Part shown: piece after piece, positions 1 through 64,000 of the stretch | Position numbering within the stretch: the first letter of the stretch is position 1 | Layout: each line of letters opens with the position of its first letter | Origin: Erysipelotrichaceae bacterium | GTDB taxonomy: Bacteria > Bacillota_I > Bacilli_A > Erysipelotrichales > Erysipelotrichaceae | Reading direction: 5' to 3' | DNA: 64,000 bases | NCBI GenBank assembly: GCA_017405675.1 | Contig: JAFRAB010000032.1 | Span: 1-64,000, forward strand | Program-made: the position numbers and the translations under genes | The notes under the pieces: generated by a model | What the model was told of the DNA's origin: nothing | What the model saw: only the letters and a program-made list of their open reading frames with translations | Database searches by the model: none

Positions 1-117
1 ATCTGCAAAGACTTTTCCCATCACGTTGTCGAGGCAGGCAAAGACGTCAACAGGCATATCTTCCCAGCCCTCAAAAACGGGAGCTGCTTTTGACGGTTCG
101 GTTAATTCAAAAATCAT
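1..117 (-). CDS. GNAT-type acetyltransferase, N-terminal 39 residues only
   Basis: Partial gene that runs off the left edge of the window. It starts with ATG at 117, seven bases after a clear GGAGG ribosome binding site. The visible N-terminus (MIFELTEPSK..., then FEGWED and VMGKVFAD) resembles the start of the Firmicutes GNAT acetyltransferase family with a FEGW..GxMGK opening, as I remember it. No catalytic part is visible, so this rests on the N-terminal pattern alone. It may be the chromosomal gene flanking the outer integrated element, or cargo of that element. Confidence 0.5.
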   Translation of the reverse strand, partial: MIFELTEPSKAAPVFEGWEDMPVDVFACLDNVMGKVFAD

Positions 118-206
118 TCTTTATCCTCCGTTTTGATATATTCGTGTCTTGTAATGAGCTCGACTCCACAATTACGATTTATCGCTATTTGTATTATAAC
201 TCTTTT

Positions 207-596
207 CTAACAATTATCTTTCATCAACAAATCCAAAAATCTGTAATATCTACTGTTTCTGGATGTAATATCATCTTTGAATTCATCCCAGTCTTCGATG
301 CAGATGCCGACAAAGGTCTTACCTTTCATTCTGTTGAAGCCAAACGGTTCACACAGTTTCAGATCATCATCAATATAAGCTAACCCCATCCCGGATGTGA
401 AAGCAGTTAAGGCTGTGAATGGGTTTCTTTCTGTTGCCAGGATAAGATGAAAACCACCATAGTTCACAAGATTGCTGATGACTTGAGGATATTGGATTCT
501 TTCCGATGATCTTCTGCTTAAGATCGGAATGATCTTATCATTGCTGTCCTTTTTAAATCCTTTCAGCTTCGGGATCACAAAAGTCTTGTCTTCCAT
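207..596 (-). CDS. Hypothetical protein downstream of integrase
   Basis: A 129-residue protein I do not recognise. It has no signal peptide or membrane segment, is rich in charged and aromatic residues, and ends with FLDLLMKDNC. The gene begins 10 bases after the stop of the integrase at 607-2151 and is probably cotranscribed with it; the nearest Shine-Dalgarno (AAGGAG) overlaps the integrase stop and lies a long 13 bases before the ATG. Position suggests cargo or an accessory protein of the outer integrated element. No function can be inferred. Confidence 0.55.
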   Translation of the reverse strand: MEDKTFVIPKLKGFKKDSNDKIIPILSRRSSERIQYPQVISNLVNYGGFHLILATERNPFTALTAFTSGMGLAYIDDDLKLCEPFGFNRMKGKTFVGICIEDWDEFKDDITSRNSRYYRFLDLLMKDNC

Positions 597-606
597 GCTG
601 CCAGTA

Positions 607-2151
607 TCACTCCTTATCTAGGATAAATCCAATCTGCTCCTTAAACTCCGGATAGTCTTCAAGTATCTGTTCGATGGTACTCTCGGTATCCTTGTCATAG
701 TGATAATAGAACTGATGCTTCTTAATACATGTCTTAATCTGGGCTAGCTCTCTCTCATAGACAGCTACTTTCTGCTTTTCTCTCAGCTCAGGACGGTCGG
801 AAATGTCGATGATCATCTCTGACATGTCCTTGGTAGGCTTTTCGGTAATAAGATCCTTCAGTGCGGCATCGACTCTGTGTCTTCTCTGTCTGGCATTGGC
901 CTTGGCATATACCTCATTGATCATCTCGGAGTCCTTATGACCGAAGTAGTAATGGGCTTCGGATACGGAGATCATTCTTACATCGCAAAGGAAGTGTGCG
1001 CAGCCGTGTCTGAACATCTGGCTGTCCAGCTTGTTGATGCCAAGCTTTTCAGTAGTTCTGTTAAGTTCCTTGAGGATGTTGGTCTGTCTCTGATATCCTG
1101 TTCTGTCATGGACATCTCTGGCAGTGATGTTAGGGAACACGAACATGTCCTCCATTCGCTTATATGTGGTCTTGTAATAGTATCTGTAGGACTTCTTGTA
1201 ATCCAGCAGGATGCCTCTGTAGTAAGCCCACATGGAGATCTCTCTTTCGGAGTTCCTGTTTTTCAATTCCAGGTTTCTGGCCTTTATCCTGGCCATGACG
1301 TTTTCCCTGGATTCCTTATGGTTGATGGAATTTACGATGTAGATGATGCCTGTACCGTATTCCCCGGCGTCAAAGTCGATGTTCTTCCACTGCAGCGCGA
1401 CCAGCTCTCCCACTCTCATTCCTGTGAAATACAGGACCGTGAAAAGCGTATACCAGTAGAAATTCTCAAACTCGCCGATCTTTTCACCGTTATCGCCCTT
1501 GTAATATCTCATGATGGCTCTAATGTCATCAAACTCCGGATAATTCCTGTCATTCCTTTTGCCGAATGACTTTTTCTTTATCACCGCTCTTCTGATGGTG
1601 ACGTCATTGTCATTCCATTCATCGTCGCTGATGTAGCCTTCATCGTTGAGCCATCTGTTGAACTTCAGCATGGCATTCTGATATTTCTTTACGGTGGCTC
1701 CGGCAAGGCTCTTGTGCTCGATGTCGGAGTTGATCCACTTCATCCACTTGCCCCAGTCCTTGTCGTGCAGTTCTTTGATGTGCTTCTGAGCCATTTCCGG
1801 GCTCAGGTACAGCCTTAAGCCTGAAGCATTGTTAAAGGTATTGATGTCGCCGGATATCTTTACCCTGGCCTCTCTTTTGGCCTTGGCAGAGAGTTTGCTG
1901 ACATACAGGTCCATGACATCGCTGACCTTTTCCTTGCGCAGATCAGTGTAGTTTTCAAAGCTGGCATCATTGATTATCTTGTCTGCTTCTCTTTCGCATT
2001 CTTCGATCGTCCAGTGCCATTTTGTATCAGTATCGTGCTTTTTTCCGTTCACATCGGTATATCTGAATCGCTTCTTGCACCTGTATTCCTTTTTCTCTTC
2101 GATCCATTCAAACTTATATCTTGAAGGGACATTTTTGGGCATTCTTTTCAT
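607..2151 (-). CDS. int: Site-specific tyrosine integrase, outer element
   Basis: A 514-residue tyrosine recombinase that would cut and rejoin DNA at the tRNA-Ala attachment site. Start: ATG at 2151, seven bases after GGGAGG; a TTG two codons upstream is less likely. A long N-terminal DNA-binding part is followed by the catalytic domain: box I arginine in TGMRVGELVALQW, box II as FRHGCAHFLC, then YYFGHKDSEMINEVYAK with the likely tyrosine nucleophile. It is a clear homologue of the integrase at 19116-20675: the N-termini and catalytic boxes align across the whole length. It lies left of the duplicated tRNA 3' end at 2345-2361, which marks it as the integrase of a second, outer element. Confidence 0.93.
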   Translation of the reverse strand: MKRMPKNVPSRYKFEWIEEKKEYRCKKRFRYTDVNGKKHDTDTKWHWTIEECEREADKIINDASFENYTDLRKEKVSDVMDLYVSKLSAKAKREARVKISGDINTFNNASGLRLYLSPEMAQKHIKELHDKDWGKWMKWINSDIEHKSLAGATVKKYQNAMLKFNRWLNDEGYISDDEWNDNDVTIRRAVIKKKSFGKRNDRNYPEFDDIRAIMRYYKGDNGEKIGEFENFYWYTLFTVLYFTGMRVGELVALQWKNIDFDAGEYGTGIIYIVNSINHKESRENVMARIKARNLELKNRNSEREISMWAYYRGILLDYKKSYRYYYKTTYKRMEDMFVFPNITARDVHDRTGYQRQTNILKELNRTTEKLGINKLDSQMFRHGCAHFLCDVRMISVSEAHYYFGHKDSEMINEVYAKANARQRRHRVDAALKDLITEKPTKDMSEMIIDISDRPELREKQKVAVYERELAQIKTCIKKHQFYYHYDKDTESTIEQILEDYPEFKEQIGFILDKE

Positions 2152-2215
2152 GGACAAACCTCCCGTAATATTTTACCTACTCAAATTTTTGAAGAATTTT
2201 GAGGGTTTTTTCGAT

Positions 2216-2237
2216 TTACCCCCAAACTTACCCCCAC
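2216..2237 (+). repeat. Direct repeat, candidate arm-type integrase site
   Basis: Two copies of TTACCCCCA at 2216-2224 and 2228-2236, 12 bases apart, just upstream of the integrase start at 2151. They resemble, but differ from, the TTGACCCCAC pairs at both ends of the inner element. Tyrosine integrases commonly bind such short direct repeats with their N-terminal domain, so these are candidate arm sites of the outer element's integrase. Confidence 0.5.
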
Positions 2238-2311
2238 TTCGTATTGTTTCGATTACAGTTAGATTGTACCATAAATGGCCCAAAAGCGCCAAAAATCCCC
2301 TATTTTAGCAC

Positions 2312-2334
2312 AAAAAAAGCCTATTTCTAGGCTT
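2312..2334 (-). terminator. Intrinsic terminator next to the att copy
   Basis: On the minus strand a 7-bp stem (AAGCCTA/TAGGCTT) with a 4-base loop is followed by seven T residues. It lies 10 bases beyond the tRNA 3'-end copy at 2345, in the same relative place as the terminator at 22417-22441 beyond the real tRNA. It may be the original tRNA-Ala terminator, displaced by integration. Confidence 0.7.
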
Positions 2335-2344
2335 GAATTTGCAT

Positions 2345-2361
2345 TGGTGGAGCATACGGGG
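2345..2361. repeat. attL: Attachment site copy: tRNA-Ala 3' end
   Basis: TGGTGGAGCATACGGGG is identical to the last 17 bases (including encoded CCA) of tRNA-Ala at 22454-22470 and in the same orientation. Identity stops sharply on both sides. This is the expected att duplication left when a tyrosine integrase inserts an element at a tRNA 3' end. The stretch 2152-2539 contains no gene; it holds this site, a terminator and the two repeat pairs. Confidence 0.85.
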
Positions 2362-2423
2362 TGCATACCCATAAACTCATATATTCCTTTATTTATAAGG
2401 GTTTTTCGTACTTTCTGAAAAAC

Positions 2424-2446
2424 TTGACCCCACGATTTGACCCCAC
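2424..2446 (+). repeat. Direct repeat pair, candidate arm site at left end of inner element
   Basis: TTGACCCCAC occurs at 2424-2433 and 2437-2446, with 13-base periodicity, about 63 bases inside the left att copy. The same decamer pair with the same spacing and orientation is at 22286-22308 inside the right end. This suggests binding sites for the N-terminal domain of the element's integrase. Confidence 0.6.
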
Positions 2447-2539
2447 GCCCCCACTTTTTATACCAGTTAAGGCATTTTTAACTATATTTTTGGGGTCATT
2501 AATAGTGGAGCGCAAAACATGCTCCGACAGATAGACATT

Positions 2540-3034
2540 TCAGTTGAAATAAAAACCGTTATTGTTATTGTTCTTTTTTACCGGATAAAAGTCTTCCGGC
2601 ACTTCGCTATTCTCATCATCATCCAGAAAGTCTTCCACAAATACATGTTCTGATTCCAGCTTGGCAAAATTCCTCATGGCCTTTTTTCTGGCCAGATCCT
2701 TTAACTGCTGGTTCGGTTTAACAACATCATTACCGTTGATACTGATGATTGGTAACCCGTTGTTGATAAGATATGATCCATAATTACCGGTACGGTATAT
2801 TGCTCCCAGTGCCTGCATGATATAAACCTGATTATACAGCAGCTGTGATAACTTATCCTCAGTAGGTTTAACAAGTTCTTCTGCTTTCTTCTGAATCTTA
2901 CTGTTCCTGTAGTTAACAAGAGCATTATTTACGGTATCACTGTAAGATATCCCCTTCTTTTCTTTTCTCTCTTCCAGGTAAGAACAGTTATCTTCATTAA
3001 GATATACAGTTACTCTTCTTGCATTATCCTTCAT
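2540..3034 (-). CDS. Ribbon-helix-helix-like accessory protein
   Basis: A 164-residue cytoplasmic protein. The N-terminus (RRVTVYLNEDNCSYLEERK..., then YSDTVNNALVNYR) fits a ribbon-helix-helix DNA-binding fold: a short beta strand followed by two helices. Such proteins on mobile elements act in partition, copy control or mobilisation. The C-terminus is acidic and ends in an Asn run. It follows the 77-residue gene at 3038-3271 with a 3-base gap, so the two are cotranscribed. The specific role is unknown. Confidence 0.65.
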   Translation of the reverse strand: MKDNARRVTVYLNEDNCSYLEERKEKKGISYSDTVNNALVNYRNSKIQKKAEELVKPTEDKLSQLLYNQVYIMQALGAIYRTGNYGSYLINNGLPIISINGNDVVKPNQQLKDLARKKAMRNFAKLESEHVFVEDFLDDDENSEVPEDFYPVKKNNNNNGFYFN

Positions 3035-3037
3035 CTG

Positions 3038-3271
3038 TTACCTTATCGGTATGAACCATTCCATGACATCCATGAGACCTTCCTGGATCATCTGATATGT
3101 CTCTTCTGAATGATTAGCCTTCTCTGCCAATCCCCTTAAATAATCCAGCAATCTGTCCATCTTTCTTTTGAACTTAGCTATATCCTTTTCAGATAAACCT
3201 GATTCCTGAATAACAGTCTTTTCCTCATCATTAGTATTTTCTGATGCGTCATAAACAATCTTTGATTTCAT
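3038..3271 (-). CDS. Small hypothetical protein cotranscribed with RHH gene
   Basis: A 77-residue, largely helical, charged protein (from MKSKIVYDAS to WFIPIR). I chose ATG at 3271 because GGAGG lies 10 bases upstream; a longer frame to 3406 exists but lacks an equally good site. It ends 3 bases before the RHH-like protein gene. A small protein coupled to an RHH protein is typical of plasmid partition or accessory modules, but I recognise no family. Confidence 0.6.
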   Translation of the reverse strand: MKSKIVYDASENTNDEEKTVIQESGLSEKDIAKFKRKMDRLLDYLRGLAEKANHSEETYQMIQEGLMDVMEWFIPIR

Positions 3272-3633
3272 TTCTTCAAAACCTCCATAATACTTCCGGA
3301 TCTCTTCCGGGCAGTTCATTATAGTCAGTTTTTTGAAGAATCTTTGAAAAAGCAGGATAAGGGATTGCCGTATTTTCGTAGACAATCCGGTGACGATAGC
3401 CAGCAAGCTGACTGCGAAAAGCTTTTATTTATAGGAAATCCTGCTATTTTGTCATGTCATCAAACAGTCTACAACAATACTGATTTTACATATTTGTTTG
3501 GGAAATATAAAATTTTGCAATAATAATCAGCACAGGAATTACAATACTTACGCTTGAGCTATCAAACTATTCCATATATAAACGATCAAACAACAATTAT
3601 AGTCTTTTCTTTAGAAGCAACTATAACAATATC

Positions 3634-5619
3634 TTATAATTGTATATTCATTTCCTCTTTCAGATAATTATATATGTACAAAGAATAATACCTGAATTTA
3701 TATGGATCTAAGCATGTGGTATATGCTAAGTTCATGTGAACAATATTATTAATCTCATCTCGTATTGTTTCATCCTTTTTTCTTTTTGAACTACACATCT
3801 GTCTAGCGTATATAATTTTCTCGAATTGATTATATGATTCAACACAAATGTTCTTTTTATAGTTAGGGTCCAAGGGTTTATAACAAGCATTAAAGTCCTT
3901 ATTAATTACGTTTATAACATCTTCTTCTGTCTTGTTGATATTAGCTAGTTTTTTTATAATGTCTGATTTATTTTCCTCATGTAATATAGCTGATAAATAA
4001 TTATATACAGCCCTATGAAACATACTTCCTTTATTGATTTCATAATACAATCTTAAATTAATTGCCGTTTGATAATCAATTTTATGTGGCAATTGCATTA
4101 ATCTAGTTTTTATAAAAGATGTCATAGTATCAAAATCATCAAACTTAATTGGCATAATAGTATCATTATTAAAAGTGTCAATATAGTCAATCTTTCCAGT
4201 ATATTCTTGATATGATTTTTCTTTACTTGTGCTATTCATATGCCTATTTTTGTCTCTGTAAAAGGATGCAAATTTAGCAAATACATGATCGTGAGATAAT
4301 ACTAGGATGGTTGACTCTTTAGATTTTGTTTTATATATCATATCAAATACTATTTTTCTCTTAAATTCATCAAAAGAGCTGGCAGGGTCATCAATTACAA
4401 TATTTTTCGTATTTTTATTTGCAATTAAAAATAAAACTAAGCCTATTATGTTTTTTTCACCATATGATAAGTTATTAACTCTATCTATTTTGTTTTCTTC
4501 TTTGTTCGATCGAATAATATACTCTGCCGTCTTATTGAGTCCGTCGATTTTATGCTCTTCAAACAAATAGTCAATACCAATCTGAGCAAGATAATCATTT
4601 ATTTTTTTTACGTTTTTACCAATTAGTTTTTTAGTTGCACATTTTACTCTCCCCAACTTTTGCTTTATCACTTTATATTCATCATTGAATCTATATATTG
4701 CATTCGCTATTTCTGGATATAGTCTTTTTAGTTCGTTACTTACAGTAATTTTATTAAGCGAATCAACTGTAAAATCGACATTATTCGTAATAGTGATATA
4801 ACGGATTAATGTTCTAAGCTCTTCAAGAATCACATAATGATCATGTATCTGTTTATTAAACTTTTTTACTTCTCGTCTGTTCAACCAATTAGGTTCAAGC
4901 ATATTTAGCTCACTAAAAATATTGGAATATGAGTTTATTTTTTCATACGTTTTTGCATCGAAAACTAATAAATCTTCAATTTTGTTTATTCGCCCTTCTG
5001 TCAGTTTTCTATTACAAAATGGGCATTTACCATTTTTATAATTAGTTGTGTTTGTTCCATCCATAAACCATTTTATATCCTTAGAAGAATAGCCCTTATT
5101 TCTTGCGTAATTTCCATTATCACGAATATTATTAGTTAGCTTATTAATTAGGCATGATGATTTATATGTATTGTCTTTTTTATAATCAATCTTTAAATCA
5201 TTCACTAATGTATTGATTTTACCTTCAACTTCAAAAATGTAATGGTTTATTTCTAGCAACTCATTCACTGCACGTTGATATTCTTTTTTTAGCGCATCAA
5301 TCTCTCCATCTTCCCCCATTATAATATTATATACATCTCCATTAAGGGACTTGTTTATTAGTATATTATTTAAATAATCATTGTTAAAGACATTGAAAAC
5401 ATTAGACTCACTAACCATTTCATTATCGATTAAAACGCTTGGGATACTGTGTGATCCATATGGTACATGGTTTTCGTTTGTAGTATCTATATCAGAAATT
5501 GCATGAGCGATACTACTTTTCCCGGCTCCACTCACTCCTATCAAATAGTTAATTTTACAATTATCAATATAATACCTTAATGATTTAATGCTGTTATAAT
5601 TTTCTATTGTTATTTCCAT
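3634..5619 (-). CDS. AAA ATPase with zinc-hook-like CxxC (AAA_13/RloC-like), candidate defence protein
   Basis: A 661-residue ABC/SMC-type ATPase. Walker A is GVSGAGKSS (28-36), the signature is LSYGE (about 383), Walker B is VIDDPASSFDE (about 406), followed by an H-loop LSHDH. Between the two ATPase halves lies a probable coiled-coil insert with a single CPFC motif (about 199), reminiscent of the Rad50/RloC zinc hook. The C-terminal about 180 residues are helical and end in RDEINNIVHMN..., resembling the C-termini of AAA_13 proteins such as PrrC/RloC relatives. Those enzymes cut tRNA anticodons or cause abortive infection; here I cannot confirm a nuclease triad. It stands alone, with no restriction-modification partner nearby. 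Confidence 0.7.
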   Translation of the reverse strand: MEITIENYNSIKSLRYYIDNCKINYLIGVSGAGKSSIAHAISDIDTTNENHVPYGSHSIPSVLIDNEMVSESNVFNVFNNDYLNNILINKSLNGDVYNIIMGEDGEIDALKKEYQRAVNELLEINHYIFEVEGKINTLVNDLKIDYKKDNTYKSSCLINKLTNNIRDNGNYARNKGYSSKDIKWFMDGTNTTNYKNGKCPFCNRKLTEGRINKIEDLLVFDAKTYEKINSYSNIFSELNMLEPNWLNRREVKKFNKQIHDHYVILEELRTLIRYITITNNVDFTVDSLNKITVSNELKRLYPEIANAIYRFNDEYKVIKQKLGRVKCATKKLIGKNVKKINDYLAQIGIDYLFEEHKIDGLNKTAEYIIRSNKEENKIDRVNNLSYGEKNIIGLVLFLIANKNTKNIVIDDPASSFDEFKRKIVFDMIYKTKSKESTILVLSHDHVFAKFASFYRDKNRHMNSTSKEKSYQEYTGKIDYIDTFNNDTIMPIKFDDFDTMTSFIKTRLMQLPHKIDYQTAINLRLYYEINKGSMFHRAVYNYLSAILHEENKSDIIKKLANINKTEEDVINVINKDFNACYKPLDPNYKKNICVESYNQFEKIIYARQMCSSKRKKDETIRDEINNIVHMNLAYTTCLDPYKFRYYSLYIYNYLKEEMNIQL

Positions 5620-5693
5620 ATTTTAACACTTTCCTTTTCTTCTAATTAAGTAAATGTATCAAGCTATCTTATTCATATTAACAATATTAATAA

Positions 5694-6092
5694 CTATTTT
5701 TTTGCATGACTCGTAAAACATTTGTTAATAATCATAACAATAAACAAAACAGCTACAAGAAAAACATCAATATAATACCCTATTTCAAATTGATTATACT
5801 TTTCATATGGATTTTGCCGTTTGGGGGAACTCTCACTAAGTAACCATATAGCCAAAAAAATGGTTAGATAAAGTTCTACAATAGTCACAAAAGAATTATC
5901 ATTTTTGCCAAAAAAAGCCAAAACAACCAACATCAATCCAGTAACAATGATAAATAAAAGAGATTGACCACTTATTTTCTCATATAATGGACTAACAAAA
6001 TAGTGAAATGATCTAAATGGAAATATTAATGCGTTTAAAATAAGTGCCACTCCCGTAACACCTATAACAATTTGAGGTATATTACGTTTCAT
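5694..6092 (-). CDS. Small four-helix membrane protein coupled to a secreted protein
   Basis: 132 residues with four hydrophobic segments and little else, ending in a Lys-containing tail. The start is set by an ATGA overlap at 6092: its ATG shares bases with the stop of the 430-residue secreted protein, implying translational coupling. A longer frame begins 6 codons earlier but has no benefit. A tightly coupled exported protein and membrane protein recall bacteriocin/immunity or ligand/receptor pairs, but no family is recognised. Confidence 0.65.
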   Translation of the reverse strand: MKRNIPQIVIGVTGVALILNALIFPFRSFHYFVSPLYEKISGQSLLFIIVTGLMLVVLAFFGKNDNSFVTIVELYLTIFLAIWLLSESSPKRQNPYEKYNQFEIGYYIDVFLVAVLFIVMIINKCFTSHAKK

Positions 6093-7381
6093 GGAGCGTA
6101 AGATGTGCAAATACCGCCATATGTTGCTAAATCAACATCATATCTTCCTAATGCAACAACAGCATTATCATAATATGTAGTGTTATACAAAGTTCCGGAT
6201 TGATGCACCCAATCAAAGACTCCGTTTGATAGATATCCTCCAGCAAAACCTCCAGCATTTGAATTGCTATAAGATAACGTTAACGTTAGAACATAATCAT
6301 TATATACCGTTGTGTCATATACATACCCATGTCTTTTACCAGAGTAAGAATAATTCCCCGATTTATATAATGTTGCTGGTTCAAAAATCTTTGTTATATT
6401 ATGAAGAATACTTACACTTGTTAATATAGCATCAACAACACTAATGTTAAGATTTCCTAAATAAATACCAATTGCGGTTAACAATGTATCTTCCACAAAA
6501 TTTTGCCCAGTAGATGATGTCCTTATATAATTATTCCTGGTTTCATATACTCTTACGGTTCGGCCAGCATGCAAGTAAGCTGATTGCATTGAATAATAAT
6601 CTTTTAATACTTTAGTATATGGAGGGAATTCCGCGATAAGACTATTAAGTAATTGGGTATTATTTGTAATACCAGTTACGTCTAAATTTGATTGTGTGTT
6701 ATTACTATATCCAAACATGGTTTGCCGTTCTGGTTCTATAAACGTGTTGCCCTCATCATCCAACAATAATTCTACTCCAGGTAACGCATTTATGCCATCC
6801 CAGTTTTCCTCATCCATCAACTCCTCCAGCATTGCTGCCCCTGATTCTGTCAATTTGCATTCTATACCTTTTCTGAAATTTGTGTATAGTTTAACAACAT
6901 TATCAAAAAATACAACCGCCTCATCACTGGAAGGTATGTATATAGATCTTTCCATCAAACGATTGTCTTTATATCTAAAAACAACTTCAGCATCATCTAT
7001 TGCGGTATATCCAACATATATTCCATCATTTTGTGTTTTCTCTATGAATCTTACTGTCCTACACATTGGAATATATTGATTCAGGTAAACAGAATTATAT
7101 ATGGTATACGGTGAATAAACACTATCCGAGTCATCTACCAATACTGATAACTCAACTATCTTATCCTCAATGGTTATATCTTGTTCTTGATCGGATAACA
7201 AAGCCGACTCATTTAAATTATATCGATTATACTCTGAACATTCTTCTAAAGACACATCATGTACTGTGGTATAATTTACCACAGTATAAATATCGTTCGA
7301 TTCTTCTGCATAAACAAATGTAGCCCCAACTGTAGTTATTAAAACAAGAAATGACAATACTAATATCGTTATTTTCTTCAC
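6089..7381 (-). CDS. Large secreted protein of unknown function
   Basis: 430 residues with a clear signal peptide (MKKITILVLSFLVLITTVGATFVYA, likely cut after VYA). The start is a GTG seven bases after AGGGAGG. The middle is acidic; around 290-320 there are two hydrophobic stretches (LLTAIGIYLGNL and VVDAILTSVSIL) that could form a hairpin. The C-terminal 110 residues are rich in Tyr, Asn, Ser and Gly and end in ICTSYAP. A similar plan (signal peptide, acidic region, hydrophobic hairpin, aromatic tail) is seen in the 243-residue protein at 7940-8671. I recognise no family. Confidence 0.75.
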   Translation of the reverse strand: MKKITILVLSFLVLITTVGATFVYAEESNDIYTVVNYTTVHDVSLEECSEYNRYNLNESALLSDQEQDITIEDKIVELSVLVDDSDSVYSPYTIYNSVYLNQYIPMCRTVRFIEKTQNDGIYVGYTAIDDAEVVFRYKDNRLMERSIYIPSSDEAVVFFDNVVKLYTNFRKGIECKLTESGAAMLEELMDEENWDGINALPGVELLLDDEGNTFIEPERQTMFGYSNNTQSNLDVTGITNNTQLLNSLIAEFPPYTKVLKDYYSMQSAYLHAGRTVRVYETRNNYIRTSSTGQNFVEDTLLTAIGIYLGNLNISVVDAILTSVSILHNITKIFEPATLYKSGNYSYSGKRHGYVYDTTVYNDYVLTLTLSYSNSNAGGFAGGYLSNGVFDWVHQSGTLYNTTYYDNAVVALGRYDVDLATYGGICTSYAP

Positions 7382-7637
7382 TATTTTTCCTCCCTATATA
7401 TTGTCTTTAATCTAAGAAAACTCTTTTATACATAATCATTAAAGCCGTTGTAAGTATACCCTTTACCTCTTTTAGTTTTATAAAGTATTTTAGATACCTT
7501 CTAAAATTCTTTACCACTACACCTAATCAAAATACGAGCAAAATGACTTTGTATCATATTTGGGCCTATCAAAAACTATATTATTTATCAAATTGCTATT
7601 ATTTGATAACGAGAGCACTATTAATTTGTTGTAGTTA

Positions 7638-7943
7638 TTAACTCTTTTTACTTTCTGTTTCTTCAATAAGGTCTTGCAATTCTTCAGGTAAAAGTATTCT
7701 TTTCCGAAAATATGCAATGAGATAACCTGTAATCATTCCAGCAAGGCGATATACTGTTTGTAAACTTTTGTCTGATGATAATAATGAACCGACTCCCATA
7801 CCAATAAAAGGCATAGTAGAGTAAATAAAACAAACTAGTTTTATCAGTTTTATATACCTCTTTTTAACCACATATGTTTTGTTTTCAAAGGATATCTTTC
7901 CGTTTTCTAATGAAAACAGTATACTTATTCTCGTTTTAGTCAT
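7638..7943 (-). CDS. Small two-helix membrane protein
   Basis: 101 residues with two hydrophobic segments (about 31-55 and 66-82) and an acidic C-terminus (LPEELQDLIEETESKKS). Its ATG overlaps the stop of the secreted protein at 7940 (ATGA), exactly as in the 6089/6092 pair. This second secreted-plus-membrane pair strengthens the case for a functional two-protein unit. No family recognised. Confidence 0.65.
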   Translation of the reverse strand: MTKTRISILFSLENGKISFENKTYVVKKRYIKLIKLVCFIYSTMPFIGMGVGSLLSSDKSLQTVYRLAGMITGYLIAYFRKRILLPEELQDLIEETESKKS

Positions 7944-8671
7944 GCTGGATATGTGTTAACTAAGGTACGACACGGTGCCGGATAATAATAATTCCATGGA
8001 GTAGCTGACCAAAAGTGTCCAACACTTGAGCTACCTAGATATGTGCCCATAGAACTGTTTGTATAGTATGATGCATATGTTTTGCTTAAAATGTAGCAAT
8101 GATAGTTACTTCTATAATACTGAACAAAATAAGCGTTTCCATATTGGAATTGAACATTATAATTAATCAAAAGAGTTGCAACCGTTATTAAATTGTTCAC
8201 GTATGTCGCATATGGGCCCAGTAGTTTATTTAATAACACTGAAGCAAGAGCACTAATTAATTCATTTGTAGCAGAAGAAGGGACAGATACTGTACCCGTT
8301 CTGTATTGATGCCATGTCGGATCCCAGTCTGTACTATTATCATACAAAGCTCTGATTGTTTCCCTTGAATCATTATATCTGGTTTCAAAATCAGCAAATA
8401 TACCATCTAATACCTCAATATCCAATGGTTTTATATCGTGTTCTTCAAAACTACACACAAATGTTTCTATCTTTTCTCCCGTATCATAATTGTAGACTGT
8501 GACAATATCCCCATTAGTCGAAGTGATGACACTAAGTCCATTTCTATTATGCAATATTACCTCTTTATCTTCAGTTATCTCTACCCAATACTCATCTTCA
8601 GCATAGATAATGGAACAAAATCCGCTAAATAACAACATTGCACTTAATACGCTTACTATTATTTTCCTCAT
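7940..8671 (-). CDS. Secreted protein of unknown function, paired with a membrane protein
   Basis: 243 residues with a signal peptide (about 1-24, ending in SIIYA). AAGGAG precedes the ATG. An N-terminal beta-rich acidic part is followed by a hydrophobic helical pair (ELISALASVLLNKLL and NNLITVATLLI) and a Tyr/Ser-rich C-terminus ending in LVNTYPA. It has its own promoter at 8709-8738. Its architecture parallels the 430-residue neighbour. No catalytic motif is seen. Confidence 0.75.
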   Translation of the reverse strand: MRKIIVSVLSAMLLFSGFCSIIYAEDEYWVEITEDKEVILHNRNGLSVITSTNGDIVTVYNYDTGEKIETFVCSFEEHDIKPLDIEVLDGIFADFETRYNDSRETIRALYDNSTDWDPTWHQYRTGTVSVPSSATNELISALASVLLNKLLGPYATYVNNLITVATLLINYNVQFQYGNAYFVQYYRSNYHCYILSKTYASYYTNSSMGTYLGSSSVGHFWSATPWNYYYPAPCRTLVNTYPA

Positions 8672-8708
8672 ACAATTAGTCTCCTTATAATTTGATTATA
8701 ATTCAGCA

Positions 8709-8738
8709 ATTATCTATTTATGTGGCCAGAATTGTCAA
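8709..8738 (-). promoter_or_regulatory. Sigma-A-like promoter for the 243/101-residue pair
   Basis: On the minus strand TTGACA (8733-8738) and GATAAT (8709-8714) are separated by 18 bases, 38 bases upstream of the start at 8671. This indicates that the 7638-8671 pair is a separate transcription unit from the genes upstream. Confidence 0.65.
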
Positions 8739-8899
8739 ATAAATGTCCTGTTTTGGTCAAAATCCATCTATTTTCTTGATATTTGTAATGAAAACTTAGT
8801 ACTGCAATAAGATATGGTACAAATTATCGCTTATTTTATACACACCACTATTTCAATAGTTAGGCAAGATTCTGTACCATCATTAATCCTAAAGCTAAA

Positions 8900-9955
8900 C
8901 TAATTATCAATAAATACTCTTTCCGAAAGCCACGCCCTATTAACTGTTGCAACATAACTACCATGATTATCAACAACCATTAATAAATCATTAGCACTGC
9001 CTGTATCATCATAATACCTATAAGCTAATACCCAATGATTGCCATATGTTGAACCCAGAGCAGCCAAAAGTCCTACTACCAAAGGATAGCCAGAGTTAAT
9101 TTTATTAATGCTTCCAGTCCACACACTTACTACGGATGCGGCAAATTGATGTCCTGAAGAAACATATGAATACGTTTGTAAGAAATTATTACCACCAACC
9201 AGTAGGTGACTGCCTACAGTCCCTCCTGGATGCAACTGATCAATATATGTAAATAAAGTACTAATTAATGTCCCAGGACTATTTGAATACTGTGATCGCA
9301 TAGATGAAGGCACATAATTACTGTTTACATAATCTTGATAATAGGCAAGTAATCCTGCCGATGCAATTGTTCCACAAATACCTGCGCTTGGATATCCTAG
9401 ACTAGTTGGGTAATGGGCGAGATCATTAATCCACATACCAGATGAATAACTTGACATTTTCCACGAAGGAATACCTGCCCAAGTAGCTTTTGAAAATCTT
9501 TTCATTTCTTCATCTGAATAGCCATTAGTATTATTACAGAATTCCTGATTCTTTGCTAATAATGTTTTGTCAACTTGTGAAACAAATGACATCATTTCAG
9601 CTTTTTCATTAAAAGTAAAATAATTAAATGGTCCTCCATACAAATTGTATTTAGCATCAGTATGACCATAAGGTAATACATTATTACTTAAATCAAACTC
9701 AGATAGAGCACCATTATTAGCACTCGCTATAATATACCCCTTCTCCAACTCTATGTATACATATTCCTTTTCACCACTCAATCCATATAGATACATGTAT
9801 GATGTGTAATCAACTTGTGTTTTCTCTATTGACTCAACTAAATACAGTGCAGTGTCAACACATTTTGGAATTTTATCAAACGCTTCAAATCGTTGACCAA
9901 TACCCGAACAAACAGTTATTATTCCAACCAATAAAGAAATCATAATTCTTTTCAT
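8900..9955 (-). CDS. Secreted C39/papain-like cysteine protease
   Basis: 351 residues with an N-terminal hydrophobic signal region. The C-terminal 170 residues carry the order expected of a papain-fold peptidase: a cysteine motif GICGTIASAGLLAYYQD (about 195-211), a histidine in GNHWVLAYRY and an Asn/Asp in VVDNHG. This resembles C39-type and streptopain-like peptidases. The N-terminal part (30-150) could be a propeptide. Its ATG overlaps the stop of the membrane-anchored protein upstream (ATGA at 9952-9955). It could mature neighbouring exported proteins or act on outside targets; this is inference. Confidence 0.7.
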   Translation of the reverse strand: MKRIMISLLVGIITVCSGIGQRFEAFDKIPKCVDTALYLVESIEKTQVDYTSYMYLYGLSGEKEYVYIELEKGYIIASANNGALSEFDLSNNVLPYGHTDAKYNLYGGPFNYFTFNEKAEMMSFVSQVDKTLLAKNQEFCNNTNGYSDEEMKRFSKATWAGIPSWKMSSYSSGMWINDLAHYPTSLGYPSAGICGTIASAGLLAYYQDYVNSNYVPSSMRSQYSNSPGTLISTLFTYIDQLHPGGTVGSHLLVGGNNFLQTYSYVSSGHQFAASVVSVWTGSINKINSGYPLVVGLLAALGSTYGNHWVLAYRYYDDTGSANDLLMVVDNHGSYVATVNRAWLSERVFIDN

Positions 9956-10524
9956 ATTTTACTCTCTCCTTTCAAAATAACAGATAATAAATCTTCAAAA
10001 ATACTTATGTATGAACTGTCAGATATTGGGTTATTGAGCCAATAATCTTTAATATCCACGTTATCATATGTTGTTATCGTTATTCGAATAAATCCCCTTT
10101 CTAATTTAATTACAGCATCAGCACAGGCTCCCGTATTTCTGTCCATAATTTTAATGTCTACATTATGGCCACAAACATTTATGGCGAGTATTCTGTATTT
10201 ATTATCTCGTTTACTCTCTACAAAATAGTTTTTCTTATCAGCAACACTTACAACAATGTTAAAATAATGACTATATTGCTTGGTACCTCTAAAAACATAT
10301 TCAGTTTTTTTATGCGTTAATAAAGAATAATGGTGTTCTTTTTTATACGTGAAAGATAAATCTTTTATAGCAGTGCCATATAGATCATCTATTTCCTCAA
10401 CAGTATAAGTTGGAGTTGTATCAATAAAACCAGATAAGAGAAAAAGGATTAGTACCACAATCCGTAAATGTCTTTCAAAAACAATGCCAGAAAAAGAATA
10501 TGTATCTATACGTTTTAGCCTCAT
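9952..10524 (-). CDS. Membrane-anchored exported protein coupled to cysteine protease
   Basis: 190 residues from ATG at 10524 (GGAGG five bases upstream), with one hydrophobic anchor (about 20-37) and a beta-rich domain containing two cysteines (NVCGH, GACAD). An alternative TTG start at 10569 also has a strong AAGGAGG and would add 15 residues; I prefer the ATG because the signal anchor then lies near the N-terminus. It overlaps the downstream protease gene by ATGA. It could be a chaperone, inhibitor or partner of that protease, but no family is recognised. Confidence 0.6.
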   Translation of the reverse strand: MRLKRIDTYSFSGIVFERHLRIVVLILFLLSGFIDTTPTYTVEEIDDLYGTAIKDLSFTYKKEHHYSLLTHKKTEYVFRGTKQYSHYFNIVVSVADKKNYFVESKRDNKYRILAINVCGHNVDIKIMDRNTGACADAVIKLERGFIRITITTYDNVDIKDYWLNNPISDSSYISIFEDLLSVILKGESKI

Positions 10525-10654
10525 CTTTACCTCCGATATCTTTACTGTGTATCCCCTCCCATTGGGCAAGGTTTTTCCTCCTTTTTTACGGTCCTAACTG
10601 GTTTATTTCTTAATAGTTTTATCTCGTCATTTATATACTTTCCTCCTTGTTATA

Positions 10655-11209
10655 TCATTCCAATATAGGGCACATCATCAAACCAATCAGTTTATCGATT
10701 CTATCAACCAGTTCTTCTAAACCATCCTCTTGTAATGTTGTTTGTACACTAACATATACTTGATATTCATAATTATCATCCTGTATAATTTGATATTTTT
10801 GTACATATTTCCCATATTCTGTATCATTAATAACTGTACGATTCTGTACTTTTAGATCGTTTATAATACCATATTCCTCAATTGAGCTAATCCCATTCAA
10901 AACTGTGATTCGAAAGTTGGTTTTATCATCAGAAAACAATGTCCCTTGAATCTCATAGCCACAGATTGAAGAATTTCGATATACACTTTCCGTTATCGCA
11001 GAATACTTATTTACATATATTTCATTTGATGTAAGATCTGGATATTGAACTTTTTCCAATTGTATAGTCACTTTTTTCTTTAAAGATTCGAAATCAGAGA
11101 AAACCATTCTATGGTCTGAATACTGTGGTAAATAGTAATACACTATACAAATAACAGCAAATACTGACAAAACCAGAAGGCAATCCCAAATCGTTATTCT
11201 GTTTTTCAT
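10655..11209 (-). CDS. Membrane-anchored exported protein
   Basis: 184 residues: one N-terminal transmembrane anchor (LLVLSVFAVICIVYYYL) and an outside domain with alternating polar and hydrophobic strands, ending in LIGLMMCPILE. It starts 8 bases after the stop of the Amidase_6 gene upstream, so it is probably cotranscribed. No family recognised. Confidence 0.65.
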   Translation of the reverse strand: MKNRITIWDCLLVLSVFAVICIVYYYLPQYSDHRMVFSDFESLKKKVTIQLEKVQYPDLTSNEIYVNKYSAITESVYRNSSICGYEIQGTLFSDDKTNFRITVLNGISSIEEYGIINDLKVQNRTVINDTEYGKYVQKYQIIQDDNYEYQVYVSVQTTLQEDGLEELVDRIDKLIGLMMCPILE

Positions 11210-11217
11210 TTTCTAAT

Positions 11218-12201
11218 TTATAAACATATGAATCTAATGTACGAATATCCACTCATAACGCTTAATAATGGCCAGTTATATCTATCATTATTATGTCCGC
11301 AATAGAGAAAATCCTTATTAGTGCTGTCATACGCAGTAATAATCACAACATGTGCTGGAGTTTGCCACCACACGGTTGAACTGTAGAAAACAATCGCATC
11401 ACCAACATATATGTCCTCATAATAGATATCAGTATGGCTGGATGTATAATCTACACAGGCATAGTAATAAGTATGGTCACACCTCGAATTCCAAAATGAT
11501 GTAAACTGGTTTGCGCTAATCCAAGGGCTAGGATCAGCTAAGCTCCAGCTGGAATTCAACTCATCTATACTCTGTGGGGCAGGATTATTATTATTTAGTT
11601 TATAACAATACCAGTTATCAAACATTCCAATTCCCCCATGATACATAGCTTGAGACACAAAATTTGCACAATCTCCATTAACTCCATCACAATCCGGGAA
11701 ATCAGACGGTCTAGTATTATAATTGTTTTTCGCCCAAGTAGTAGCTGTTGCGCGATTATATGTATATCGCAAACCAATCGATTTATCTTTTGCAGATGTT
11801 ATTTTCTGAAATGCATTGATTACCTCTCTATCTTGTGAATCTTTAGCATATCGACAGAAATATAAATCAACTAATTGTTTAGTTTCATTATCCAATTCAT
11901 TATAAATACCCAGAAGTAATTTCATTGCTATAATCTTATCATCTCTTTCTATTGAAGTGATTATTCCAGTGAACTGTTTAGGCAATAAATTCTCTAATGT
12001 TAAATCCATATTGTAGTATTCATCCAACGAAATAATCACTTGTGGATCAACCGCGAAACCGCTTTTATTCTGATCAATAATATACACTTCTACATAAGGA
12101 CTAATAGATTCTTGACTATTATCTAGTGCCATTATGGGATTAACTGTTATTATCATTGCTAAAACCGTAACTAAAATACCTATTTTTTGATGAATTCTCA
12201 T
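11218..12201 (-). CDS. Secreted Amidase_6-domain protein
   Basis: 327 residues from ATG at 12201; a TTG 8 codons upstream is less likely. A signal peptide ends near PIMA. Residues 155-327 match the putative amidase domain (Amidase_6, CHAP/NlpC-like fold): YNRATATTWAKNNYNTR, then the catalytic cysteine region GDCANFVSQAMYHGG, then a histidine in AHVVIITAYDS. In Bacillota this domain is found in secreted or spore-related proteins thought to act on peptide or amide bonds; the substrate is not established. A second such gene lies at 12929-13985. Confidence 0.85.
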   Translation of the reverse strand: MRIHQKIGILVTVLAMIITVNPIMALDNSQESISPYVEVYIIDQNKSGFAVDPQVIISLDEYYNMDLTLENLLPKQFTGIITSIERDDKIIAMKLLLGIYNELDNETKQLVDLYFCRYAKDSQDREVINAFQKITSAKDKSIGLRYTYNRATATTWAKNNYNTRPSDFPDCDGVNGDCANFVSQAMYHGGIGMFDNWYCYKLNNNNPAPQSIDELNSSWSLADPSPWISANQFTSFWNSRCDHTYYYACVDYTSSHTDIYYEDIYVGDAIVFYSSTVWWQTPAHVVIITAYDSTNKDFLYCGHNNDRYNWPLLSVMSGYSYIRFICL

Positions 12202-12462
12202 TTTCTTTACCTTTCCGTTAATCAAAACTATACACTAACACTCTATGGTGTATCTGCTTTTTTTCACATACACTTATGTTTGTTATACTCCCTATCCACA
12301 TTCATGTTATAGTTATGTCTCTTTTTTGTTTGATGTTCTTATCCGCATCCATATATTTACGCTTTTCCCCTGTCATTAAGCAAAGTTTTCTAACTCCTTT
12401 CTTTATTCATTCAACTAGAGATGACGCTTATGCATATATTCTTGGAAAATCTACAGCCTTTT

Positions 12463-12888
12463 TCACGGTCTGCCGCTATCCAGATATTTCCAGTTTTCTC
12501 TTTGATCTTTTCCAAGTATATACACTATTTCATGAATACTGTTCCGCCTGAAGGCAGGACGATCTCTGTTGCCCACTTTAAAAACTATCTCAAATACAAT
12601 GTGTTCACTGACACCATACTGTTTATCAAGATATTGAAAGACAACAGATTCATTTTGTGTATCTCCAATATACTGCAGTTTTAAGAGTTCACAGCCCCTC
12701 ATCTCTTTCTTAAAATGTTCTTTTATAACTTTGATAGCTTTCTGAATCTCTTCTTCTGTATATAATTCTGAAGAGACCTCAATAACTTCAACGTTCTTGA
12801 CTATTCCTCTTGGTGTAATGAATAAAAAACAGGCAAACCCAATAATGCACAAAAGAACCAAAATGATATTTCTTATTCTTGTTTTCAT
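12463..12888 (-). CDS. Small membrane-anchored exported protein
   Basis: 141 residues with an N-terminal hydrophobic anchor (ILVLLCIIGFACFLFI) and a helix (YTEEEIQKAIKVIKEHF) before a beta-rich domain. It ends in ENWKYLDSGRP, an ending seen in several small lipoprotein-like families in Bacillota. It follows the frameshifted Amidase_6 gene by 40 bases. The 260 bases downstream, before the next amidase gene, hold no convincing gene. Confidence 0.6.
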   Translation of the reverse strand: MKTRIRNIILVLLCIIGFACFLFITPRGIVKNVEVIEVSSELYTEEEIQKAIKVIKEHFKKEMRGCELLKLQYIGDTQNESVVFQYLDKQYGVSEHIVFEIVFKVGNRDRPAFRRNSIHEIVYILGKDQRENWKYLDSGRP

Positions 12889-12928
12889 ATAATCAAATCA
12901 CCTAAAGTTGAACTGTCAGTTAACCTGT

Positions 12929-13985
12929 TCAAGGTTGTGGACTTGAACGTGCTCCTCTTATTATGATAAATACATTGTCTCCGTTTTCTTTTGCAGGCCA
13001 ACCACTGTTACTTGCCCATTTATAATAATCATTACTGTGCTGTGCTATTTTATGATCATAATAACCTGATGTTTTATAACTATCAACTGTAGTTACATAA
13101 GCAACATGATCCCATTCACCATCTTGATCATCTTCGTATCCAATAAAGCACCCCGGAGCCAGCCATCTTGTAAAAGTACTGTACGATGTAGTTTGAAAAC
13201 TGGAATACTGATGATATCTAACAAATTTGTCAGCCCAAGTCCAGGATCTGGAATAGGTATGTGAACCTAAAACATTGTGGTGCCACCAACCAGCGTATAT
13301 GTTTGGAAAATTATCCACCATTGTTTCCCCTCCTGCTATCAGAATCTGAGAACAGAAGTTTGCGCAATCCCCACCAGATATATAACCGTAAGTAGAACTG
13401 TTAGCACTAGTTGCATATGTTATCGCATATGTATTTGCTGTAGAAACACTGAATGATGTCACAGCCTTCTGGCCATTTTCTTCGAAATAGTCTTTGACAA
13501 ATTGATTGAAGTTTGGAAGTTCATATGCCAAGTATTCCGTTATGTCCTCACCTGTACTTTTGCTTCTTGCTATAGTGTTTCTTATATCCTCGTTTTGCTC
13601 TTTGTTCTCAAAAATGTCAAAGAACCTTAATGCTGTTCTATACTCTGTCACTGTTCCGGCTACAAAACTGCCACTCAGCATGTCGTTTTTTATCAGCAAA
13701 TAATAACTGGTAAAATTACCTGTTGACATTTTTGTTAATTCATACTTTTCAGAATAATATTTCAAAAATGATTGATTTTCTTTTGCAAAGGTTTCTAAAG
13801 CACTCTCCTGATTTTTAAACTCTATATAATTCCAGTTTATAACCGCTGTAGTCAATGATTTCACCTTGTATTATTTCTCCAAACTGGTCTGGCCCTTCGT
13901 AAGCCTCCTCCTCTGCTTTAAAACTGGTATTGGCAAAGGTAATTAATAAAACTATCGACAAGACTAAACAAATATACTTTTTCAT
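12929..13985 (-). pseudogene. Secreted Amidase_6-domain protein, frameshifted
   Basis: The signal peptide and the enzyme domain are in different frames. ATG at 13985 (GGAG six bases upstream) opens a frame with a good signal peptide (MKKYICLVLSIVLLITFA) that continues to GYKLELYRV and then stops. The main frame, readable from about 13882 to 12929, encodes the Amidase_6 domain with GGDCANFCSQILIAGG and a histidine in DHVAYVT. The two frames overlap for roughly 60 bases, where one indel would join them. No obvious slippery heptamer is present, so this is a mutation, a phase state or a sequencing error rather than clear programmed frameshifting. Without the join, the domain would start at a GTG (13864) and lack export. 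Confidence 0.75.
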
Positions 13986-14096
13986 TCAAATCTCCTTTAA
14001 TTGTTATTTACTTTTCGCTAGTAACTAAGCAAGGTGCTATAATAAAGACAATATGGTATTATGTTATTGATAATAGGCGCAAAGTATTATCGTATT

Positions 14097-14135
14097 GCTA
14101 ATTCAGCCTAAGACCAAAACTGAATTAGCTTTTTT
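14097..14135 (+). terminator. Orphan plus-strand terminator
   Basis: GCTAATTCAG and CTGAATTAGC form a 10-bp stem with a 13-base loop, followed by six T residues on the plus strand. All genes here run on the minus strand, and no plus-strand gene ends at this point. On the minus strand the hairpin is preceded, not followed, by the T-complement run. It may end an unseen antisense or small RNA, or shield the amidase gene promoter. Confidence 0.6.
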
Positions 14136-14177
14136 GTTTGGTTCCATATCCAACCCCTTTTTATTTAAATAAACATT

Positions 14178-14639
14178 TCATTCACTGCCATTGCTCAAAT
14201 CAGTACACCAATGGCTGCTGGAACAGGCATAACCTTTTGTACTTAGAGGTATCAATATCGCTACCAGATCACACATATCATTATCACTAGACAACTTAAA
14301 GCATTCATTATTGATTTTATAGTATTCTTTATCTGCCACAAAAACTTCTACTATATTACTTCCCCTTTTAAACCATAAATGGTATTTCCATAAAACATTA
14401 TCAGGTTCATTCACTATTTCGTCTTCATCCCTGACAAAAATGTCAAACATATTCTTCTCAGTATAGTAGTACTGGTTTGTTTCTATGTCTTCAATCGTTA
14501 TTTCACTTGACTTGTATATTATTTCCTGGATCCTAGCTTGCTTTTGCTTATTAGTATTTATACGCAACAGACTACATGTCAAAAAAACGGAACAGATAAG
14601 GAAGGAAACACACAATACCTTTTTTAAGTTCTTTTTCAT
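14178..14639 (-). CDS. Small exported protein
   Basis: 153 residues with an N-terminal hydrophobic segment (VLCVSFLICSVFLTCSLL), possibly a lipoprotein signal although no classic lipobox is present. The rest is acidic and beta-rich; the tail has three cysteines (one in the end of the domain, then YACSSSHWCTD). It starts one base after the stop of the 410-residue secreted protein. No family recognised. Confidence 0.6.
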   Translation of the reverse strand: MKKNLKKVLCVSFLICSVFLTCSLLRINTNKQKQARIQEIIYKSSEITIEDIETNQYYYTEKNMFDIFVRDEDEIVNEPDNVLWKYHLWFKRGSNIVEVFVADKEYYKINNECFKLSSDNDMCDLVAILIPLSTKGYACSSSHWCTDLSNGSE

Positions 14640-14640
14640 A

Positions 14641-15873
14641 TTATGGTTCCACTGTAATATTTGTTATTTTATAGAAATAAGAAGTAGATATAGTCGCCGT
14701 TATAATGTTCCCCGAATCATAATACTTATATTTGTATGTGATCTTTGCTTTACTAGAAATGTACGTCAATGTATTATATGAAACGTTCCCATTGTATCTA
14801 AAATCAACATTAAATGGAAATCCTTTGTTTGAATTATATGTTCCATCGGATATACTCGAATTAAATCCAGTTGTTTTACAAATAATCCATGTTATCTTTC
14901 CATAGTTATTTGCACTTGAATTATGGTACCTTTGTGCTGACGTTGATGTCGTACTTATTGTCACATCAACACTTTGAATACCCAGGAGCTCTCCAGCATA
15001 GAAGAATAGAGGTATTGTATATGAAGTTGATGAATTGACCGGTTCATATCCTCCTGGAGGGATATCCCAATCTGCCTCACTACCATATACCGTTGTTTCT
15101 ACTTGGTACGTATATACCATAGTTGCTGAACTAACTCCTGCATTGTTAACTAAATAACTGTTAACATTACCTGTATTCGTATTAATCTTTACATCTACTT
15201 CTGCACTGTTACCATTTTGAAGGTTATTCTGATGAATAACACTGATCTGACCAACAACATAGTTGCCAAAATAAGTTGAATTATATCCCTGAAAATGTCT
15301 GGTATAGTCAGATCTAACTTGTGCTGCATCATATGACATGTTTTCGTTGCTAGTTATGATACTGTCATTATTCATTTTTGTTTCTATATCAAACATTTCA
15401 TTATATTTATCTATCAACTTTTCTATATCTTCTGTGATACACCCATAACACAAAATACTTCTTTCACACGATTTATCATTATAATATGTGAATGTTGCAA
15501 ACATCTCGTCGTTAATGTAGTAAGCATCTATATCGACATATACTTTTTCTTTCCCAGAGAACAATTCACCGGTGAAATATGTGTAATATCCTTTTCCTTT
15601 ATTCAAGTCAAAGCCAAGAGGTTCACCAACACAATAACCTGTATATGCATTATTAGAATATTCAAAGGTCACCATTGCATTGTTTTCTTTATCAATAGTC
15701 ATCGATAATGTCGATTCTTTTTCAACTTCTTTTCCTGTGACTCTCAAAACCATGTCATAATTGATTTTCAAACAATATGTTCTCTCGTCATCGTTGAATG
15801 CTAATGTTTTATCGCCGGTTATTGTATAAACAACTATAAGTACACTTAATATAACTCTGATTATTCTTCTCAT
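14641..15873 (-). CDS. Large secreted beta-rich protein
   Basis: 410 residues from ATG at 15873 (AAGGG upstream; the longer TTG frame is rejected). A signal peptide (about 1-25) is followed by an acidic N-terminal domain with cysteine pairs (SCERSILCYGC) and a Ser/Thr/Asn/Tyr-rich C-terminal half of repeated beta-strand pattern (for example SVDVTISTTSTS and TATISTSYFYKITNITV). This composition is typical of surface or matrix proteins. No LPxTG or other anchor is visible. No family recognised. Confidence 0.7.
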   Translation of the reverse strand: MRRIIRVILSVLIVVYTITGDKTLAFNDDERTYCLKINYDMVLRVTGKEVEKESTLSMTIDKENNAMVTFEYSNNAYTGYCVGEPLGFDLNKGKGYYTYFTGELFSGKEKVYVDIDAYYINDEMFATFTYYNDKSCERSILCYGCITEDIEKLIDKYNEMFDIETKMNNDSIITSNENMSYDAAQVRSDYTRHFQGYNSTYFGNYVVGQISVIHQNNLQNGNSAEVDVKINTNTGNVNSYLVNNAGVSSATMVYTYQVETTVYGSEADWDIPPGGYEPVNSSTSYTIPLFFYAGELLGIQSVDVTISTTSTSAQRYHNSSANNYGKITWIICKTTGFNSSISDGTYNSNKGFPFNVDFRYNGNVSYNTLTYISSKAKITYKYKYYDSGNIITATISTSYFYKITNITVEP

Positions 15874-15908
15874 ATGTTTTCCCTTTCTTCTTCGCAACAC
15901 TTCTCGTT

Positions 15909-16766
15909 CTATACATTTATTGAAATACTTTGTTCTGCCATTTCATAGCCATTGGAATAGTTAAACCCCAGGTTACTATCCAGAGTTATCGTAGTTGGTG
16001 TAGACGAAATACCATGATTATAACCAAAACCAAAGTCAATCCTAGATAAGTATGATCCTGTAACCTTAACAACCATATAGCCCGTTTTTGCCCAGCATTC
16101 AACATTTCCTATCATCACATCCGTAGTAAACTGACTATACACGTATGAATTACTGTTACCTATGGTTATTCCTTTCCGTTGTGTTGTCTGTGCTGTACTA
16201 CCGTTATAGTATGTTACATAACAATATGATCCTGAACTGTTATATGAAGCGGTAATCTGTGTTCCCAACGAGTTATACGCTTTCCACCTGAATGCCGTGG
16301 TTTCAAAATAAGTAGTAGAAGTAACCAATGGTCTGCTGTTCCATGACCAATTCGCTCTTACCGTAACAGCTGAGGAACTGCCGCTTACCTTGATCAACGA
16401 TACAGATAAAGTAGCCAGAACTGATCTTAACTGAGGATTATCCTCTATCTTCGATCCATCATACTTTCTGAGAGCATTGATCTGTGTATCAGTCATTCCT
16501 CGTTCATAGAGTTCACTGTCATTCATCGCTGCTAACTTTACAATCTGGTTTTCAATACTTAAGACTGTTTCATAATCATGTTTATTGATTCCAAAAGTCT
16601 TTTCAGCTTCATCAAATGTCATTTTTCTGACTGTGAAATAATAGTCATACTCACTCAACTGATATGTTTCTGTCTCACTTATTTCTTCTGCTTGTGTAGT
16701 ATCTGTCCGGCTAAAAGCCACTATTAAAACAAGCATAAGAAGAATTATCTTTCTTACTGATTTCAT
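15909..16766 (-). CDS. Secreted protein of unknown function
   Basis: 285 residues with a signal peptide (about 1-26, ending in TTQA). An acidic helical N-terminal part (YDYYFTVRKMTFDEAEKTFG...) is followed by a Ser/Thr/Tyr-rich beta domain, as in the 410-residue neighbour. It follows the HTH membrane regulator by 10 bases and is therefore probably under the same promoter. No family recognised. Confidence 0.7.
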   Translation of the reverse strand: MKSVRKIILLMLVLIVAFSRTDTTQAEEISETETYQLSEYDYYFTVRKMTFDEAEKTFGINKHDYETVLSIENQIVKLAAMNDSELYERGMTDTQINALRKYDGSKIEDNPQLRSVLATLSVSLIKVSGSSSAVTVRANWSWNSRPLVTSTTYFETTAFRWKAYNSLGTQITASYNSSGSYCYVTYYNGSTAQTTQRKGITIGNSNSYVYSQFTTDVMIGNVECWAKTGYMVVKVTGSYLSRIDFGFGYNHGISSTPTTITLDSNLGFNYSNGYEMAEQSISINV

Positions 16767-16776
16767 TATTCTTTTA

Positions 16777-17604
16777 TTACTTTCTTCCCTTTCTTACATT
16801 ATTCTTGATAAGATGATACCCACAGTAGAGAATCCAACACGTGTAAACAACAGTACAGATTCCAAGTAGTAATTTCATATTGTAAAAATCAATTACGTGA
16901 AAGCCATACATAGCTCCATTAATCGACAAAACTTCTATATTTGCAATCAGTAACGGTGTTACATCAGCAAACAGCACATAGTTAAGCAACAGGTTAACTT
17001 CCAGGACAACCGCATATAACAGAAACAGTCTCAAACATTTCATTTTGTCTTTTTTCTTATATATCAAATAGCTAACTAAAACCACATATAATATTGAAGA
17101 CAATAATGTACTGAAATGTCCTACTCTACCCATCATCAAGCATAAGAAACCCATTGTTGTTGCGGCAAGATGTATGATCAGCAACCAAAACCAGGTTAAG
17201 TCATCTTTGGTTTCTTTTTCATTCATTCCTATGGTTTGAACTGATACTTTCCCGAGTTGTTCTTTAATATCACTTATGTCGTTACTGATGTTACTGACCG
17301 TTTCATCTGTTGAAGCAATTCTGTCATTTATAGAATCGATTCCGGAATCAACTGATGCAAGTTTTCTATTAACTTCTCTTTCAATACTTATTTGTCCCTC
17401 ATATACTTCTTCCAGAGATATATTGAATTCATTACAGATATGAATGACATCCATCATTGATGGAATAGCTTCGCCTCTTTCCCATCTTTTAATTGTACTT
17501 CCGGAAACACCAAGAAGTTCCCCCATACCATCACGGGACAAATCTTTTGTATTTCTAAGTTTGGTCAATAGTAGCCCGATTTTTTCCTTATCCAATTCTT
17601 TCAT
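16777..17604 (-). CDS. HTH regulator with coiled coil and membrane domain
   Basis: 275 residues. Residues 5-60 form an XRE-type helix-turn-helix (LSRDGMGELLGVSGSTIKRWERGEAIP). Residues 70-125 look like a coiled coil (SIEREVNRKL...SIDSINDRIA pattern), and 140-270 contain about five hydrophobic segments. This architecture suggests a transcription factor tethered to the membrane that senses envelope or outside signals. It is the first gene of the exported-protein block and probably controls it, including its own promoter region, where inverted repeats lie. The start is supported by AAGGATAG upstream. Confidence 0.75.
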   Translation of the reverse strand: MKELDKEKIGLLLTKLRNTKDLSRDGMGELLGVSGSTIKRWERGEAIPSMMDVIHICNEFNISLEEVYEGQISIEREVNRKLASVDSGIDSINDRIASTDETVSNISNDISDIKEQLGKVSVQTIGMNEKETKDDLTWFWLLIIHLAATTMGFLCLMMGRVGHFSTLLSSILYVVLVSYLIYKKKDKMKCLRLFLLYAVVLEVNLLLNYVLFADVTPLLIANIEVLSINGAMYGFHVIDFYNMKLLLGICTVVYTCWILYCGYHLIKNNVRKGRK

Positions 17605-17673
17605 AAACTATCCTTTTCTGAAAAGCGGTTTGTTGTGCAGCTGATTCTTGTTTATGGTGTTACTCATATTGAT

Positions 17674-17682
17674 ATTATACCA
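17674..17682 (-). promoter_or_regulatory. Extended -10 promoter for the exported-protein block
   Basis: On the minus strand TGGTATAAT is an extended -10 element about 70 bases upstream of the HTH gene start at 17604. There is no good -35, as is usual for extended -10 promoters. An inverted repeat lies just upstream. Confidence 0.5.
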
Positions 17683-17704
17683 CTCATCTGTGAACATCAT
17701 CCCA

Positions 17705-17729
17705 AACAAGATCGAAATTCAATCTTGTT
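17705..17729. promoter_or_regulatory. Inverted repeat, candidate operator
   Basis: AACAAGAT and ATCTTGTT are perfect 8-base arms around a 9-base centre, placed just upstream of the -35 position of the promoter at 17674-17682. A smaller inverted repeat (GTACA...TGTAC) is at 17741-17754. Either could bind the HTH protein encoded downstream. Confidence 0.45.
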
Positions 17730-17769
17730 ACTAGCTGCTGGTACAACAATGTACAATTACCATCATATA

Positions 17770-17783
17770 CCCCCCCCCCCCCC
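17770..17783. repeat. Poly(C)14/poly(G)14 tract in a promoter-like context
   Basis: Fourteen C residues on the plus strand, next to a G and seven T. On the minus strand the G14 tract lies between a TTGTAA -35-like element and TATGAT/TATATG -10-like elements, with a spacer of 20-22 bases. Slipped-strand changes of a few bases would move the spacer through the 17-base optimum, as in known phase-variable promoters. The 391-base gap 17605-17995 contains this tract, the inverted repeats and the extended -10 promoter, and no gene. Confidence 0.6.
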
Positions 17784-17995
17784 GTTTTTTTACAACATTA
17801 TTCTGATTAAAACTGTGTTGTTCGAGCAGGCAAACATACTCATCAAGAATATATTTTTTTGCAATTGCCCCTCTTTCAATAGCATTATAAATGTAATTTT
17901 TCTATGAAAAGAGACCAGGAATAATATAAAAAAGGTCAATTTTGGCCAATTTGCAGAAAACATTGGTAAATACACTTACAAAGGCATTATGATAA

Positions 17996-18694
17996 TCATT
18001 CCACCCAAAACTTAAATACCAATGATGTTACTTTCTTACTGCCGTTTTCCTTAATCTCTTTAAACTGTAACCCTTTGATGTAGTTCTTCTCTGTAATCTC
18101 ATTTAATGCCGGCAACAGTACTCTTCTTCTCAACTGAGCAAAATCATCATATGTTTTTGCTTCAGCTCCCATGTATTCTCTGAATTGCTCAACACTTATT
18201 CTTCTGTATCCGGTGTTGCGGAACTGTTTCAGAAAAGCATATAAGCGCTTTGAGTACATCGTTTTCAAACTGCAGTACTCTGTAAGGCTAAGGTAGGTAA
18301 ACCTGCTGGAAGGCAGGAAAAACTCCAGAAAATCAGGATTAGCCTTGACGGTGATCATTCTGTTTTTCTTATCATTGATCACTTCCGTAAAGACTACCAT
18401 TTCAACTCCTGTCGCCTCATTTTCAAATTCATACCAGCAGGACAGTATCGTTTTCTTGAATCTGTCTATTTCCTTCTTATACATTTCATAAGAAACATGA
18501 TCATCAATGCTAAGGTATTCCTTTAACTCCCAATAGTAAAAACAGCATTCACTCCTGTGAACTTTTTCTATGTTTTTTCTTAACTCTCTTATTATCAGGC
18601 AGAACAGATCTGCTCCGAATCTGTCCATGTTTCTAAAGCCACGTTCTACTACATCATTCCTCATTACCAGGATTCTTTTTACTTCTTGATTCAT
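17996..18694 (-). CDS. rep: Rep_3-family plasmid replication initiator
   Basis: 232 residues from ATG at 18694 (AGGTGA upstream; the ORF can be extended 14 codons with no support). Two winged-helix-like halves are visible: VMRNDVVERGFRNMDRFGADLFCLIIRE and LTEYCSLKTMYSKRLYAFLKQF, with an arginine-rich region (FAQLRRRVLLPALNEI) typical of Rep_3/RepB initiators. These proteins bind iterons and open the origin of theta-replicating plasmids. Iteron-like repeats lie directly upstream at 18736-18859. Its presence implies that the element can replicate, or descends from something that could, outside the chromosome. Confidence 0.85.
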   Translation of the reverse strand: MNQEVKRILVMRNDVVERGFRNMDRFGADLFCLIIRELRKNIEKVHRSECCFYYWELKEYLSIDDHVSYEMYKKEIDRFKKTILSCWYEFENEATGVEMVVFTEVINDKKNRMITVKANPDFLEFFLPSSRFTYLSLTEYCSLKTMYSKRLYAFLKQFRNTGYRRISVEQFREYMGAEAKTYDDFAQLRRRVLLPALNEITEKNYIKGLQFKEIKENGSKKVTSLVFKFWVE

Positions 18695-18735
18695 TAACAT
18701 CACCTGAATAATTATAGATGTCAGAACAGTGTACA

Positions 18736-18859
18736 TGACAGAATAGACATATACCCTATACCGGAATTGACAGAATTCTTTCTAAGAATTTCATTATTGA
18801 CAGAATGGAATTACCATCATTGACAGAATACAAACGATAATTACCGAATATGACAGAGC
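18736..18859 (+). repeat. Iterons, candidate replication origin
   Basis: TGACAGAAT occurs at 18736-18744, 18768-18776, 18798-18806 and 18821-18829, with a degenerate fifth copy TGACAGAGC at 18851-18859. All are in the same orientation, with spacings of 32, 30, 23 and 30 bases, that is, close to whole helical turns. They begin 42 bases upstream of the Rep_3 gene, in AT-rich DNA. This is the usual layout of an iteron-controlled theta origin. No DnaA box was recognised. Confidence 0.7.
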
Positions 18860-18943
18860 GATTATATCTGCTGTTTACAGCACTATTTGACTATTATTCT
18901 CTTCTATCCCCTTCATAGTTAATAACTCTTTTTTCATAAATAC

Positions 18944-18990
18944 AAAAAACTGATAACGACTGTGGTTTCCTTCGTCGTCATCAGTTTTTT
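18944..18990. terminator. Bidirectional terminator after the integrase gene
   Basis: A long inverted repeat (AAAAAACTGATAACGAC and GTCGTCATCAGTTTTTT, one mismatch) with A and T runs at the outer ends. It separates the integrase transcript (ending at 19116) from the origin and rep region. The rest of the stretch 18695-19115 shows only the iterons. Confidence 0.75.
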
Positions 18991-19115
18991 GTAATGTAGT
19001 TACAACTTAGCGATTAAGTTTTGACTAAGTATTTCCTCCATAAATAAAGTTTATTTTTTTTGGTTCCAAAACCGATAGCGATTTATATGTTGCGATATTC
19101 GTTATCTCTATCTTA

Positions 19116-20675
19116 TTAATCATAAGCTACCTCCAGTTCAAATTGAATCTGATCTTTTAATGCCGGATGTTCCTGCAAGGCCTGGATAATAAGGTCTGCA
19201 TGTTCCATATCATAGTAATAGATCTTCTGTTTCCTTTTAATGGCAGTGCGAATCTGAGCCAGTTCACGCATGTAACTGGCAAACTTCTGTTTCTTGCGGT
19301 TTTCCTCACTGTCAGAGATATCTACTCCCTGTAACTGCGGTAACTCAAAATCAGGTTTTTCGGTAATCAGATCTTTTAAGGCTCTGTCTACACGTACTCG
19401 CTTCTGCCTCTGATTAGCCTTGGCATATACTTCTCTGATCATTTCAGAATCCTGATGTCCGAAATAATCATGGGCTTCCTCAGCTGATATGTGTTTCACG
19501 TCACAAAGAAAATGTGCACAACCATGCCTGTACATCTGACAGTCAAGCTTCTTCATTTCCAACTTCTCTGTAACCTTATCCAATTCTCTTAAGGCATTGG
19601 CCTGTCTCTGATAGCCTGTCTTTTCCTTAGGATCTCTGGCGTTGATGTTTGGAAAGACAAACATGTTCTCCATCTTCTTTTCTGATACCTGGAATTCATA
19701 TCTGTAAGCGTACTTATAGTCCACCAGGATCTGTTTGTAGTATGCCCAGATGGTTATCTCTCTTTCAGAGTTACTGTTCTTAAGGGCAAGGTTATTGGCC
19801 TTGATGCGCCTCATGACATTTTCTCTGGACTCTTTATGGTTAATGGCATTAGTAACATAAATAACACCAGTACCATAATCACCGCCATCAAAATCAATGT
19901 TCTTCCACTGTAAGGCAATAAGCTCTCCTACTCTCATACCAGTGAAGTAAAGGACTGTCCAGAAGGTGTACCAGTATAAGTTTGTAAATTGACCGATCTT
20001 GTCTTTATCAACACCCTTGCCTCTGTAGTAATCCATCAGTTTTCTGAGATCTTCGAATTCCGGATAGTTACGGTCATTTCTTCTGCCGACTTCTAACCTC
20101 TTAGTCTTAACGAACAGGATGGCATTCTCATTGAGGATAGCCTGTTCAGCATTGATATATCCCTTAAGCTGCAGATACCTGTTGAACTTCTTAACAACTC
20201 CCTTATACTTCTTTACGGTCGCACCAGATAAGTTCTTATGGCCTTTTACCGGTGAGTTGATATAATCGATCCACTTACTCCAATCTTCCGTCTTAAGCTC
20301 TTTAACAGCCTTATCCTTCATAGCTGGATCAAAGTAATTCTTCAGACCGGATGCATTATCAAAGTTATTCCTGTCTCCGCTGATCTTGACATTTGATTCT
20401 CTATGAGAGAGTTTACTCAGTTCTTCCAGCCATTCTTCATAGATGTCATAGACAGTTTTCTTTCTGTTTTCTTTTTCAACATACTGGCCTTCAGCGATTA
20501 TTTCCTTGGCTTCCTTTTCGCATTCATCGATAGTCCAGTGCCATCTGGTAGTTGTATCAACTTTCTTGCCTTCAGCATTGACATAACGGACCTTCTTACG
20601 GAATCTCCATTCCTTTTTTTCTTCTTTCCATTCTTTCTGATATCTTGGGGGAATGTTTCTAGGTAATCTTTTCAT
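19116..20675 (-). CDS. int: Site-specific tyrosine integrase, inner element
   Basis: 519 residues. Catalytic boxes: TGMRVGELIALQW (arginine I), YRHGCAHFLC (His/Arg box II) and HDYFGHQDSEMIREVYAK with the nucleophilic tyrosine. It is homologous along its whole length to the integrase at 607-2151 (compare KRLPRNIPPRYQKEW with KRMPKNVPSRYKFEW) but diverged enough to be a separate lineage and not a recent duplication. It should catalyse insertion and excision at the tRNA-Ala 3' end. It lies 1.8 kb from the tRNA, with the AlbA_2 gene between them, possibly controlling it. Confidence 0.93.
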   Translation of the reverse strand: MKRLPRNIPPRYQKEWKEEKKEWRFRKKVRYVNAEGKKVDTTTRWHWTIDECEKEAKEIIAEGQYVEKENRKKTVYDIYEEWLEELSKLSHRESNVKISGDRNNFDNASGLKNYFDPAMKDKAVKELKTEDWSKWIDYINSPVKGHKNLSGATVKKYKGVVKKFNRYLQLKGYINAEQAILNENAILFVKTKRLEVGRRNDRNYPEFEDLRKLMDYYRGKGVDKDKIGQFTNLYWYTFWTVLYFTGMRVGELIALQWKNIDFDGGDYGTGVIYVTNAINHKESRENVMRRIKANNLALKNSNSEREITIWAYYKQILVDYKYAYRYEFQVSEKKMENMFVFPNINARDPKEKTGYQRQANALRELDKVTEKLEMKKLDCQMYRHGCAHFLCDVKHISAEEAHDYFGHQDSEMIREVYAKANQRQKRVRVDRALKDLITEKPDFELPQLQGVDISDSEENRKKQKFASYMRELAQIRTAIKRKQKIYYYDMEHADLIIQALQEHPALKDQIQFELEVAYD

Positions 20676-20722
20676 ATCGTCATTTCCTTGTCTGTAACAG
20701 CTTTTTAAGTTATTATCAGTTC

Positions 20723-22078
20723 CTAAATATTGCTATAATTCTCCGAATCATCAAGAATAATCCAATATCCATTTTTGTTTGATCCTTTTCTCTTGATCAA
20801 ACCTAATTCCTGCATTGTTCTAAGTTCTCTTCCGATAGTAGCTGTAGAGAGATTTAATTGTTGAGCAATAGATTCTCTGGTTGAAGAACTATCTTTTCTG
20901 ATGATAGAGAGTATGCTGTCTTTTCTGTTTGTTTTTGTATCATTTATTGTGTCATTGGAGTTTACTTTTGATCGAATAAACGTAAAGGAAAATTCAACAC
21001 CTTCATCAGAATATTCATATTCTATACCGTTTTCTTTACATAATCTGAAAGTTCTCTCAAAGCCAGTCGCAAAAGAATCAATCATATTATTTTTGTATAA
21101 AACCATATCAATAAGAGGATTCCTTAACACAGGTCCTTTTCTACCTAATGCATAGTCTTCTGGAGTCGTATTAGCAGGTAAGCCTCCTGCATTAGTTATT
21201 TTTAATTTACCTGGCGTAAAATAAATCGAGTTAACTATTGCTTTGCTGTCTCTATACTTCATATGTGCAAAACTGTTTACAACAATCTCTCTGATTGCTT
21301 CAAGTGGTATTTCCGGTGTTTCCAGTCTTTTTGTACCCACTATTTCTGCAGACCAGTTCATATATCTGGATATAAACTGGATCGAAGCATCAATACAGTC
21401 AAAAATATTCCCCTCAAACATGTTGATATAAGAGAATGATATTCTTTCTTCTGTATTGAATACAGCCAGTTTAAGTTTTAAAGGTTTGTTTTTCGAAAAC
21501 AGATAGTAACCAGCGTTATTCAGTTTCCCCTTCTTTAATAACGACAGTTTACTTAAAGCATCTTCTGGATCCTTATAAACATATTTGATTCTCCCACACG
21601 AATTTGCATCATTAAAATAACTGATAAGTCTTTCCTCATCAACATCATCAACTGCATATTCTGTTATTGCGTTCTCCCAGTCAGAATAATCGAGATTACT
21701 ATCATTGAAAATAGCATAAAGACTATCATTATCCATCACAATATCTTCATCATCACTTCTTATGTAATATCTTCCATAAGCGGAGTATGGTTTGCTATTG
21801 CCATTTACAGTTACCTTGATATAGTCCTTACCTTTTTCATTCAGCAATTCGATTGTTGGGATAACTGTTGGTTTGATATGATTTTTTATTTCGACAGATA
21901 CATCATGTGTTGTTTTTTCTCCAACCTGCTGTCCGACAATCTCACCATTGTTCAAAACACCAAAATACAATTCCCCCGTCCCATGCTTATTTAACATGGA
22001 TGAAAGAGAAATAACTCCTTGTTTAAGTTCGCTGGTACTTTTTTTGAATTCTATTATTTCTGTTTCATGTTTATTCAT
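20723..22078 (-). CDS. AlbA_2-domain transcriptional regulator (Schlafen-type, HATPase_c_4)
   Basis: 451 residues from ATG at 22078, seven bases after GGGAGG. The N-terminal 120 residues match the AlbA_2 DNA-binding domain (ETEIIEFKKSTSELKQGVISLSSMLNKHG, then GELYFGVLNNGEIVG). The middle and C-terminal part match the HATPase_c_4 region (PLEAIREIVVNSFAH, then LKITNAGGLP), and a winged helix ends the protein (STRESIAQQLNLSTATIGRELRTMQELGLIKR). Such proteins are predicted regulators, often on mobile elements. It lies between tRNA-Ala and the integrase and has a repeat-rich promoter at 22099-22139, suggesting autoregulation. Confidence 0.85.
   Translation of the reverse strand: MNKHETEIIEFKKSTSELKQGVISLSSMLNKHGTGELYFGVLNNGEIVGQQVGEKTTHDVSVEIKNHIKPTVIPTIELLNEKGKDYIKVTVNGNSKPYSAYGRYYIRSDDEDIVMDNDSLYAIFNDSNLDYSDWENAITEYAVDDVDEERLISYFNDANSCGRIKYVYKDPEDALSKLSLLKKGKLNNAGYYLFSKNKPLKLKLAVFNTEERISFSYINMFEGNIFDCIDASIQFISRYMNWSAEIVGTKRLETPEIPLEAIREIVVNSFAHMKYRDSKAIVNSIYFTPGKLKITNAGGLPANTTPEDYALGRKGPVLRNPLIDMVLYKNNMIDSFATGFERTFRLCKENGIEYEYSDEGVEFSFTFIRSKVNSNDTINDTKTNRKDSILSIIRKDSSSTRESIAQQLNLSTATIGRELRTMQELGLIKRKGSNKNGYWIILDDSENYSNI
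20935..20958. promoter_or_regulatory. Internal copy of the operator inside the AlbA_2 gene
   Basis: This 24-base stretch matches the operator-like stretch 22099-22122 at 22 of 24 positions. It encodes the residues around NDTINDTK, between the HATPase-like region and the C-terminal winged helix. It may be a second binding site for the gene's own product. Confidence 0.45.
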
Positions 22079-22098
22079 TCTGATGCCTCCCATATTTA

Positions 22099-22139
22099 TT
22101 GTATCATTTATTGTATCATTTGAACAGATAGTGATACAA
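22099..22139 (-). promoter_or_regulatory. Promoter and operator of the AlbA_2 gene
   Basis: On the minus strand TTGTAT and TACAAT are 18 bases apart. TTGTATCA occurs twice directly (22099-22106, 22111-22118) and once inverted (22132-22139), covering the -35 and -10 elements. This layout fits repression by a dimeric regulator, most simply the AlbA_2 protein itself. Confidence 0.6.
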
Positions 22140-22285
22140 TAACCTACTTTTAATAGCTTTTCTACCTCTTTAAGAGTTTAAAAGCATAATTTTACTCTAT
22201 TTGTCTGTATCCTTTTTCTGATTTTAGATCACTCAGAAACCACCCTGACCTCATTTTATAACAATATGGTGGAGCTTATCAAGAT

Positions 22286-22308
22286 TTGACCCCACAATTT
22301 GACCCCAC
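22286..22308 (+). repeat. Direct repeat pair, candidate arm site at right end of inner element
   Basis: TTGACCCCAC at 22286-22295 and 22299-22308, the same decamer, spacing and orientation as at 2424-2446. It lies 146 bases inside the right att copy. The stretch 22140-22453 otherwise holds only the terminator and a partial att-like TGGTGGAGC at 22267. Confidence 0.6.
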
Positions 22309-22416
22309 GATACTCATATTTTCATGAGTTAGGGATTTTCAGTAAACTGTGATTTTCAAAAAACAAAAAGTGCCAAAAGGCCTTATTTTACTAGGGTTTT
22401 TAACACTTTCAGGCAT

Positions 22417-22441
22417 GAAAAAGGTTTCCTTTCGGAAACCT
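22417..22441 (-). terminator. Terminator of tRNA-Ala transcript
   Basis: On the minus strand AGGTTTCC/GGAAACCT forms an 8-bp stem with a 4-base loop followed by TTTTT, 13 bases past the tRNA 3' end. Because it lies inside the element end, insertion has supplied the tRNA gene with a new terminator. Confidence 0.75.
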
Positions 22442-22453
22442 CATTTTTCACTA

Positions 22454-22529
22454 TGGTGGAGCATACGGGGCTCGAACCCGTGACCTCATCGCTGCCAGCG
22501 ATACGCGCTCCCAGCTGCGCTAATGCCCC
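22454..22529 (-). tRNA. tRNA-Ala (anticodon GGC)
   Basis: 76 bases including an encoded CCA. The acceptor GGGGCAT pairs with ATGCTCC (one G-U). The D stem is GCGC/GCGC, the anticodon stem TATCG/CGATG with loop CTGGCAG (anticodon GGC), the T arm ACGGG-TTCGAAC-CCCGT. Its last 17 bases are duplicated at 2345-2361 and form the attachment core of the inner element; the gene itself is intact. Confidence 0.95.
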
Positions 22530-22541
22530 AACAGTATTCAT

Positions 22542-22569
22542 ATTATACCATTATTTGGCAGATATACAA
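22542..22569 (-). promoter_or_regulatory. Promoter of tRNA-Ala
   Basis: TTGTAT and TATAAT on the minus strand, 16 bases apart, with TGG before the -10 (extended -10), ending 13 bases upstream of the tRNA 5' end. Confidence 0.65.
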
Positions 22570-22650
22570 CATATTTTTAGATCTGCCTTTTTAAAACACA
22601 TATTACAAACAAATATACGGCTGTCTGTTTTAATAGGTTGTGTCATATAT

Positions 22651-22686
22651 TATAATTAATATAGAGATTATTCCTAACATGTTAGG
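22651..22686 (+). promoter_or_regulatory. Promoter -10 and palindrome over the transketolase ribosome binding site
   Basis: TATAAT at 22651-22656 (weak -35 TTTTAA at 22628). The perfect 14-base palindrome CCTAACATGTTAGG at 22673-22686 overlaps the first two bases of the GGGAGG ribosome binding site of the transketolase gene. It could be an operator or an RNA hairpin that limits translation. Confidence 0.45.
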
Positions 22687-22698
22687 GAGGATTTAAAA

Positions 22699-23511
22699 AT
22701 GGATAATATTATTTCAGAGTGGAAAAAACTCGCAAAGAAAATCCGCGTCGATATTCTGAAAATGACTTCTGAAGCTAATTCAGGACATCCCGGTGGATCA
22801 CTTTCCTGTGTGGAAATCATAATTACTCTGTTTGAACATGAGATGAATCTTGGTAAAGGTTCTGATGATCCAGACAGAGACCGCTTTGTATTCTCCAAAG
22901 GTCATGCAGTTCCTGCTCAATACGGTTACATGCTGGAAAAAGGAATTCTTGATCCTGACGAGATTCACACTTTCCGCAAACAGGGATCACGTCTGCAGGG
23001 CCATCCGGTAAAAGGCAGAACTCCTTTTACAGATTTCAATCCTGGATCACTCGGTCAGGGTGTTTCAGCCGCTACCGGTATGGCATTAGGCTATAAAATG
23101 AAACAATCTCCGCAGAAAGTATATGTTCTGATTGGAGATGGTGAATCTGATGAGGGTATTGTCTGGGAAGCAGCCAGTGCAGCCTGTCACTACAAACTGG
23201 ATAATCTGACTTACATAGTGGACATGAATGCTGTACAGCTTGATGGTGCGACCAAAGATATCATGAATCTTGGTGATTTACATAAAAGATATGAAGCTAT
23301 CGGTTTCCTGGTTGATGAAATAAATGGTCACAGCTTCGAAGAGCTTCTTGAAGCTTTCTCACACCATGAAGAAGGAAAACCACATGTCATACTGGCCCAT
23401 ACCATAAAAGGAAAAGGTGTTTCCTACATGGAGGGTAATTATGCCTGGCATGGCAAGGCTCCTAATGCCGAACAGCTGGAAATTGCCATAAAAGAACTGG
23501 AGGAAGCGTAA
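22699..23511 (+). CDS. Transketolase, N-terminal (TPP-binding) subunit
   Basis: 270 residues, the TPP-binding half of a split transketolase, which moves two-carbon ketol units between sugar phosphates in the non-oxidative pentose phosphate pathway. Visible: GHPGGSLSCVE (about 29), SKGHAVPAQY, and the TPP/Mg motif GDGESDEGIVWEAA (about 146). GGGAGG precedes the ATG. The C-terminal subunit follows after one base. Split transketolases are common in Bacillota and archaea. Confidence 0.92.
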   Translation: MDNIISEWKKLAKKIRVDILKMTSEANSGHPGGSLSCVEIIITLFEHEMNLGKGSDDPDRDRFVFSKGHAVPAQYGYMLEKGILDPDEIHTFRKQGSRLQGHPVKGRTPFTDFNPGSLGQGVSAATGMALGYKMKQSPQKVYVLIGDGESDEGIVWEAASAACHYKLDNLTYIVDMNAVQLDGATKDIMNLGDLHKRYEAIGFLVDEINGHSFEELLEAFSHHEEGKPHVILAHTIKGKGVSYMEGNYAWHGKAPNAEQLEIAIKELEEA

Positions 23512-23512
23512 T

Positions 23513-24460
23513 ATGAGTGAAAAGAAATTATTAGCTACCCGTGCCGGTTATGGTCAGGGACTGCTTGATATGGGAGCATTACACGATGACCTCGTCGTTC
23601 TGGAAGGTGACCTCGGTGCCGCAACAGGCACAACCGCATTTGGAAAAGCTTATCCGGACAGATATATTGAAGCAGGTATTGCTGAACAGAACGAAGTCGG
23701 TATGGCTTCCGGACTGGCAGCTGCGGGATGGAAACCTTTTGTTACAAGCTTTGCAATTTTTACAGCTGGCAGAGCCTGCGAAATCGTACGTAATGCCATT
23801 GCTTATAACAATATGAACGTCAAGCTGATTGGATCTCACTGCGGTATTACCCCTGCCCTTGATGGCGGATCACACATGTGTATAGAGGACATAGCCTGGA
23901 TGAAAGCCATTCCGGGAATGGTTGTTTTAAATCCATGTGACTATAATCAGACCAGATTAATGGTTAAGAAACTTTATGAATATGACGGCTATGCCTACAT
24001 GCGCACTTCCAGAGAACCGGTACAGTGCGTTACTTCAATGGATGACGAAATTGTAATAGGCAAGGCTCAGGTATTAAGAGAAGGCAAAGATCTTACCATA
24101 GCTGCTACCGGTATCATGACGACCTTTGTTATGGAAGTGGCCGAAAGACTTGCTGAAGAAGGAGTTGAATGTAACGTTCTTAATTACCATACCATTAAGC
24201 CATTTGATGAAGAAACTCTGATCAAATACGTAAAGGAAACAGGTAATCTGCTGACAGTGGAAGAGCACAACATTTACGGAGGATTTACAGAATCCTGCCG
24301 TGCTGCCCTCTTTACAAAGGCAGATAATATTAAGACTGATTACGTAGCTGTAGAAGACAGATTCGGAGAAACGGGAACACGTCTCTCCCTCTATCCAATC
24401 TTCGGCCTTGATAATGAAACAATTTATAACAAGGCAAAAAAGCTGTTAAATAAGGAGTAA
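23513..24460 (+). CDS. Transketolase, C-terminal subunit
   Basis: 315 residues containing the pyrimidine-binding domain (DLGAATGTTAFGKAYPDRYIEAGIAEQNEVGMASGLAAAG, with the conserved glutamate in GIAEQN) and the C-terminal domain (LTVEEHNIYGGF). It pairs with the 270-residue subunit immediately upstream to form one active enzyme. The DUF4177 gene follows after 6 bases. Confidence 0.92.
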   Translation: MSEKKLLATRAGYGQGLLDMGALHDDLVVLEGDLGAATGTTAFGKAYPDRYIEAGIAEQNEVGMASGLAAAGWKPFVTSFAIFTAGRACEIVRNAIAYNNMNVKLIGSHCGITPALDGGSHMCIEDIAWMKAIPGMVVLNPCDYNQTRLMVKKLYEYDGYAYMRTSREPVQCVTSMDDEIVIGKAQVLREGKDLTIAATGIMTTFVMEVAERLAEEGVECNVLNYHTIKPFDEETLIKYVKETGNLLTVEEHNIYGGFTESCRAALFTKADNIKTDYVAVEDRFGETGTRLSLYPIFGLDNETIYNKAKKLLNKE

Positions 24461-24466
24461 AACTAG

Positions 24467-24670
24467 ATGTACACCTACGAAATAGTCAGAGTGAATAGTA
24501 CGGGAGTCATAAATTATACAGAATTCGACAATAACGAAGTAATAATAAAGAAATATGCCAGTTACGGTTTTCGTTATGTTGGTTACATTCCGGTAAAGAT
24601 GCATGTAAACGGAGGACTATCAGCAATAGACCTGATATTTGAAAAGAAATTGGAGGATCAAGATGAATAA
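24467..24670 (+). CDS. DUF4177-like small protein
   Basis: 67 residues with the pattern of DUF4177 proteins: YEIVRVNSTG, a helix (NNEVIIKKYASYGFRYVGYIPV) and a terminal strand LIFEKKLED. Function unknown in the family. It is cotranscribed with the transketolase genes and overlaps the start of the next gene by 8 bases. Confidence 0.6.
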   Translation: MYTYEIVRVNSTGVINYTEFDNNEVIIKKYASYGFRYVGYIPVKMHVNGGLSAIDLIFEKKLEDQDE

Positions 24671-25064
24671 CTTACAGAGAACATGCCAGTTTCTGAAAGA
24701 ATGCGGTACTTATTATCTGGCCACTGTTGAAGGTGATCAGCCAAGAGTACGCCCTTTTGGAACAGTCAACATTTTTGAAGACAAACTTTACATTCAGACA
24801 GGAAAAGTAAAATCTGTAGCCAAACAGATCTTTGCCAATCCTAAGGTTGAGATCTGCGGTTTTTCAAAGGGAACCTGGATCAGAATTGCAGGTGAAATGA
24901 AAGAGGATGACAGAGTTGAGGCCAAGAAGTCAATGCTCGACAACTATCCTTCATTACGTGCCATGTATAACGAAAACGATGACAATACACTGGTACTGTA
25001 TTTCACATCTGCTCAGGTAACCTTCAGCAGCTTTACCGCTCCGCCTGAAACATTTGAAATCTAA
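24663..25064 (+). CDS. Pyridoxamine 5'-phosphate oxidase-like (split-barrel flavin) protein
   Basis: 133 residues from ATG at 24663 (GGAGG upstream; the ORF opens earlier but that part overlaps DUF4177). Split-barrel fold pattern: YYLATVEGDQPRVRPFGTVNIFEDKLYIQTGKVKSVAKQI, then ICGFSKGTWIRIAGEM. The family binds FMN, F420 or haem and includes many small reductases of unknown substrate. It is the last gene of the transketolase unit, with a terminator at 25091. Confidence 0.8.
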   Translation: MNNLQRTCQFLKECGTYYLATVEGDQPRVRPFGTVNIFEDKLYIQTGKVKSVAKQIFANPKVEICGFSKGTWIRIAGEMKEDDRVEAKKSMLDNYPSLRAMYNENDDNTLVLYFTSAQVTFSSFTAPPETFEI

Positions 25065-25090
25065 ATCAGCAATTAAGAATCAGTAAAAAG

Positions 25091-25126
25091 AGAGTAAGCG
25101 TTTGTTAATGCTTACTCTTTGTATTT
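25091..25126 (+). terminator. Terminator after the PNPOx-like gene
   Basis: AGAGTAAGC and GCTTACTCT form a 9-bp stem with a 10-base loop, followed by a T-rich tail that also contains the -35 of the next promoter. Confidence 0.75.
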
Positions 25127-25147
25127 TAAGGGCTATAAGTGTATAAT
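25119..25147 (+). promoter_or_regulatory. Promoter of M28 peptidase gene
   Basis: TTGTAT (25119-25124) and TATAAT (25142-25147) with a 17-base spacer. Transcription would begin near 25154, after the upstream GTG at 25139, supporting the ATG at 25175 as the start. Confidence 0.7.
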
Positions 25148-25174
25148 AATTTACAAAGCAAAAGAGGTATAATT

Positions 25175-26476
25175 ATGGATAAAAATCGCGCATGGAAACT
25201 ATTGGAAGACATCAGCTTTGTCCGCGTTGCCGGAACCAAAGAAGAGCTGAAAGCTGCCAACATCTTAAAGAAAACAGCCGAAAAAGCCGGTGTGCCTGCT
25301 GTTATTGAAGATTTTGAAATAGAAGGTGCTTCAATTTCAGAGGCTACTCTGGAAGTACTGGAACCTGAATACTGCAGTTATCCGGTAATCGGTATTGGCA
25401 AGACTCCTAGCACCAAAAAAGGCGGTGCTGTAGGCGGATTCAAATATCTTGAAAACGTCAAGGACGCCAACCTGACTGATATCAAAGACAAAATCGTTCT
25501 GGTACAGGGACGTGTTATGCCTGACATGATGAAGAAGATTGCTGAAAAAGGTGCTTTAGGTTACATTATGATCGCCGGTGACTTCTATGAAGAAGACAGC
25601 ATCAAGCATGAATTAAGACCTACCAACGCCTTCGGTAAGGAAAATCCTCTTCCTGGCATCAAGATTCATATTGATGATGCTGAGAAACTGGTCAGAAGCA
25701 ACCCTACCAAAGTCAAAATGGTTCTGAAAACCAGAAATACCAAAGGAACATCTCACAACGTTGTAGCTACCATTGAAGGAACAGACCTCAAGGATGAGAT
25801 CATCGCCTTCAGTGCTCACTACGATTCAGTCCCATATTCAAAGGGCAGCTGGGATAATGGTACCGGTTCTGTAACCATCATGGAATTAATGCATTACTTC
25901 AATAAGCACAGACCAAGAAGAACAATGAAGTTCATCTGGTGCGGTTCTGAAGAAATTGGTCTGGTAGGCTCCAGAAAATACTGTGAAGCCCATAAAAATG
26001 AACTGGATAAGTACATCTTCAACATCAATTTCGATATGACAGGTGTAACTCTGGGTTATGAATTTGTCTGCTGCTCCTGTAGTGAAGATACATTACATGC
26101 CATCCAGTATCTGGCTAACATTGAAAACTATCCATTATCAAGTGAATTAGGAACATATTCATCTGACTCCAGCAGCTTTGCCGGAGCTGGTGTTCCAGCC
26201 TGCACATTTGCCAGACTGCAGCCTCGTGGCGGCGCTCAGATCCACAACCATCATGATGACATGACTCATCTGGATCCTGATTCATTCATGATCACCTGCA
26301 ACTTCGTAGCTAAGTTCGCTGATCAGATTGCCAACGCTTCAGTAAATCCAATTCCTAGACGTTTCGCTGAAACTGTTCAGAAGAGACTGGAAGAAATGAA
26401 GAAATGGAGAGGCGAAGACAAGCCGAAGAAGAAAGAGAAAAAGGCTGACAAAGAAGAAAAGAAAGATAAAGAATAA
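25175..26476 (+). CDS. M28-family zinc aminopeptidase
   Basis: 433 residues from ATG at 25175 (AAAGAGG upstream). A PA-like insert (residues about 90-190) precedes the M28 catalytic domain with the usual metal and catalytic residues: SAHYDSVPYSKGSWDNGTGS (His, Asp), CGSEEIGLVGS (Glu-Glu), FDMTG (Asp) and HNHHDDMTH (His). No signal peptide is seen, so it may act inside the cell. The last 25 residues are an unusual Lys/Glu tail (KPKKKEKKADKEEKKDKE). A strong terminator follows. Confidence 0.88.
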   Translation: MDKNRAWKLLEDISFVRVAGTKEELKAANILKKTAEKAGVPAVIEDFEIEGASISEATLEVLEPEYCSYPVIGIGKTPSTKKGGAVGGFKYLENVKDANLTDIKDKIVLVQGRVMPDMMKKIAEKGALGYIMIAGDFYEEDSIKHELRPTNAFGKENPLPGIKIHIDDAEKLVRSNPTKVKMVLKTRNTKGTSHNVVATIEGTDLKDEIIAFSAHYDSVPYSKGSWDNGTGSVTIMELMHYFNKHRPRRTMKFIWCGSEEIGLVGSRKYCEAHKNELDKYIFNINFDMTGVTLGYEFVCCSCSEDTLHAIQYLANIENYPLSSELGTYSSDSSSFAGAGVPACTFARLQPRGGAQIHNHHDDMTHLDPDSFMITCNFVAKFADQIANASVNPIPRRFAETVQKRLEEMKKWRGEDKPKKKEKKADKEEKKDKE

Positions 26477-26485
26477 CAGTAATGA

Positions 26486-26516
26486 ACGGTTATCGTCATG
26501 ATAGCCGTTTTCTTTT
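26486..26516 (+). terminator. Terminator after M28 peptidase gene
   Basis: ACGGTTATC and GATAGCCGT, one G-U pair, 5-base loop, then TTTTCTTTT. Confidence 0.75.
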
Positions 26517-26553
26517 GATTCATATATACTGAAAGTGATACAGGAGGTGCTTT

Positions 26554-27459
26554 ATGAAACCTGTTCCTATACTGATCGATACTGATCCGGGAGTTGATGA
26601 TTTTTTCTGCATTGCCATTGGCTGTGCCTTCAGAGAATTATTTGACTTAAAAGCCATAACTACAATTGGTGGTAATAATACAACAGAGGTTACCACTCAG
26701 AACGCTCTCAACATTCTGAAACTGCTGCATCGTGATGATGTTCCTGTTGCCAAAGGTGCTGACAGTTTTCTTAGCTGCCCCTTCGGCAGGCCGGTAGCTA
26801 AGTTTCATGGTGCCAACGGGTTGGGAAATGTTGAGCTGGAAAAATCAGATAATGATCCTGTTTCCCTCTCTGCCTGCGATATGATATATAAAACAGCTAC
26901 TGAGTGTAGTGGTGATCTGATAGTTGTCACTGTTGGGCCTGAAACAAACCTGGCATTAGCCTTGAATAAATATCCGGACCTGAAAACTCTCATCAAAAAA
27001 ATAGTAGTCATGGGCGGAACGACAACCACTGGAAATATCAGCCCTTATGCAGAAGCTAACATATACAATGATGCGGAAGCAGCTAAAATCGTATTTGCCA
27101 GTGGCATACCAATCGACATGGTTGGCCTCAACGTTACCAGACTGGCACCTCTTAGAAAATCAATATTCAATACTGCCTCTCCTGCCGTACGACCTGAGGT
27201 AAGAAATGTTATGGAAAAACTGATAGAATTCCGCAATGAAGAAGCTATGCATGATGCCATTGCCATCTCTTCCCTCGTTTGTGATGATGTCATTACCTGG
27301 AAGAATTCATATACATATGTCATCGATGGTGACAGTAAAAGAAGAGGTGTAACTGTTACTGACTTTGACGCTGTAACCTGTAATTCCAGAATAGCTGTTG
27401 CCATTGATACTTCTGCTTATTATAGAGTTATCACTGACATGATAAACAATTACTGTTAA
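26554..27459 (+). CDS. Nucleoside hydrolase (inosine-uridine type)
   Basis: 301 residues. The N-terminal calcium and ribose site IDTDPGVDDFFCIAIG is diagnostic of the IUNH family, which hydrolyses the N-glycosidic bond of nucleosides to ribose and base for salvage. Further family features are VVMGGTTTTGNISPYAEANIYND and, near the C-terminus, the base-proximal region MHDAIAISSLV. AGGAGG precedes the ATG. It is flanked by terminators and monocistronic. Substrate preference cannot be told from the sequence. Confidence 0.92.
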   Translation: MKPVPILIDTDPGVDDFFCIAIGCAFRELFDLKAITTIGGNNTTEVTTQNALNILKLLHRDDVPVAKGADSFLSCPFGRPVAKFHGANGLGNVELEKSDNDPVSLSACDMIYKTATECSGDLIVVTVGPETNLALALNKYPDLKTLIKKIVVMGGTTTTGNISPYAEANIYNDAEAAKIVFASGIPIDMVGLNVTRLAPLRKSIFNTASPAVRPEVRNVMEKLIEFRNEEAMHDAIAISSLVCDDVITWKNSYTYVIDGDSKRRGVTVTDFDAVTCNSRIAVAIDTSAYYRVITDMINNYC

Positions 27460-27467
27460 CAGATAAA

Positions 27468-27497
27468 AACGTATCAGATACTGATACGTTATTTATT
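27468..27497 (+). terminator. Terminator after nucleoside hydrolase gene
   Basis: AACGTATCAG-ATA-CTGATACGTT, a 10-bp perfect stem, followed by a short A/T tail (weak T run). Confidence 0.65.
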
Positions 27498-27576
27498 ATC
27501 AGGAGCATTTATATAGTTGTGGCAAAAGAACCATTTTATAATATAATCAGCAATACAATTTGTAAGCGAGGATAAT

Positions 27577-29412
27577 ATGAGAAAAAGAAACAGAATCCAG
27601 TTGCTGGTCGCTCTTATTCTATGTGCCGTCAGCATCATTTCTGCCGGTCTGCTGCAGACCGATTTCGGCCGTGTAACCATGACCGACATTACGCTTGAAA
27701 CAGAAGCAGGCAAACTGACTGCCTATCTGTTCAAGCCTAAAAGCGCTACTGCTGAGAATCCAGCCCCTGCTGTTCTCTGTTCTCACGGCTATCTTAACAA
27801 CCGTGAAATGCAGGACTGTAACTACATTGAGCTGGCACGCCGCGGTTATGTAGTAATATCTCTTGATGACTTCTCACACGGTAACTCAGATGTACCAAAT
27901 GGGCATCAGGACAGTCCTATAGTACAGTCTAATGGTCTGATTGCCTTTATTGAGTACCTTGATTCACTTGACTATGTCGATTCCACCAAGATCGGCGTAA
28001 CCGGTCACTCAATGGGCGGAAGTTACACAATCGTTACCATGACTTATTATTCTGATTTGGAACGTGAAGCCCTCAAAAAAGGTACTAATCCGACTGAAGC
28101 GCATAAGCTGAATAAAATAAATACAGGTGTCATCGTCGGCAACTATCCTACCCGGATGGCTCAGAAGACAAACGGTGAAACATTCCTGTGTCACTGCAAT
28201 GTCATTGGTGCCAAGTATGATGAATTCTTCTTTGAGAATACTGCTGTATTATTAACCAGTGATAATTCCAAAAATCTGGTTTCCAACATTCTTGGTACAC
28301 GTGTTACTGGTGATCTGGAAGAAGGAAAAACATATACAAGCCCAACAAACGGCTATACTGTAACGCTTTATAATCCGGCTCAGTTCCATGCGACCAACCA
28401 CTTCTCTTCAACATGTGTAAAATACCTGCTGGAATCATTTGACAGAACAATGCCTGCTCCAAAGAGCATTCCTTATACCAATCAGGTATGGTTCCTCAAG
28501 GAACTGTGCAACCTGATCGGCCTTATCGGTTTTTTCCTGTTTGTAGTACCGTTTATCGATCTCATGACTCAGATCCCGGTATTCGCTGCAGTCAAGGAAG
28601 AAGTAAAATATTATGAAAAGCCTGCCAAATATGTCAGCAGCAATATCAAAGCCGGGCTTATCAACTGTCTGCTGATCGTTCCGTTAATGCTTATCGGATA
28701 TGTAGCCTTGAAGAACCCTATATGGCCGCAGGATACTACAGGAGGAATTGGCTTATGGTCAACAGGCTGCTCATTGGTAACTCTGTTAATCCTGAAAAAA
28801 GGTTTTGGTAAGCCAATCAAAGGTAACGAAAAAGAATTCGGCAGCTATATTACACTGCCAAAACTGCTTGTAACAATATTACTGAGTGTAATCGTTACTG
28901 TTGCAACCTATTGTCTGTTATTTGCAGCTGATCTTATCAATCAGACTGACTACCGTTTCTGGAGCTTTGATATCAGATCATTCCCGTTAAAGAAAATATG
29001 GGTAGCAATCAGATACATCCCATTATATGTAGGTTATTACATTGTTCAGTCAATCGCCGTAAAGAGATCAACATTCAGAAAGCAGTCTGAACTGATGCAG
29101 ATTTTAACCTGTGGCCTGTTCAATATGCTGGCTCCAGCTCTTATGCTGATAATCACCTATGCTCCTACCCCACTGTTGCAGGCAACAACCTGGGTAGCAT
29201 TATTCTCAAAAGTCGGCATAGCTATGGTTGCTTCAGTGTTCGCGCTGATTCCAATCCTGCTGCTGCCAATAGTGCCAATAATGTTCATTACAGCTGCGAT
29301 TGCGGTCAGAAGCTACCGCTTAACCGGAAACCTGTATATTGCTGCCATAGTTAATACCTTATTAATAGTAATGATAACTGTAGCAAACACATCATTCAGT
29401 TTCCCTTACTAG
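27577..29412 (+). CDS. Alpha/beta hydrolase with C-terminal membrane domain
   Basis: 611 residues. One N-terminal membrane segment (about 8-26) is followed by an outside-facing alpha/beta hydrolase domain: SHGYLNNREMQDCNYIELARRGYVV, nucleophile elbow GHSMGG (about 147-152), and a probable catalytic His in FHATNHFSS. From about residue 305 the protein has seven or eight hydrophobic segments. Such hydrolase-membrane fusions occur in Bacillota, but their substrates are unknown. Esterase or lipid-related activity is plausible but inferred. Monocistronic with a strong terminator. Confidence 0.8.
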   Translation: MRKRNRIQLLVALILCAVSIISAGLLQTDFGRVTMTDITLETEAGKLTAYLFKPKSATAENPAPAVLCSHGYLNNREMQDCNYIELARRGYVVISLDDFSHGNSDVPNGHQDSPIVQSNGLIAFIEYLDSLDYVDSTKIGVTGHSMGGSYTIVTMTYYSDLEREALKKGTNPTEAHKLNKINTGVIVGNYPTRMAQKTNGETFLCHCNVIGAKYDEFFFENTAVLLTSDNSKNLVSNILGTRVTGDLEEGKTYTSPTNGYTVTLYNPAQFHATNHFSSTCVKYLLESFDRTMPAPKSIPYTNQVWFLKELCNLIGLIGFFLFVVPFIDLMTQIPVFAAVKEEVKYYEKPAKYVSSNIKAGLINCLLIVPLMLIGYVALKNPIWPQDTTGGIGLWSTGCSLVTLLILKKGFGKPIKGNEKEFGSYITLPKLLVTILLSVIVTVATYCLLFAADLINQTDYRFWSFDIRSFPLKKIWVAIRYIPLYVGYYIVQSIAVKRSTFRKQSELMQILTCGLFNMLAPALMLIITYAPTPLLQATTWVALFSKVGIAMVASVFALIPILLLPIVPIMFITAAIAVRSYRLTGNLYIAAIVNTLLIVMITVANTSFSFPY

Positions 29413-29424
29413 AAACAGAAAAAG

Positions 29425-29458
29425 CTCCTGTGGTAAATAGATCCATAGGAGTTTTTTT
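29425..29458 (+). terminator. Terminator after hydrolase gene
   Basis: CTCCTGTGG/CCATAGGAG stem with an 8-base loop followed by seven T residues. Confidence 0.8.
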
Positions 29459-29534
29459 GTGGCTCTTCCCTTTCGGAATAAAACGAGTGTTTCATTACAG
29501 ATAAAACAATTGATTTATCCGAGGTTATGATTTA

Positions 29535-29575
29535 TTGACAGTATTCCTTACAGAATATATAATAACATGTGTTAT
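29535..29575 (+). promoter_or_regulatory. Promoter and operator of the TetR-CPBP operon
   Basis: TTGACA (29535-29540), 17-base spacer, TATAAT (29558-29563). The inverted repeat ATAACA-TG-TGTTAT at 29562-29575 overlaps the -10, an ideal place for the TetR protein encoded next to repress its own transcription. Confidence 0.7.
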
Positions 29576-29591
29576 ACTATTTGGAGAAAAT

Positions 29592-30158
29592 ATGCCAAAG
29601 AAACCTACAACAACCAGAGAAGAAATGATTGAAGGTGCTTTCCAGCTTGTAAGAAAGGAAGGCTTTTCGGCATTAACTGCCCGAAGGCTGGCTGAAGAAC
29701 TGAACTGCTCCACACAGCCAATCATGTATCAGTTTCCGGATCTTAATGTTTTGAAAGAAGCTGTTTATAAAAGAGCTGATATTTTTCATACTGAATATAT
29801 TCTGGAAGATAATGATTTCCTGGAAATTGGACTAAGGTATATAAGATTTGCCAGTGAAGAGACCAATCTGTTTCGCCTTCTCTTTCAAACCGGACGTTAT
29901 GACGGCTTCAGTATCAGTCAGCTGACTCATGAAACAGTTGATAACTCAATAGTAGATGCAGCTTCCAGAGATCTGGAAATGAACGAAAAAGACACTTTAG
30001 ATGCCTTTGAAGTACTGTTTGCCATGGTCCATGGCTATGCCAGTCTTATTGCTAACAATGCTTTGGAATATGATCCTGATTCGTTAAGGGTATCACTGGC
30101 CAGGGTGGCTGAAGGTCTTATAAGGAAGGAACAATATTTTAGGGGGAGATTATTATGA
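29592..30158 (+). CDS. TetR-family regulator
   Basis: 188 residues from ATG at 29592 (GGAG five bases upstream); the longer TTG frame begins in the -35 box and is excluded. The N-terminal HTH is typical: TREEMIEGAFQLVRKEGFSALTARRLAEELNCSTQPIMYQFPDL. The C-terminal ligand-binding part resembles a TetR_C type (FRLLFQTGRYDG). It is coupled by ATGA overlap to the CPBP protease gene, which it probably regulates together with itself. Confidence 0.9.
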   Translation: MPKKPTTTREEMIEGAFQLVRKEGFSALTARRLAEELNCSTQPIMYQFPDLNVLKEAVYKRADIFHTEYILEDNDFLEIGLRYIRFASEETNLFRLLFQTGRYDGFSISQLTHETVDNSIVDAASRDLEMNEKDTLDAFEVLFAMVHGYASLIANNALEYDPDSLRVSLARVAEGLIRKEQYFRGRLL

Positions 30159-30838
30159 GCAATTCATTATTAAAAAATAAGGGTGCAGTTATCACATTAA
30201 TTGGGATAGTTGTGATGACAGTGTTAATCGTTGTAAAAATGTTCATGCCGGAATCAGTTTTTTCAGGATATGCAATGATATTCGGTATCGCAGTATTCTT
30301 TATTGTCGAAGCCGTTGAAAAAACACCTGATGATGAATCAGGGATACGTTTCAGTACCATCATTACTGATCTCAGAAAACCGCAGGTACTGTTCTGGGTA
30401 CTGTTACCGGTATTTATCACAATAATACAGATGGTTTGCGGTAAGCTGTTTTGTGAAGCATCATACAGAAAATATATTGAGCACGTCATCGGCAGAACAA
30501 GTCTGGAAATGGACTTCAGTAATTTTATAAAATGGATTGGAATCAGCATGATTACTGTTCTGGGTGAAGAAATAGCTTTCCGCGGATTCCTGTTAGGAAA
30601 AGGAAAAAAGGTGTTGCCTGCCTGGATCTGTATGATTGGATCAGCAATTCTGTTTGCATTAGGTCATATGGCAACAGGCAATACCGCTATAGTATTATTC
30701 GATTTATTCGGAATCTTCGTTGATGCCATAATGTATGCTATAGCATATAACAAATCCGAAAACTGCATTATCAGCTATATTCCGCATTGTCTGAACAATA
30801 TTCTTGGTTTGTTGCTGGTAAGAGCACTGTTTATGTAA
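30155..30838 (+). CDS. CPBP-family intramembrane metalloprotease
   Basis: 227 residues with about six hydrophobic segments and the CPBP (Abi, type II CAAX protease-like) motifs: EEIAFRGFLLG (EExxxR, about 142), FALGHM (His) and PHCLNNILG (His/Asn). Such proteins cleave within or near the membrane; in Bacillota many protect against bacteriocins or process peptides. It is translationally coupled to the TetR gene, so it is likely induced by a small ligand. Confidence 0.88.
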   Translation: MSNSLLKNKGAVITLIGIVVMTVLIVVKMFMPESVFSGYAMIFGIAVFFIVEAVEKTPDDESGIRFSTIITDLRKPQVLFWVLLPVFITIIQMVCGKLFCEASYRKYIEHVIGRTSLEMDFSNFIKWIGISMITVLGEEIAFRGFLLGKGKKVLPAWICMIGSAILFALGHMATGNTAIVLFDLFGIFVDAIMYAIAYNKSENCIISYIPHCLNNILGLLLVRALFM

Positions 30839-30861
30839 ATTTGAATAAAATATATCTTAAG

Positions 30862-30894
30862 CAGAATACCATCTGATTGGTATTCTGTTTTTTT
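30862..30894 (+). terminator. Terminator after the TetR-CPBP operon
   Basis: CAGAATACC/GGTATTCTG stem with an 8-base loop and seven T residues. Confidence 0.85.
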
Positions 30895-30911
30895 ATATAA
30901 AATCAAAGTAC

Positions 30912-30944
30912 AAAAAAAGCTGCTTTTACTGAGAAAACGCAGCT
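30912..30944 (-). terminator. Terminator of tmRNA
   Basis: On the minus strand AGCTGC-G-TTTT pairs with AAAA-GCAGCT, followed by seven T residues, 12 bases after the tmRNA 3' end. Confidence 0.8.
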
Positions 30945-30955
30945 GATTTTGTTAT

Positions 30956-31307
30956 TGGTGGAGATGAGGGGAATCGAACCCCTGTCCAAAACGTGTCCCA
31001 CATTCAGAAACCTACAGTTTAGTTCGCCAACTTGAACAGGTATCTATCTGGCGAACACCGAATAATACCTGTTTTGCTGATGAATTTCATTCCGGTTTAT
31101 CAGCATCATCGGAACTGATCCTCTGTCTTTGACACCACTCTTAAACCCAGAGGAGCGATAAAAGGTGACGGCTGCGAGCCTAGAGACGGCTACTAAGCAG
31201 CAAATGAATATTGACGATTGTCGTTTATTTTTAGGTTTTATTCTTGAGGTGAATAACTCCACTGCATTCCGAATCCAACATCGCCCTGTCGAAACCAAGA
31301 CATCCCC
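30956..31307 (-). ncRNA. ssrA: tmRNA (SsrA)
   Basis: 352 bases. The 5' end GGGGATGTCTTGGTTTCGAC and the 3' T-arm and acceptor (GGTTCGAAC-like GGGATTC... ending in CATCTCCACCA) form the tRNA-like domain. The tag reading frame ends at a TAG at 31193-31195; its last residues are KINDNRQYSFAA, with the protease-directing AA end but FAA instead of the common LAA. Pseudoknot-rich sequence follows. It frees stalled ribosomes together with SmpB, encoded at 44304. Confidence 0.95.
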
Positions 31308-31318
31308 ATTGGAACTTC

Positions 31319-31347
31319 ATTTTAATATGAACTTGTCAAACAGTCAA
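31319..31347 (-). promoter_or_regulatory. Promoter of tmRNA
   Basis: TTGACT and TAAAAT on the minus strand with a 17-base spacer, ending 11 bases upstream of the tmRNA 5' end. Confidence 0.7.
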
Positions 31348-31381
31348 GTTGTCATTAATGAGGCAATCCTGACACTTCATT

Positions 31382-31972
31382 TTATCCATCTATGGATTTT
31401 GCCTTTTTTCTCTTATATCCAAGTTCAGACAGTTTCTGATATACCAGATGCAGAGGCAGACCCATGACAGTATAGAAGCTTCCTTCTATTCTGCTGATGT
31501 AAACACCTGCCCATCCCTGAATGGCATACCGTCCTGCCTTATCATAAGGCTCATCAGTAAGTACATACTCCTTGATTTCCTTTTCAGGAATATCGATGAA
31601 ATGAACATGTGCCACATCACAGTCCACATATTCTTCATCTTTGCTTACAACGGCCAGAGCCGTAACAACTCTGTGTGAACGGTCTGAGATCAGTCTGATC
31701 ATTTCTTCAGCTTCACTTTTACTATGTGGTTTCCCCAGGATTCTGCCGTCAACTTCAACTATGGTATCACTGCCAATTACCAGACATTGCGGATTGCTGT
31801 TTAAAACATCCAGAGCTTTTTTTCTGGCTATTTCCATGATTCGTTTTTCAATGCTGAGGCTTTCATCCATGGTCTCATCGATGTTGCTTACATCAATATC
31901 AAAATCCATTCCCAGCATTTCCATAATTTCCTTACGGCGTGGTGATGCTGATGCCAGTATGATCTTTTTCAT
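31382..31972 (-). CDS. maf: Maf-type nucleotide pyrophosphatase
   Basis: 196 residues: N-terminal LASASPRRKEIMEMLG, then GSDTIVEVDGRILGKP with the catalytic Asp, and YAIQGWAGVYISRIEGSFYTVMGLP near the C-terminus. Maf proteins hydrolyse non-canonical or modified NTPs and affect septation. It begins one base after the stop of uvrB and ends the six-gene run that starts at ftsE. In Bacillota maf is often near cell-division genes. Confidence 0.93.
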   Translation of the reverse strand: MKKIILASASPRRKEIMEMLGMDFDIDVSNIDETMDESLSIEKRIMEIARKKALDVLNSNPQCLVIGSDTIVEVDGRILGKPHSKSEAEEMIRLISDRSHRVVTALAVVSKDEEYVDCDVAHVHFIDIPEKEIKEYVLTDEPYDKAGRYAIQGWAGVYISRIEGSFYTVMGLPLHLVYQKLSELGYKRKKAKSIDG

Positions 31973-31973
31973 C

Positions 31974-33947
31974 CTAATTCGCCTTTAACTCCATAATCAT
32001 GTCTCTTAATTCAGCAGCTCTTTCGAAGTCCAGAATTCTGGCTGCTTCACGCATCTCCTTCTCCAGTCTCTTAATAAGTTCTTCCTGCTCTCTGGCATTC
32101 TTTCTGATCTTCTTGGACATGTATTTCATAGCCATTTCATGAGTTTCTCTGGAGTGAATTGCTTCTCTGATTTCCTTACGGATAGTTGTTGGAACAATGC
32201 CGTGTTCAGCATTGAATTTTTCCTGAATAGCTCTTCTTCTATTGGTTTCATCAATAGCCTTCTGCATGGAATCAGTGATGATATCACCATACATGATAAC
32301 TGTACCATCAACGTTACGTGCAGCACGGCCGATTGTCTGAATCAAGCTTCTTTCACTTCTGAGGAATCCTTCTTTATCGGCATCCAGAATAGCGATCAGT
32401 GAAACTTCCGGAATATCAAGGCCTTCTCTTAAAAGGTTAATACCGACAAGAACATCAAATTTTCCCTTTCTGAGATCGCGGATGATTTCTGTTCTTTCCA
32501 GAGTCTTGGTTTCATGATGCAGATAAGCCACATTGAAACCCTGCCCCTGCAGATATCTTGTTAGTTCCTCTGCCATGCGGACAGTCAGTGTTGTTACCAG
32601 AGTTCTCTCGTTCTTTTTTACTCTTTCAGATATTTCATAGATCAGATCATCGATCTGACCTTTTGTTTTTCTGACTTCTATCTTTGGGTCCAGCAATCCC
32701 GTTGGACGAATGATCTGTTCAATGACATGATTGTCAACTTTTTCCAGCTCATAGTTACCCGGTGTTGCCGAAACAAATATTACCTGATTGATCAGGCTCT
32801 CAAATTCGTTAAAACGTAATGGTCTGTTATCCAGAGCACTTGGCAGTCTGAAGCCATATTCAACCAGAGTCTCTTTACGACTGCGGTCCCCGTTATACAT
32901 GCCTCTCACCTGTGGAACGGTAACATGAGATTCATCTATTACCAGCAGATAATCTTCAGGGAAGTAATCAAACAGCGTAAAGGATCTGGTTCCCGGAGCT
33001 CTGAATTCCAGATGTCTGGAATAGTTTTCAATACCAGGGCAGCTACCGAATTCTCTTAAGGCTTCCAGGTCATAAGTGCATCTCTGCTCCAGGCGTTCTC
33101 TTTCCAGAGGCTTGTTATTGTCTTCAAAGTACTGAAGTCTGTCTTTCAGTTCTGCCTCGATATTATCACAGGCTTTATTGATATCATCCTGATTGCGGGC
33201 GTAACCGGTAGCCGGGAATATGTTATATACAGTGTATGAATTTAGAGTATTGCCGGTAATAGTATCTATTTCCGTAATACGGTCAATTTCATCGTCGAAC
33301 AGCTCAACACGCAGAATAAACTGATCAGTATAACCAAGAGAAATGTCTATGACATCTCCTCTTACTCGGAAAGTTCCTCTCTTCAAATCGAGGTCATTAC
33401 GGCTGTACTGTCTGTTTACCAGCATACGCAGTAATTCCTGACGTCCTACCTTCTGACCTGTCTTTATGGTAAAGAACATGTCCTTATACTGCTGAGGATC
33501 ACTTGAAGCGTAAATGCAGGCAACTGAAGCCACAATAATAGTATCGCGATGTTCCAATACCGCATTACAGGCAGCCAGACGTAACATGTCCAGCTCATCG
33601 TTGATCATGGCGTTCTTTTCAATATATGTATCAGATTTTGGAATGTAGGCTTCCGGCTGATAATAATCGAAGTTGGACACGAAATACTCTACATGGTTTT
33701 CGGGGAACAGTTCCTTGAATTCGCTGTAAAGCTGACCTGCAAGGGTCTTATTATGAACAAAAACCAAAGTAGGTTTATTTACTTTGGCTATTACATTCGC
33801 AATGGTAAAAGTCTTACCGGTACCGGTAGCGCCAAGTAAAACCTGACATTTTTCCTTATTTTCCAGGCCGGCAACCAGGGCGTCTATGGCACCAGGCTGG
33901 TCACCTTTAGGCTGGAATGAGGAAACAAGATGAAACATCTCGTTCAT
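31974..33947 (-). CDS. uvrB: Excinuclease ABC subunit B
   Basis: 657 residues, full length for UvrB, the damage-verifying helicase-like subunit of nucleotide excision repair. Walker A GATGTGKT (about 38), the beta-hairpin region [17 protein letters not shown], helicase motifs DESHV and QTIGRAARN, and the C-terminal UVR motif ([24 protein letters not shown]). It begins one base after ctp ends. uvrA is not in the window. Confidence 0.97.
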
Positions 33948-33948
33948 A

Positions 33949-35397
33949 TTACTCCCTTACAAGCTCCATGGCTTTATCCATCTGCACATCGTATTTTGCT
34001 CTGTTAGTATTCCATTCAAAGACAACCTTTGTATCGATTACCGTAGCAGTCTTTTTATCAATCTTTCCGTCAGCCGTAAGTCCGTTATCACTCTGGAATT
34101 TCATTACAGCCTGTCTGGTTGCTTCTGAAAAATATCCATCCTGACGATCAGGATTGTATCCCAGGAAGTCAAGCATTGACTGTGCAGCGGCAACTTTGCT
34201 GCTGACCTCATCATATTCGTATACTTCCCCGTCATCGAAATTAAGATATGGCATATACAGGGCATCATGAAGTCTGATTTCGTAGTCAGGTGTAATACCC
34301 TTGCCGTTTATAAAGACACCGTTACCTGATTTCCAGATGACATCAGTATATTTTATGGCACTTCCGTCTCTGAACATTTTCTGCAGCTGAGCCAGTCCCT
34401 TACCGTAACTGGTAGTTCCAACGGTCACAGCACCGCAGTTTTCCTTTAAGGCCATTGTAAATACTTCTGAACAGCTGGCTGAACTTTCATTGATCAGAAT
34501 GACGATTTTATCATAACTGATTTTCTGTGAATTCTTGACTTTATCAATGATCTGACGGCCGTCGCGGTCTTCTTCAACCATAACGATCTCTCCGTTATTC
34601 ATGAAGTAAGCACACATCTTATCCAAGGTCTGAGCATAGCCGCCACCGTTGTTTCTTAAATCTATAATGTATCTTGTGACATTATTGTCTTCCAGATATT
34701 TCAGGTGTTCTCCCAGTTCCTCGCTTGTCTGATCGCCAAAGGAACTGATACGTAATACTCCTATACCATCTCTGACTTCTGATGAAACCGTTGTTCCGAT
34801 AACAGCTCTTATGGCAGTAAGTTCTACCGGTTTACCCATTCTGTCGATCGAAATACTGACACTTGTACCTATCTGGCCTCTTACAAGATTAGCTACATAA
34901 TCAACAGAGCTTTCTCTGCAGCTGACACCATCAACTGCCGTGATAATATCACCTTCCTGGATACCGGCTTTTTCGGCCGGAGAATCTCTCAGGACTTCCA
35001 GAACCAATATCTGGCCATCAAGTTCAGTATAACGTATACCGATACCAACGATATTACTTTCAAGAGAACCGTTGAACTGCCGGACTTCTTCCGGAGTCAT
35101 GTAATCGGTATGAATGTCTCCTTGGGCATCAACCATTCCGTTTATCGCATCATCGATCAGTTTGCTGCGGTAGTCTTCACTGTCTTCACCGTAATAGAAA
35201 TCCTTTGCCAGGATATCATATACAGCCTGCAGAGTATTCATACGGGAATCATTGCTGCTGGAAGGCGTGCTGCTGTTTCCTGCAAATCTTCCCACTCCGT
35301 AACCAATGACAAAAGTAATCGTCACGGCCAAGGCCAGAAAAACGATTACCAGTATGAGTTTCAGAGTTGCATTTGATCTAGTTGTTTTATAATCCAT
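33949..35397 (-). CDS. ctpA: C-terminal processing (S41) peptidase, membrane-anchored
   Basis: 482 residues: one N-terminal membrane anchor ([23 protein letters not shown]), a PDZ domain ([21 protein letters not shown]...[14 protein letters not shown]), and the S41 catalytic domain with Ser in [11 protein letters not shown] and Lys in [13 protein letters not shown]-terminal peptidoglycan-binding domain ([19 protein letters not shown]) follows. CtpA-type proteases cut envelope proteins outside the membrane. It abuts the M23 gene (shared base at 35397), as in many Bacillota, where Ctp may regulate the wall hydrolase. Confidence 0.93.
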
Positions 35398-36803
35398 TAA
35401 AATTCCATTCCGTAATATACGCCGAATATCTTCAGTGCATCCTCATAACATGGGGCACCGCGGTATTCACATGTAGAGTAAATATTACGTCCTAAAGTAT
35501 AGTATATTCTGCCGACATTACTGTACATGCGTACGGCTTCCTTTATGCCGACATTACCAAATCTAATAACTTCAATATGCAGATGCGGACCGCTTGTACT
35601 GCCGGAGTTGCCAGTTAAGCCGATTACCTCACGGCCCTGATGTACAACGTCACCGACATTTACGTAGATCTCACTTAAGTGAGCATTAATGATGAAATAT
35701 GATGTACCATTGATTTCAATCATGTAGACAATATAGTTACCGAAGCCGCCATTGCAGTTGTTGCCGAGATAGCCCCAGCCACAGCCGCCTCTGGTAGCGA
35801 CAACATATCCGTTTGCGACAGCGTACAGATATGTTCCAACACTGGTAGCCATATCTGCTGCCGGGTGGAAACCACTGGATGGAGATCCAGGAGCATAATA
35901 TGGACAGCTAGATGAGATCCAGGCATGAGCAACCGGACGGATAAAACCTTCACTTGGATAATATCCGCTTAAGGCATCATCAATGTTTTCAATCTTATTT
36001 CTCAAATCATCCAGACTGATCCGCAGATTGTCTCTTACCCTGTTGAGTTCTGCTTCCTTACGACGGAACTCTGCCAGCAGTTCTTCAGCCCGCCGCTTTA
36101 AGGTATACAGGTCTGTCTTATAGGATTCAAGGTCTGCTCTCTTCTTAGCCCGCTCATCCTTCTGATTCTGGAGTTCCCGCTTATCAGCTTCCAGAAGTTC
36201 TTTTTCGGCTTCCATCTCACGGATCTTGCTGACATCATAATCAGTAAACTCGTTAATGGCACTTACTCTTCTTAGCAGGTCCACAAAGTTATTGGCACCC
36301 ATGATAAAACCGATATAACTGTTCAGAGAAACACGGGCCTGCAGGGCAACCATTCTTTCCTTGATACCGTCATTCAGTTCTTCAATTTTCTTTTCTCTCT
36401 CTATGATTTCCAGAGTAATCTGGTTGATATTCTCTTCAATGGTCTTTATCTGTATTTCCAGACCTCTGATCTGATTTTCAACACTGGAAATGGTGTTGTT
36501 TATCTCATTGATCTTACGTCCCTGATTAATAATATCATCCCTTATATTGTTCATCTGAGCAGTAAGTGAATTGATTTCACTCTGAACCCGGTCAGCCTGA
36601 CTCTGAACATATTTTCTGAATCTTGCGCATAACCGCGTTGTTGCCTCATCAAGGCCTCTTGTTACACAGAGTTCATTGTAATAATCTTCGTTTGAAGCAA
36701 AATCATCGTCAGCTCTGTAAACAAACTTATCCTGATTTCTGACAAAGCAAAAACAGCCCAGAATGCAGTTTATGGATATTAAGACCGCCAAAAGCTTTTT
36801 CAC
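35397..36803 (-). CDS. EnvC-like coiled-coil M23 peptidase
   Basis: 468 residues: a signal peptide (about 1-20), a long coiled coil (about 55-285, heptad-rich, QADRVQSEINSLTAQMNNIRD...), and a C-terminal M23 domain with the zinc ligands H-P-A-A-D (about 325) and HLHIE, plus INAHLSE. The layout matches cell-division hydrolases such as EnvC and PcsB, which are activated by FtsEX. The gene directly follows ftsX, so FtsEX control is very likely. The M23 metal residues are all present, so it should be enzymatically active. Confidence 0.9.
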   Translation of the reverse strand: MKKLLAVLISINCILGCFCFVRNQDKFVYRADDDFASNEDYYNELCVTRGLDEATTRLCARFRKYVQSQADRVQSEINSLTAQMNNIRDDIINQGRKINEINNTISSVENQIRGLEIQIKTIEENINQITLEIIEREKKIEELNDGIKERMVALQARVSLNSYIGFIMGANNFVDLLRRVSAINEFTDYDVSKIREMEAEKELLEADKRELQNQKDERAKKRADLESYKTDLYTLKRRAEELLAEFRRKEAELNRVRDNLRISLDDLRNKIENIDDALSGYYPSEGFIRPVAHAWISSSCPYYAPGSPSSGFHPAADMATSVGTYLYAVANGYVVATRGGCGWGYLGNNCNGGFGNYIVYMIEINGTSYFIINAHLSEIYVNVGDVVHQGREVIGLTGNSGSTSGPHLHIEVIRFGNVGIKEAVRMYSNVGRIYYTLGRNIYSTCEYRGAPCYEDALKIFGVYYGMEF

Positions 36804-36804
36804 G

Positions 36805-37701
36805 TTATCTCCTCCATCTTAAGTGTTTGTTTACTGACAGGAATGAACCGATCAGACCAACGATAATACCTACTGCTACTAGGAAAGCTGATACATAGTA
36901 AGCAAAAGGATTTACCGGCTGTAAAGCCAGCATACCTGAAACCAGCTGTCCGCCAACAGCTTCATAAACATACTTATATCCGAAAATCGTTGCCAAAACA
37001 GGTAAAACCGAACCCATGATGCCAATGAAAATACCTTCAATGACAAATGGCTGACGGATGTAGGAGTTGCTGGCTCCAACCTGTCTCATAATGCTGATTT
37101 CCAGTCTTCTGTTGAAAATTGTCTGGTTAATGGTGTTCTGAATAAGGAAGATGGCTACCAGTGTCAGAGCTGCAACCAGAACATAGCCGCCCTGTCTGAC
37201 GCCATTTAAAATTTTGAGGAATTCTTCCGTGCTGATACCGCCGAAATTGACCTCCATCAGTCCATCGATCTTTTCAAGTCTGGCAGCTACATCTGAAATA
37301 ATGTAACCTTCCTTCAGTGAAACGATAAAGGCTCTGTGCAGAGGATTATCTTCACGGTATATTTCAAACAGTTTTCCTTCCTCGCCAAAAGAAGTAATAA
37401 GCTTATCGAGCTCGGTATCTTTATTGGAGAACTCAGCACGGGAAACTCCTTCAACATTTTCTATCTTTCTTGTAAGTGCAGGAATTTCATCATCTTCAAT
37501 GCTCTCTTCAACAGTTACGAAAATCTTGATTTCACCTTCAATACTTCTGGTGATCTGTGATACGTTACCGATGATCAACGTCAAAAGGCTCACCAGTACC
37601 AGTGTTACGGTAACAGCGGTAATACTGTTGAGTGAGCTGGAAAAATGTCTGAATATTCCCTGGAACGCTTCCTTGAAATGTCTTCCTATAAGTCTAAACA
37701 T
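36805..37701 (-). CDS. ftsX: Cell division protein FtsX
   Basis: 298 residues with an N-terminal membrane segment, a large outside loop (about 55-170) and three further membrane segments in the C-terminal FtsX/MacB permease domain (RRLEISIMRQVGASNSYIRQPFVIEG). FtsX carries the signal from FtsE across the membrane to a wall hydrolase. It overlaps ftsE by 8 bases and is followed one base later by the M23 hydrolase gene. Confidence 0.95.
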   Translation of the reverse strand: MFRLIGRHFKEAFQGIFRHFSSSLNSITAVTVTLVLVSLLTLIIGNVSQITRSIEGEIKIFVTVEESIEDDEIPALTRKIENVEGVSRAEFSNKDTELDKLITSFGEEGKLFEIYREDNPLHRAFIVSLKEGYIISDVAARLEKIDGLMEVNFGGISTEEFLKILNGVRQGGYVLVAALTLVAIFLIQNTINQTIFNRRLEISIMRQVGASNSYIRQPFVIEGIFIGIMGSVLPVLATIFGYKYVYEAVGGQLVSGMLALQPVNPFAYYVSAFLVAVGIIVGLIGSFLSVNKHLRWRR

Positions 37702-38383
37702 GAGCTATATAGCCTCCTTCTCTGCTGTCAGAGACTACGTGACCATATTCAAACTTAATGGTACGTTTGCGGTATTTGTTTACGAGGTTAATATCATGAG
37801 TAACCATGATTACTGTTGTACCTGATTCCTGATTGATTTTCTCAAGCAGTTCAACAATTTCATTTGAACGCTCAGGGTCCAGGTTTCCTGTTGGCTCGTC
37901 TGCTATAAGAAGCTGCGGATGGTTAGCGATGGCACGTCCGATTGTAACACGCTGCTGCTGTCCGCCTGAAAGCTCGCTTGGAAAACTTTTAGCCTTGTCT
38001 TCCAGGTCAATGATTTCAAGTACTTCTCTTACTCTCTGTCTGATTTCTTTTCTTGGTTTATTTATAACTTCCAGGGCAAAAGCGATATTCTCAAAAACCG
38101 TCTTTGATTCAATGAGACGGTAGTCCTGGAATACAACCCCGATATTTCTTCTGTATTTTGGAACCTTGGAGAATCTCAGCTTGCCGACATTAACTCCATT
38201 TACCTCTACTATACCTTTGGTAGGAATCAGTTCCCCGTCAAGCAACTTAATGAAAGTGCTCTTGCCGGATCCTGTTTCACCAATGACATATACGAATTCT
38301 CCATCCTTAATATCAATAGTGATGTCGTTCAGGGCATTTACACCATTTTTATATGATTTAGAAACATTCTGTAAATGTACCAT
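37694..38383 (-). CDS. ftsE: Cell division ATP-binding protein FtsE
   Basis: 229 residues. Walker A GETGSGKST, signature LSGGQQQR, Walker B LLIADEPTGNLD, H-loop VTHD. It is the ATPase partner of FtsX and drives septal wall hydrolysis. It opens the run ftsE-ftsX-M23-ctp-uvrB-maf. An extended -10 promoter is at 38413-38421, and TAGGAGG precedes the ATG. Confidence 0.96.
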   Translation of the reverse strand: MVHLQNVSKSYKNGVNALNDITIDIKDGEFVYVIGETGSGKSTFIKLLDGELIPTKGIVEVNGVNVGKLRFSKVPKYRRNIGVVFQDYRLIESKTVFENIAFALEVINKPRKEIRQRVREVLEIIDLEDKAKSFPSELSGGQQQRVTIGRAIANHPQLLIADEPTGNLDPERSNEIVELLEKINQESGTTVIMVTHDINLVNKYRKRTIKFEYGHVVSDSREGGYIAHV

Positions 38384-38412
38384 AAAAACCTCCTAAAATA
38401 GGATACCAAGAT

Positions 38413-38421
38413 ATTATAACA
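38413..38421 (-). promoter_or_regulatory. Promoter (extended -10) of the ftsE operon
   Basis: TGTTATAAT on the minus strand, 30 bases upstream of the ftsE start; the -35 is poor. Confidence 0.5.
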
Positions 38422-38438
38422 CAATAAACTTACATAGA

Positions 38439-39284
38439 CTATACTCTGTATTCGTATGTAAATCCTTCGCCTTTGATTTCCTTAGCATCAGAAACTATTA
38501 CAAAGGCATAAGGGTCTGTTTTCTCAACAAAGTGAGAAAGGTTCATATATTGGCTCTTGGAAACAACCGTCAGTATAATATCTCTTTCCTGATCAGTATA
38601 ACCGCCTTTCCCCTGAAGGATAGTCGTACCTCTGAAAAGATCTATATGGATATAATCGCATATTTCTTTCTTCTTATTCGTAATTATGTAGAGAGCAACA
38701 GCTTCATTAGTCTTAGGAACCATTACCTTATTGATTGCCCATGAAGAAGCATAAATATATACAATACCCATCAGCACTTCCTGTAAGCCAAAGACAATAA
38801 CACCAAGCAGTGTGATAACACCGTCAGTAATCATTACAGCTGTTGACACTGGAATATTAAGATATTTATTAGCTGTCAGGGCAATAATATCTGTTCCACC
38901 CGTAGAGGCATTGTGCCTGAAAGCAATTCCAATACCTGCCCCCGCAATAAGGCCCCCAAAAATGCAGGACATCAGCATGTCAATTTCAAGCTTAACAGGT
39001 AAGCGGACCAGGATTTCCAGAAAAAACGGATAAACAAAACTGCTTAGAGCTGTCTTGATCGCAAAGTCCTTTCCCAGAACAAAAGCACCTACAATAAACA
39101 GGCCAATGACCAGAATATCGATCATCAGCGTAGTGCTGATGTTCCACAGTTCCCGGGTAATTATTGATATACCTGCTACCCCTCCTGAAAGAATATCATA
39201 AGGTAAGACAAAATACGCTACCGAAACTGCCAACAGAAAATTACCAAATAAGACACCTATCATATCCAAAACTCTCTTTTTCAT
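38439..39284 (-). CDS. YitT-family membrane protein
   Basis: 281 residues: five or six hydrophobic segments with the YitT (DUF161) pattern (LPYDILSGGVAGISII; FRHNASTGGTDIIAL) and a C-terminal soluble DUF2179 domain (IDLFRGTTILQGKGGYT). The family is common in Bacillota; function is not settled, with transport or small-molecule roles proposed. Followed 55 bases later by the ftsE operon; separated from the lipoprotein gene upstream by a terminator. Confidence 0.9.
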   Translation of the reverse strand: MKKRVLDMIGVLFGNFLLAVSVAYFVLPYDILSGGVAGISIITRELWNISTTLMIDILVIGLFIVGAFVLGKDFAIKTALSSFVYPFFLEILVRLPVKLEIDMLMSCIFGGLIAGAGIGIAFRHNASTGGTDIIALTANKYLNIPVSTAVMITDGVITLLGVIVFGLQEVLMGIVYIYASSWAINKVMVPKTNEAVALYIITNKKKEICDYIHIDLFRGTTILQGKGGYTDQERDIILTVVSKSQYMNLSHFVEKTDPYAFVIVSDAKEIKGEGFTYEYRV

Positions 39285-39336
39285 GAATTACCCCTACCCT
39301 AAGTATTATAATAACAAATTTTAAATATACTCTTGT

Positions 39337-39363
39337 ATAAAAAAGGAACAATACTGTTCCTTT
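39337..39363 (-). terminator. Terminator after the lemA/DUF2207/lipoprotein unit
   Basis: AAGGAACA/TGTTCCTT stem, 4-base loop, TTTTTTAT on the minus strand, directly after the small lipoprotein stop. Confidence 0.8.
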
Positions 39364-39490
39364 ACCATGAATTTTCCGTACTTTCAAGCTTGCGTCCTAC
39401 ACCATAAGCTGCTGCTGCAGTACCTGACTTATCAGTACAGCCTGTTAACAGTATGGCTAAGACTGTCAATACAGCGATGATCTTCTTCAT
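39362..39490 (-). CDS. Small lipoprotein of 42 residues
   Basis: Starts with ATG at 39490, directly after the TAA of the DUF2207 gene. It reads MKKIIAVLTVLAILLTGCTD and continues to STENSW. The lipobox LLTGC places the lipid-bearing cysteine at residue 18, leaving a mature peptide of 25 residues. Its ribosome binding site (AGGAGG) lies within the Gly/Trp codons that end the upstream gene, so the two are translationally linked. A terminator overlaps its stop. Function unknown; it was probably missed before because of its size. Confidence 0.7.
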   Translation of the reverse strand: MKKIIAVLTVLAILLTGCTDKSGTAAAAYGVGRKLESTENSW

Positions 39491-41401
39491 TTACCATCCA
39501 CCTCCTGATGAACCGCCAAATCCGCCTCCGGAGAAGCCTCCGGAAGAACTGCCACCACCGCCAAAACTTGCTCCACCAGATGAACTCTCTGATGGCGGAG
39601 GTGTAGTAAGATCTCTCTCCATAACCTGCATGTGACTCTGTAATGAGTTGGTCATGTAATATGGAGATCTGTTATCGTAAGTAACATACCAGTCGCATGG
39701 CTGAATCGTCAGATTCCTGAAATGTTCATTCCAGATATTAGTCAGACCCAGAGCATAAGCGAATGGCAGAATATCATAGAAATAATACGGATTTTCTTCG
39801 ACCAGTGCTTTCAGTCTGTCTTCTTCAGCAACAATGATGAAGTTTCTCAGACCTAATACCTGACCGAGAAGATCGTTACAGTATACTGTTCTCTTCTTCA
39901 TGAATATTGTTTCCACAATAATCAGGACATTCATCAGCATTACCATGATCACATAGATGGAGCTGACCTTCAGGCTTGCCACAATATAGATCATCAGCAT
40001 GCAAGGGATGAAGAACAGGACTGCACACAATGCAAACAGCAGCATCTTGGTATACCACTTATGCATGTATTTTCTGTTTTCCATATGTACCAGCAGAGCA
40101 GTCATTATAATCATTGGCACGGCTTCCACAAAGCATGCCAGCAGTGCACCGCCAACTTCATATCTGTAGTTGTAAACTGTCAGGAATGTCAGTGCTACAA
40201 CAGGCATGTATACAAACATGATTGCGATTATCTGCACGATCTCAGAACTCTCAGTATACAGTTTTCTCTCCTTATTCTGGAAGTACCGGTCTAAGGCTGT
40301 TTCCGTTTTCTGAATGGTTGTATAGAATGAGTTTTTCAGTTTCTTTATCTTTACTGACTCCCTGTTTTTGAACAGCTTGTCAAACATGATGCTTTCGTAT
40401 TCTCTGGCTGTTGTTTCCAGATCAGCTTTCTTTTCCAGGATCAGGCCTTCCTTTTCATCATCTCTGATGGTTATCAGACCGCGGCGTCCCCAGTCAAGGA
40501 TCAGTGATATGACATCCCCATCATTGGTAATGCCGTCTATGATGACGCCAACCTCAGCACTTGTCATGCCGGCCGGAGCATGGAATTCAACTGATTCCAC
40601 AACAGGATCATCCTTGCCAAACACATAGAACAGTATAGTCATGATGATGGTAAAGACTCCGGCAACCAATGTTCCGATAAGTCCGTATCTGTTTGGAGAA
40701 ACGAAATGGAAATAATTGTTGTCAAGTAACAGCTGTACGGTTATGGCATCACCAGGATGCATTGTCTCACTATATGAACCGCTGATCGTATTTCCGGTTA
40801 CTACCAGATTGAATGGTCCGGTAGAAGTACCGGTGACACCTTCCGGTGTATCAAACAGAAGTTTGTCCCTGTTAAAAGGCTTAGGCATGTCAATTGTGAA
40901 TTCGACAGCATGAATATCAGTGTTCCATTTACCGGAAATAATATTCATGAACAGCATCTGCAGTCCGTTAAGTTCCAGATCTCTCGTTACTATCTCATAC
41001 TGCACCTTATAGGTTTCAATATGTCCAACCGGTAATGTAACATTGGATGATCCCAACTTAATACGAATGTAGTTTGAATAAGATGTTATATCTTTGTTCT
41101 GCCCGGATAAAACCTTGACTTTTCTGACCGGGAAATCATAGCTCTTTCTGATGGTTTCTCCGTTCAGCTGCCAGGTCATGTTATATTTACGCGGAATGTC
41201 AAAGTATATGCCATGCAGGTCCCGACTGAACTGAACTGTTACAGTTTCGGTAACTAAAACAGATCCATCTTCGTGGACTTCCATTTCTACCTGATGTTTG
41301 TTTATATCGAATTTTTCCTTGGCTTCCGTGGCCGGAATGAGTGCAACAAGAAATCCCAGTGATATAAACAGTGCTAATACGATCTTAACTATTCTGCGCA
41401 T
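39491..41401 (-). CDS. DUF2207 membrane protein with glycine-rich tail
   Basis: 636 residues: signal peptide (about 1-27), an outside beta domain typical of DUF2207 (HQVEMEVHEDGSVLVTETVTVQFSRDLHGIYFDIPR), a membrane segment near 245, a cytoplasmic insert, further hydrophobic segments at about 415-500, and a Ser/Gly-rich end terminating in GGGW. Such proteins are usually encoded beside LemA, as here (2 bases after lemA). Role unknown; an envelope or stress function is suspected. Confidence 0.88.
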   Translation of the reverse strand: MRRIVKIVLALFISLGFLVALIPATEAKEKFDINKHQVEMEVHEDGSVLVTETVTVQFSRDLHGIYFDIPRKYNMTWQLNGETIRKSYDFPVRKVKVLSGQNKDITSYSNYIRIKLGSSNVTLPVGHIETYKVQYEIVTRDLELNGLQMLFMNIISGKWNTDIHAVEFTIDMPKPFNRDKLLFDTPEGVTGTSTGPFNLVVTGNTISGSYSETMHPGDAITVQLLLDNNYFHFVSPNRYGLIGTLVAGVFTIIMTILFYVFGKDDPVVESVEFHAPAGMTSAEVGVIIDGITNDGDVISLILDWGRRGLITIRDDEKEGLILEKKADLETTAREYESIMFDKLFKNRESVKIKKLKNSFYTTIQKTETALDRYFQNKERKLYTESSEIVQIIAIMFVYMPVVALTFLTVYNYRYEVGGALLACFVEAVPMIIMTALLVHMENRKYMHKWYTKMLLFALCAVLFFIPCMLMIYIVASLKVSSIYVIMVMLMNVLIIVETIFMKKRTVYCNDLLGQVLGLRNFIIVAEEDRLKALVEENPYYFYDILPFAYALGLTNIWNEHFRNLTIQPCDWYVTYDNRSPYYMTNSLQSHMQVMERDLTTPPPSESSSGGASFGGGGSSSGGFSGGGFGGSSGGGW

Positions 41402-41403
41402 TT

Positions 41404-41952
41404 TTAAAACTCAACTGTTACATTATCTCTCTGTCTGTCATCGCTTACTTCAAACAGCGGCTGTCTGACAAAGCCTTTGGCATTGGCAATCAGGCTGCTT
41501 GGGAAGCTCTGAATCTTGGTGTTGTACTGTCTGACAACACCGTTATAGTATTTACGTGAATTGGCAACATCGTTTTCAATGTCGTTCAGCTGCTTCTGCA
41601 GTAACAGGAAATTGTTGTCAGCCTTCAGTTCAGGATAGCTTTCGCTCAGAGCGAAAATGCTCTTGATAGCGCCTGACAGATTGTTTTCAGCTTCAATCTT
41701 ATCTGCATTGCTGGAGGCATTCTGAGCAGCATTTCTGGCTGCTATAACCTTTTCAAGTGTTTCAGTTTCATGCTTGGCATAGCCTTTTACAACATTAACC
41801 AGATTAGGAATGAGCTCTGCTCTTTTAACCAGGTATACATCCATGGTTGAGAAAGCTTCTTCAATCATATTCTGTAAACGAATAAAACCGTTAAATGTTG
41901 AAATATAGTATCCAACGCATAAAACAACTAAAATCAGTAAAACCCAGATCAT
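41404..41952 (-). CDS. lemA: LemA-family membrane protein
   Basis: 182 residues from ATG at 41952 (GGGAGG eight bases upstream). One N-terminal membrane segment, then the helical LemA domain: YLVKRAELIPNLVNVVKGYAKHE and AELSYPELKA-type SESYPELKADNNFLLLQKQLNDIEN. Function unclear across the family. It is the first gene of a unit with the DUF2207 protein and the small lipoprotein. Confidence 0.93.
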   Translation of the reverse strand: MIWVLLILVVLCVGYYISTFNGFIRLQNMIEEAFSTMDVYLVKRAELIPNLVNVVKGYAKHETETLEKVIAARNAAQNASSNADKIEAENNLSGAIKSIFALSESYPELKADNNFLLLQKQLNDIENDVANSRKYYNGVVRQYNTKIQSFPSSLIANAKGFVRQPLFEVSDDRQRDNVTVEF

Positions 41953-41980
41953 TGTTTTTTCCTCCCTGAATATCAAGAAA

Positions 41981-42009
41981 ATTATACCCCTTTTGGTTTA
42001 ATATATCAA
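41981..42009 (-). promoter_or_regulatory. Promoter of lemA
   Basis: TTGATA (42004-42009) and TATAAT (41981-41986) on the minus strand, 17-base spacer. The -35 overlaps the inverted repeat at 42007-42024, shared with the divergent epimerase promoter. Confidence 0.7.
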
Positions 42010-42033
42010 CTTGACGGCAAGTTGTTGTATAAT
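42007..42033 (+). promoter_or_regulatory. Inverted repeat and -10 of the divergent epimerase gene
   Basis: CAACTTG-ACGG-CAAGTTG (42007-42024) ends four bases before a plus-strand TATAAT (42028-42033). It also overlaps the lemA -35, so a protein bound here could control both directions. Confidence 0.5.
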
Positions 42034-42053
42034 TATGAAAGAGGAAAAATGCT

Positions 42054-43055
42054 ATGCCAACATCATATCTGGTAACAGGTGCAACCGGCCATCTTGGCTT
42101 CAATGTAATTAAAGCGCTCCACAACAGAGGCTGTAAAGTAAGAGGACTGGTTCTGCCTGACGATCCAAACATTGACCGCCTGGACGGTCTGGCGACGGTT
42201 TTTACCGGAGACATCAGAGACAAGAACACTCTTGACGAGTTTTTTGACTGTCCAAGTACAGACGACATCTGTGTAATTCATTGTGCCGCAATAACAACCT
42301 TCCAGCCGAAATTTAATCAGGAAATCTGGGATATCAATGTAGTTGGTACCAGCAATATCCTTGACATGTGCAAGGTATTTCATGTTAAAAAACTGGTTTA
42401 TGTTTCATCCATAGCAGCCGTTCCTTCCCTGCCGGAAAATGAACTGACCCGCGAGATCAGTGAATTCCGAACCGACCGGGTAAACGGATTCTACGGCAAG
42501 ACAAAAGCTGCTGCCACCTCTCTGGTTCTGGAAGCTGCAGGCAAAGGACTAAACGCCTCAGTCGTTCACCCTTCAGCTGTCATGGGACCTGACGATTACG
42601 GCTGTACACACCTTACCCAGGCTGTACAGGATTATCTGCATGGACAGCTGCCTGTAACAACAAAGGGCGGACTGGACATCGTAGATGTAAGGGATGTTGC
42701 TGAAGGCATTATAAGCTGTCTGGAAAACGGACGTCAGGGTGAATGTTATTTCCTGACCAATAAGTATTATAAAGTAAGGGAAATCCTGAAAATCGTTCAT
42801 TTCCTGTCCGGCACCAATGAAGTATATCTTTCCGTCCCGGGCTGGATGACTTCAGTTTCTACTCCTGTTTTCGGAGTATATTACCGAATCAGAAAACAGA
42901 GATCACTGCTTAATTCAAATATTGTAAAAGCCCTGCAGCGCAACTCCAACTTCTCACATGAAAAAGCGCGGAAAGAACTTGGTTATACAACTCGAAGCAT
43001 ATCAGAAACAGTAGTTGATACAATTGATTTCCTGAGAAAAGAAGGAAGAATATAA
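42054..43055 (+). CDS. NAD-dependent epimerase/dehydratase (extended SDR)
   Basis: 333 residues: Rossmann NAD(P) motif TGATGHLGFNVIKAL at the N-terminus, then DIRD, HCAAITTFQPKFNQEIWDINVVGT, an active-site YGKTKA (Tyr-xxx-Lys) and NGRQGECYFL later. The family acts on nucleotide sugars, steroids or dihydroflavonols; the substrate here is unknown. It stands alone between a divergent lemA promoter and its own terminator. Confidence 0.88.
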   Translation: MPTSYLVTGATGHLGFNVIKALHNRGCKVRGLVLPDDPNIDRLDGLATVFTGDIRDKNTLDEFFDCPSTDDICVIHCAAITTFQPKFNQEIWDINVVGTSNILDMCKVFHVKKLVYVSSIAAVPSLPENELTREISEFRTDRVNGFYGKTKAAATSLVLEAAGKGLNASVVHPSAVMGPDDYGCTHLTQAVQDYLHGQLPVTTKGGLDIVDVRDVAEGIISCLENGRQGECYFLTNKYYKVREILKIVHFLSGTNEVYLSVPGWMTSVSTPVFGVYYRIRKQRSLLNSNIVKALQRNSNFSHEKARKELGYTTRSISETVVDTIDFLRKEGRI

Positions 43056-43082
43056 AAATACCGGTTTAGCCGGTATTTTTTA
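43056..43082 (+). terminator. Terminator after epimerase gene
   Basis: AAATACCGG/CCGGTATTT stem with a short loop and T run; likely also used from the opposite side by the DUF4428 gene. Confidence 0.8.
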
Positions 43083-43101
43083 GTGTTTTTGAAATATGTT
43101 C

Positions 43102-43878
43102 CTAGAATTTATAGTGATTCTTTCTAGGGTCCCTTTCAAGATAATAATCATATGTACGTGAATACTTTCTGGTATCTGAATAATAAGTATTCTTGTTATA
43201 TGTTCTCTTTGGAGCATTCAGTCTGTTGGTATAGTATTCTACAGCCTCATCAATGAGATCAGTTTCCTTATTTCTGATCAGATCAAGGATCTCACAGATT
43301 TCCTGTGAAATCAGATAGCATTCTTCATATTCATCATTATCATAACCGTCTACTGAAGATCCGTTGATCTTCATTGACATAGAATTGAAGAATGAAGCGT
43401 TAACGGTAATATACACATAGAAGTTATAGCTGTATTCATATCTCTTTGGATCATAGCTGACTTCCTTACCTTCTTCGTCCTTCTTCTTTATTTCTGTTCT
43501 GTTTTCCTTGATATCCAGATCACAGTTAACGATCTGATCAAAGTTCAGAATGTCAGGATTTGTATTTCGCCAGTTGCCGCTGTTGCTGACGATAAGCTGC
43601 TGCTTTTCCATATCAATGTAAAGCTTGGCATTCTTACCGCCAATTGCATATGAAACATCAAAGGCCTTTACCTTTTCGGCATTTTCTTCACGATATGCCA
43701 GATGGTCTCTGATGTCATCAACAGTCAGATGTTTAACGCCCGATAGATAAGGTGAAAGCTTATTTGCACAATCCTTGCACAGTCTGCCGTTTTCAAGTTT
43801 TGTTCCACCAAAAATATTAGTCTGTTTACCGCAGATATCACAGTTTTTTCTCTCAAAAAGATTTCCTAAAACTCCCAT
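43102..43878 (-). CDS. DUF4428-like protein with N-terminal zinc ribbon
   Basis: 258 residues. The N-terminus has two CxxC pairs (NCDICGKQTNIFGGTKLENGRLCKDCANKL), the DUF4428 zinc-binding pattern. A beta-rich middle domain and an Arg/Tyr-rich tail (YSDTRKYSRTYDYYLERD) follow. No membrane segment. Function unknown. Monocistronic, convergent with the epimerase gene. Confidence 0.75.
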   Translation of the reverse strand: MGVLGNLFERKNCDICGKQTNIFGGTKLENGRLCKDCANKLSPYLSGVKHLTVDDIRDHLAYREENAEKVKAFDVSYAIGGKNAKLYIDMEKQQLIVSNSGNWRNTNPDILNFDQIVNCDLDIKENRTEIKKKDEEGKEVSYDPKRYEYSYNFYVYITVNASFFNSMSMKINGSSVDGYDNDEYEECYLISQEICEILDLIRNKETDLIDEAVEYYTNRLNAPKRTYNKNTYYSDTRKYSRTYDYYLERDPRKNHYKF

Positions 43879-43980
43879 ATTATAACCTCCGCTTGTTCTT
43901 AAGGTAATTATATAATGTTTTCATTAACTATTCTAGTACTACCCACCCATACATAAAATGACAATAAATGATAATATAGT

Positions 43981-44009
43981 TTGAAATAGAAAAAGAGGTT
44001 TGTTATAAT
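43981..44009 (+). promoter_or_regulatory. Promoter of the secG-smpB-cyclophilin unit
   Basis: TTGAAA, 17-base spacer, TATAAT preceded by TGT (extended -10), 29 bases before the secG start. Confidence 0.8.
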
Positions 44010-44037
44010 AGACTAGCACCAGAAAGGAGCAATTTTT

Positions 44038-44265
44038 ATGTTAGATATTCTTATTATGATTGATTCCGTGGCTATTATCATGTTAACACTGCTGCAGAGC
44101 GGAAAATCTGCCGGTGTCAGCAGCGCCTTTACTGGCGGTAACGGCGGCTTAAATCTGTTTAAAGATATGAAGGAAAGAGGTCCTGAAAAGGTTATGTCAC
44201 TGGCAACTCTGATTGCCGGTATCCTGTTCTTTATACTGGTATTGCTGAAACTGATCATCAAATAA
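44038..44265 (+). CDS. secG: Preprotein translocase subunit SecG
   Basis: 75 residues, the normal SecG size: two hydrophobic segments (residues 3-20 and 53-74) around the conserved polar stretch LLQSGKSAGVSSAFTGGNGG. SecG stimulates SecYEG-mediated export. AAAGGAG precedes the ATG. In Bacillota secG often precedes rnr and smpB; here rnr is absent and smpB follows after 38 bases. Confidence 0.93.
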   Translation: MLDILIMIDSVAIIMLTLLQSGKSAGVSSAFTGGNGGLNLFKDMKERGPEKVMSLATLIAGILFFILVLLKLIIK

Positions 44266-44303
44266 GAAAGGCCACAAGGTCTTTTTTACTAACGGGACAT
44301 ATT

Positions 44304-44750
44304 ATGGAAAAACTTATTGCCGAAAACAGGAGAGCCAGACACGACTATTTCCTTGAAGAATTCTATGAAGCAGGCATAGCCCTGACCGGCACGGAAATCA
44401 AAAGTGTCAGGAAAGGCGCCGTTCAGTTCAAGGATGCTTATATTGACTTCGTTAACAGCGAAGCTTTTATCCGTGACATGCACATCTCTCAGTACAAGGA
44501 AGGCAATATTTTCAACCACGAAGAAACAAGATTAAGAAAACTGCTGCTTCACAAAAGAGAAATCAATAAGCTGCGTAAGGCCTGTACAATTAAGGGCTAT
44601 ACAGTTGTACCAACCAAAATGTATCTGAAAAACGGCATCGCTAAAATGGAAATAGCCCTGGCCAGAGGCAAAGCCCTCTATGACAAGCGTCAGAGTGAAA
44701 AGGAAAAAGATGCTTTCAGGGAAATACAGAAGCAGATGAAAATAAGATAA
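44304..44750 (+). CDS. smpB: SsrA-binding protein SmpB
   Basis: 148 residues, full length. NRRARHDYFLEEFYEAGIALTGTEIKSVRKG at the N-terminus and the C-terminal helix ALARGKALYDKRQSEKEKDAFREIQKQM are diagnostic. It binds the tRNA-like part of tmRNA (encoded in this window at 30956-31307) and places it in stalled ribosomes. Confidence 0.96.
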   Translation: MEKLIAENRRARHDYFLEEFYEAGIALTGTEIKSVRKGAVQFKDAYIDFVNSEAFIRDMHISQYKEGNIFNHEETRLRKLLLHKREINKLRKACTIKGYTVVPTKMYLKNGIAKMEIALARGKALYDKRQSEKEKDAFREIQKQMKIR

Positions 44751-44762
44751 AGGAGATTTATT

Positions 44763-45236
44763 ATGGTAGTAATCGAAATGAATGATGGCGGCATCATGAA
44801 ACTTGAACTTGACGAAGCTAACGCTCCAATTACTGTCGCCAACTTCTTAAAGCTAGTTAATGAACATTTCTATGACGGCCTTATCTTCCACAGAGTCATT
44901 AAGAATTTCATGATTCAGGGTGGAGATCCTACAGGAACCGGTATGGGTGGTTCAAAAGAAAACATCAAGGGTGAGTTCACCAGCAATGGTGTCAACAACC
45001 AGCTGAAACACACCAGAGGAACCATTTCAATGGCCAGAGCCATGCATCCGGACAGTGCCAGTTCACAGTTCTTTATCTGTCATGTTGATACACCGCATCT
45101 GGATGGCAGTTATGCAGCATTCGGTCATCTTGTTGAAGGATATGATGTTCTGGATAAAATCGCCTCAGTCAGAACTGACTTCCGTGACAAACCACTGGAT
45201 CCGCAGATCATTAAGACCATTTATATTGAAAAGTAA
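44763..45236 (+). CDS. Cyclophilin-type peptidyl-prolyl isomerase
   Basis: 157 residues: FHRVIKNFMIQGGDPTGTG, SQFFICHVDTPHLDGSYAAFGHLVEGYDVLDKI. No signal peptide, so it is cytoplasmic. It speeds cis-trans isomerisation of Xaa-Pro bonds during folding. It follows smpB by 12 bases and ends at a bidirectional terminator. Confidence 0.95.
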   Translation: MVVIEMNDGGIMKLELDEANAPITVANFLKLVNEHFYDGLIFHRVIKNFMIQGGDPTGTGMGGSKENIKGEFTSNGVNNQLKHTRGTISMARAMHPDSASSQFFICHVDTPHLDGSYAAFGHLVEGYDVLDKIASVRTDFRDKPLDPQIIKTIYIEK

Positions 45237-45237
45237 G

Positions 45238-45265
45238 AAAAATCAGTTCGTGAGAACTGATTTTT
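45238..45265. terminator. Bidirectional terminator
   Basis: AAAAATCAGTTC-GTGA-GAACTGATTTTT, perfect 12-bp arms, serving the cyclophilin gene (plus) and the membrane protein gene (minus), whose stop it overlaps. Confidence 0.85.
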
Positions 45266-46112
45266 AGTTAATTGACATAAGTACCAGCAGCCAGGTTTCC
45301 GCAAAGAATGAGGCAACATTTGCCAGTATGGTATATACCCATATCAGCCAGTTCTTCCCGGAAAGCTTGTTTGCATACACGGCTCCTTCTATGAAAATTA
45401 TTAAGAACTCCAGAATCATCATGAAAAACATAGCAACCAGGATTCCGCCAATATAGTTTCCCAGAGATACCCCAAGATTAAGAATCAGCTGGGTTATCAC
45501 GTTAGTTATAACAATTCTCTTAACTTCAGGCTTGCTGCGATAGCCAAATAACAGCCCTATCAGCAGTTCAATAATGATTGTTGCTAAGGCTCTTCCAACT
45601 AACTTGAGAGCTTCAAGTCCATAACTGTAATTATCAGAGAGTGTTATGCCATCAGATGACAGTGTACACTTGTAATAGCCCGCCAGGACTGACCTCTGAT
45701 ACGGTTCACTGGTAATGAGTTTACCATCAGGAGTTATGACAACGACCATGAATTCACTTGGAGCATAATAGCCCCAGCTTACTTTATTATTCTCCCTGTC
45801 GATTGGATAGATAACACCCCAGAAACAGTATTCTCCAGATGTGTATTCCACCAAACGGTCAATCACATCTCCAGGAATATTGCTATTCCTGTTTTTATAT
45901 GATTCTATACTTTCATATTGAAACTCCATACTGAAAGGCCTGCTTGGTCCAATCGGTTCACTACCACCAAAAATAGATGCATAGTAAGTCCCCTCGCCCA
46001 ATCCTTCAAAAGTCAGATCAATTGATGGCTTCGGCCCCATGTCAGCGTGAACAATATTAATCATGAAAGGCAGTACCAGCAGTAATACTGCAAATATTAT
46101 TTTCTTCTTCAT
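45264..46112 (-). CDS. Exported membrane protein of unknown function
   Basis: 282 residues from ATG at 46112 (the longer frame adds 13 poorly supported residues; the ribosome binding site is weak). A signal peptide ends in VHA, followed by ADMGPKPSIDLTFEG. An outside beta domain (about 30-165) precedes four hydrophobic segments near the C-terminus. Proteins starting with a signal peptide and ADMGPKP occur in other Bacillota, function unknown. Convergent with the cyclophilin gene. Confidence 0.75.
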   Translation of the reverse strand: MKKKIIFAVLLLVLPFMINIVHADMGPKPSIDLTFEGLGEGTYYASIFGGSEPIGPSRPFSMEFQYESIESYKNRNSNIPGDVIDRLVEYTSGEYCFWGVIYPIDRENNKVSWGYYAPSEFMVVVITPDGKLITSEPYQRSVLAGYYKCTLSSDGITLSDNYSYGLEALKLVGRALATIIIELLIGLLFGYRSKPEVKRIVITNVITQLILNLGVSLGNYIGGILVAMFFMMILEFLIIFIEGAVYANKLSGKNWLIWVYTILANVASFFAETWLLVLMSIN

Positions 46113-46159
46113 ACTTTTATCATAATATATGAGTATTTGTTTTTCCAACAAAAACAGAA

Positions 46160-46182
46160 AAAGCTCCGGACTCCGGAGCTTT
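46160..46182 (-). terminator. Terminator of eno
   Basis: AAAGCTCCGG/CCGGAGCTTT stem with a 3-base loop; on the minus strand followed by TTTTTCTGTTTTT, 18 bases after the eno stop. Confidence 0.85.
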
Positions 46183-46200
46183 ATTCTTTACAGATTTTAA

Positions 46201-47532
<1,332 letters not shown>

Positions 47533-47585
47533 TTAGCCCTCCTTATTTATTCTTCCACCAATATAATAACATAATTGAATACTAA

Positions 47586-48932
47586 TTAGCATCCTTTTTC
47601 GCACGCTTCTTTAACAATCTCACCCACTGTAGGATGCGGATGTATCAGAGAAGCAATTTCCCTTATTCCAAGCCTGTTTTTGATAGCCAGAGAAAGCTCA
47701 TTTATCATTTCACTGCTGCCTTCAGCTATCATCTGACAGCCAAGAATTCTACCATTTTCAGGGCTGTAGTAAACAATGATGGTACCATCACCTTTCTGTG
47801 ACAGAAGTGCTTTTCCGTTAGCTCCGACATTATATGAAACTGTATTAAATTCAACGCCTTTTTCTATCAGTTCCTTTTCACTTGATCCGACAGTTGAAAT
47901 GGTTGGTGTAACAAATATACAGCTTGGAACAACACTGTAATCAGCAGCTGTTTCCTCACCCAGAATATTCATCAGAGCAACATTTCCCTGGTAGGTTGCC
48001 ACATGAGCAAGCTGCTTTATACCGGTAATATCACCGATTGCATATACGTTTTGCACATTGGTTCTCAGATGTTCATCAACAGGGATCCTGTTTCTCTCTC
48101 TGATGATTCCAGCCTCTTCAAGTCCGATTCCGTCAATATTATTCTTACGGCCTGTAGCGACCAGACATCTGTCGAATTCCTTTGTTTCCAGTTTGTCCTT
48201 ATACGTATAGCTGACACTGTTACTATCTATCTGTTCTACTCTGGCTGAAGTGATAACTTTGATTCCCAGCTTCTTTATGCTTCTGTTAAGCCATTTGAGA
48301 ATTGAGGCATCTACTCCCGGCAGGATTGAAGGCATCATTTCCAGGACAGTAACCTGTTTGCCTAACTGTCCCAGTACAAAAGCGATTTCCATGCCTATGA
48401 CACCACCTCCGACAATGACCCAGTTATCGTCTTCAAGGCTTTCCATAGCCAGAAACTGATCACTGCTGATGGCATTTTCAATTCCCTTGATAGGTGGCAT
48501 AAACGGTGATGAACCGGTTGCTAAAATGATATTTTCAGCTGTCAGGTCTTCGTCATTAACCATTACAGTATGACTATCCCTAAGCCTGCCAAATCCTCTG
48601 ACAACACTGACACCGCTTTTCTTCAGCATCATTTCAACATTGCCTCTCAATTTGCCAACAACATTGTCCTTGTAGGCTGCCAGTCTGCTGTAGTCAAACT
48701 GATAGCCTTCTACTGTAATGCCAAGGGCTTCAAGATTACTCAATTCAGTCAGCTTTTCACTTCCATATAACAAAGCCTTGGTAGGAATACAACCGCGATT
48801 AAGACATGTTCCTCCTACCTGATCTTTCTCTATCAGACAGACTGAAAGATCATGCCGGCGGCATTTCAAAGCCGTTTCATATCCTCCAGGACCGGCACCC
48901 AGTATTATTACATCATAGTTATAATCACTCAT
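47586..48932 (-). CDS. lpdA: Dihydrolipoamide dehydrogenase-type flavoenzyme
   Basis: 448 residues: FAD motif GAGPGGYETALKC, redox-active disulfide GGTCLNRGCIPTKAL, NAD motif GGGVIGMEIAFVLG, and C-terminal HPHPTVGEIVKEA with the His-Glu pair, all intact. It reoxidises lipoamide in 2-oxoacid dehydrogenase or glycine cleavage complexes. No E1 or lipoyl E2 is adjacent; the divergent neighbour is an acyltransferase without a lipoyl domain. It may serve a complex encoded elsewhere. Confidence 0.93.
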   Translation of the reverse strand: MSDYNYDVIILGAGPGGYETALKCRRHDLSVCLIEKDQVGGTCLNRGCIPTKALLYGSEKLTELSNLEALGITVEGYQFDYSRLAAYKDNVVGKLRGNVEMMLKKSGVSVVRGFGRLRDSHTVMVNDEDLTAENIILATGSSPFMPPIKGIENAISSDQFLAMESLEDDNWVIVGGGVIGMEIAFVLGQLGKQVTVLEMMPSILPGVDASILKWLNRSIKKLGIKVITSARVEQIDSNSVSYTYKDKLETKEFDRCLVATGRKNNIDGIGLEEAGIIRERNRIPVDEHLRTNVQNVYAIGDITGIKQLAHVATYQGNVALMNILGEETAADYSVVPSCIFVTPTISTVGSSEKELIEKGVEFNTVSYNVGANGKALLSQKGDGTIIVYYSPENGRILGCQMIAEGSSEMINELSLAIKNRLGIREIASLIHPHPTVGEIVKEACEKGC

Positions 48933-48987
48933 AATGACACCTCTATCCCTATTATATAGGATTAGGAAATTATTAAAAGTCTGCAGG

Positions 48988-49016
48988 TTGCTAAAGAAAG
49001 TAAAATGGGGTATTAT
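48988..49016 (+). promoter_or_regulatory. Promoter of the acyltransferase-like gene
   Basis: TTGCTA and TATTAT with a 17-base spacer, 29 bases before the start at 49045. Confidence 0.6.
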
Positions 49017-49044
49017 ACTACAGTAAAAAAGGAGAGATTATTAA

Positions 49045-49953
49045 ATGACTAAACAGAGAGGGGACAGAAAAGACGGACATCTGGTTCACAGCGATGATCC
49101 AATGCATATATTCATGCCTTATATCATGGGAAGCAGAACAGATAATGAAGCTCTGCTGAACGCTACATTTGACATGACTGCCGTCACTGAATATTTAAAG
49201 AAAAAGAACGATGAAAACCCACAGTTCAAATATACAATTTTCCATGTGGTCATAGCAGCTTTAGCCAAGGTCATTTACCTCAGACCACACATGAACAACT
49301 ACATTGCCGGTCACAGATTATATCAGCGTGATGAAATATCCTTCTGCTTTACAGCCAGAAACAAAATGGTTGACAGCGGCGGTGAATTCGTCATGTATCT
49401 GGTTACTGAAGACGGTAACAATCTGATTGAGCAGGTTCATGACAAGATCTGCAGTGAAGTTTACAAGACCAGAAAAGAAAGTGAAAAAGGCAATCAATCC
49501 AACGGTACTGACAAGATGATGAGTCGGTTTAACAAGATTCCTCGTCCGCTGTTAAGACTTGTTATCCGTATCCTTAACTGGATGGTATATCACGATATCC
49601 TGCCTGATGCCATCAGAGCAGTTGACCCTTACAGAGCTACAGTATTCATTTCCAACTTAGGTTCAATTAAAATGGAAGCCAGCTATCATCACCTGATCAA
49701 CTGGTCACTGAACTCTGTATTCGTACTGGCTAACAGAATGCATAAGATGCCTTTCTTCAATGATGATGGCACTTATGAAATGAAAGACGGCATGTCATTC
49801 GGCTTCACGATTGATGAAAGAATTGCTGACGGCTTCTACTTTGCTAAGAGCCTGGCTCTGTTCAAAAACATCCTGGCTCATCCTGAACTGCTTGATGACA
49901 AACTGTCTGATTCAATTGACAGTTACATCAAGAAAGAAGACTGGTACGAATAA
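49045..49953 (+). CDS. 2-oxoacid dehydrogenase acyltransferase (E2/CAT-fold) homologue, lipoyl-less
   Basis: 302 residues resembling only the catalytic domain of E2 acyltransferases or chloramphenicol acetyltransferase: FDMTAVTEYLKKKNDENPQFKYTIFHVVIAALAKVI, YRATVFISNLGSI, FGFTIDERIADGFYFAKSL. In active E2/CAT enzymes the last motif is HxxxDG; here the first position is Asp (DERIADG), so the catalytic His appears to be missing. There is no lipoyl or E3-binding domain. It overlaps the GNAT gene by one base (TAATG). A non-catalytic or altered acyltransferase role is likely. Confidence 0.8.
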   Translation: MTKQRGDRKDGHLVHSDDPMHIFMPYIMGSRTDNEALLNATFDMTAVTEYLKKKNDENPQFKYTIFHVVIAALAKVIYLRPHMNNYIAGHRLYQRDEISFCFTARNKMVDSGGEFVMYLVTEDGNNLIEQVHDKICSEVYKTRKESEKGNQSNGTDKMMSRFNKIPRPLLRLVIRILNWMVYHDILPDAIRAVDPYRATVFISNLGSIKMEASYHHLINWSLNSVFVLANRMHKMPFFNDDGTYEMKDGMSFGFTIDERIADGFYFAKSLALFKNILAHPELLDDKLSDSIDSYIKKEDWYE

Positions 49954-50402
49954 TGGAAGTCAGATTACTGACATTAGATCCGCAGATTACGGAACAGCTT
50001 CTGGAGATGTCCCGTATATGGGAAGAAGAAGATATAACTTACGGATATGTCCGGAATGATGTTTCAGAACTTGAAGGAAAAACCATTCTGGGAGCCTATA
50101 ATAACGGAAAACTGGTAGGCTATCTGTTTGGAAAGATCACAACTCAGAAAGACAGAAATGCCATCATTGAAGAAGAGACCAGATTTTTCGAAGTTGATGA
50201 GATCTATGTACTGAAGCATTACCGCGGTATGGGTATCGGCAAAAGCATGTTCAGCTATCTGGAAGAGCTGCTTAAAGAACAGGAGATCGAATATGTTTTC
50301 CTTAATACAGCTACCAAGGATACAAAACGGATTCTGAACTTCTATCTTAATGAAGTTGGCATGAAAGCTCATTACGCCAGATTATTCAAAAAAGTCCAAT
50401 AG
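49953..50402 (+). CDS. GNAT-family acetyltransferase
   Basis: 149 residues: VGYLFGKIT, FEVDEIYVLKHYRGMGIGKSMFSYLEELLKEQEIEYVFLNTATKD fits motif A (RGMGIGKSM) and B of GNAT enzymes, which acetylate amines using acetyl-CoA. Substrate unknown. Coupled to the acyltransferase-like gene upstream; a terminator overlaps the stop codon. Confidence 0.9.
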   Translation: MEVRLLTLDPQITEQLLEMSRIWEEEDITYGYVRNDVSELEGKTILGAYNNGKLVGYLFGKITTQKDRNAIIEEETRFFEVDEIYVLKHYRGMGIGKSMFSYLEELLKEQEIEYVFLNTATKDTKRILNFYLNEVGMKAHYARLFKKVQ

Positions 50403-50411
50403 GACTTTTTT
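50388..50411 (+). terminator. Terminator over the GNAT stop codon
   Basis: AAAAAAGTCC-AATA-GGACTTTTTT, perfect 10-bp arms. Confidence 0.8.
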
Positions 50412-50432
50412 TGTTTATGGTACAATTAAGAT

Positions 50433-50786
50433 ATGAAAAAGATATTAACCGAAATTGCTGTTCTGATATTATCTTACATACTTGTCAGGTATGTATTCTT
50501 TGATCTGTATGGATCTTTTGATGCTTCATGGATGGCTCTTATTCCAGCCATAGTTGGAATAGCTGCATCATACATTCTCAAATGTCCTTTAGCAGGATAC
50601 GGCACAGCTTTTGGCTATATCCTGTCATTTGCAGCTTCGCAGTTATTCAGACATGATTACATCGATCCAAACAGAGGTAATACCCGTTACAGCAATTATT
50701 TCGAAATCTGGATACTGACTTATGTCTGTATCATCTCTGTATGTCTGTTAATTGAAATGCTGCAGAAAAGAAGGGAAAAAGTGTAA
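50433..50786 (+). CDS. Small membrane protein of unknown function
   Basis: 117 residues with four hydrophobic segments and an Arg/Lys-rich end (LQKRREKV). No family recognised. It lies between two terminators, so probably transcribed alone. Confidence 0.65.
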   Translation: MKKILTEIAVLILSYILVRYVFFDLYGSFDASWMALIPAIVGIAASYILKCPLAGYGTAFGYILSFAASQLFRHDYIDPNRGNTRYSNYFEIWILTYVCIISVCLLIEMLQKRREKV

Positions 50787-50803
50787 ACAGATATCATATC
50801 AGT

Positions 50804-50836
50804 AAAAATGGAGTGACTTATCATCACTCCATTTTT
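50804..50836. terminator. Bidirectional terminator
   Basis: AAAAATGGAGTGA and TCACTCCATTTTT around a 7-base loop, between convergent genes. Confidence 0.85.
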
Positions 50837-50841
50837 ATATC

Positions 50842-51690
50842 CTAAATAATAACTATATTTCTGAATCCTTTTTCCTCAGCCAGTTTCTTAAGACTGTTCA
50901 TATAAGCTTCATCCGGTTCCCTGAAATTACGATATTCCTCACGGACACCGAAATGACGGTATTTGATCAGTTTATAACGAATGGCTTTCTTCTCCAGGTA
51001 AGGTTTCAGAATATCAGCTACAACTTCAATGGTCTTTTCGTTCTCCAGGCCACCCGGAATACAAACCGTTCTGATTTCCTCAAGTTTGTCAATTGAAGCC
51101 AGATACTCCAGATTATGCAGGACAATATCTATGCTGTGGTCGGTAAGCCACATGTGTCTTTCTTCATTATCAGCCTTGACATCAAGCATAACGCCATCAG
51201 AAACTGCCAGCAGGTTTTCAGGATCCTTCTCGAAATCATATGAACCGTTGGAATCCAGTAATGTACCTAAACCATACTGTTTGGCAATCGCAAACAGTTC
51301 TCTGACTACAGGAGCCTGAAGTGTGCACTCTCCGCCTGATACGGTAAGGCCGCGGATGAAAGGCAGATTGTCTTCAATCTTTTCCCAGATTTCCGCTCCT
51401 GACATGTATGTTATCTTAGGTGAAGCATTGTGCTGGCAGGTCTTGATACAGGTATCACAGCCACAGCACTTCTTTTCATCCCAGACAACTTTTCCGTCTT
51501 TAATGGACAATGCACCTACCGAACAGGTTTTTACACATGCGCCACAATTGATGCACATATTGATCGTTTCCGGATTGTGACAGTAACGGCAGTTGAAATT
51601 ACAGGACTGAAAGAACACTGCTGTTCTGTTTCCCGGTCCGTCTACAACGCTGCTGGGAATGATTTTATTTACGGGAGCCTTAATCATCAA
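50842..51690 (-). CDS. yjjW: Glycyl radical enzyme activase, YjjW-like
   Basis: 282 residues. A radical-SAM motif CNFNCRYCHNP (CxxxCxxC) is followed by two 4Fe-4S ferredoxin-like clusters (CINCGACVKTC and CCGCDTCIKTC) and TVSGGECTLQ. This layout is that of activases which install the glycyl radical using S-adenosylmethionine. It overlaps the YjjI gene by 11 bases, so that enzyme is its target. It begins with two ATG codons; either is possible. Confidence 0.92.
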   Translation of the reverse strand: MMIKAPVNKIIPSSVVDGPGNRTAVFFQSCNFNCRYCHNPETINMCINCGACVKTCSVGALSIKDGKVVWDEKKCCGCDTCIKTCQHNASPKITYMSGAEIWEKIEDNLPFIRGLTVSGGECTLQAPVVRELFAIAKQYGLGTLLDSNGSYDFEKDPENLLAVSDGVMLDVKADNEERHMWLTDHSIDIVLHNLEYLASIDKLEEIRTVCIPGGLENEKTIEVVADILKPYLEKKAIRYKLIKYRHFGVREEYRNFREPDEAYMNSLKKLAEEKGFRNIVII

Positions 51691-53203
51691 AGCTTCTGAC
51701 CTTTCTTTCGTTAAGGTGTCTTTCCGGAGACTTGCCGATTACCAGAGCAGCTGACTGGTTACCTACTGCTTCACCCTTCTTCAGTTTTTCTACTTCAGAA
51801 CGTTTCATAAGATAGCCTGTAACACGGATCAGGTCACCGTTGCCCAGATATGTTGACATGTATTTGACGCCAACATTGAAGCCTCCCTTGAAGATATCAA
51901 GTAATGCATCCAGGTTTCTGAAAGCTGTTTCGTCAAACGGGAACAGATCACCTACACCGGATGGGAAGAAATGATGGTATAAGCCGCAGTTTCTCAGGTG
52001 TTCATACAGTTCAGGTTCATCTCCATAGGCAATCCTGGTTCCTGCTGAGTTGCCTTCGTCGTCATCAGCACCAACCTGTGAATGCATTACAAAACGATGA
52101 TTGTATGAATATGGGCAATAATGCTCATTTACAGCCTTCTGGATCGTTTCAAGGATCTTTACACCAAGCTGATCTGCTTCCTTATCATGACCCATGCGCC
52201 CTTCTTTACCGTCTTTCTTCATGAGATTGTTGACACATTCACATAAGCCAACAAGTCCGAACAATCCAACGAAACGGTCAGCGTGAACAAATCCTTCAGT
52301 TACCATCCAGTCTGTGCTGAAGAAAACTCTGTTTTCAACAACATTTCTGATTCTGGCATCCATGAACTTTAACTGTGTATCAACACATAGAGGCAGTCTG
52401 TTTTCAAAGAAGTCAGCTGAATCCTTGCAGTGTTCTGAGATTGTACCTAATCTTAATCTTACCAGTGTATACGCACCGCCTCCTACCAGTAATCCGTTAT
52501 AGCAAGAAGCAATACCGTAATCATCTCCGACTGTTTCCTTATAGAACTTATCCAGAGCAAAAGCCGGATTAGCGCATTTCAGTGCACTGTACAGTGCTTT
52601 TTTAGCAAATTCGTCAGGTGTGATCTCCGGATCATAACGCAGAGAAACGTTAGGTGTGATATTCTGCAGTTCAGGCATCAGTTCCAGCATGATGTTTCCG
52701 GTAACTGATTCTTCAGGTCCTAAGTTAGCCTGAACGAAACTGTCTGACATTGTTCTGTCGATGCTGATCAGGAACCATTTGATCAATTCCTTAGCCTTAT
52801 CATAGTCTTCCTTAATGACAAATTCTTCCAGTAGTTTGTCAATTCTGCCCAGATATACCGGGAAACGGGTAACAGAATGAGCATTGCGATAGAAAATCAG
52901 CAGTGAATTAACTGCTTCCAGTAAATTCGTAGGAGGATCAAGTCTCAGGAACTTTGAGCCTTCTTTCATGAATTTTGCATAGTCAGGAAGTATGTAGCGC
53001 GGTCCAATAGGTCCATGACCTTCATGAAGGTCAGATATTTCCCTGCTCTCATCAAGAATATAGAATTCTTCAGGTGTTCCTTCAGGATAATCAAGAAGAT
53101 TTTCAGCATATTTAGCCAGTACATCTACTCTCTGCCAGAACGTCAGTGTTCTGTCATTCATGATCTTTTCAATCTCTTGCTGGTACTTTTTCAGTTCACT
53201 CAT
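51680..53203 (-). CDS. yjjI: YjjI-family glycyl radical enzyme
   Basis: 507 residues. The C-terminal RVTGYLMKRSEVEKL contains the glycine that would carry the radical (compare RVxGY in other glycyl radical enzymes). A candidate active-site cysteine is in YGIASCYNGLLVGG (about 232). It lacks the pyruvate-formate-lyase Cys-Cys pair and is shorter than PFL, which fits YjjI (DUF3029). The reaction of the family is not established. It is cotranscribed with its activase at 50842-51690. Confidence 0.92.
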   Translation of the reverse strand: MSELKKYQQEIEKIMNDRTLTFWQRVDVLAKYAENLLDYPEGTPEEFYILDESREISDLHEGHGPIGPRYILPDYAKFMKEGSKFLRLDPPTNLLEAVNSLLIFYRNAHSVTRFPVYLGRIDKLLEEFVIKEDYDKAKELIKWFLISIDRTMSDSFVQANLGPEESVTGNIMLELMPELQNITPNVSLRYDPEITPDEFAKKALYSALKCANPAFALDKFYKETVGDDYGIASCYNGLLVGGGAYTLVRLRLGTISEHCKDSADFFENRLPLCVDTQLKFMDARIRNVVENRVFFSTDWMVTEGFVHADRFVGLFGLVGLCECVNNLMKKDGKEGRMGHDKEADQLGVKILETIQKAVNEHYCPYSYNHRFVMHSQVGADDDEGNSAGTRIAYGDEPELYEHLRNCGLYHHFFPSGVGDLFPFDETAFRNLDALLDIFKGGFNVGVKYMSTYLGNGDLIRVTGYLMKRSEVEKLKKGEAVGNQSAALVIGKSPERHLNERKVRSFDD

Positions 53204-53309
53204 TGTCTTTCTCCTTTGACTTGCAGTGTAAGTCGATATTTTGCAATTAAATTATAAACTATTACTCAAGTGCAAGGAAATAAATAGCCCTTAAATCACA
53301 TCAAACGAA

Positions 53310-53350
53310 ATAAAACTGAATGCAAACACACATTCAGTTTCTGTTTTTTT
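53310..53350 (-). terminator. Terminator after the flavin reductase gene
   Basis: AAACTGAATG/CATTCAGTTT stem with an 8-base loop; T-rich on both sides. Confidence 0.65.
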
Positions 53351-53357
53351 ATAAAGA

Positions 53358-53987
53358 TTATTTTGCAGTCTTTTCTCTTTTACGTCTGTTATTGGCCTGT
53401 CTGGTTTTGAGCTTTTCAGATTTGTGTGTTGAATACGAGAACTTACCGAGTTTTTCACCCAATGCAAAATACTCACCGTGACTGTATGCCACCAGATCTG
53501 CCTTATCAAGGTCCAGTCTGCCGTTTTCATCGATAATGCTTTCATCTACTGATGTACAGACAATTTCCGCGATAAACATGTCATGAGAACCCAGTTCAAT
53601 AACATCCCTGACCTTGCATTCGAGACAGACAGGACTTTCAGCGATGCTCGGAGCCTGTACCCGATGCGAATCCATTCTGCTTAGATGCAGATCTCCGAAC
53701 AAATTGAATTTATCAATATTTCTTCCTGATTTGATTCCCACAAAATCAGCAGCCTTAACCAGCTGTCTGCTGGTAAGATTCATGACAAATTCTCCTGAAC
53801 GAACGATCATGTCATGTGAATAGCGGCTCTTCTTTATTGATACGGATACCATGACCGGATCTGAACAGATCGTTCCTGCCCATGCGGCAGTCATGATATT
53901 TTCTTTACCGTCAGTATCCCTGCAGCTGATCATGACACATGGCACAGGATTCAGCAAATTTGATGGTTTCCAATACTGTCTGCTCAT
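53358..53987 (-). CDS. Flavin reductase-like (FMN split-barrel) protein
   Basis: 209 residues: PVPCVMISCRDTDGKENIMTAAWAGTICSDPVMVSVSIKKSRYSHDMI and FVMNLTS fit the flavin reductase-like/DUF447 split barrel, which binds FMN. An unusual basic tail (KLKTRQANNRRKREKTAK) ends the protein. Monocistronic. Electron acceptor unknown. Confidence 0.85.
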   Translation of the reverse strand: MSRQYWKPSNLLNPVPCVMISCRDTDGKENIMTAAWAGTICSDPVMVSVSIKKSRYSHDMIVRSGEFVMNLTSRQLVKAADFVGIKSGRNIDKFNLFGDLHLSRMDSHRVQAPSIAESPVCLECKVRDVIELGSHDMFIAEIVCTSVDESIIDENGRLDLDKADLVAYSHGEYFALGEKLGKFSYSTHKSEKLKTRQANNRRKREKTAK

Positions 53988-54010
53988 ATTACTAGCTCCT
54001 TATAAAACAC

Positions 54011-54033
54011 AGAGCCAGTGTAACACCGGCTCT
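54011..54033 (-). terminator. Terminator of pgk-tpiA
   Basis: AGAGCCGGT/ACTGGCTCT stem with 5-base loop on the minus strand, T-rich tail (TGTTTTAT). Confidence 0.7.
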
Positions 54034-54060
54034 GCATGTATTTAATAATTTAAAGTTCGA

Positions 54061-56019
54061 CTATTTAACAGCGTTGATGATTTCGATGAATGAATCAACC
54101 TTCAGGCTTGCACCGCCAATTAATGCACCATCGATGTCTTCTTCTGCCAGGTATTCAGCAATGTTGGTTGGCTTTACGCTTCCGCCATACTGAACCTTAA
54201 CATTTTCAGCAGCCTTCTGACCGAACAGCTGTCTTACTTCGTCTCTGACGATTGCGCATGTTGCTTCAGCGATTTCCTTAGTAGCGCTCTTGCCTGTGCC
54301 GATAGCCCAGATTGGTTCATAAGCGATTACCATGGAAGCAACCTGCTTAGCTGTTAAGCCTTCCAAACCAGCCTTAATCTGTCCTCTTACCCATTCTTCA
54401 GTCTTGCCGGCTTCGAATGTTTCCAGAGATTCACCGCAGCACATAATTGGTGTAATGCCTGCTTCGAATAAAGCCTTTACCTTCTTGTTTACAGTTTCGT
54501 CTGTTTCGCCGAACATCTGTCTTCTTTCAGAGTGTCCGATAATGCAGTATTTCAGACCGATTTCCTGTAACATTGGAATGCTTACTTCACCTGTATATGC
54601 ACCGTTTTCTGCGAAGTGGCAGTTTTCAGCAGCAACGATCAGGTTCTTGGCAGCCTTGATTGAGCTCTGTAATGCGATGAAGCTTGTAGCAACACCGAAT
54701 ACAGCCTTATCAGTAACAGCTGGATCAACTGCAGCGATGAATTCTTCAGCTTCAGCGATAGTCTTGTTCATCTTCCAGTTACCAACGATGATTGGTTTTC
54801 TGTGATCTTCGTCAATGACGTCAACACCTGGTAAGCCATTGCCTTCCAGGAATTCCAGAGATGCGCCGCCGCCTGTTGAAACGTGACTTACTCTGTCAGC
54901 ATAACCTAACTGCTTGATAGCTGCAGCACTGTCGCCGCCGCCAATGATGGTTGTGCCTTCTGTTTCAGCTAATGCAGCTGCAACAGCGTTTGTTCCCTTT
55001 GCTAATACAGGGTTTTCGAATACGCCCATTGGTCCGTTCCAGACAACTGTCTTGGCGTTCTTTACTTCTTCTGCGAATAAGGCAGCAGTCTTTTCGCCGA
55101 TATCCAGACCCATTACGTCAGCTGGAATAGCCTTTGAATCAACTGTGCAAGTTTCGATTTCAGCATCGATTGGATCAGGGAATTCCTTGGCTACTACAGT
55201 ATCGATAGGAAGAAGGATCTTCTTACCAAGCTTTTCAGCCTTTTCAAGCATTGACTTGCAGTAGTCGATCTTTTCCAGGTCAACTAATGAAGTACCAACT
55301 TCATAACCCTGAGCCTTCAGGAATGTATATGCCATACCACCGCCGATGATCAGTGTATCGCACTTTTCAAGTAAGTTGTCGATAACTTTCAGCTTATCAG
55401 CAACCTTGGCACCGCCTAAGATACCAACGAATGGTCTGACTGGTTTTTCAACAGCGTCACCTAAGAACTTCAGTTCCTTTTCAATCAGGAAGCCTACTGC
55501 ACTTGGCAGGATCTCAGCTACGCCTACAGTTGAAGCATGAGCTCTGTGTACTGAACCGAAAGCATCTGATACATATAAGTCTGCCAGTGATGCCCAGTAT
55601 TCAGCCAGTTCAGGATTGTTCTTGCTTTCACCCTTTTCATAACGGGTATTCTGCATTAAGACAACATTTCCTTCTTCAAGCTCAGCAACAGCCTTTTCCA
55701 GAGCCTCGCCTCTGGTAGCGTCAACGAATGTTACCTTGGCATTTGGTAAGTATTCCTGTAATTTAGCTGCAACTGGAGCCATATTATTCTTAGCCTTGTC
55801 AGCTGCTGTCTTTTCAGGATCCTTATGATCAACTTTTCCTAAGTGTGAGAATAAGATGACCTTTGCGCCATGTTCCAGTAAATACTTGATAGTAGGTAAA
55901 GCAGCCACGATTCTGTTATCATCAGTGATAACATCTCCCTTGTGAGGAACGTTAAAGTCAACTCTGACCAGGACCTTTTTACCCTTAACATCTAAATCTC
56001 TAACTGTTCTTTTTGCCAT
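54061..56019 (-). CDS. pgk-tpiA: Fused phosphoglycerate kinase / triose-phosphate isomerase
   Basis: 652 residues. Residues 1-395 are a complete PGK ([34 protein letters not shown], nucleotide site [13 protein letters not shown]). A short linker (DVIDEDHR) leads to a complete [11 protein letters not shown], catalytic His in IIGHSERR, catalytic Glu in [13 protein letters not shown], phosphate-binding GGSVKP and ALIGGASL. The frame is open throughout. Makes ATP from 1,3-bisphosphoglycerate and interconverts triose phosphates. A PGK-TIM fusion is known from Thermotoga; it is uncommon elsewhere. Confidence 0.97.
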
Positions 56020-56045
56020 AAATTTCCTCCAAATTATTCGTATAA

Positions 56046-56054
56046 ATTATAACA
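56046..56054 (-). promoter_or_regulatory. Promoter (extended -10) of pgk-tpiA
   Basis: TGTTATAAT on the minus strand, 27 bases before the start codon; the -35 is weak (TTAAAG). Confidence 0.5.
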
Positions 56055-56083
56055 CATTTTAACAGGCACTTTAATGTATATCT

Positions 56084-57937
56084 TTACTTTTGTTTCAAAT
56101 ATATTGACAAGACCATGATATCAGCCGGATTGACTCCGGAGATACGTGAAGCCTGTCCGATCGTTAAAGGTCTGACCTTGTTGAGCTTCTGTCTGGCCTC
56201 CAGAGAAAGATGCTCCAGAGAATTGTAGTCGATATCGGCAGGAAGTTTTACAGCTTCCATTTTCTGCATGTTTGCAGCTTCTTTTTTTGCCTTGTTTATA
56301 TATCCTTCATATTTGACTTCGATGTCCAGCTGCCGGCATATTTCCTCATCCATTTCCAGCTGCAGACATCTTGCCAGTTCTGACATTGTCACATGAGGTC
56401 TCTTCAATACTTCCGCAACAGTTCCTGAGGTGTTTTCCGGATATCCCAGTGAAGTCATATATTCTTTTAATTCCGGCGTATTGGTAACCTTACACTCATT
56501 AACAAAAGCATGTGCTTCAGCCAGTTTTTCCATCTTGTCGTTATAGCGGGAATATCTTTCTTCCGAAATAAGACCGTAATGATGCCCATATTCCGTCAGT
56601 CTCTGATCAGCATTGTCATGTCGCATCAGCAGACGGTATTCAGCACGGGAAGTAAGAAGTCGGTACGGTTCAAGCGTTCCCTTGGTCACCAGATCATCAA
56701 TCATGACACCGATATAGGCTTCATCTCTTCTTAATACCAGTGGCTCAAGACCCTTTAGCTTGCTGGCAGCATTTATACCGGCAATAATGCCCTGACCTGC
56801 TGCCTCTTCATAGCCGCTGGTACCGTTAATCTGCCCTGCCGTAAACAGGTTTTCTATGCTTTTCAGTTCCAAAGTAGGCTTCAGCTGCAGCGGATCTATT
56901 GCATCATATTCAATAGCATAGGCATACTTGTCAATGATGCAGTCCTTAAATCCAGGCAGTGATCTGAGCATCTGTTCCTGTACATCGTACGGCATTGAAG
57001 TTGAGAACCCCTGAACATATGTGGTATCCATGCTAAGGCTTTCCGGTTCCAGAAACAGCTGATGTCTTTCCTTGTCCGCAAATCTTACCAGTTTGTCTTC
57101 AATACTCGGGCAGTAACGCGGACCAACGCCTTTTACCACGCCTGAATACATGCTTGATTTATTCAGATTATTTCTGATTATCTCGTGAGTCTTGCTGTTG
57201 GTATAAATCAGATAACAGCAGATCTGCTCAGCAAGCGGTCTTACACTGGTAGTTTCGTAACTGAAGAAAATATCGTCATTAGTTCCAGGTTCGATCTGAG
57301 CCTGTGAAAAATCAATTGAATTAGTTTTTATACGTGCAGGAGTACCTGTCTTAAGTCTGAACGTTCTGATTCCCAGATTTCTTAATGAAGCACTGAGATT
57401 CTTAGTGGTTTTCTGTCTGTCAGGTCCTTCTTCCTTTACATTGCTGGAAACCATGACAAGTGCAGCCATATAGGTTCCGGTAGTCAGAATCAGGGCACGG
57501 CACAGCAGTTCGCTGCCATCTGACAGTCTGATACCTTTTACCTTACCGTTTTCAACCAGCACTTCTTCTACCATGCATTCCCTGACTTCCAGGTTTTCCT
57601 GATGCAGTAGGGTTTCCTGCATGGCTTTTTTATAGGCGATCTTATCTGACTGTACTCTGAGGCTTCTGACACCAGGTCCTTTAGCTGTATTAAGCATCTT
57701 GAACTGCAGTGCTGTTTTATCAGCGTTCTTTCCCATCTCACCGCCTAAGGCATCAATTTCTCTTACGACAATGCCCTTGGCCGGTCCACCTACCGATGGA
57801 TTGCATGGCATTGATGCAATCCAGTTAATATCCAGAGTACATAAAACCGTCTTTAAACCAACTCTGGCAGTAGCCAGGGCCGCTTCACATCCGGCATGTC
57901 CTCCTCCGACAACAATTACATCAATCATTAAATCCAC
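56084..57937 (-). CDS. mnmG: tRNA uridine 5-carboxymethylaminomethyl modification enzyme MnmG
   Basis: 617 residues. N-terminal FAD motif GGGHAGCEAALATARVG, LKTGTPARI, and GQINGTSGYEEAAGQG, plus the C-terminal helical domain for MnmE binding. With MnmE it modifies the wobble uridine of several tRNAs. It overlaps walJ by 17 bases and ends the gdpP-to-mnmG run. Confidence 0.97.
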   Translation of the reverse strand: MDLMIDVIVVGGGHAGCEAALATARVGLKTVLCTLDINWIASMPCNPSVGGPAKGIVVREIDALGGEMGKNADKTALQFKMLNTAKGPGVRSLRVQSDKIAYKKAMQETLLHQENLEVRECMVEEVLVENGKVKGIRLSDGSELLCRALILTTGTYMAALVMVSSNVKEEGPDRQKTTKNLSASLRNLGIRTFRLKTGTPARIKTNSIDFSQAQIEPGTNDDIFFSYETTSVRPLAEQICCYLIYTNSKTHEIIRNNLNKSSMYSGVVKGVGPRYCPSIEDKLVRFADKERHQLFLEPESLSMDTTYVQGFSTSMPYDVQEQMLRSLPGFKDCIIDKYAYAIEYDAIDPLQLKPTLELKSIENLFTAGQINGTSGYEEAAGQGIIAGINAASKLKGLEPLVLRRDEAYIGVMIDDLVTKGTLEPYRLLTSRAEYRLLMRHDNADQRLTEYGHHYGLISEERYSRYNDKMEKLAEAHAFVNECKVTNTPELKEYMTSLGYPENTSGTVAEVLKRPHVTMSELARCLQLEMDEEICRQLDIEVKYEGYINKAKKEAANMQKMEAVKLPADIDYNSLEHLSLEARQKLNKVRPLTIGQASRISGVNPADIMVLSIYLKQK

Positions 57938-58667
57938 CCTTGCACATTTCGCGCTGTCTTGCAGCAGTAATTCTGTATCTGCTGCTGTCTATTTCATGCT
58001 CCGCAAATACTCTCTTCAGCGTATTAAGAGCCATTTCTTCCGTGTTGCATTCCTCAGATATATGAGCCAACACTATCTCGCGTGTTCTTTCGCCGATAAC
58101 ACGTGCCAGTACCCTGGCACTGTCCTCGTTTCCCATATGACCACTGTCGGAAATGATACGCACCTTCAGATATGTAGGTCTGTCAGAGCCCATCAGCATT
58201 CCCGGGTCATAGTTGCTTTCAAAAATATAGTATTCAGCATTCTTTATGTAGTCTTCATTAACATGAGAAACATAACCTGTATCGGTAACAGATACCAATG
58301 TTTCTCTGCCGTCATTAATTACGTATCCTACAACGTCCCTGACATCATGTGACAGAGCAATAGGCATGATGCTGAATTCACCAACCGTGAAACTCTGATA
58401 AGGAACAACTTTCGTATAATCCAGATCAGGAAGTTTACATGGTGAAAAGATGTCAACATTGCTGAACATCTTTATTTGTCTTATGTGATCAGAATGTTCG
58501 TGAGTTATCAGAAGTGCATCAACACTGTCTAACTCAGTATCTGTTTCATTCAGTTTTTTCTGCAGATATCTTTTGGTGCCTCCGCAGTCAATCACCAGGA
58601 CTGTTTCAGCCCCCTTTATGACAGTACAGTTCCCTTTAGAACCGCTTTCCAGAACATAATACTTCAT
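57921..58667 (-). CDS. walJ: MBL-fold hydrolase, WalJ/YycJ-like
   Basis: 248 residues: SGSKGNCTVI, the metal motif THEHSDHI, SHDVRDVVGYVI, and SDSGHMGNEDSA, typical of the YycJ/WalJ family. In Bacillus it is encoded in the walRK operon and linked to DNA replication-division coordination; biochemically a 5'-3' exonuclease has been reported for relatives. Here it is not with walRK but follows the M23 gene by 3 bases. Confidence 0.9.
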   Translation of the reverse strand: MKYYVLESGSKGNCTVIKGAETVLVIDCGGTKRYLQKKLNETDTELDSVDALLITHEHSDHIRQIKMFSNVDIFSPCKLPDLDYTKVVPYQSFTVGEFSIMPIALSHDVRDVVGYVINDGRETLVSVTDTGYVSHVNEDYIKNAEYYIFESNYDPGMLMGSDRPTYLKVRIISDSGHMGNEDSARVLARVIGERTREIVLAHISEECNTEEMALNTLKRVFAEHEIDSSRYRITAARQREMCKGGFND

Positions 58668-58670
58668 AAG

Positions 58671-60170
58671 CTAACACGGCAATACCGTACAAGGATTGAC
58701 TCTGTTACCGTTTAATCCGCCTATGAAGACGTCTATATGTACGTGCGGTGCATTGGTTCTGCCAGTCATGCCGATATCGCCTATATACTGCGATCTGATA
58801 ACCGTTGTACCTACCGGGATCGGACTCTTATGGCTCATATGCAGATATCTGAACCAGAATCCGCCACCATGGTCAATACAGATAAACCAGCCCATATCAT
58901 ACTGATAGGCATTATGAGTTACTATACCGTTTTCACAGGCATAGATCTTACCATATGGTTCGTACTCGTTACCGAAATCTGTCCCCTGATGGCCGGCATA
59001 ACATCCGTAACCGCACATTACATAACTGTTATCAACCGGCAGACGGAAATCCTTGTCACCGGTATCAATGTATCCGACAGCACTGGCACCGACACGGATG
59101 ACTTCCTGAACCGGCTGTTCAATAATAACTGTTGATTTCTGCTTGTAACTGGTCAGCACACCATTAACATAGATATCCTGGTATGTTGTATTTTTCTTGC
59201 CGTCCTTGCCTGCCTGCAGAACAATTGTCTGGCCGGCAGCCATGGTTGAGTCTCTTTCATATCTGGTAGACCGTCTGTATACAGGTTCCAGTACCATTCT
59301 TTCCTTCTCAACAATAACATTGATGGCACAGTTAAAGTATGTGACATTCAGCTGCATGCCTGAATAAATGAACTGGTTAATACCGTTAAGCTGATCATTG
59401 ATGATTACCAGCTGCTGAGGCGTCATGCTGAACTTTTTGGCAACACCTTCAATGGTATCAAAGTCCTGTACTGTATAATATTCCAGCTGAGGATTACGTC
59501 CATAACACAGGTAGATAATTATTTCGTTTTTATTAGTGAATATTTCTTCACTAGGAGCTGCGCTTTTAACTGCAGTTATTGTATCTTCGAGAGAAACATT
59601 AACTTCCTGTACACCATATGTTTTCAGGGAAATGATTTCCTCATGATTCTCCAGTTTTATGAAAGTTTCCTCTGAAATAAAGTTCAGAACAAATTCTCTC
59701 AGCGCTTCCTTGAAATCATTAAGATTCTTAACATAAATGACATCCTTATCACCAAGCGTTACCTTATATGCATCCACCAGAAAGAGGTCATTATCATACA
59801 GATAATCACCGATTTCTCTATCCTTGTTTTCATAGTTTACATAAGTCTTTTCCTTATAGAAATATATGTCGCTGTTATAGCTGATCGTTGTATCCGGAAA
59901 AGCTTCTGCATACTTGTCCTGATATGTTCTGGCTCTGGTAGATTCCAGAATGCTTTCATCATGAATTACTCCAATGAGCTGTCCCTGATAAAACAGTCTG
60001 GTTATCTCTATCGGTTCATCATACATGCCCAGAGATTTCTGGGGAACCAGTGAAACCTCATCACTGATTGCTACTTCACCATTGGCCTTATTCTTTGTGT
60101 CAAAGGTATAAGCCAGGAAAACCGACAGTATCAGAGATAACAATATCAGTAAAGGTGTTTTATACTTCAC
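58671..60170 (-). CDS. LysM-G5-M23 wall hydrolase
   Basis: 499 residues from GTG at 60170 (GAAAGG six bases upstream), overlapping the dnaB stop by 11 bases; the ATG at 60206 lies inside dnaB and is less likely. One N-terminal membrane anchor, a LysM-like domain (YTVQDFDTIEGVAKKFSMTPQQLVIIN), a G5-like domain (STRYERDSTMAAGQTIVLQAG), and M23 with H-Q-G-T-D and HVHID zinc ligands. It should bind and cut peptidoglycan outside the cell. Confidence 0.88.
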   Translation of the reverse strand: MKYKTPLLILLSLILSVFLAYTFDTKNKANGEVAISDEVSLVPQKSLGMYDEPIEITRLFYQGQLIGVIHDESILESTRARTYQDKYAEAFPDTTISYNSDIYFYKEKTYVNYENKDREIGDYLYDNDLFLVDAYKVTLGDKDVIYVKNLNDFKEALREFVLNFISEETFIKLENHEEIISLKTYGVQEVNVSLEDTITAVKSAAPSEEIFTNKNEIIIYLCYGRNPQLEYYTVQDFDTIEGVAKKFSMTPQQLVIINDQLNGINQFIYSGMQLNVTYFNCAINVIVEKERMVLEPVYRRSTRYERDSTMAAGQTIVLQAGKDGKKNTTYQDIYVNGVLTSYKQKSTVIIEQPVQEVIRVGASAVGYIDTGDKDFRLPVDNSYVMCGYGCYAGHQGTDFGNEYEPYGKIYACENGIVTHNAYQYDMGWFICIDHGGGFWFRYLHMSHKSPIPVGTTVIRSQYIGDIGMTGRTNAPHVHIDVFIGGLNGNRVNPCTVLPC

Positions 60171-61530
60171 TGTTTTCCTTTCTAACTGCCAGTGGCAGGA
60201 ATGCATTTGTATTAGGCTGGAACATCAGACTGATTTCGCCAATTGAACCGTTACGGTGCTTGGCAATGATGATGTTAGCCTCATAACGGGAATCAGGCAG
60301 TCTGTCGCCGTCTTCCTCGGTTTTATCTTTGTTGTAATAGTCAGGTCTGTGCAGGAACATGACAATGTCAGCATCCTGCTCGATAGAACCTGATTCACGC
60401 AGGTCTGAAAGAATAGGCTTCTTGTCGCCGCTTCTTGTTTCAACTGAACGTGACAGCTGTGACAGAGCAATGACCGGAACGTTCATCTCTCTGGCCAGGC
60501 CCTTCAGGTTACGGGAAATTTCAGATACCTCAACCTGTCTGTTATCATATCTGGCACTTCCTGAAGAACTGATCAGCTGCAGATAGTCTATGACGATCAT
60601 ATCCAGTTTGCCTTCAGCTTTCAGTTTACGGCACTTGGCAGTGATCTCTCTGATCGTAATGCTCGAACTGTCATCGATATACAGATTTGATTCACTGATG
60701 GCTTTCATAGCCACTTTCATCTTAGCCCAGTCTTCGTTGTCCAGATTGCGTCCTGTTCTGATACGGTAGCTGTCAACATTGGCTCTGGCGGACAGAATAC
60801 GCATGCCTATCTGTAAAAACGGCATTTCCAGTGAGAACAGTGCTACACCGGCTCCGAAATCACAGGCTGCTCTTGTCGCAATATTAAGCGCGAATGCTGT
60901 TTTACCTACAGAAGGTCTGGCAGCCACGATGATCAGATCGCCTTTCTGGAAACCGTATGTGATCCTGTCAAGCTCATTATATCCGGTACGTACACCAGTC
61001 ATTTCCTGACGGTTCTGCAGCATGTTTATCTGCTGCTGTACTTCAGCCATGACCTGCCGTCCGCTGTGGAATTCACCGGCTTTGATGTCTCTGGTAATAC
61101 CCAGAATGTTTTTCTCTGCCTTATCGAGGATATCTTCAACATCCTTTGAAGAGTCAAAGCTTTCGTTTTCAATTCTTCTGACTTCCTCAATGAGTTTTCT
61201 CAGAGTAGATTTATTCTTTATGACTCTGATGTAGTACTCACTGTTTTCACTGCTTATGGCCATGTCAACCAGATCGGAAATATAGTCTACACCTCCGCAT
61301 TTGGTCAGAACTTTCTTATCGTTCAGATAGGCAACTACGCTTCTTAATTCAATTGGCTTGCCTGTTCTGTACATATCCAGCAGATGCCCGTAGAGTTCCT
61401 GATGAGAGCCCACGAAAAAGTCTTCAGCAATCAAGCCGATATCTTCTGCTTTTACAAATGTATTAGGATACTCAATCAAAGAGCCTAATAAAGCCTGCTC
61501 TGTCTCTGAACTGTGCGGTAATTCTGCCAT
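60160..61530 (-). CDS. dnaB: Replicative DNA helicase
   Basis: 456 residues. N-terminal DnaB domain (PHSSETEQALLGSLIEYPNTF), Walker A ARPSVGKTAFALN, Walker B VIDYLQLI, and LSQLSRSVETR. Full length, no intein. Unwinds DNA at the fork. It follows rplI by 9 bases, the order typical of Bacillota (gdpP-rplI-dnaB). Confidence 0.97.
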   Translation of the reverse strand: MAELPHSSETEQALLGSLIEYPNTFVKAEDIGLIAEDFFVGSHQELYGHLLDMYRTGKPIELRSVVAYLNDKKVLTKCGGVDYISDLVDMAISSENSEYYIRVIKNKSTLRKLIEEVRRIENESFDSSKDVEDILDKAEKNILGITRDIKAGEFHSGRQVMAEVQQQINMLQNRQEMTGVRTGYNELDRITYGFQKGDLIIVAARPSVGKTAFALNIATRAACDFGAGVALFSLEMPFLQIGMRILSARANVDSYRIRTGRNLDNEDWAKMKVAMKAISESNLYIDDSSSITIREITAKCRKLKAEGKLDMIVIDYLQLISSSGSARYDNRQVEVSEISRNLKGLAREMNVPVIALSQLSRSVETRSGDKKPILSDLRESGSIEQDADIVMFLHRPDYYNKDKTEEDGDRLPDSRYEANIIIAKHRNGSIGEISLMFQPNTNAFLPLAVRKENSEV

Positions 61531-61539
61531 AATAGCCTC

Positions 61540-61986
61540 CTACTGGGCCTGAATGTCCAGCTTTACAGTAGCTATGACGCCTTTGTAAAGCTCTATTCTG
61601 ACATCGTGTTTACCCAAAACGGTAATATTGTCGTTATCAACGAATTTTTTCTTGTCAACAGTAACATTAAACTGTTCTTTCAGAAGTTCAGTGATTTTCC
61701 CCGTGGAAACGGAACCGAATAACTTCCCTTCCTTACCGGCTTTGACCTTGTAAACAATGGTTTCAGCCTCAATTATCTTCTTAACAGCTTCAGCTTCCCG
61801 TTTTAATTCATCCTGACGGGCTTTATCATCAGCCTTCTGCTTTTCCAGAATCTCCATTGATTTTCTGGTTGCTTCAACTGCCAGATGATTTCTGATCAGA
61901 TAGTTACGGCCATAACCGTCCGCAACTTCCTTTATTTCGCCTTTTTTACCGACATTTTTAACATCGCTAAGAAGTATGATTTTCAT
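61540..61986 (-). CDS. rplI: Ribosomal protein bL9
   Basis: 148 residues: N-domain [36 protein letters not shown], the long connecting helix, and the C-domain. It overlaps gdpP by 20 bases. Confidence 0.97.
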
Positions 61987-63946
61987 TGTTACTCTCTCCT
62001 TCCAGATATTCGCTGATGGCGTTTTTCAGTTCCTCATTAACAGCCCGAACCGTAGTATTTGTTCTCTGCAGACCGGCTGCCGTAAAGTGACCGCCGCCAC
62101 CAAGTTTTTCCAGAATCAGCTGAACATTGACACCGCCGTTTGAACGGCCTGACAATGCCACTGTCTCTTCATCGATTTTTGCTATAACGAAGGCAGCATC
62201 CACGCCTTTAATTGAAAGAGCACTGTTGGCTACCTGAGCTACCATCGTTCTGGTAATGATACCATCACTTTCCGGAAGTGCGGCTATCATCATGTTGTTG
62301 TTAATGATATGACTGTATTTCAGGACTCTGGTCTTGGTCTCAAATTCTTCGATCGAATCCTTCAGCCATTCATTGGCAACAGTAATATCTGCCCCATTCT
62401 TACGCAGGAAGGCGCAGACTTCAAAACTTCTTCCGCTGCATCTGCTTCTGAAGTTATCCGTATCAACAACGATACCTGTATACATGTATGTTGCTTCAAA
62501 CCGGTCTAATTCGACTTCCACAGGCATGTACTGAATCAGTTCGCTGATCAGTTCTACTGCTGAAGAAGAAGATGGTTCATTGTATATCATCATAGCCCGG
62601 ATATTGGTTTCCGTTTTACGGCGGTGATGGTCAATGATGGCTATCTTATTTGCTCTGGCTACCAGATCTGGTGCACTTGTCAGGTCACTGCTGTGATGAT
62701 CAACAACAATGACGACACTCTTGCGTGTCAGCAGATCAAGAGCATCAGTTTCACTGATGATATTGTGTCTGCTTTCAAGCTCATCATAATTATCTTCCAG
62801 AACTGTTCTGGCGCTGTTTTCGATCCGGATTCCTTCCAGCACGATATTGACGCCCTTGCCCAGAGCCTGTGCAATACGGCTGACTCCCATACATGAACCG
62901 ACAGCGTCAAAGTCAGCTTCCTTATGCGGAACAACAAAGATGTTGTCAGCTTCCCTGATAATGCCTCTTAATGTCTGAGCCATAACTCTGGCCTTGACCT
63001 TTGAGGTCTTTTCATTAGCCTCACTGCTGGCACCGAAGAATTTGATTTCCTGTCCGATTTCTCTGACGGCGACCTGGTCACCGCCTCTGGAAAGTACCAG
63101 TTCCAGCAGATCACTGGTAGTATTGTCAAGTACAGAGAGATCTGAAGTGCCATAGGCAAAAGCCATTGAAGCTGAAATTGCGACATCAAGTGCTTCCGCT
63201 TCGGCTTTGATTTCTTCCAGAATGCTGAAACGGTCTCTGACCATACGGCGGAAATCTGCATCGTTAATGACAACAGTAAAACGGTCACTTCTGACTCTTC
63301 TGACAACAGCACCGTATCTGGTTCCCCATTCGACAACTTTCTGACGGATATTGGTGTTGATCCGTGCGATCTTCTGTTCATCTTCGTACTGTACAGTTTC
63401 ATCGTAGTTATCCAGATAGATTAGACCAAGTACAGTTCTTTCGTTATTGTATGTACTCAGCGTGTTGTTAAGTTCAGTAACATCTTTTACAAACAGGGTC
63501 TGTGAACCTGTTGCCTTTTTAATTTCATATTCTCTGTGTTCAATAACAAACACATCCTTATCAGTTTCGCCATTTAACAGAGTTTCAATTCCCGGAATCG
63601 CCTTGGTTATCTTTTCACCAATAAGCTTAATGTCTCTGGTGTCAAACAGTTCAGAGGCCCAGGTAACAATATAGTCATCATCATATGAAATTATTCCCAT
63701 TTCAGCATAGACCATGGCATCCTTGGCATCCACGCCAAGAACACGTGTCGTATCCATGACGCGGCGTTTTCTTTCATTTTCATAAGCAAAGATAATCAGA
63801 CCGACACCAATGGCATCGACCAGAGTGAAAATGGCTGCCAGCAGCGAGAATTCCTTTTTGAATACAAACTGCATTACAACCAGTATAACGGTCTGAACCA
63901 GAAAAACAGCTAATGCATAAAATTTGTACTTATCTGTTCTGTTCAT
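61967..63946 (-). CDS. gdpP: Cyclic-di-AMP phosphodiesterase GdpP
   Basis: 659 residues: two N-terminal membrane segments (about 10-55), a PAS-like domain, a degenerate GGDEF domain ([16 protein letters not shown]), then DHH ([24 protein letters not shown]) and DHHA1 ([10 protein letters not shown]). It degrades c-di-AMP and so controls osmotic and wall balance. AGAGG precedes the ATG. rplI and dnaB follow. Confidence 0.96.
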
Positions 63947-64000
63947 ATCTTATTCCTCTCAGAATTCTGTCACGTGTATTCGTAAACATGTCAAGCAATC
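63930..64000 (-). CDS. C-terminal fragment of an upstream gene (possibly YybS-like)
   Basis: A frame open from the right edge ends at TAA 63930-63932, overlapping the gdpP start by 17 bases. It reads [22 protein letters not shown]. In Bacillus the gene before gdpP (yybT) is yybS, a DUF2232 membrane protein. Only about 22 residues are visible, so this rests mainly on position. Confidence 0.4.
   Translation of the reverse strand, partial: LLDMFTNTRDRILRGIRYEQNR

Follow-up and report, generated by a model that had tools for sequence, protein, structure and literature searches.

Gene content of the locus

The window, by which we mean the whole stretch of 64,000 nucleotides that was analysed, comes from an Erysipelotrichaceae-like gut bacterium and contains an element of about 20.1 kb sited at tRNA-Ala (Table 1). 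Its integrase, its attachment repeats and its tRNA target bear out the integrative element proposed in the preliminary description; the 17-bp attachment sequence is present in two exact copies (expected 0, from 100 shuffles). Tandem TTTGACCCCAC-type repeats just inside the left end have a matching pair at 22285-22308 and are probably arm sites of the integrase. The second integrase probably belongs to a neighbouring element inserted in tandem at the same site. Copies of the element integrase with 92-93% identity were found in 3 of 272 family genomes, and in a sister element the slot corresponding to the block is occupied by restriction-modification. No relaxase or conjugation genes were detected among the element ORFs scanned (short ORFs lay outside the scan), nor did a DNA search of phages and plasmids with the first 22.7 kb return a match.

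Table 1. Positions of the features discussed in the text; a dot marks a feature without strand.
Feature	Position	Strand	Evidence or remark
Second integrase	607..2157	-	domain match; 58% to first integrase
Left attachment site	2345..2361	+	exact 17-bp copy of tRNA-Ala 3' end
Tandem TTTGACCCCAC-type repeats, interior of left end	2423..2446	+	
Backbone protein	2540..3034	-	45% to sister-element protein; ribbon-helix-helix-like by eye
Backbone protein	3038..3406	-	43% over 53 aa to sister-element protein
AAA_13 ATPase	3634..5619	-	top PADLOC match, over the full length, PDC-S06 (candidate defence protein), E 2.8e-39
TM138, 4-TM membrane partner	5694..6110	-	22-nt overlap with sec430
sec430, secreted	6089..7381	-	hydrophobic stretch (by eye)
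TM101, membrane partner	7638..7943	-	4-nt overlap with sec243
sec243, secreted	7940..8671	-	hydrophobic stretch (by eye); C-terminal Tyr/Cys-containing domain
Module 4 promoter	8695..8759	-	imperfect left box, right box TGACAATTCTGGCC, TATAAT
C39/papain-like cysteine protease, predicted secreted	8900..9955	-	C194 and H307 invariant, 7 proteins aligned
anc205, anchored partner	9952..10569	-	4-nt overlap with C39-like gene; hydropathy
anc184, anchored partner	10655..11209	-	8 nt after ami335; relative regulator-fused in G009
ami335, secreted Amidase_6, module 3	11218..12225	-	Amidase_6 match
anc141, anchored partner	12463..12888	-	relative fused to regulator in G002
ami311, Amidase_6, module 2	12929..13985	-	Amidase_6 match
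anc153, single-pass anchored	14178..14639	-	1 nt after sec419; hydropathy
sec419, secreted	14641..15900	-	2 further relatives (52 and 54%)
sec285, secreted	15909..16766	-	25 further proteins, 53-96% identity (protein collection), some partial
HTH_3/multi-TM regulator, first gene of module 1	16777..17604	-	HTH_3 match, hydropathy
C14/G14 homopolymer in regulator leader	17770..17783	.	homopolymer search
Regulator promoter	17884..17947	-	operator box GGCCAAAATTGACC and TATAAT; second box degenerate
Rep3 replication initiator	17996..18736	-	domain match
Tyrosine integrase of element	19116..20675	-	domain match
Schlafen/AlbA_2 + winged-helix protein	20723..22093	-	domain match
tRNA-Ala(GGC), integration target	22454..22529	-	right attachment copy 22454-22470

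The block itself (5694-17604) comprises 14 ORFs, all on the minus strand and crossed solely by short plus-strand ORFs; the consecutive minus-strand run described earlier stands, but its count of twelve genes does not. When the range is extended to 17783, it also covers the regulator leader with its C14/G14 run. The GC content of the block is 31-35%, against 38-45% on its right side. The genes fall into modules, and next to each of six secreted proteins lies a small membrane-bound or anchored one. Spacing is tight inside the modules, as had been claimed, with overlaps or gaps of 1-40 nt within pairs, but four gaps between modules measure 192, 237, 228 and 256 nt. Module 1 consists of the regulator, sec285, sec419 and anc153, module 4 of sec243 and TM101.

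The exported set includes two Amidase_6 proteins (E 1.6e-20 and 4.1e-17), one C39-like protease and four families of unknown fold. Membrane and secretion calls come from a simple hydropathy count, in which signal peptide and anchor look alike; by this count four proteins have one N-terminal hydrophobic segment and are taken as anchored (three or more had been described), and the two secreted-plus-membrane pairs named in the preliminary description are present. Assignment of the protease as papain/C39-like agrees with its family, of which 3/7 members match Peptidase_C39_2 (best 5.2e-5); the window protein gave no match to it at E<=0.5. Profile searches of the PDB with the C39 and Amidase_6 families gave no match either. 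The signal-peptide part of ami311 (13985-13815) and its mature part (13864-12929) lie in different frames, therefore ami311 is probably broken; its relative in genome G002 is intact.

Both sec285 and sec419 are Ser/Tyr-rich and appear by eye to be of beta type. Their AlphaFold models (mean pLDDT 49.8 and 44.3, respectively) were too weak for a fold search, and profile comparison gave no convincing kinship between them (probability 4.9%) or between sec430 and sec243 (6.3%). One of the three rows in the alignment behind the latter comparison and the sec243 family search is P0030, in which the N-terminus of a regulator is joined to a sec243 C-terminus, a chimera that may be an assembly error; matches obtained with this alignment lie within the sec243 portion (129-242 of the profile).

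No bacteriocin or immunity family, and no lactococcin 972 structural protein, was matched by any of the 14 block ORFs (Pfam E<=0.1, NCBIfam E<=1). A sporulation cluster and a RiPP were rejected, neither having a family match in Pfam or NCBIfam, and the earlier statement that no named system has this set agrees with the libraries searched. PADLOC, with which four of the 14 ORFs were scanned, matched the N-terminal HTH part of the regulator (best E 4.7e-8) and returned nothing for the C39-like and both Amidase_6 proteins.

The regulator and its operator

As described before, the regulator comes first: it matches HTH_3, the hydropathy count gives it five hydrophobic segments, and its coiled coil was judged by eye. 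Its relatives have a common operator made of tandem palindromes of the form KGACA-N4-TGKCM. A matrix from which window data were excluded gives its top score 5' of sec243, at the right box TGACAATTCTGGCC of the module 4 promoter, which is the best operator match in the window. A further match lies 5' of the regulator, in a promoter approximately 280 nt upstream of the start codon. In the gaps preceding modules 2, 3 and 5 no operator reaches 8.5 bits. An initial pattern with a 6-nt spacer was discarded; its one exact match was at a regulator in G003 and the others were two-mismatch sites. No k-mers of 8-12 were common to at least three of the six upstream regions.

The operator pattern led to an operon in G002 that has a regulator relative at its head and also contains a secreted protein and ABC genes. 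The latter are nearest to the lactococcin-972 type, the ATPase having L_ocin_972_ABC as its best match, under the family cut-off. ABC ATPase or permease immunity genes are absent from the window block and were seen only in this relative operon.

Recurrence of the modules

Searches of the 272 family genomes with sec285, ami335, C39, anc141, sec243, the regulator and the integrase reached no second copy of the whole block. Its pairs, however, recur, so that the independent occurrence which the preliminary description had named as refuting is half borne out. A membrane partner accompanies sec243 in 5/5 places and a related partner accompanies sec430 in the single place found (1/1); sec285 relatives have a small TM protein in 4/8 cases and C39-like proteases an anchored protein at 3/8 loci. 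Units of regulator and exported protein recur in other genomes as well. The general pairing, the regulators fused to anchored domains, the common operator and the sister-element defence genes had escaped the preliminary description. The plasmid protein search yielded nothing for C39 and sec285 and one distant Amidase_6, while sec285 pattern matches in viral_contigs and genome_contigs included no confirmed relative.

Among partners of other C39 proteins, three were compared with anc205 and showed no detectable kinship; TM101 is related to only one of three sec243 partners compared. The anc141 family alone is found in 62/272 genomes. Secreted protein sec367 of G004 was unrelated to the three window proteins compared with it (sec430, sec243 and sec419).

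Possible function of the block

We suggest, with a probability of roughly 0.55, that the block is mobile cargo in which a transmembrane one-component regulator controls exported modules of effector and partner. Its best reading is a regulated, bacteriocin-like arsenal, where both killing and immunity are what we infer, and as far as the literature was searched it looks like an undescribed toolkit against neighbouring bacteria. A signal at the cell surface would make the regulator act on the promoters of modules 1 and 4. The secreted proteins would in turn cause damage to the wall or membrane of element-free competitors, and the membrane partner would shield the producer and its element-carrying neighbours. 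Because partner domains occur fused to the regulator, some partners may additionally serve as reporters of the exported protein. If cells that have lost the element are killed, this would also aid its retention.

There are several observations that count against an arsenal. The cargo matches no known bacteriocin or immunity family, modules 2, 3 and 5 are not preceded by an operator of at least 8.5 bits, and two boxes deviate from the pattern: the second one of the regulator, which is degenerate, and the left one of module 4, which is imperfect. Further, 4/8 sec285 relatives and 5/8 C39 loci have no partner of this kind, anc205 and TM101 show kinship to none and to only one, respectively, of the three other partners compared with each, and the anc141 family alone is found in 62/272 genomes.

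Among known systems, bacteriocins with dedicated immunity resemble the block in that its exported proteins adjoin membrane proteins. Colicin M-type systems are Gram-negative and their enzyme family is not known to be related to the window enzymes. Their immunity protein is anchored and faces outward, with two topologies (PMC4661593), a form that the anchored partners of the window resemble. On plasmid pBL1, lactococcin 972 operons pair a bacteriocin with ABC genes of putative immunity function (PMC4055356). Such operons place a secreted protein and its membrane immunity on a mobile replicon and help to maintain that replicon (PMC4055356), a layout that the block with its putative immunity partners resembles, and the G002 ATPase, under the same operator, is nearest to this type; unlike these operons, the block has no ABC genes and its effectors are larger, enzymes among them. 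Transmembrane transcription regulators are a known and widespread class with DNA-binding domain and TM segments in one chain, as here, although Xre and HTH_3 are mentioned 0 times in the main text of the source (PMC10269533).

The strongest alternative, which we nonetheless regard as doubtful, takes the block for a sensing system of the co-component kind, with the anchored and polytopic proteins as sensor partners of the regulator, as ToxS and VtrC are for ToxR and VtrA; the secreted enzymes would release or process a signal (wall fragments, peptides), with no antagonism involved. In those systems a membrane-tethered HTH regulator has a fast-evolving single-pass partner, often encoded by an overlapping gene (PMC9214523), and the gene overlaps of the block resemble VtrA/VtrC. 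The window likewise has a membrane-tethered HTH regulator, and domains like anc141 and anc184 are fused to HTH-membrane regulators in G002 and G009, respectively. In G004, moreover, secreted, anchored and regulator genes form one run. As to the place of the partner gene, the anchored gene of G004:C14 overlaps on the upstream side; in the window sec285 and sec419 stand between the regulator and anc153. However, the window regulator is of the HTH_3 family, multi-TM and from a Gram-positive-type host, and several partners and secreted enzymes stand in one block. One regulator faces six partners, and relatives of sec243 and sec430 occur with their partners without such a regulator in the stretches read.

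The same fusions allow a tentative extension of the arsenal reading, possible at most: an outward-facing domain that protects from an exported enzyme by binding it may occur interchangeably as an anchored protein of its own and as part of the transmembrane HTH regulator. One fold would then both confer immunity and sense self or competitor, and tandem-palindrome operators would link regulator and effectors.

It is unlikely that the block instead serves contact with host or food, its proteases, amidases and adhesin-like proteins acting in the gut to modify mucus, antibodies or the wall of the producer itself. Five of the ten MAGs nearest by S41 protease are titled goat, sheep or roe deer gut, and the Ser/Tyr-rich, beta-type sec285 and sec419 would suit such contact, but this leaves unexplained why each of six secreted proteins should come with a fast-changing membrane partner of its own and why a regulator relative stands at the head of an operon containing bacteriocin-type ABC genes. 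Least probable is a mere accumulation of independent chromosomal modules in a cargo slot without joint function: modules do occur apart (sec285 and sec430 relatives lie on different contigs in G248) and only 2/5 have an operator match, yet that operator links modules 1 and 4, and P0022 (a sec285 relative) and P0033 (a sec419 relative), with longest contig 32514 and the same sources in both, suggest a joint contig.

If the arsenal reading is true, gut Firmicutes beyond lactic acid bacteria possess a modular set of weapons that is mobile and has a membrane switch to itself, and operator and pairs provide a clear handle for finding further such sets. The partner-regulator fusion would let one test whether bacteria sense competition by reading immunity proteins of their own. 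The block also points to several secreted families without Pfam or NCBIfam match. Finally, the C14/G14 run is the sole G or C run of at least 9 in the window and in the fetched loci, which total 1.08 Mb with some overlap, and it may possibly serve as a slippage switch.

Organization of the exported-protein block

The block comprises 14 ORFs on the minus strand, listed from 17604 down to 5694, and we divide it into five modules. Module 1 ends 192 nt before the start of the ami311 signal peptide, and the spacers between modules 2 and 3, 3 and 4, and 4 and 5 measure 237, 228 and 256 nt. From these coordinates it follows that each of six secreted genes adjoins a membrane or anchored gene, sec285 being grouped with the regulator.

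Features of the block and its integrative element (sec, secreted; ami, Amidase_6; anc, single-pass anchored; TM, membrane partner; C39, C39/papain-like protease)
Feature	Position	Strand	Composition
Module 1		minus	regulator, sec285, sec419, anc153; gaps 10, 8, 1 nt (ORF coordinates)
Module 2		minus	ami311, anc141; gap 40 nt
Module 3		minus	ami335, anc184 (gap 8 nt); after 85 nt, anc205 overlapping C39 by 4 nt
Module 4		minus	sec243, TM101; overlap 4 nt
Module 5		minus	sec430, TM138; overlap 22 nt
ami311 gene	12929-13985		signal-peptide and mature parts in different frames
Inverted repeat	14097-14130		GCTAATTCAG...CTGAATTAGC, in the anc153-ami311 spacer, without a T run
G14 tract	17770-17783	minus	between promoter and start of regulator gene
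tRNA-Ala(GGC) 3' end	2345-2361, 22454-22470		exact 17-bp copies
AAA_13 ATPase	3634-5619		between backbone and exported block
Second integrase	607-2157		beyond left attachment site

In a simple hydropathy count, the secreted and anchored proteins have one N-terminal hydrophobic segment each, TM101 one, TM138 four and the regulator five. For ami311 the count gives none, owing to the frame break that separates off the signal-peptide part; an intact relative is present in G002. Among the 14 ORFs, only two Amidase_6 domains and the regulator HTH match Pfam above cut-off, none is named above the NCBIfam cut-offs, and no bacteriocin family model of either library is matched. Predicted structures of sec285 and sec419 were too weak to give folds.

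Two sec243-like modules lie inside about 4 kb in genome G193 (L213:126-4229), one with a small TM partner, the other with an anchored one; the type of partner can change. One protein, P0030 (200 aa), joins a regulator HTH N-terminus to the C-terminal domain of sec243, as a recombination product or an assembly chimera.

Operator sites

Upstream of six regulator units of other genomes (G003 included), two KGACA-N4-TGKCM-like palindromes, 6-7 nt apart, precede a -10 box. A matrix of their twelve boxes, window letters excluded, scores highest in the window before sec243 (17.1 bits, 8724-8737), with 0.04 sites at 17.0 bits or more expected in the first 22.6 kb. The site before the regulator (17934-17947) scores 15.2 bits; two further sites fall in coding sequence (16.6 at 14432, 16.0 at 1110), against 0.25 expected at 15.1 bits or more. 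When a TATAAT 10-44 nt downstream is demanded of sites of at least 14 bits, the first 22.6 kb retain two, the sec243 and regulator promoters, and the chromosome part of the window has none; 5 of 300 shuffled controls had one and 0 of 300 had two. The regulator promoter matches the layout of that in G001:C2, its second box being degenerate.

Across ten genomes, the 7-nt-spacer pattern gave 39 strand hits versus 8 for a reversed control, many of the 39 counted on both strands because the pattern is near-palindromic. Eight places had at most one mismatch, two elsewhere in G009 and six at regulator units, five of which had already served in writing the pattern. The exact site in G002:C23 is new; it lies 63 nt upstream of a gene for a secreted protein of 140 aa. 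Next come genes for two large membrane proteins, for an ATPase with the lactococcin-972 ABC family as its best match, though below cut-off, and for a regulator of the same family as ours. This operon is the strongest single indication of antagonism. The regions upstream of G002:C10, G010:C74 and G004:C5 yielded no such site.

The G14 tract is possibly a phase switch; in the window and in 1.08 Mb of loci it is the only G or C homopolymer of at least 9 nt.

The most probable model

The block has exported proteins, coupled and recurring genes, an operator and signs of mobility. We suggest that a surface cue would lead the regulator to activate or repress at operators. Effectors would then act on competitors, presumably killing them, and the membrane or anchored partners would confer immunity and may also report. 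Bacteriocins with membrane immunity (PMC4661593, PMC4055356) and transmembrane regulators with co-components (PMC9214523, PMC10269533) are known arrangements, and by comparison individual parts of the block may function likewise. Their combination was not found in the open-licence literature searched.

The integrative element and its relatives

Between the two copies of the tRNA 3' end, with tandem TTTGACCCCAC-type repeats just within each end, the 20.1-kb interior carries the exported block together with genes for an integrase, Rep3, a Schlafen-like protein and a PDC-S06-like AAA ATPase. The ATPase is a full-length PADLOC match to the candidate defence protein PDC-S06. The second integrase is 58% identical to the element's own. 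The host S41 protease shares 70% identity with three MAGs (two labelled Erysipelotrichaceae, one uncultured Firmicutes).

The element integrase recurs at 92-93% identity in 3 of 272 family genomes. In G007 (20 kb read), tRNA-Ala(TGC) is followed by AbiEi/AbiEii, integrase, Rep3 (73%), several small genes, a type I restriction-modification set and both backbone genes (45% and 43%). In G005, integrase and Rep3 adjoin tRNA-Ala(GGC) near tmRNA, the same setting as in the window, and the contig stops there. The backbone and kind of site are therefore common to the window and the sister element, and in the slot between Rep3 and backbone restriction-modification replaces the exported block, as judged from G007, the one sister element in which the sequence read spans that slot. 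By eye, this sister element has a recombinase surrounded by specificity-type genes of type I in both orientations (L083:14114-18392), and this specificity is possibly invertible.
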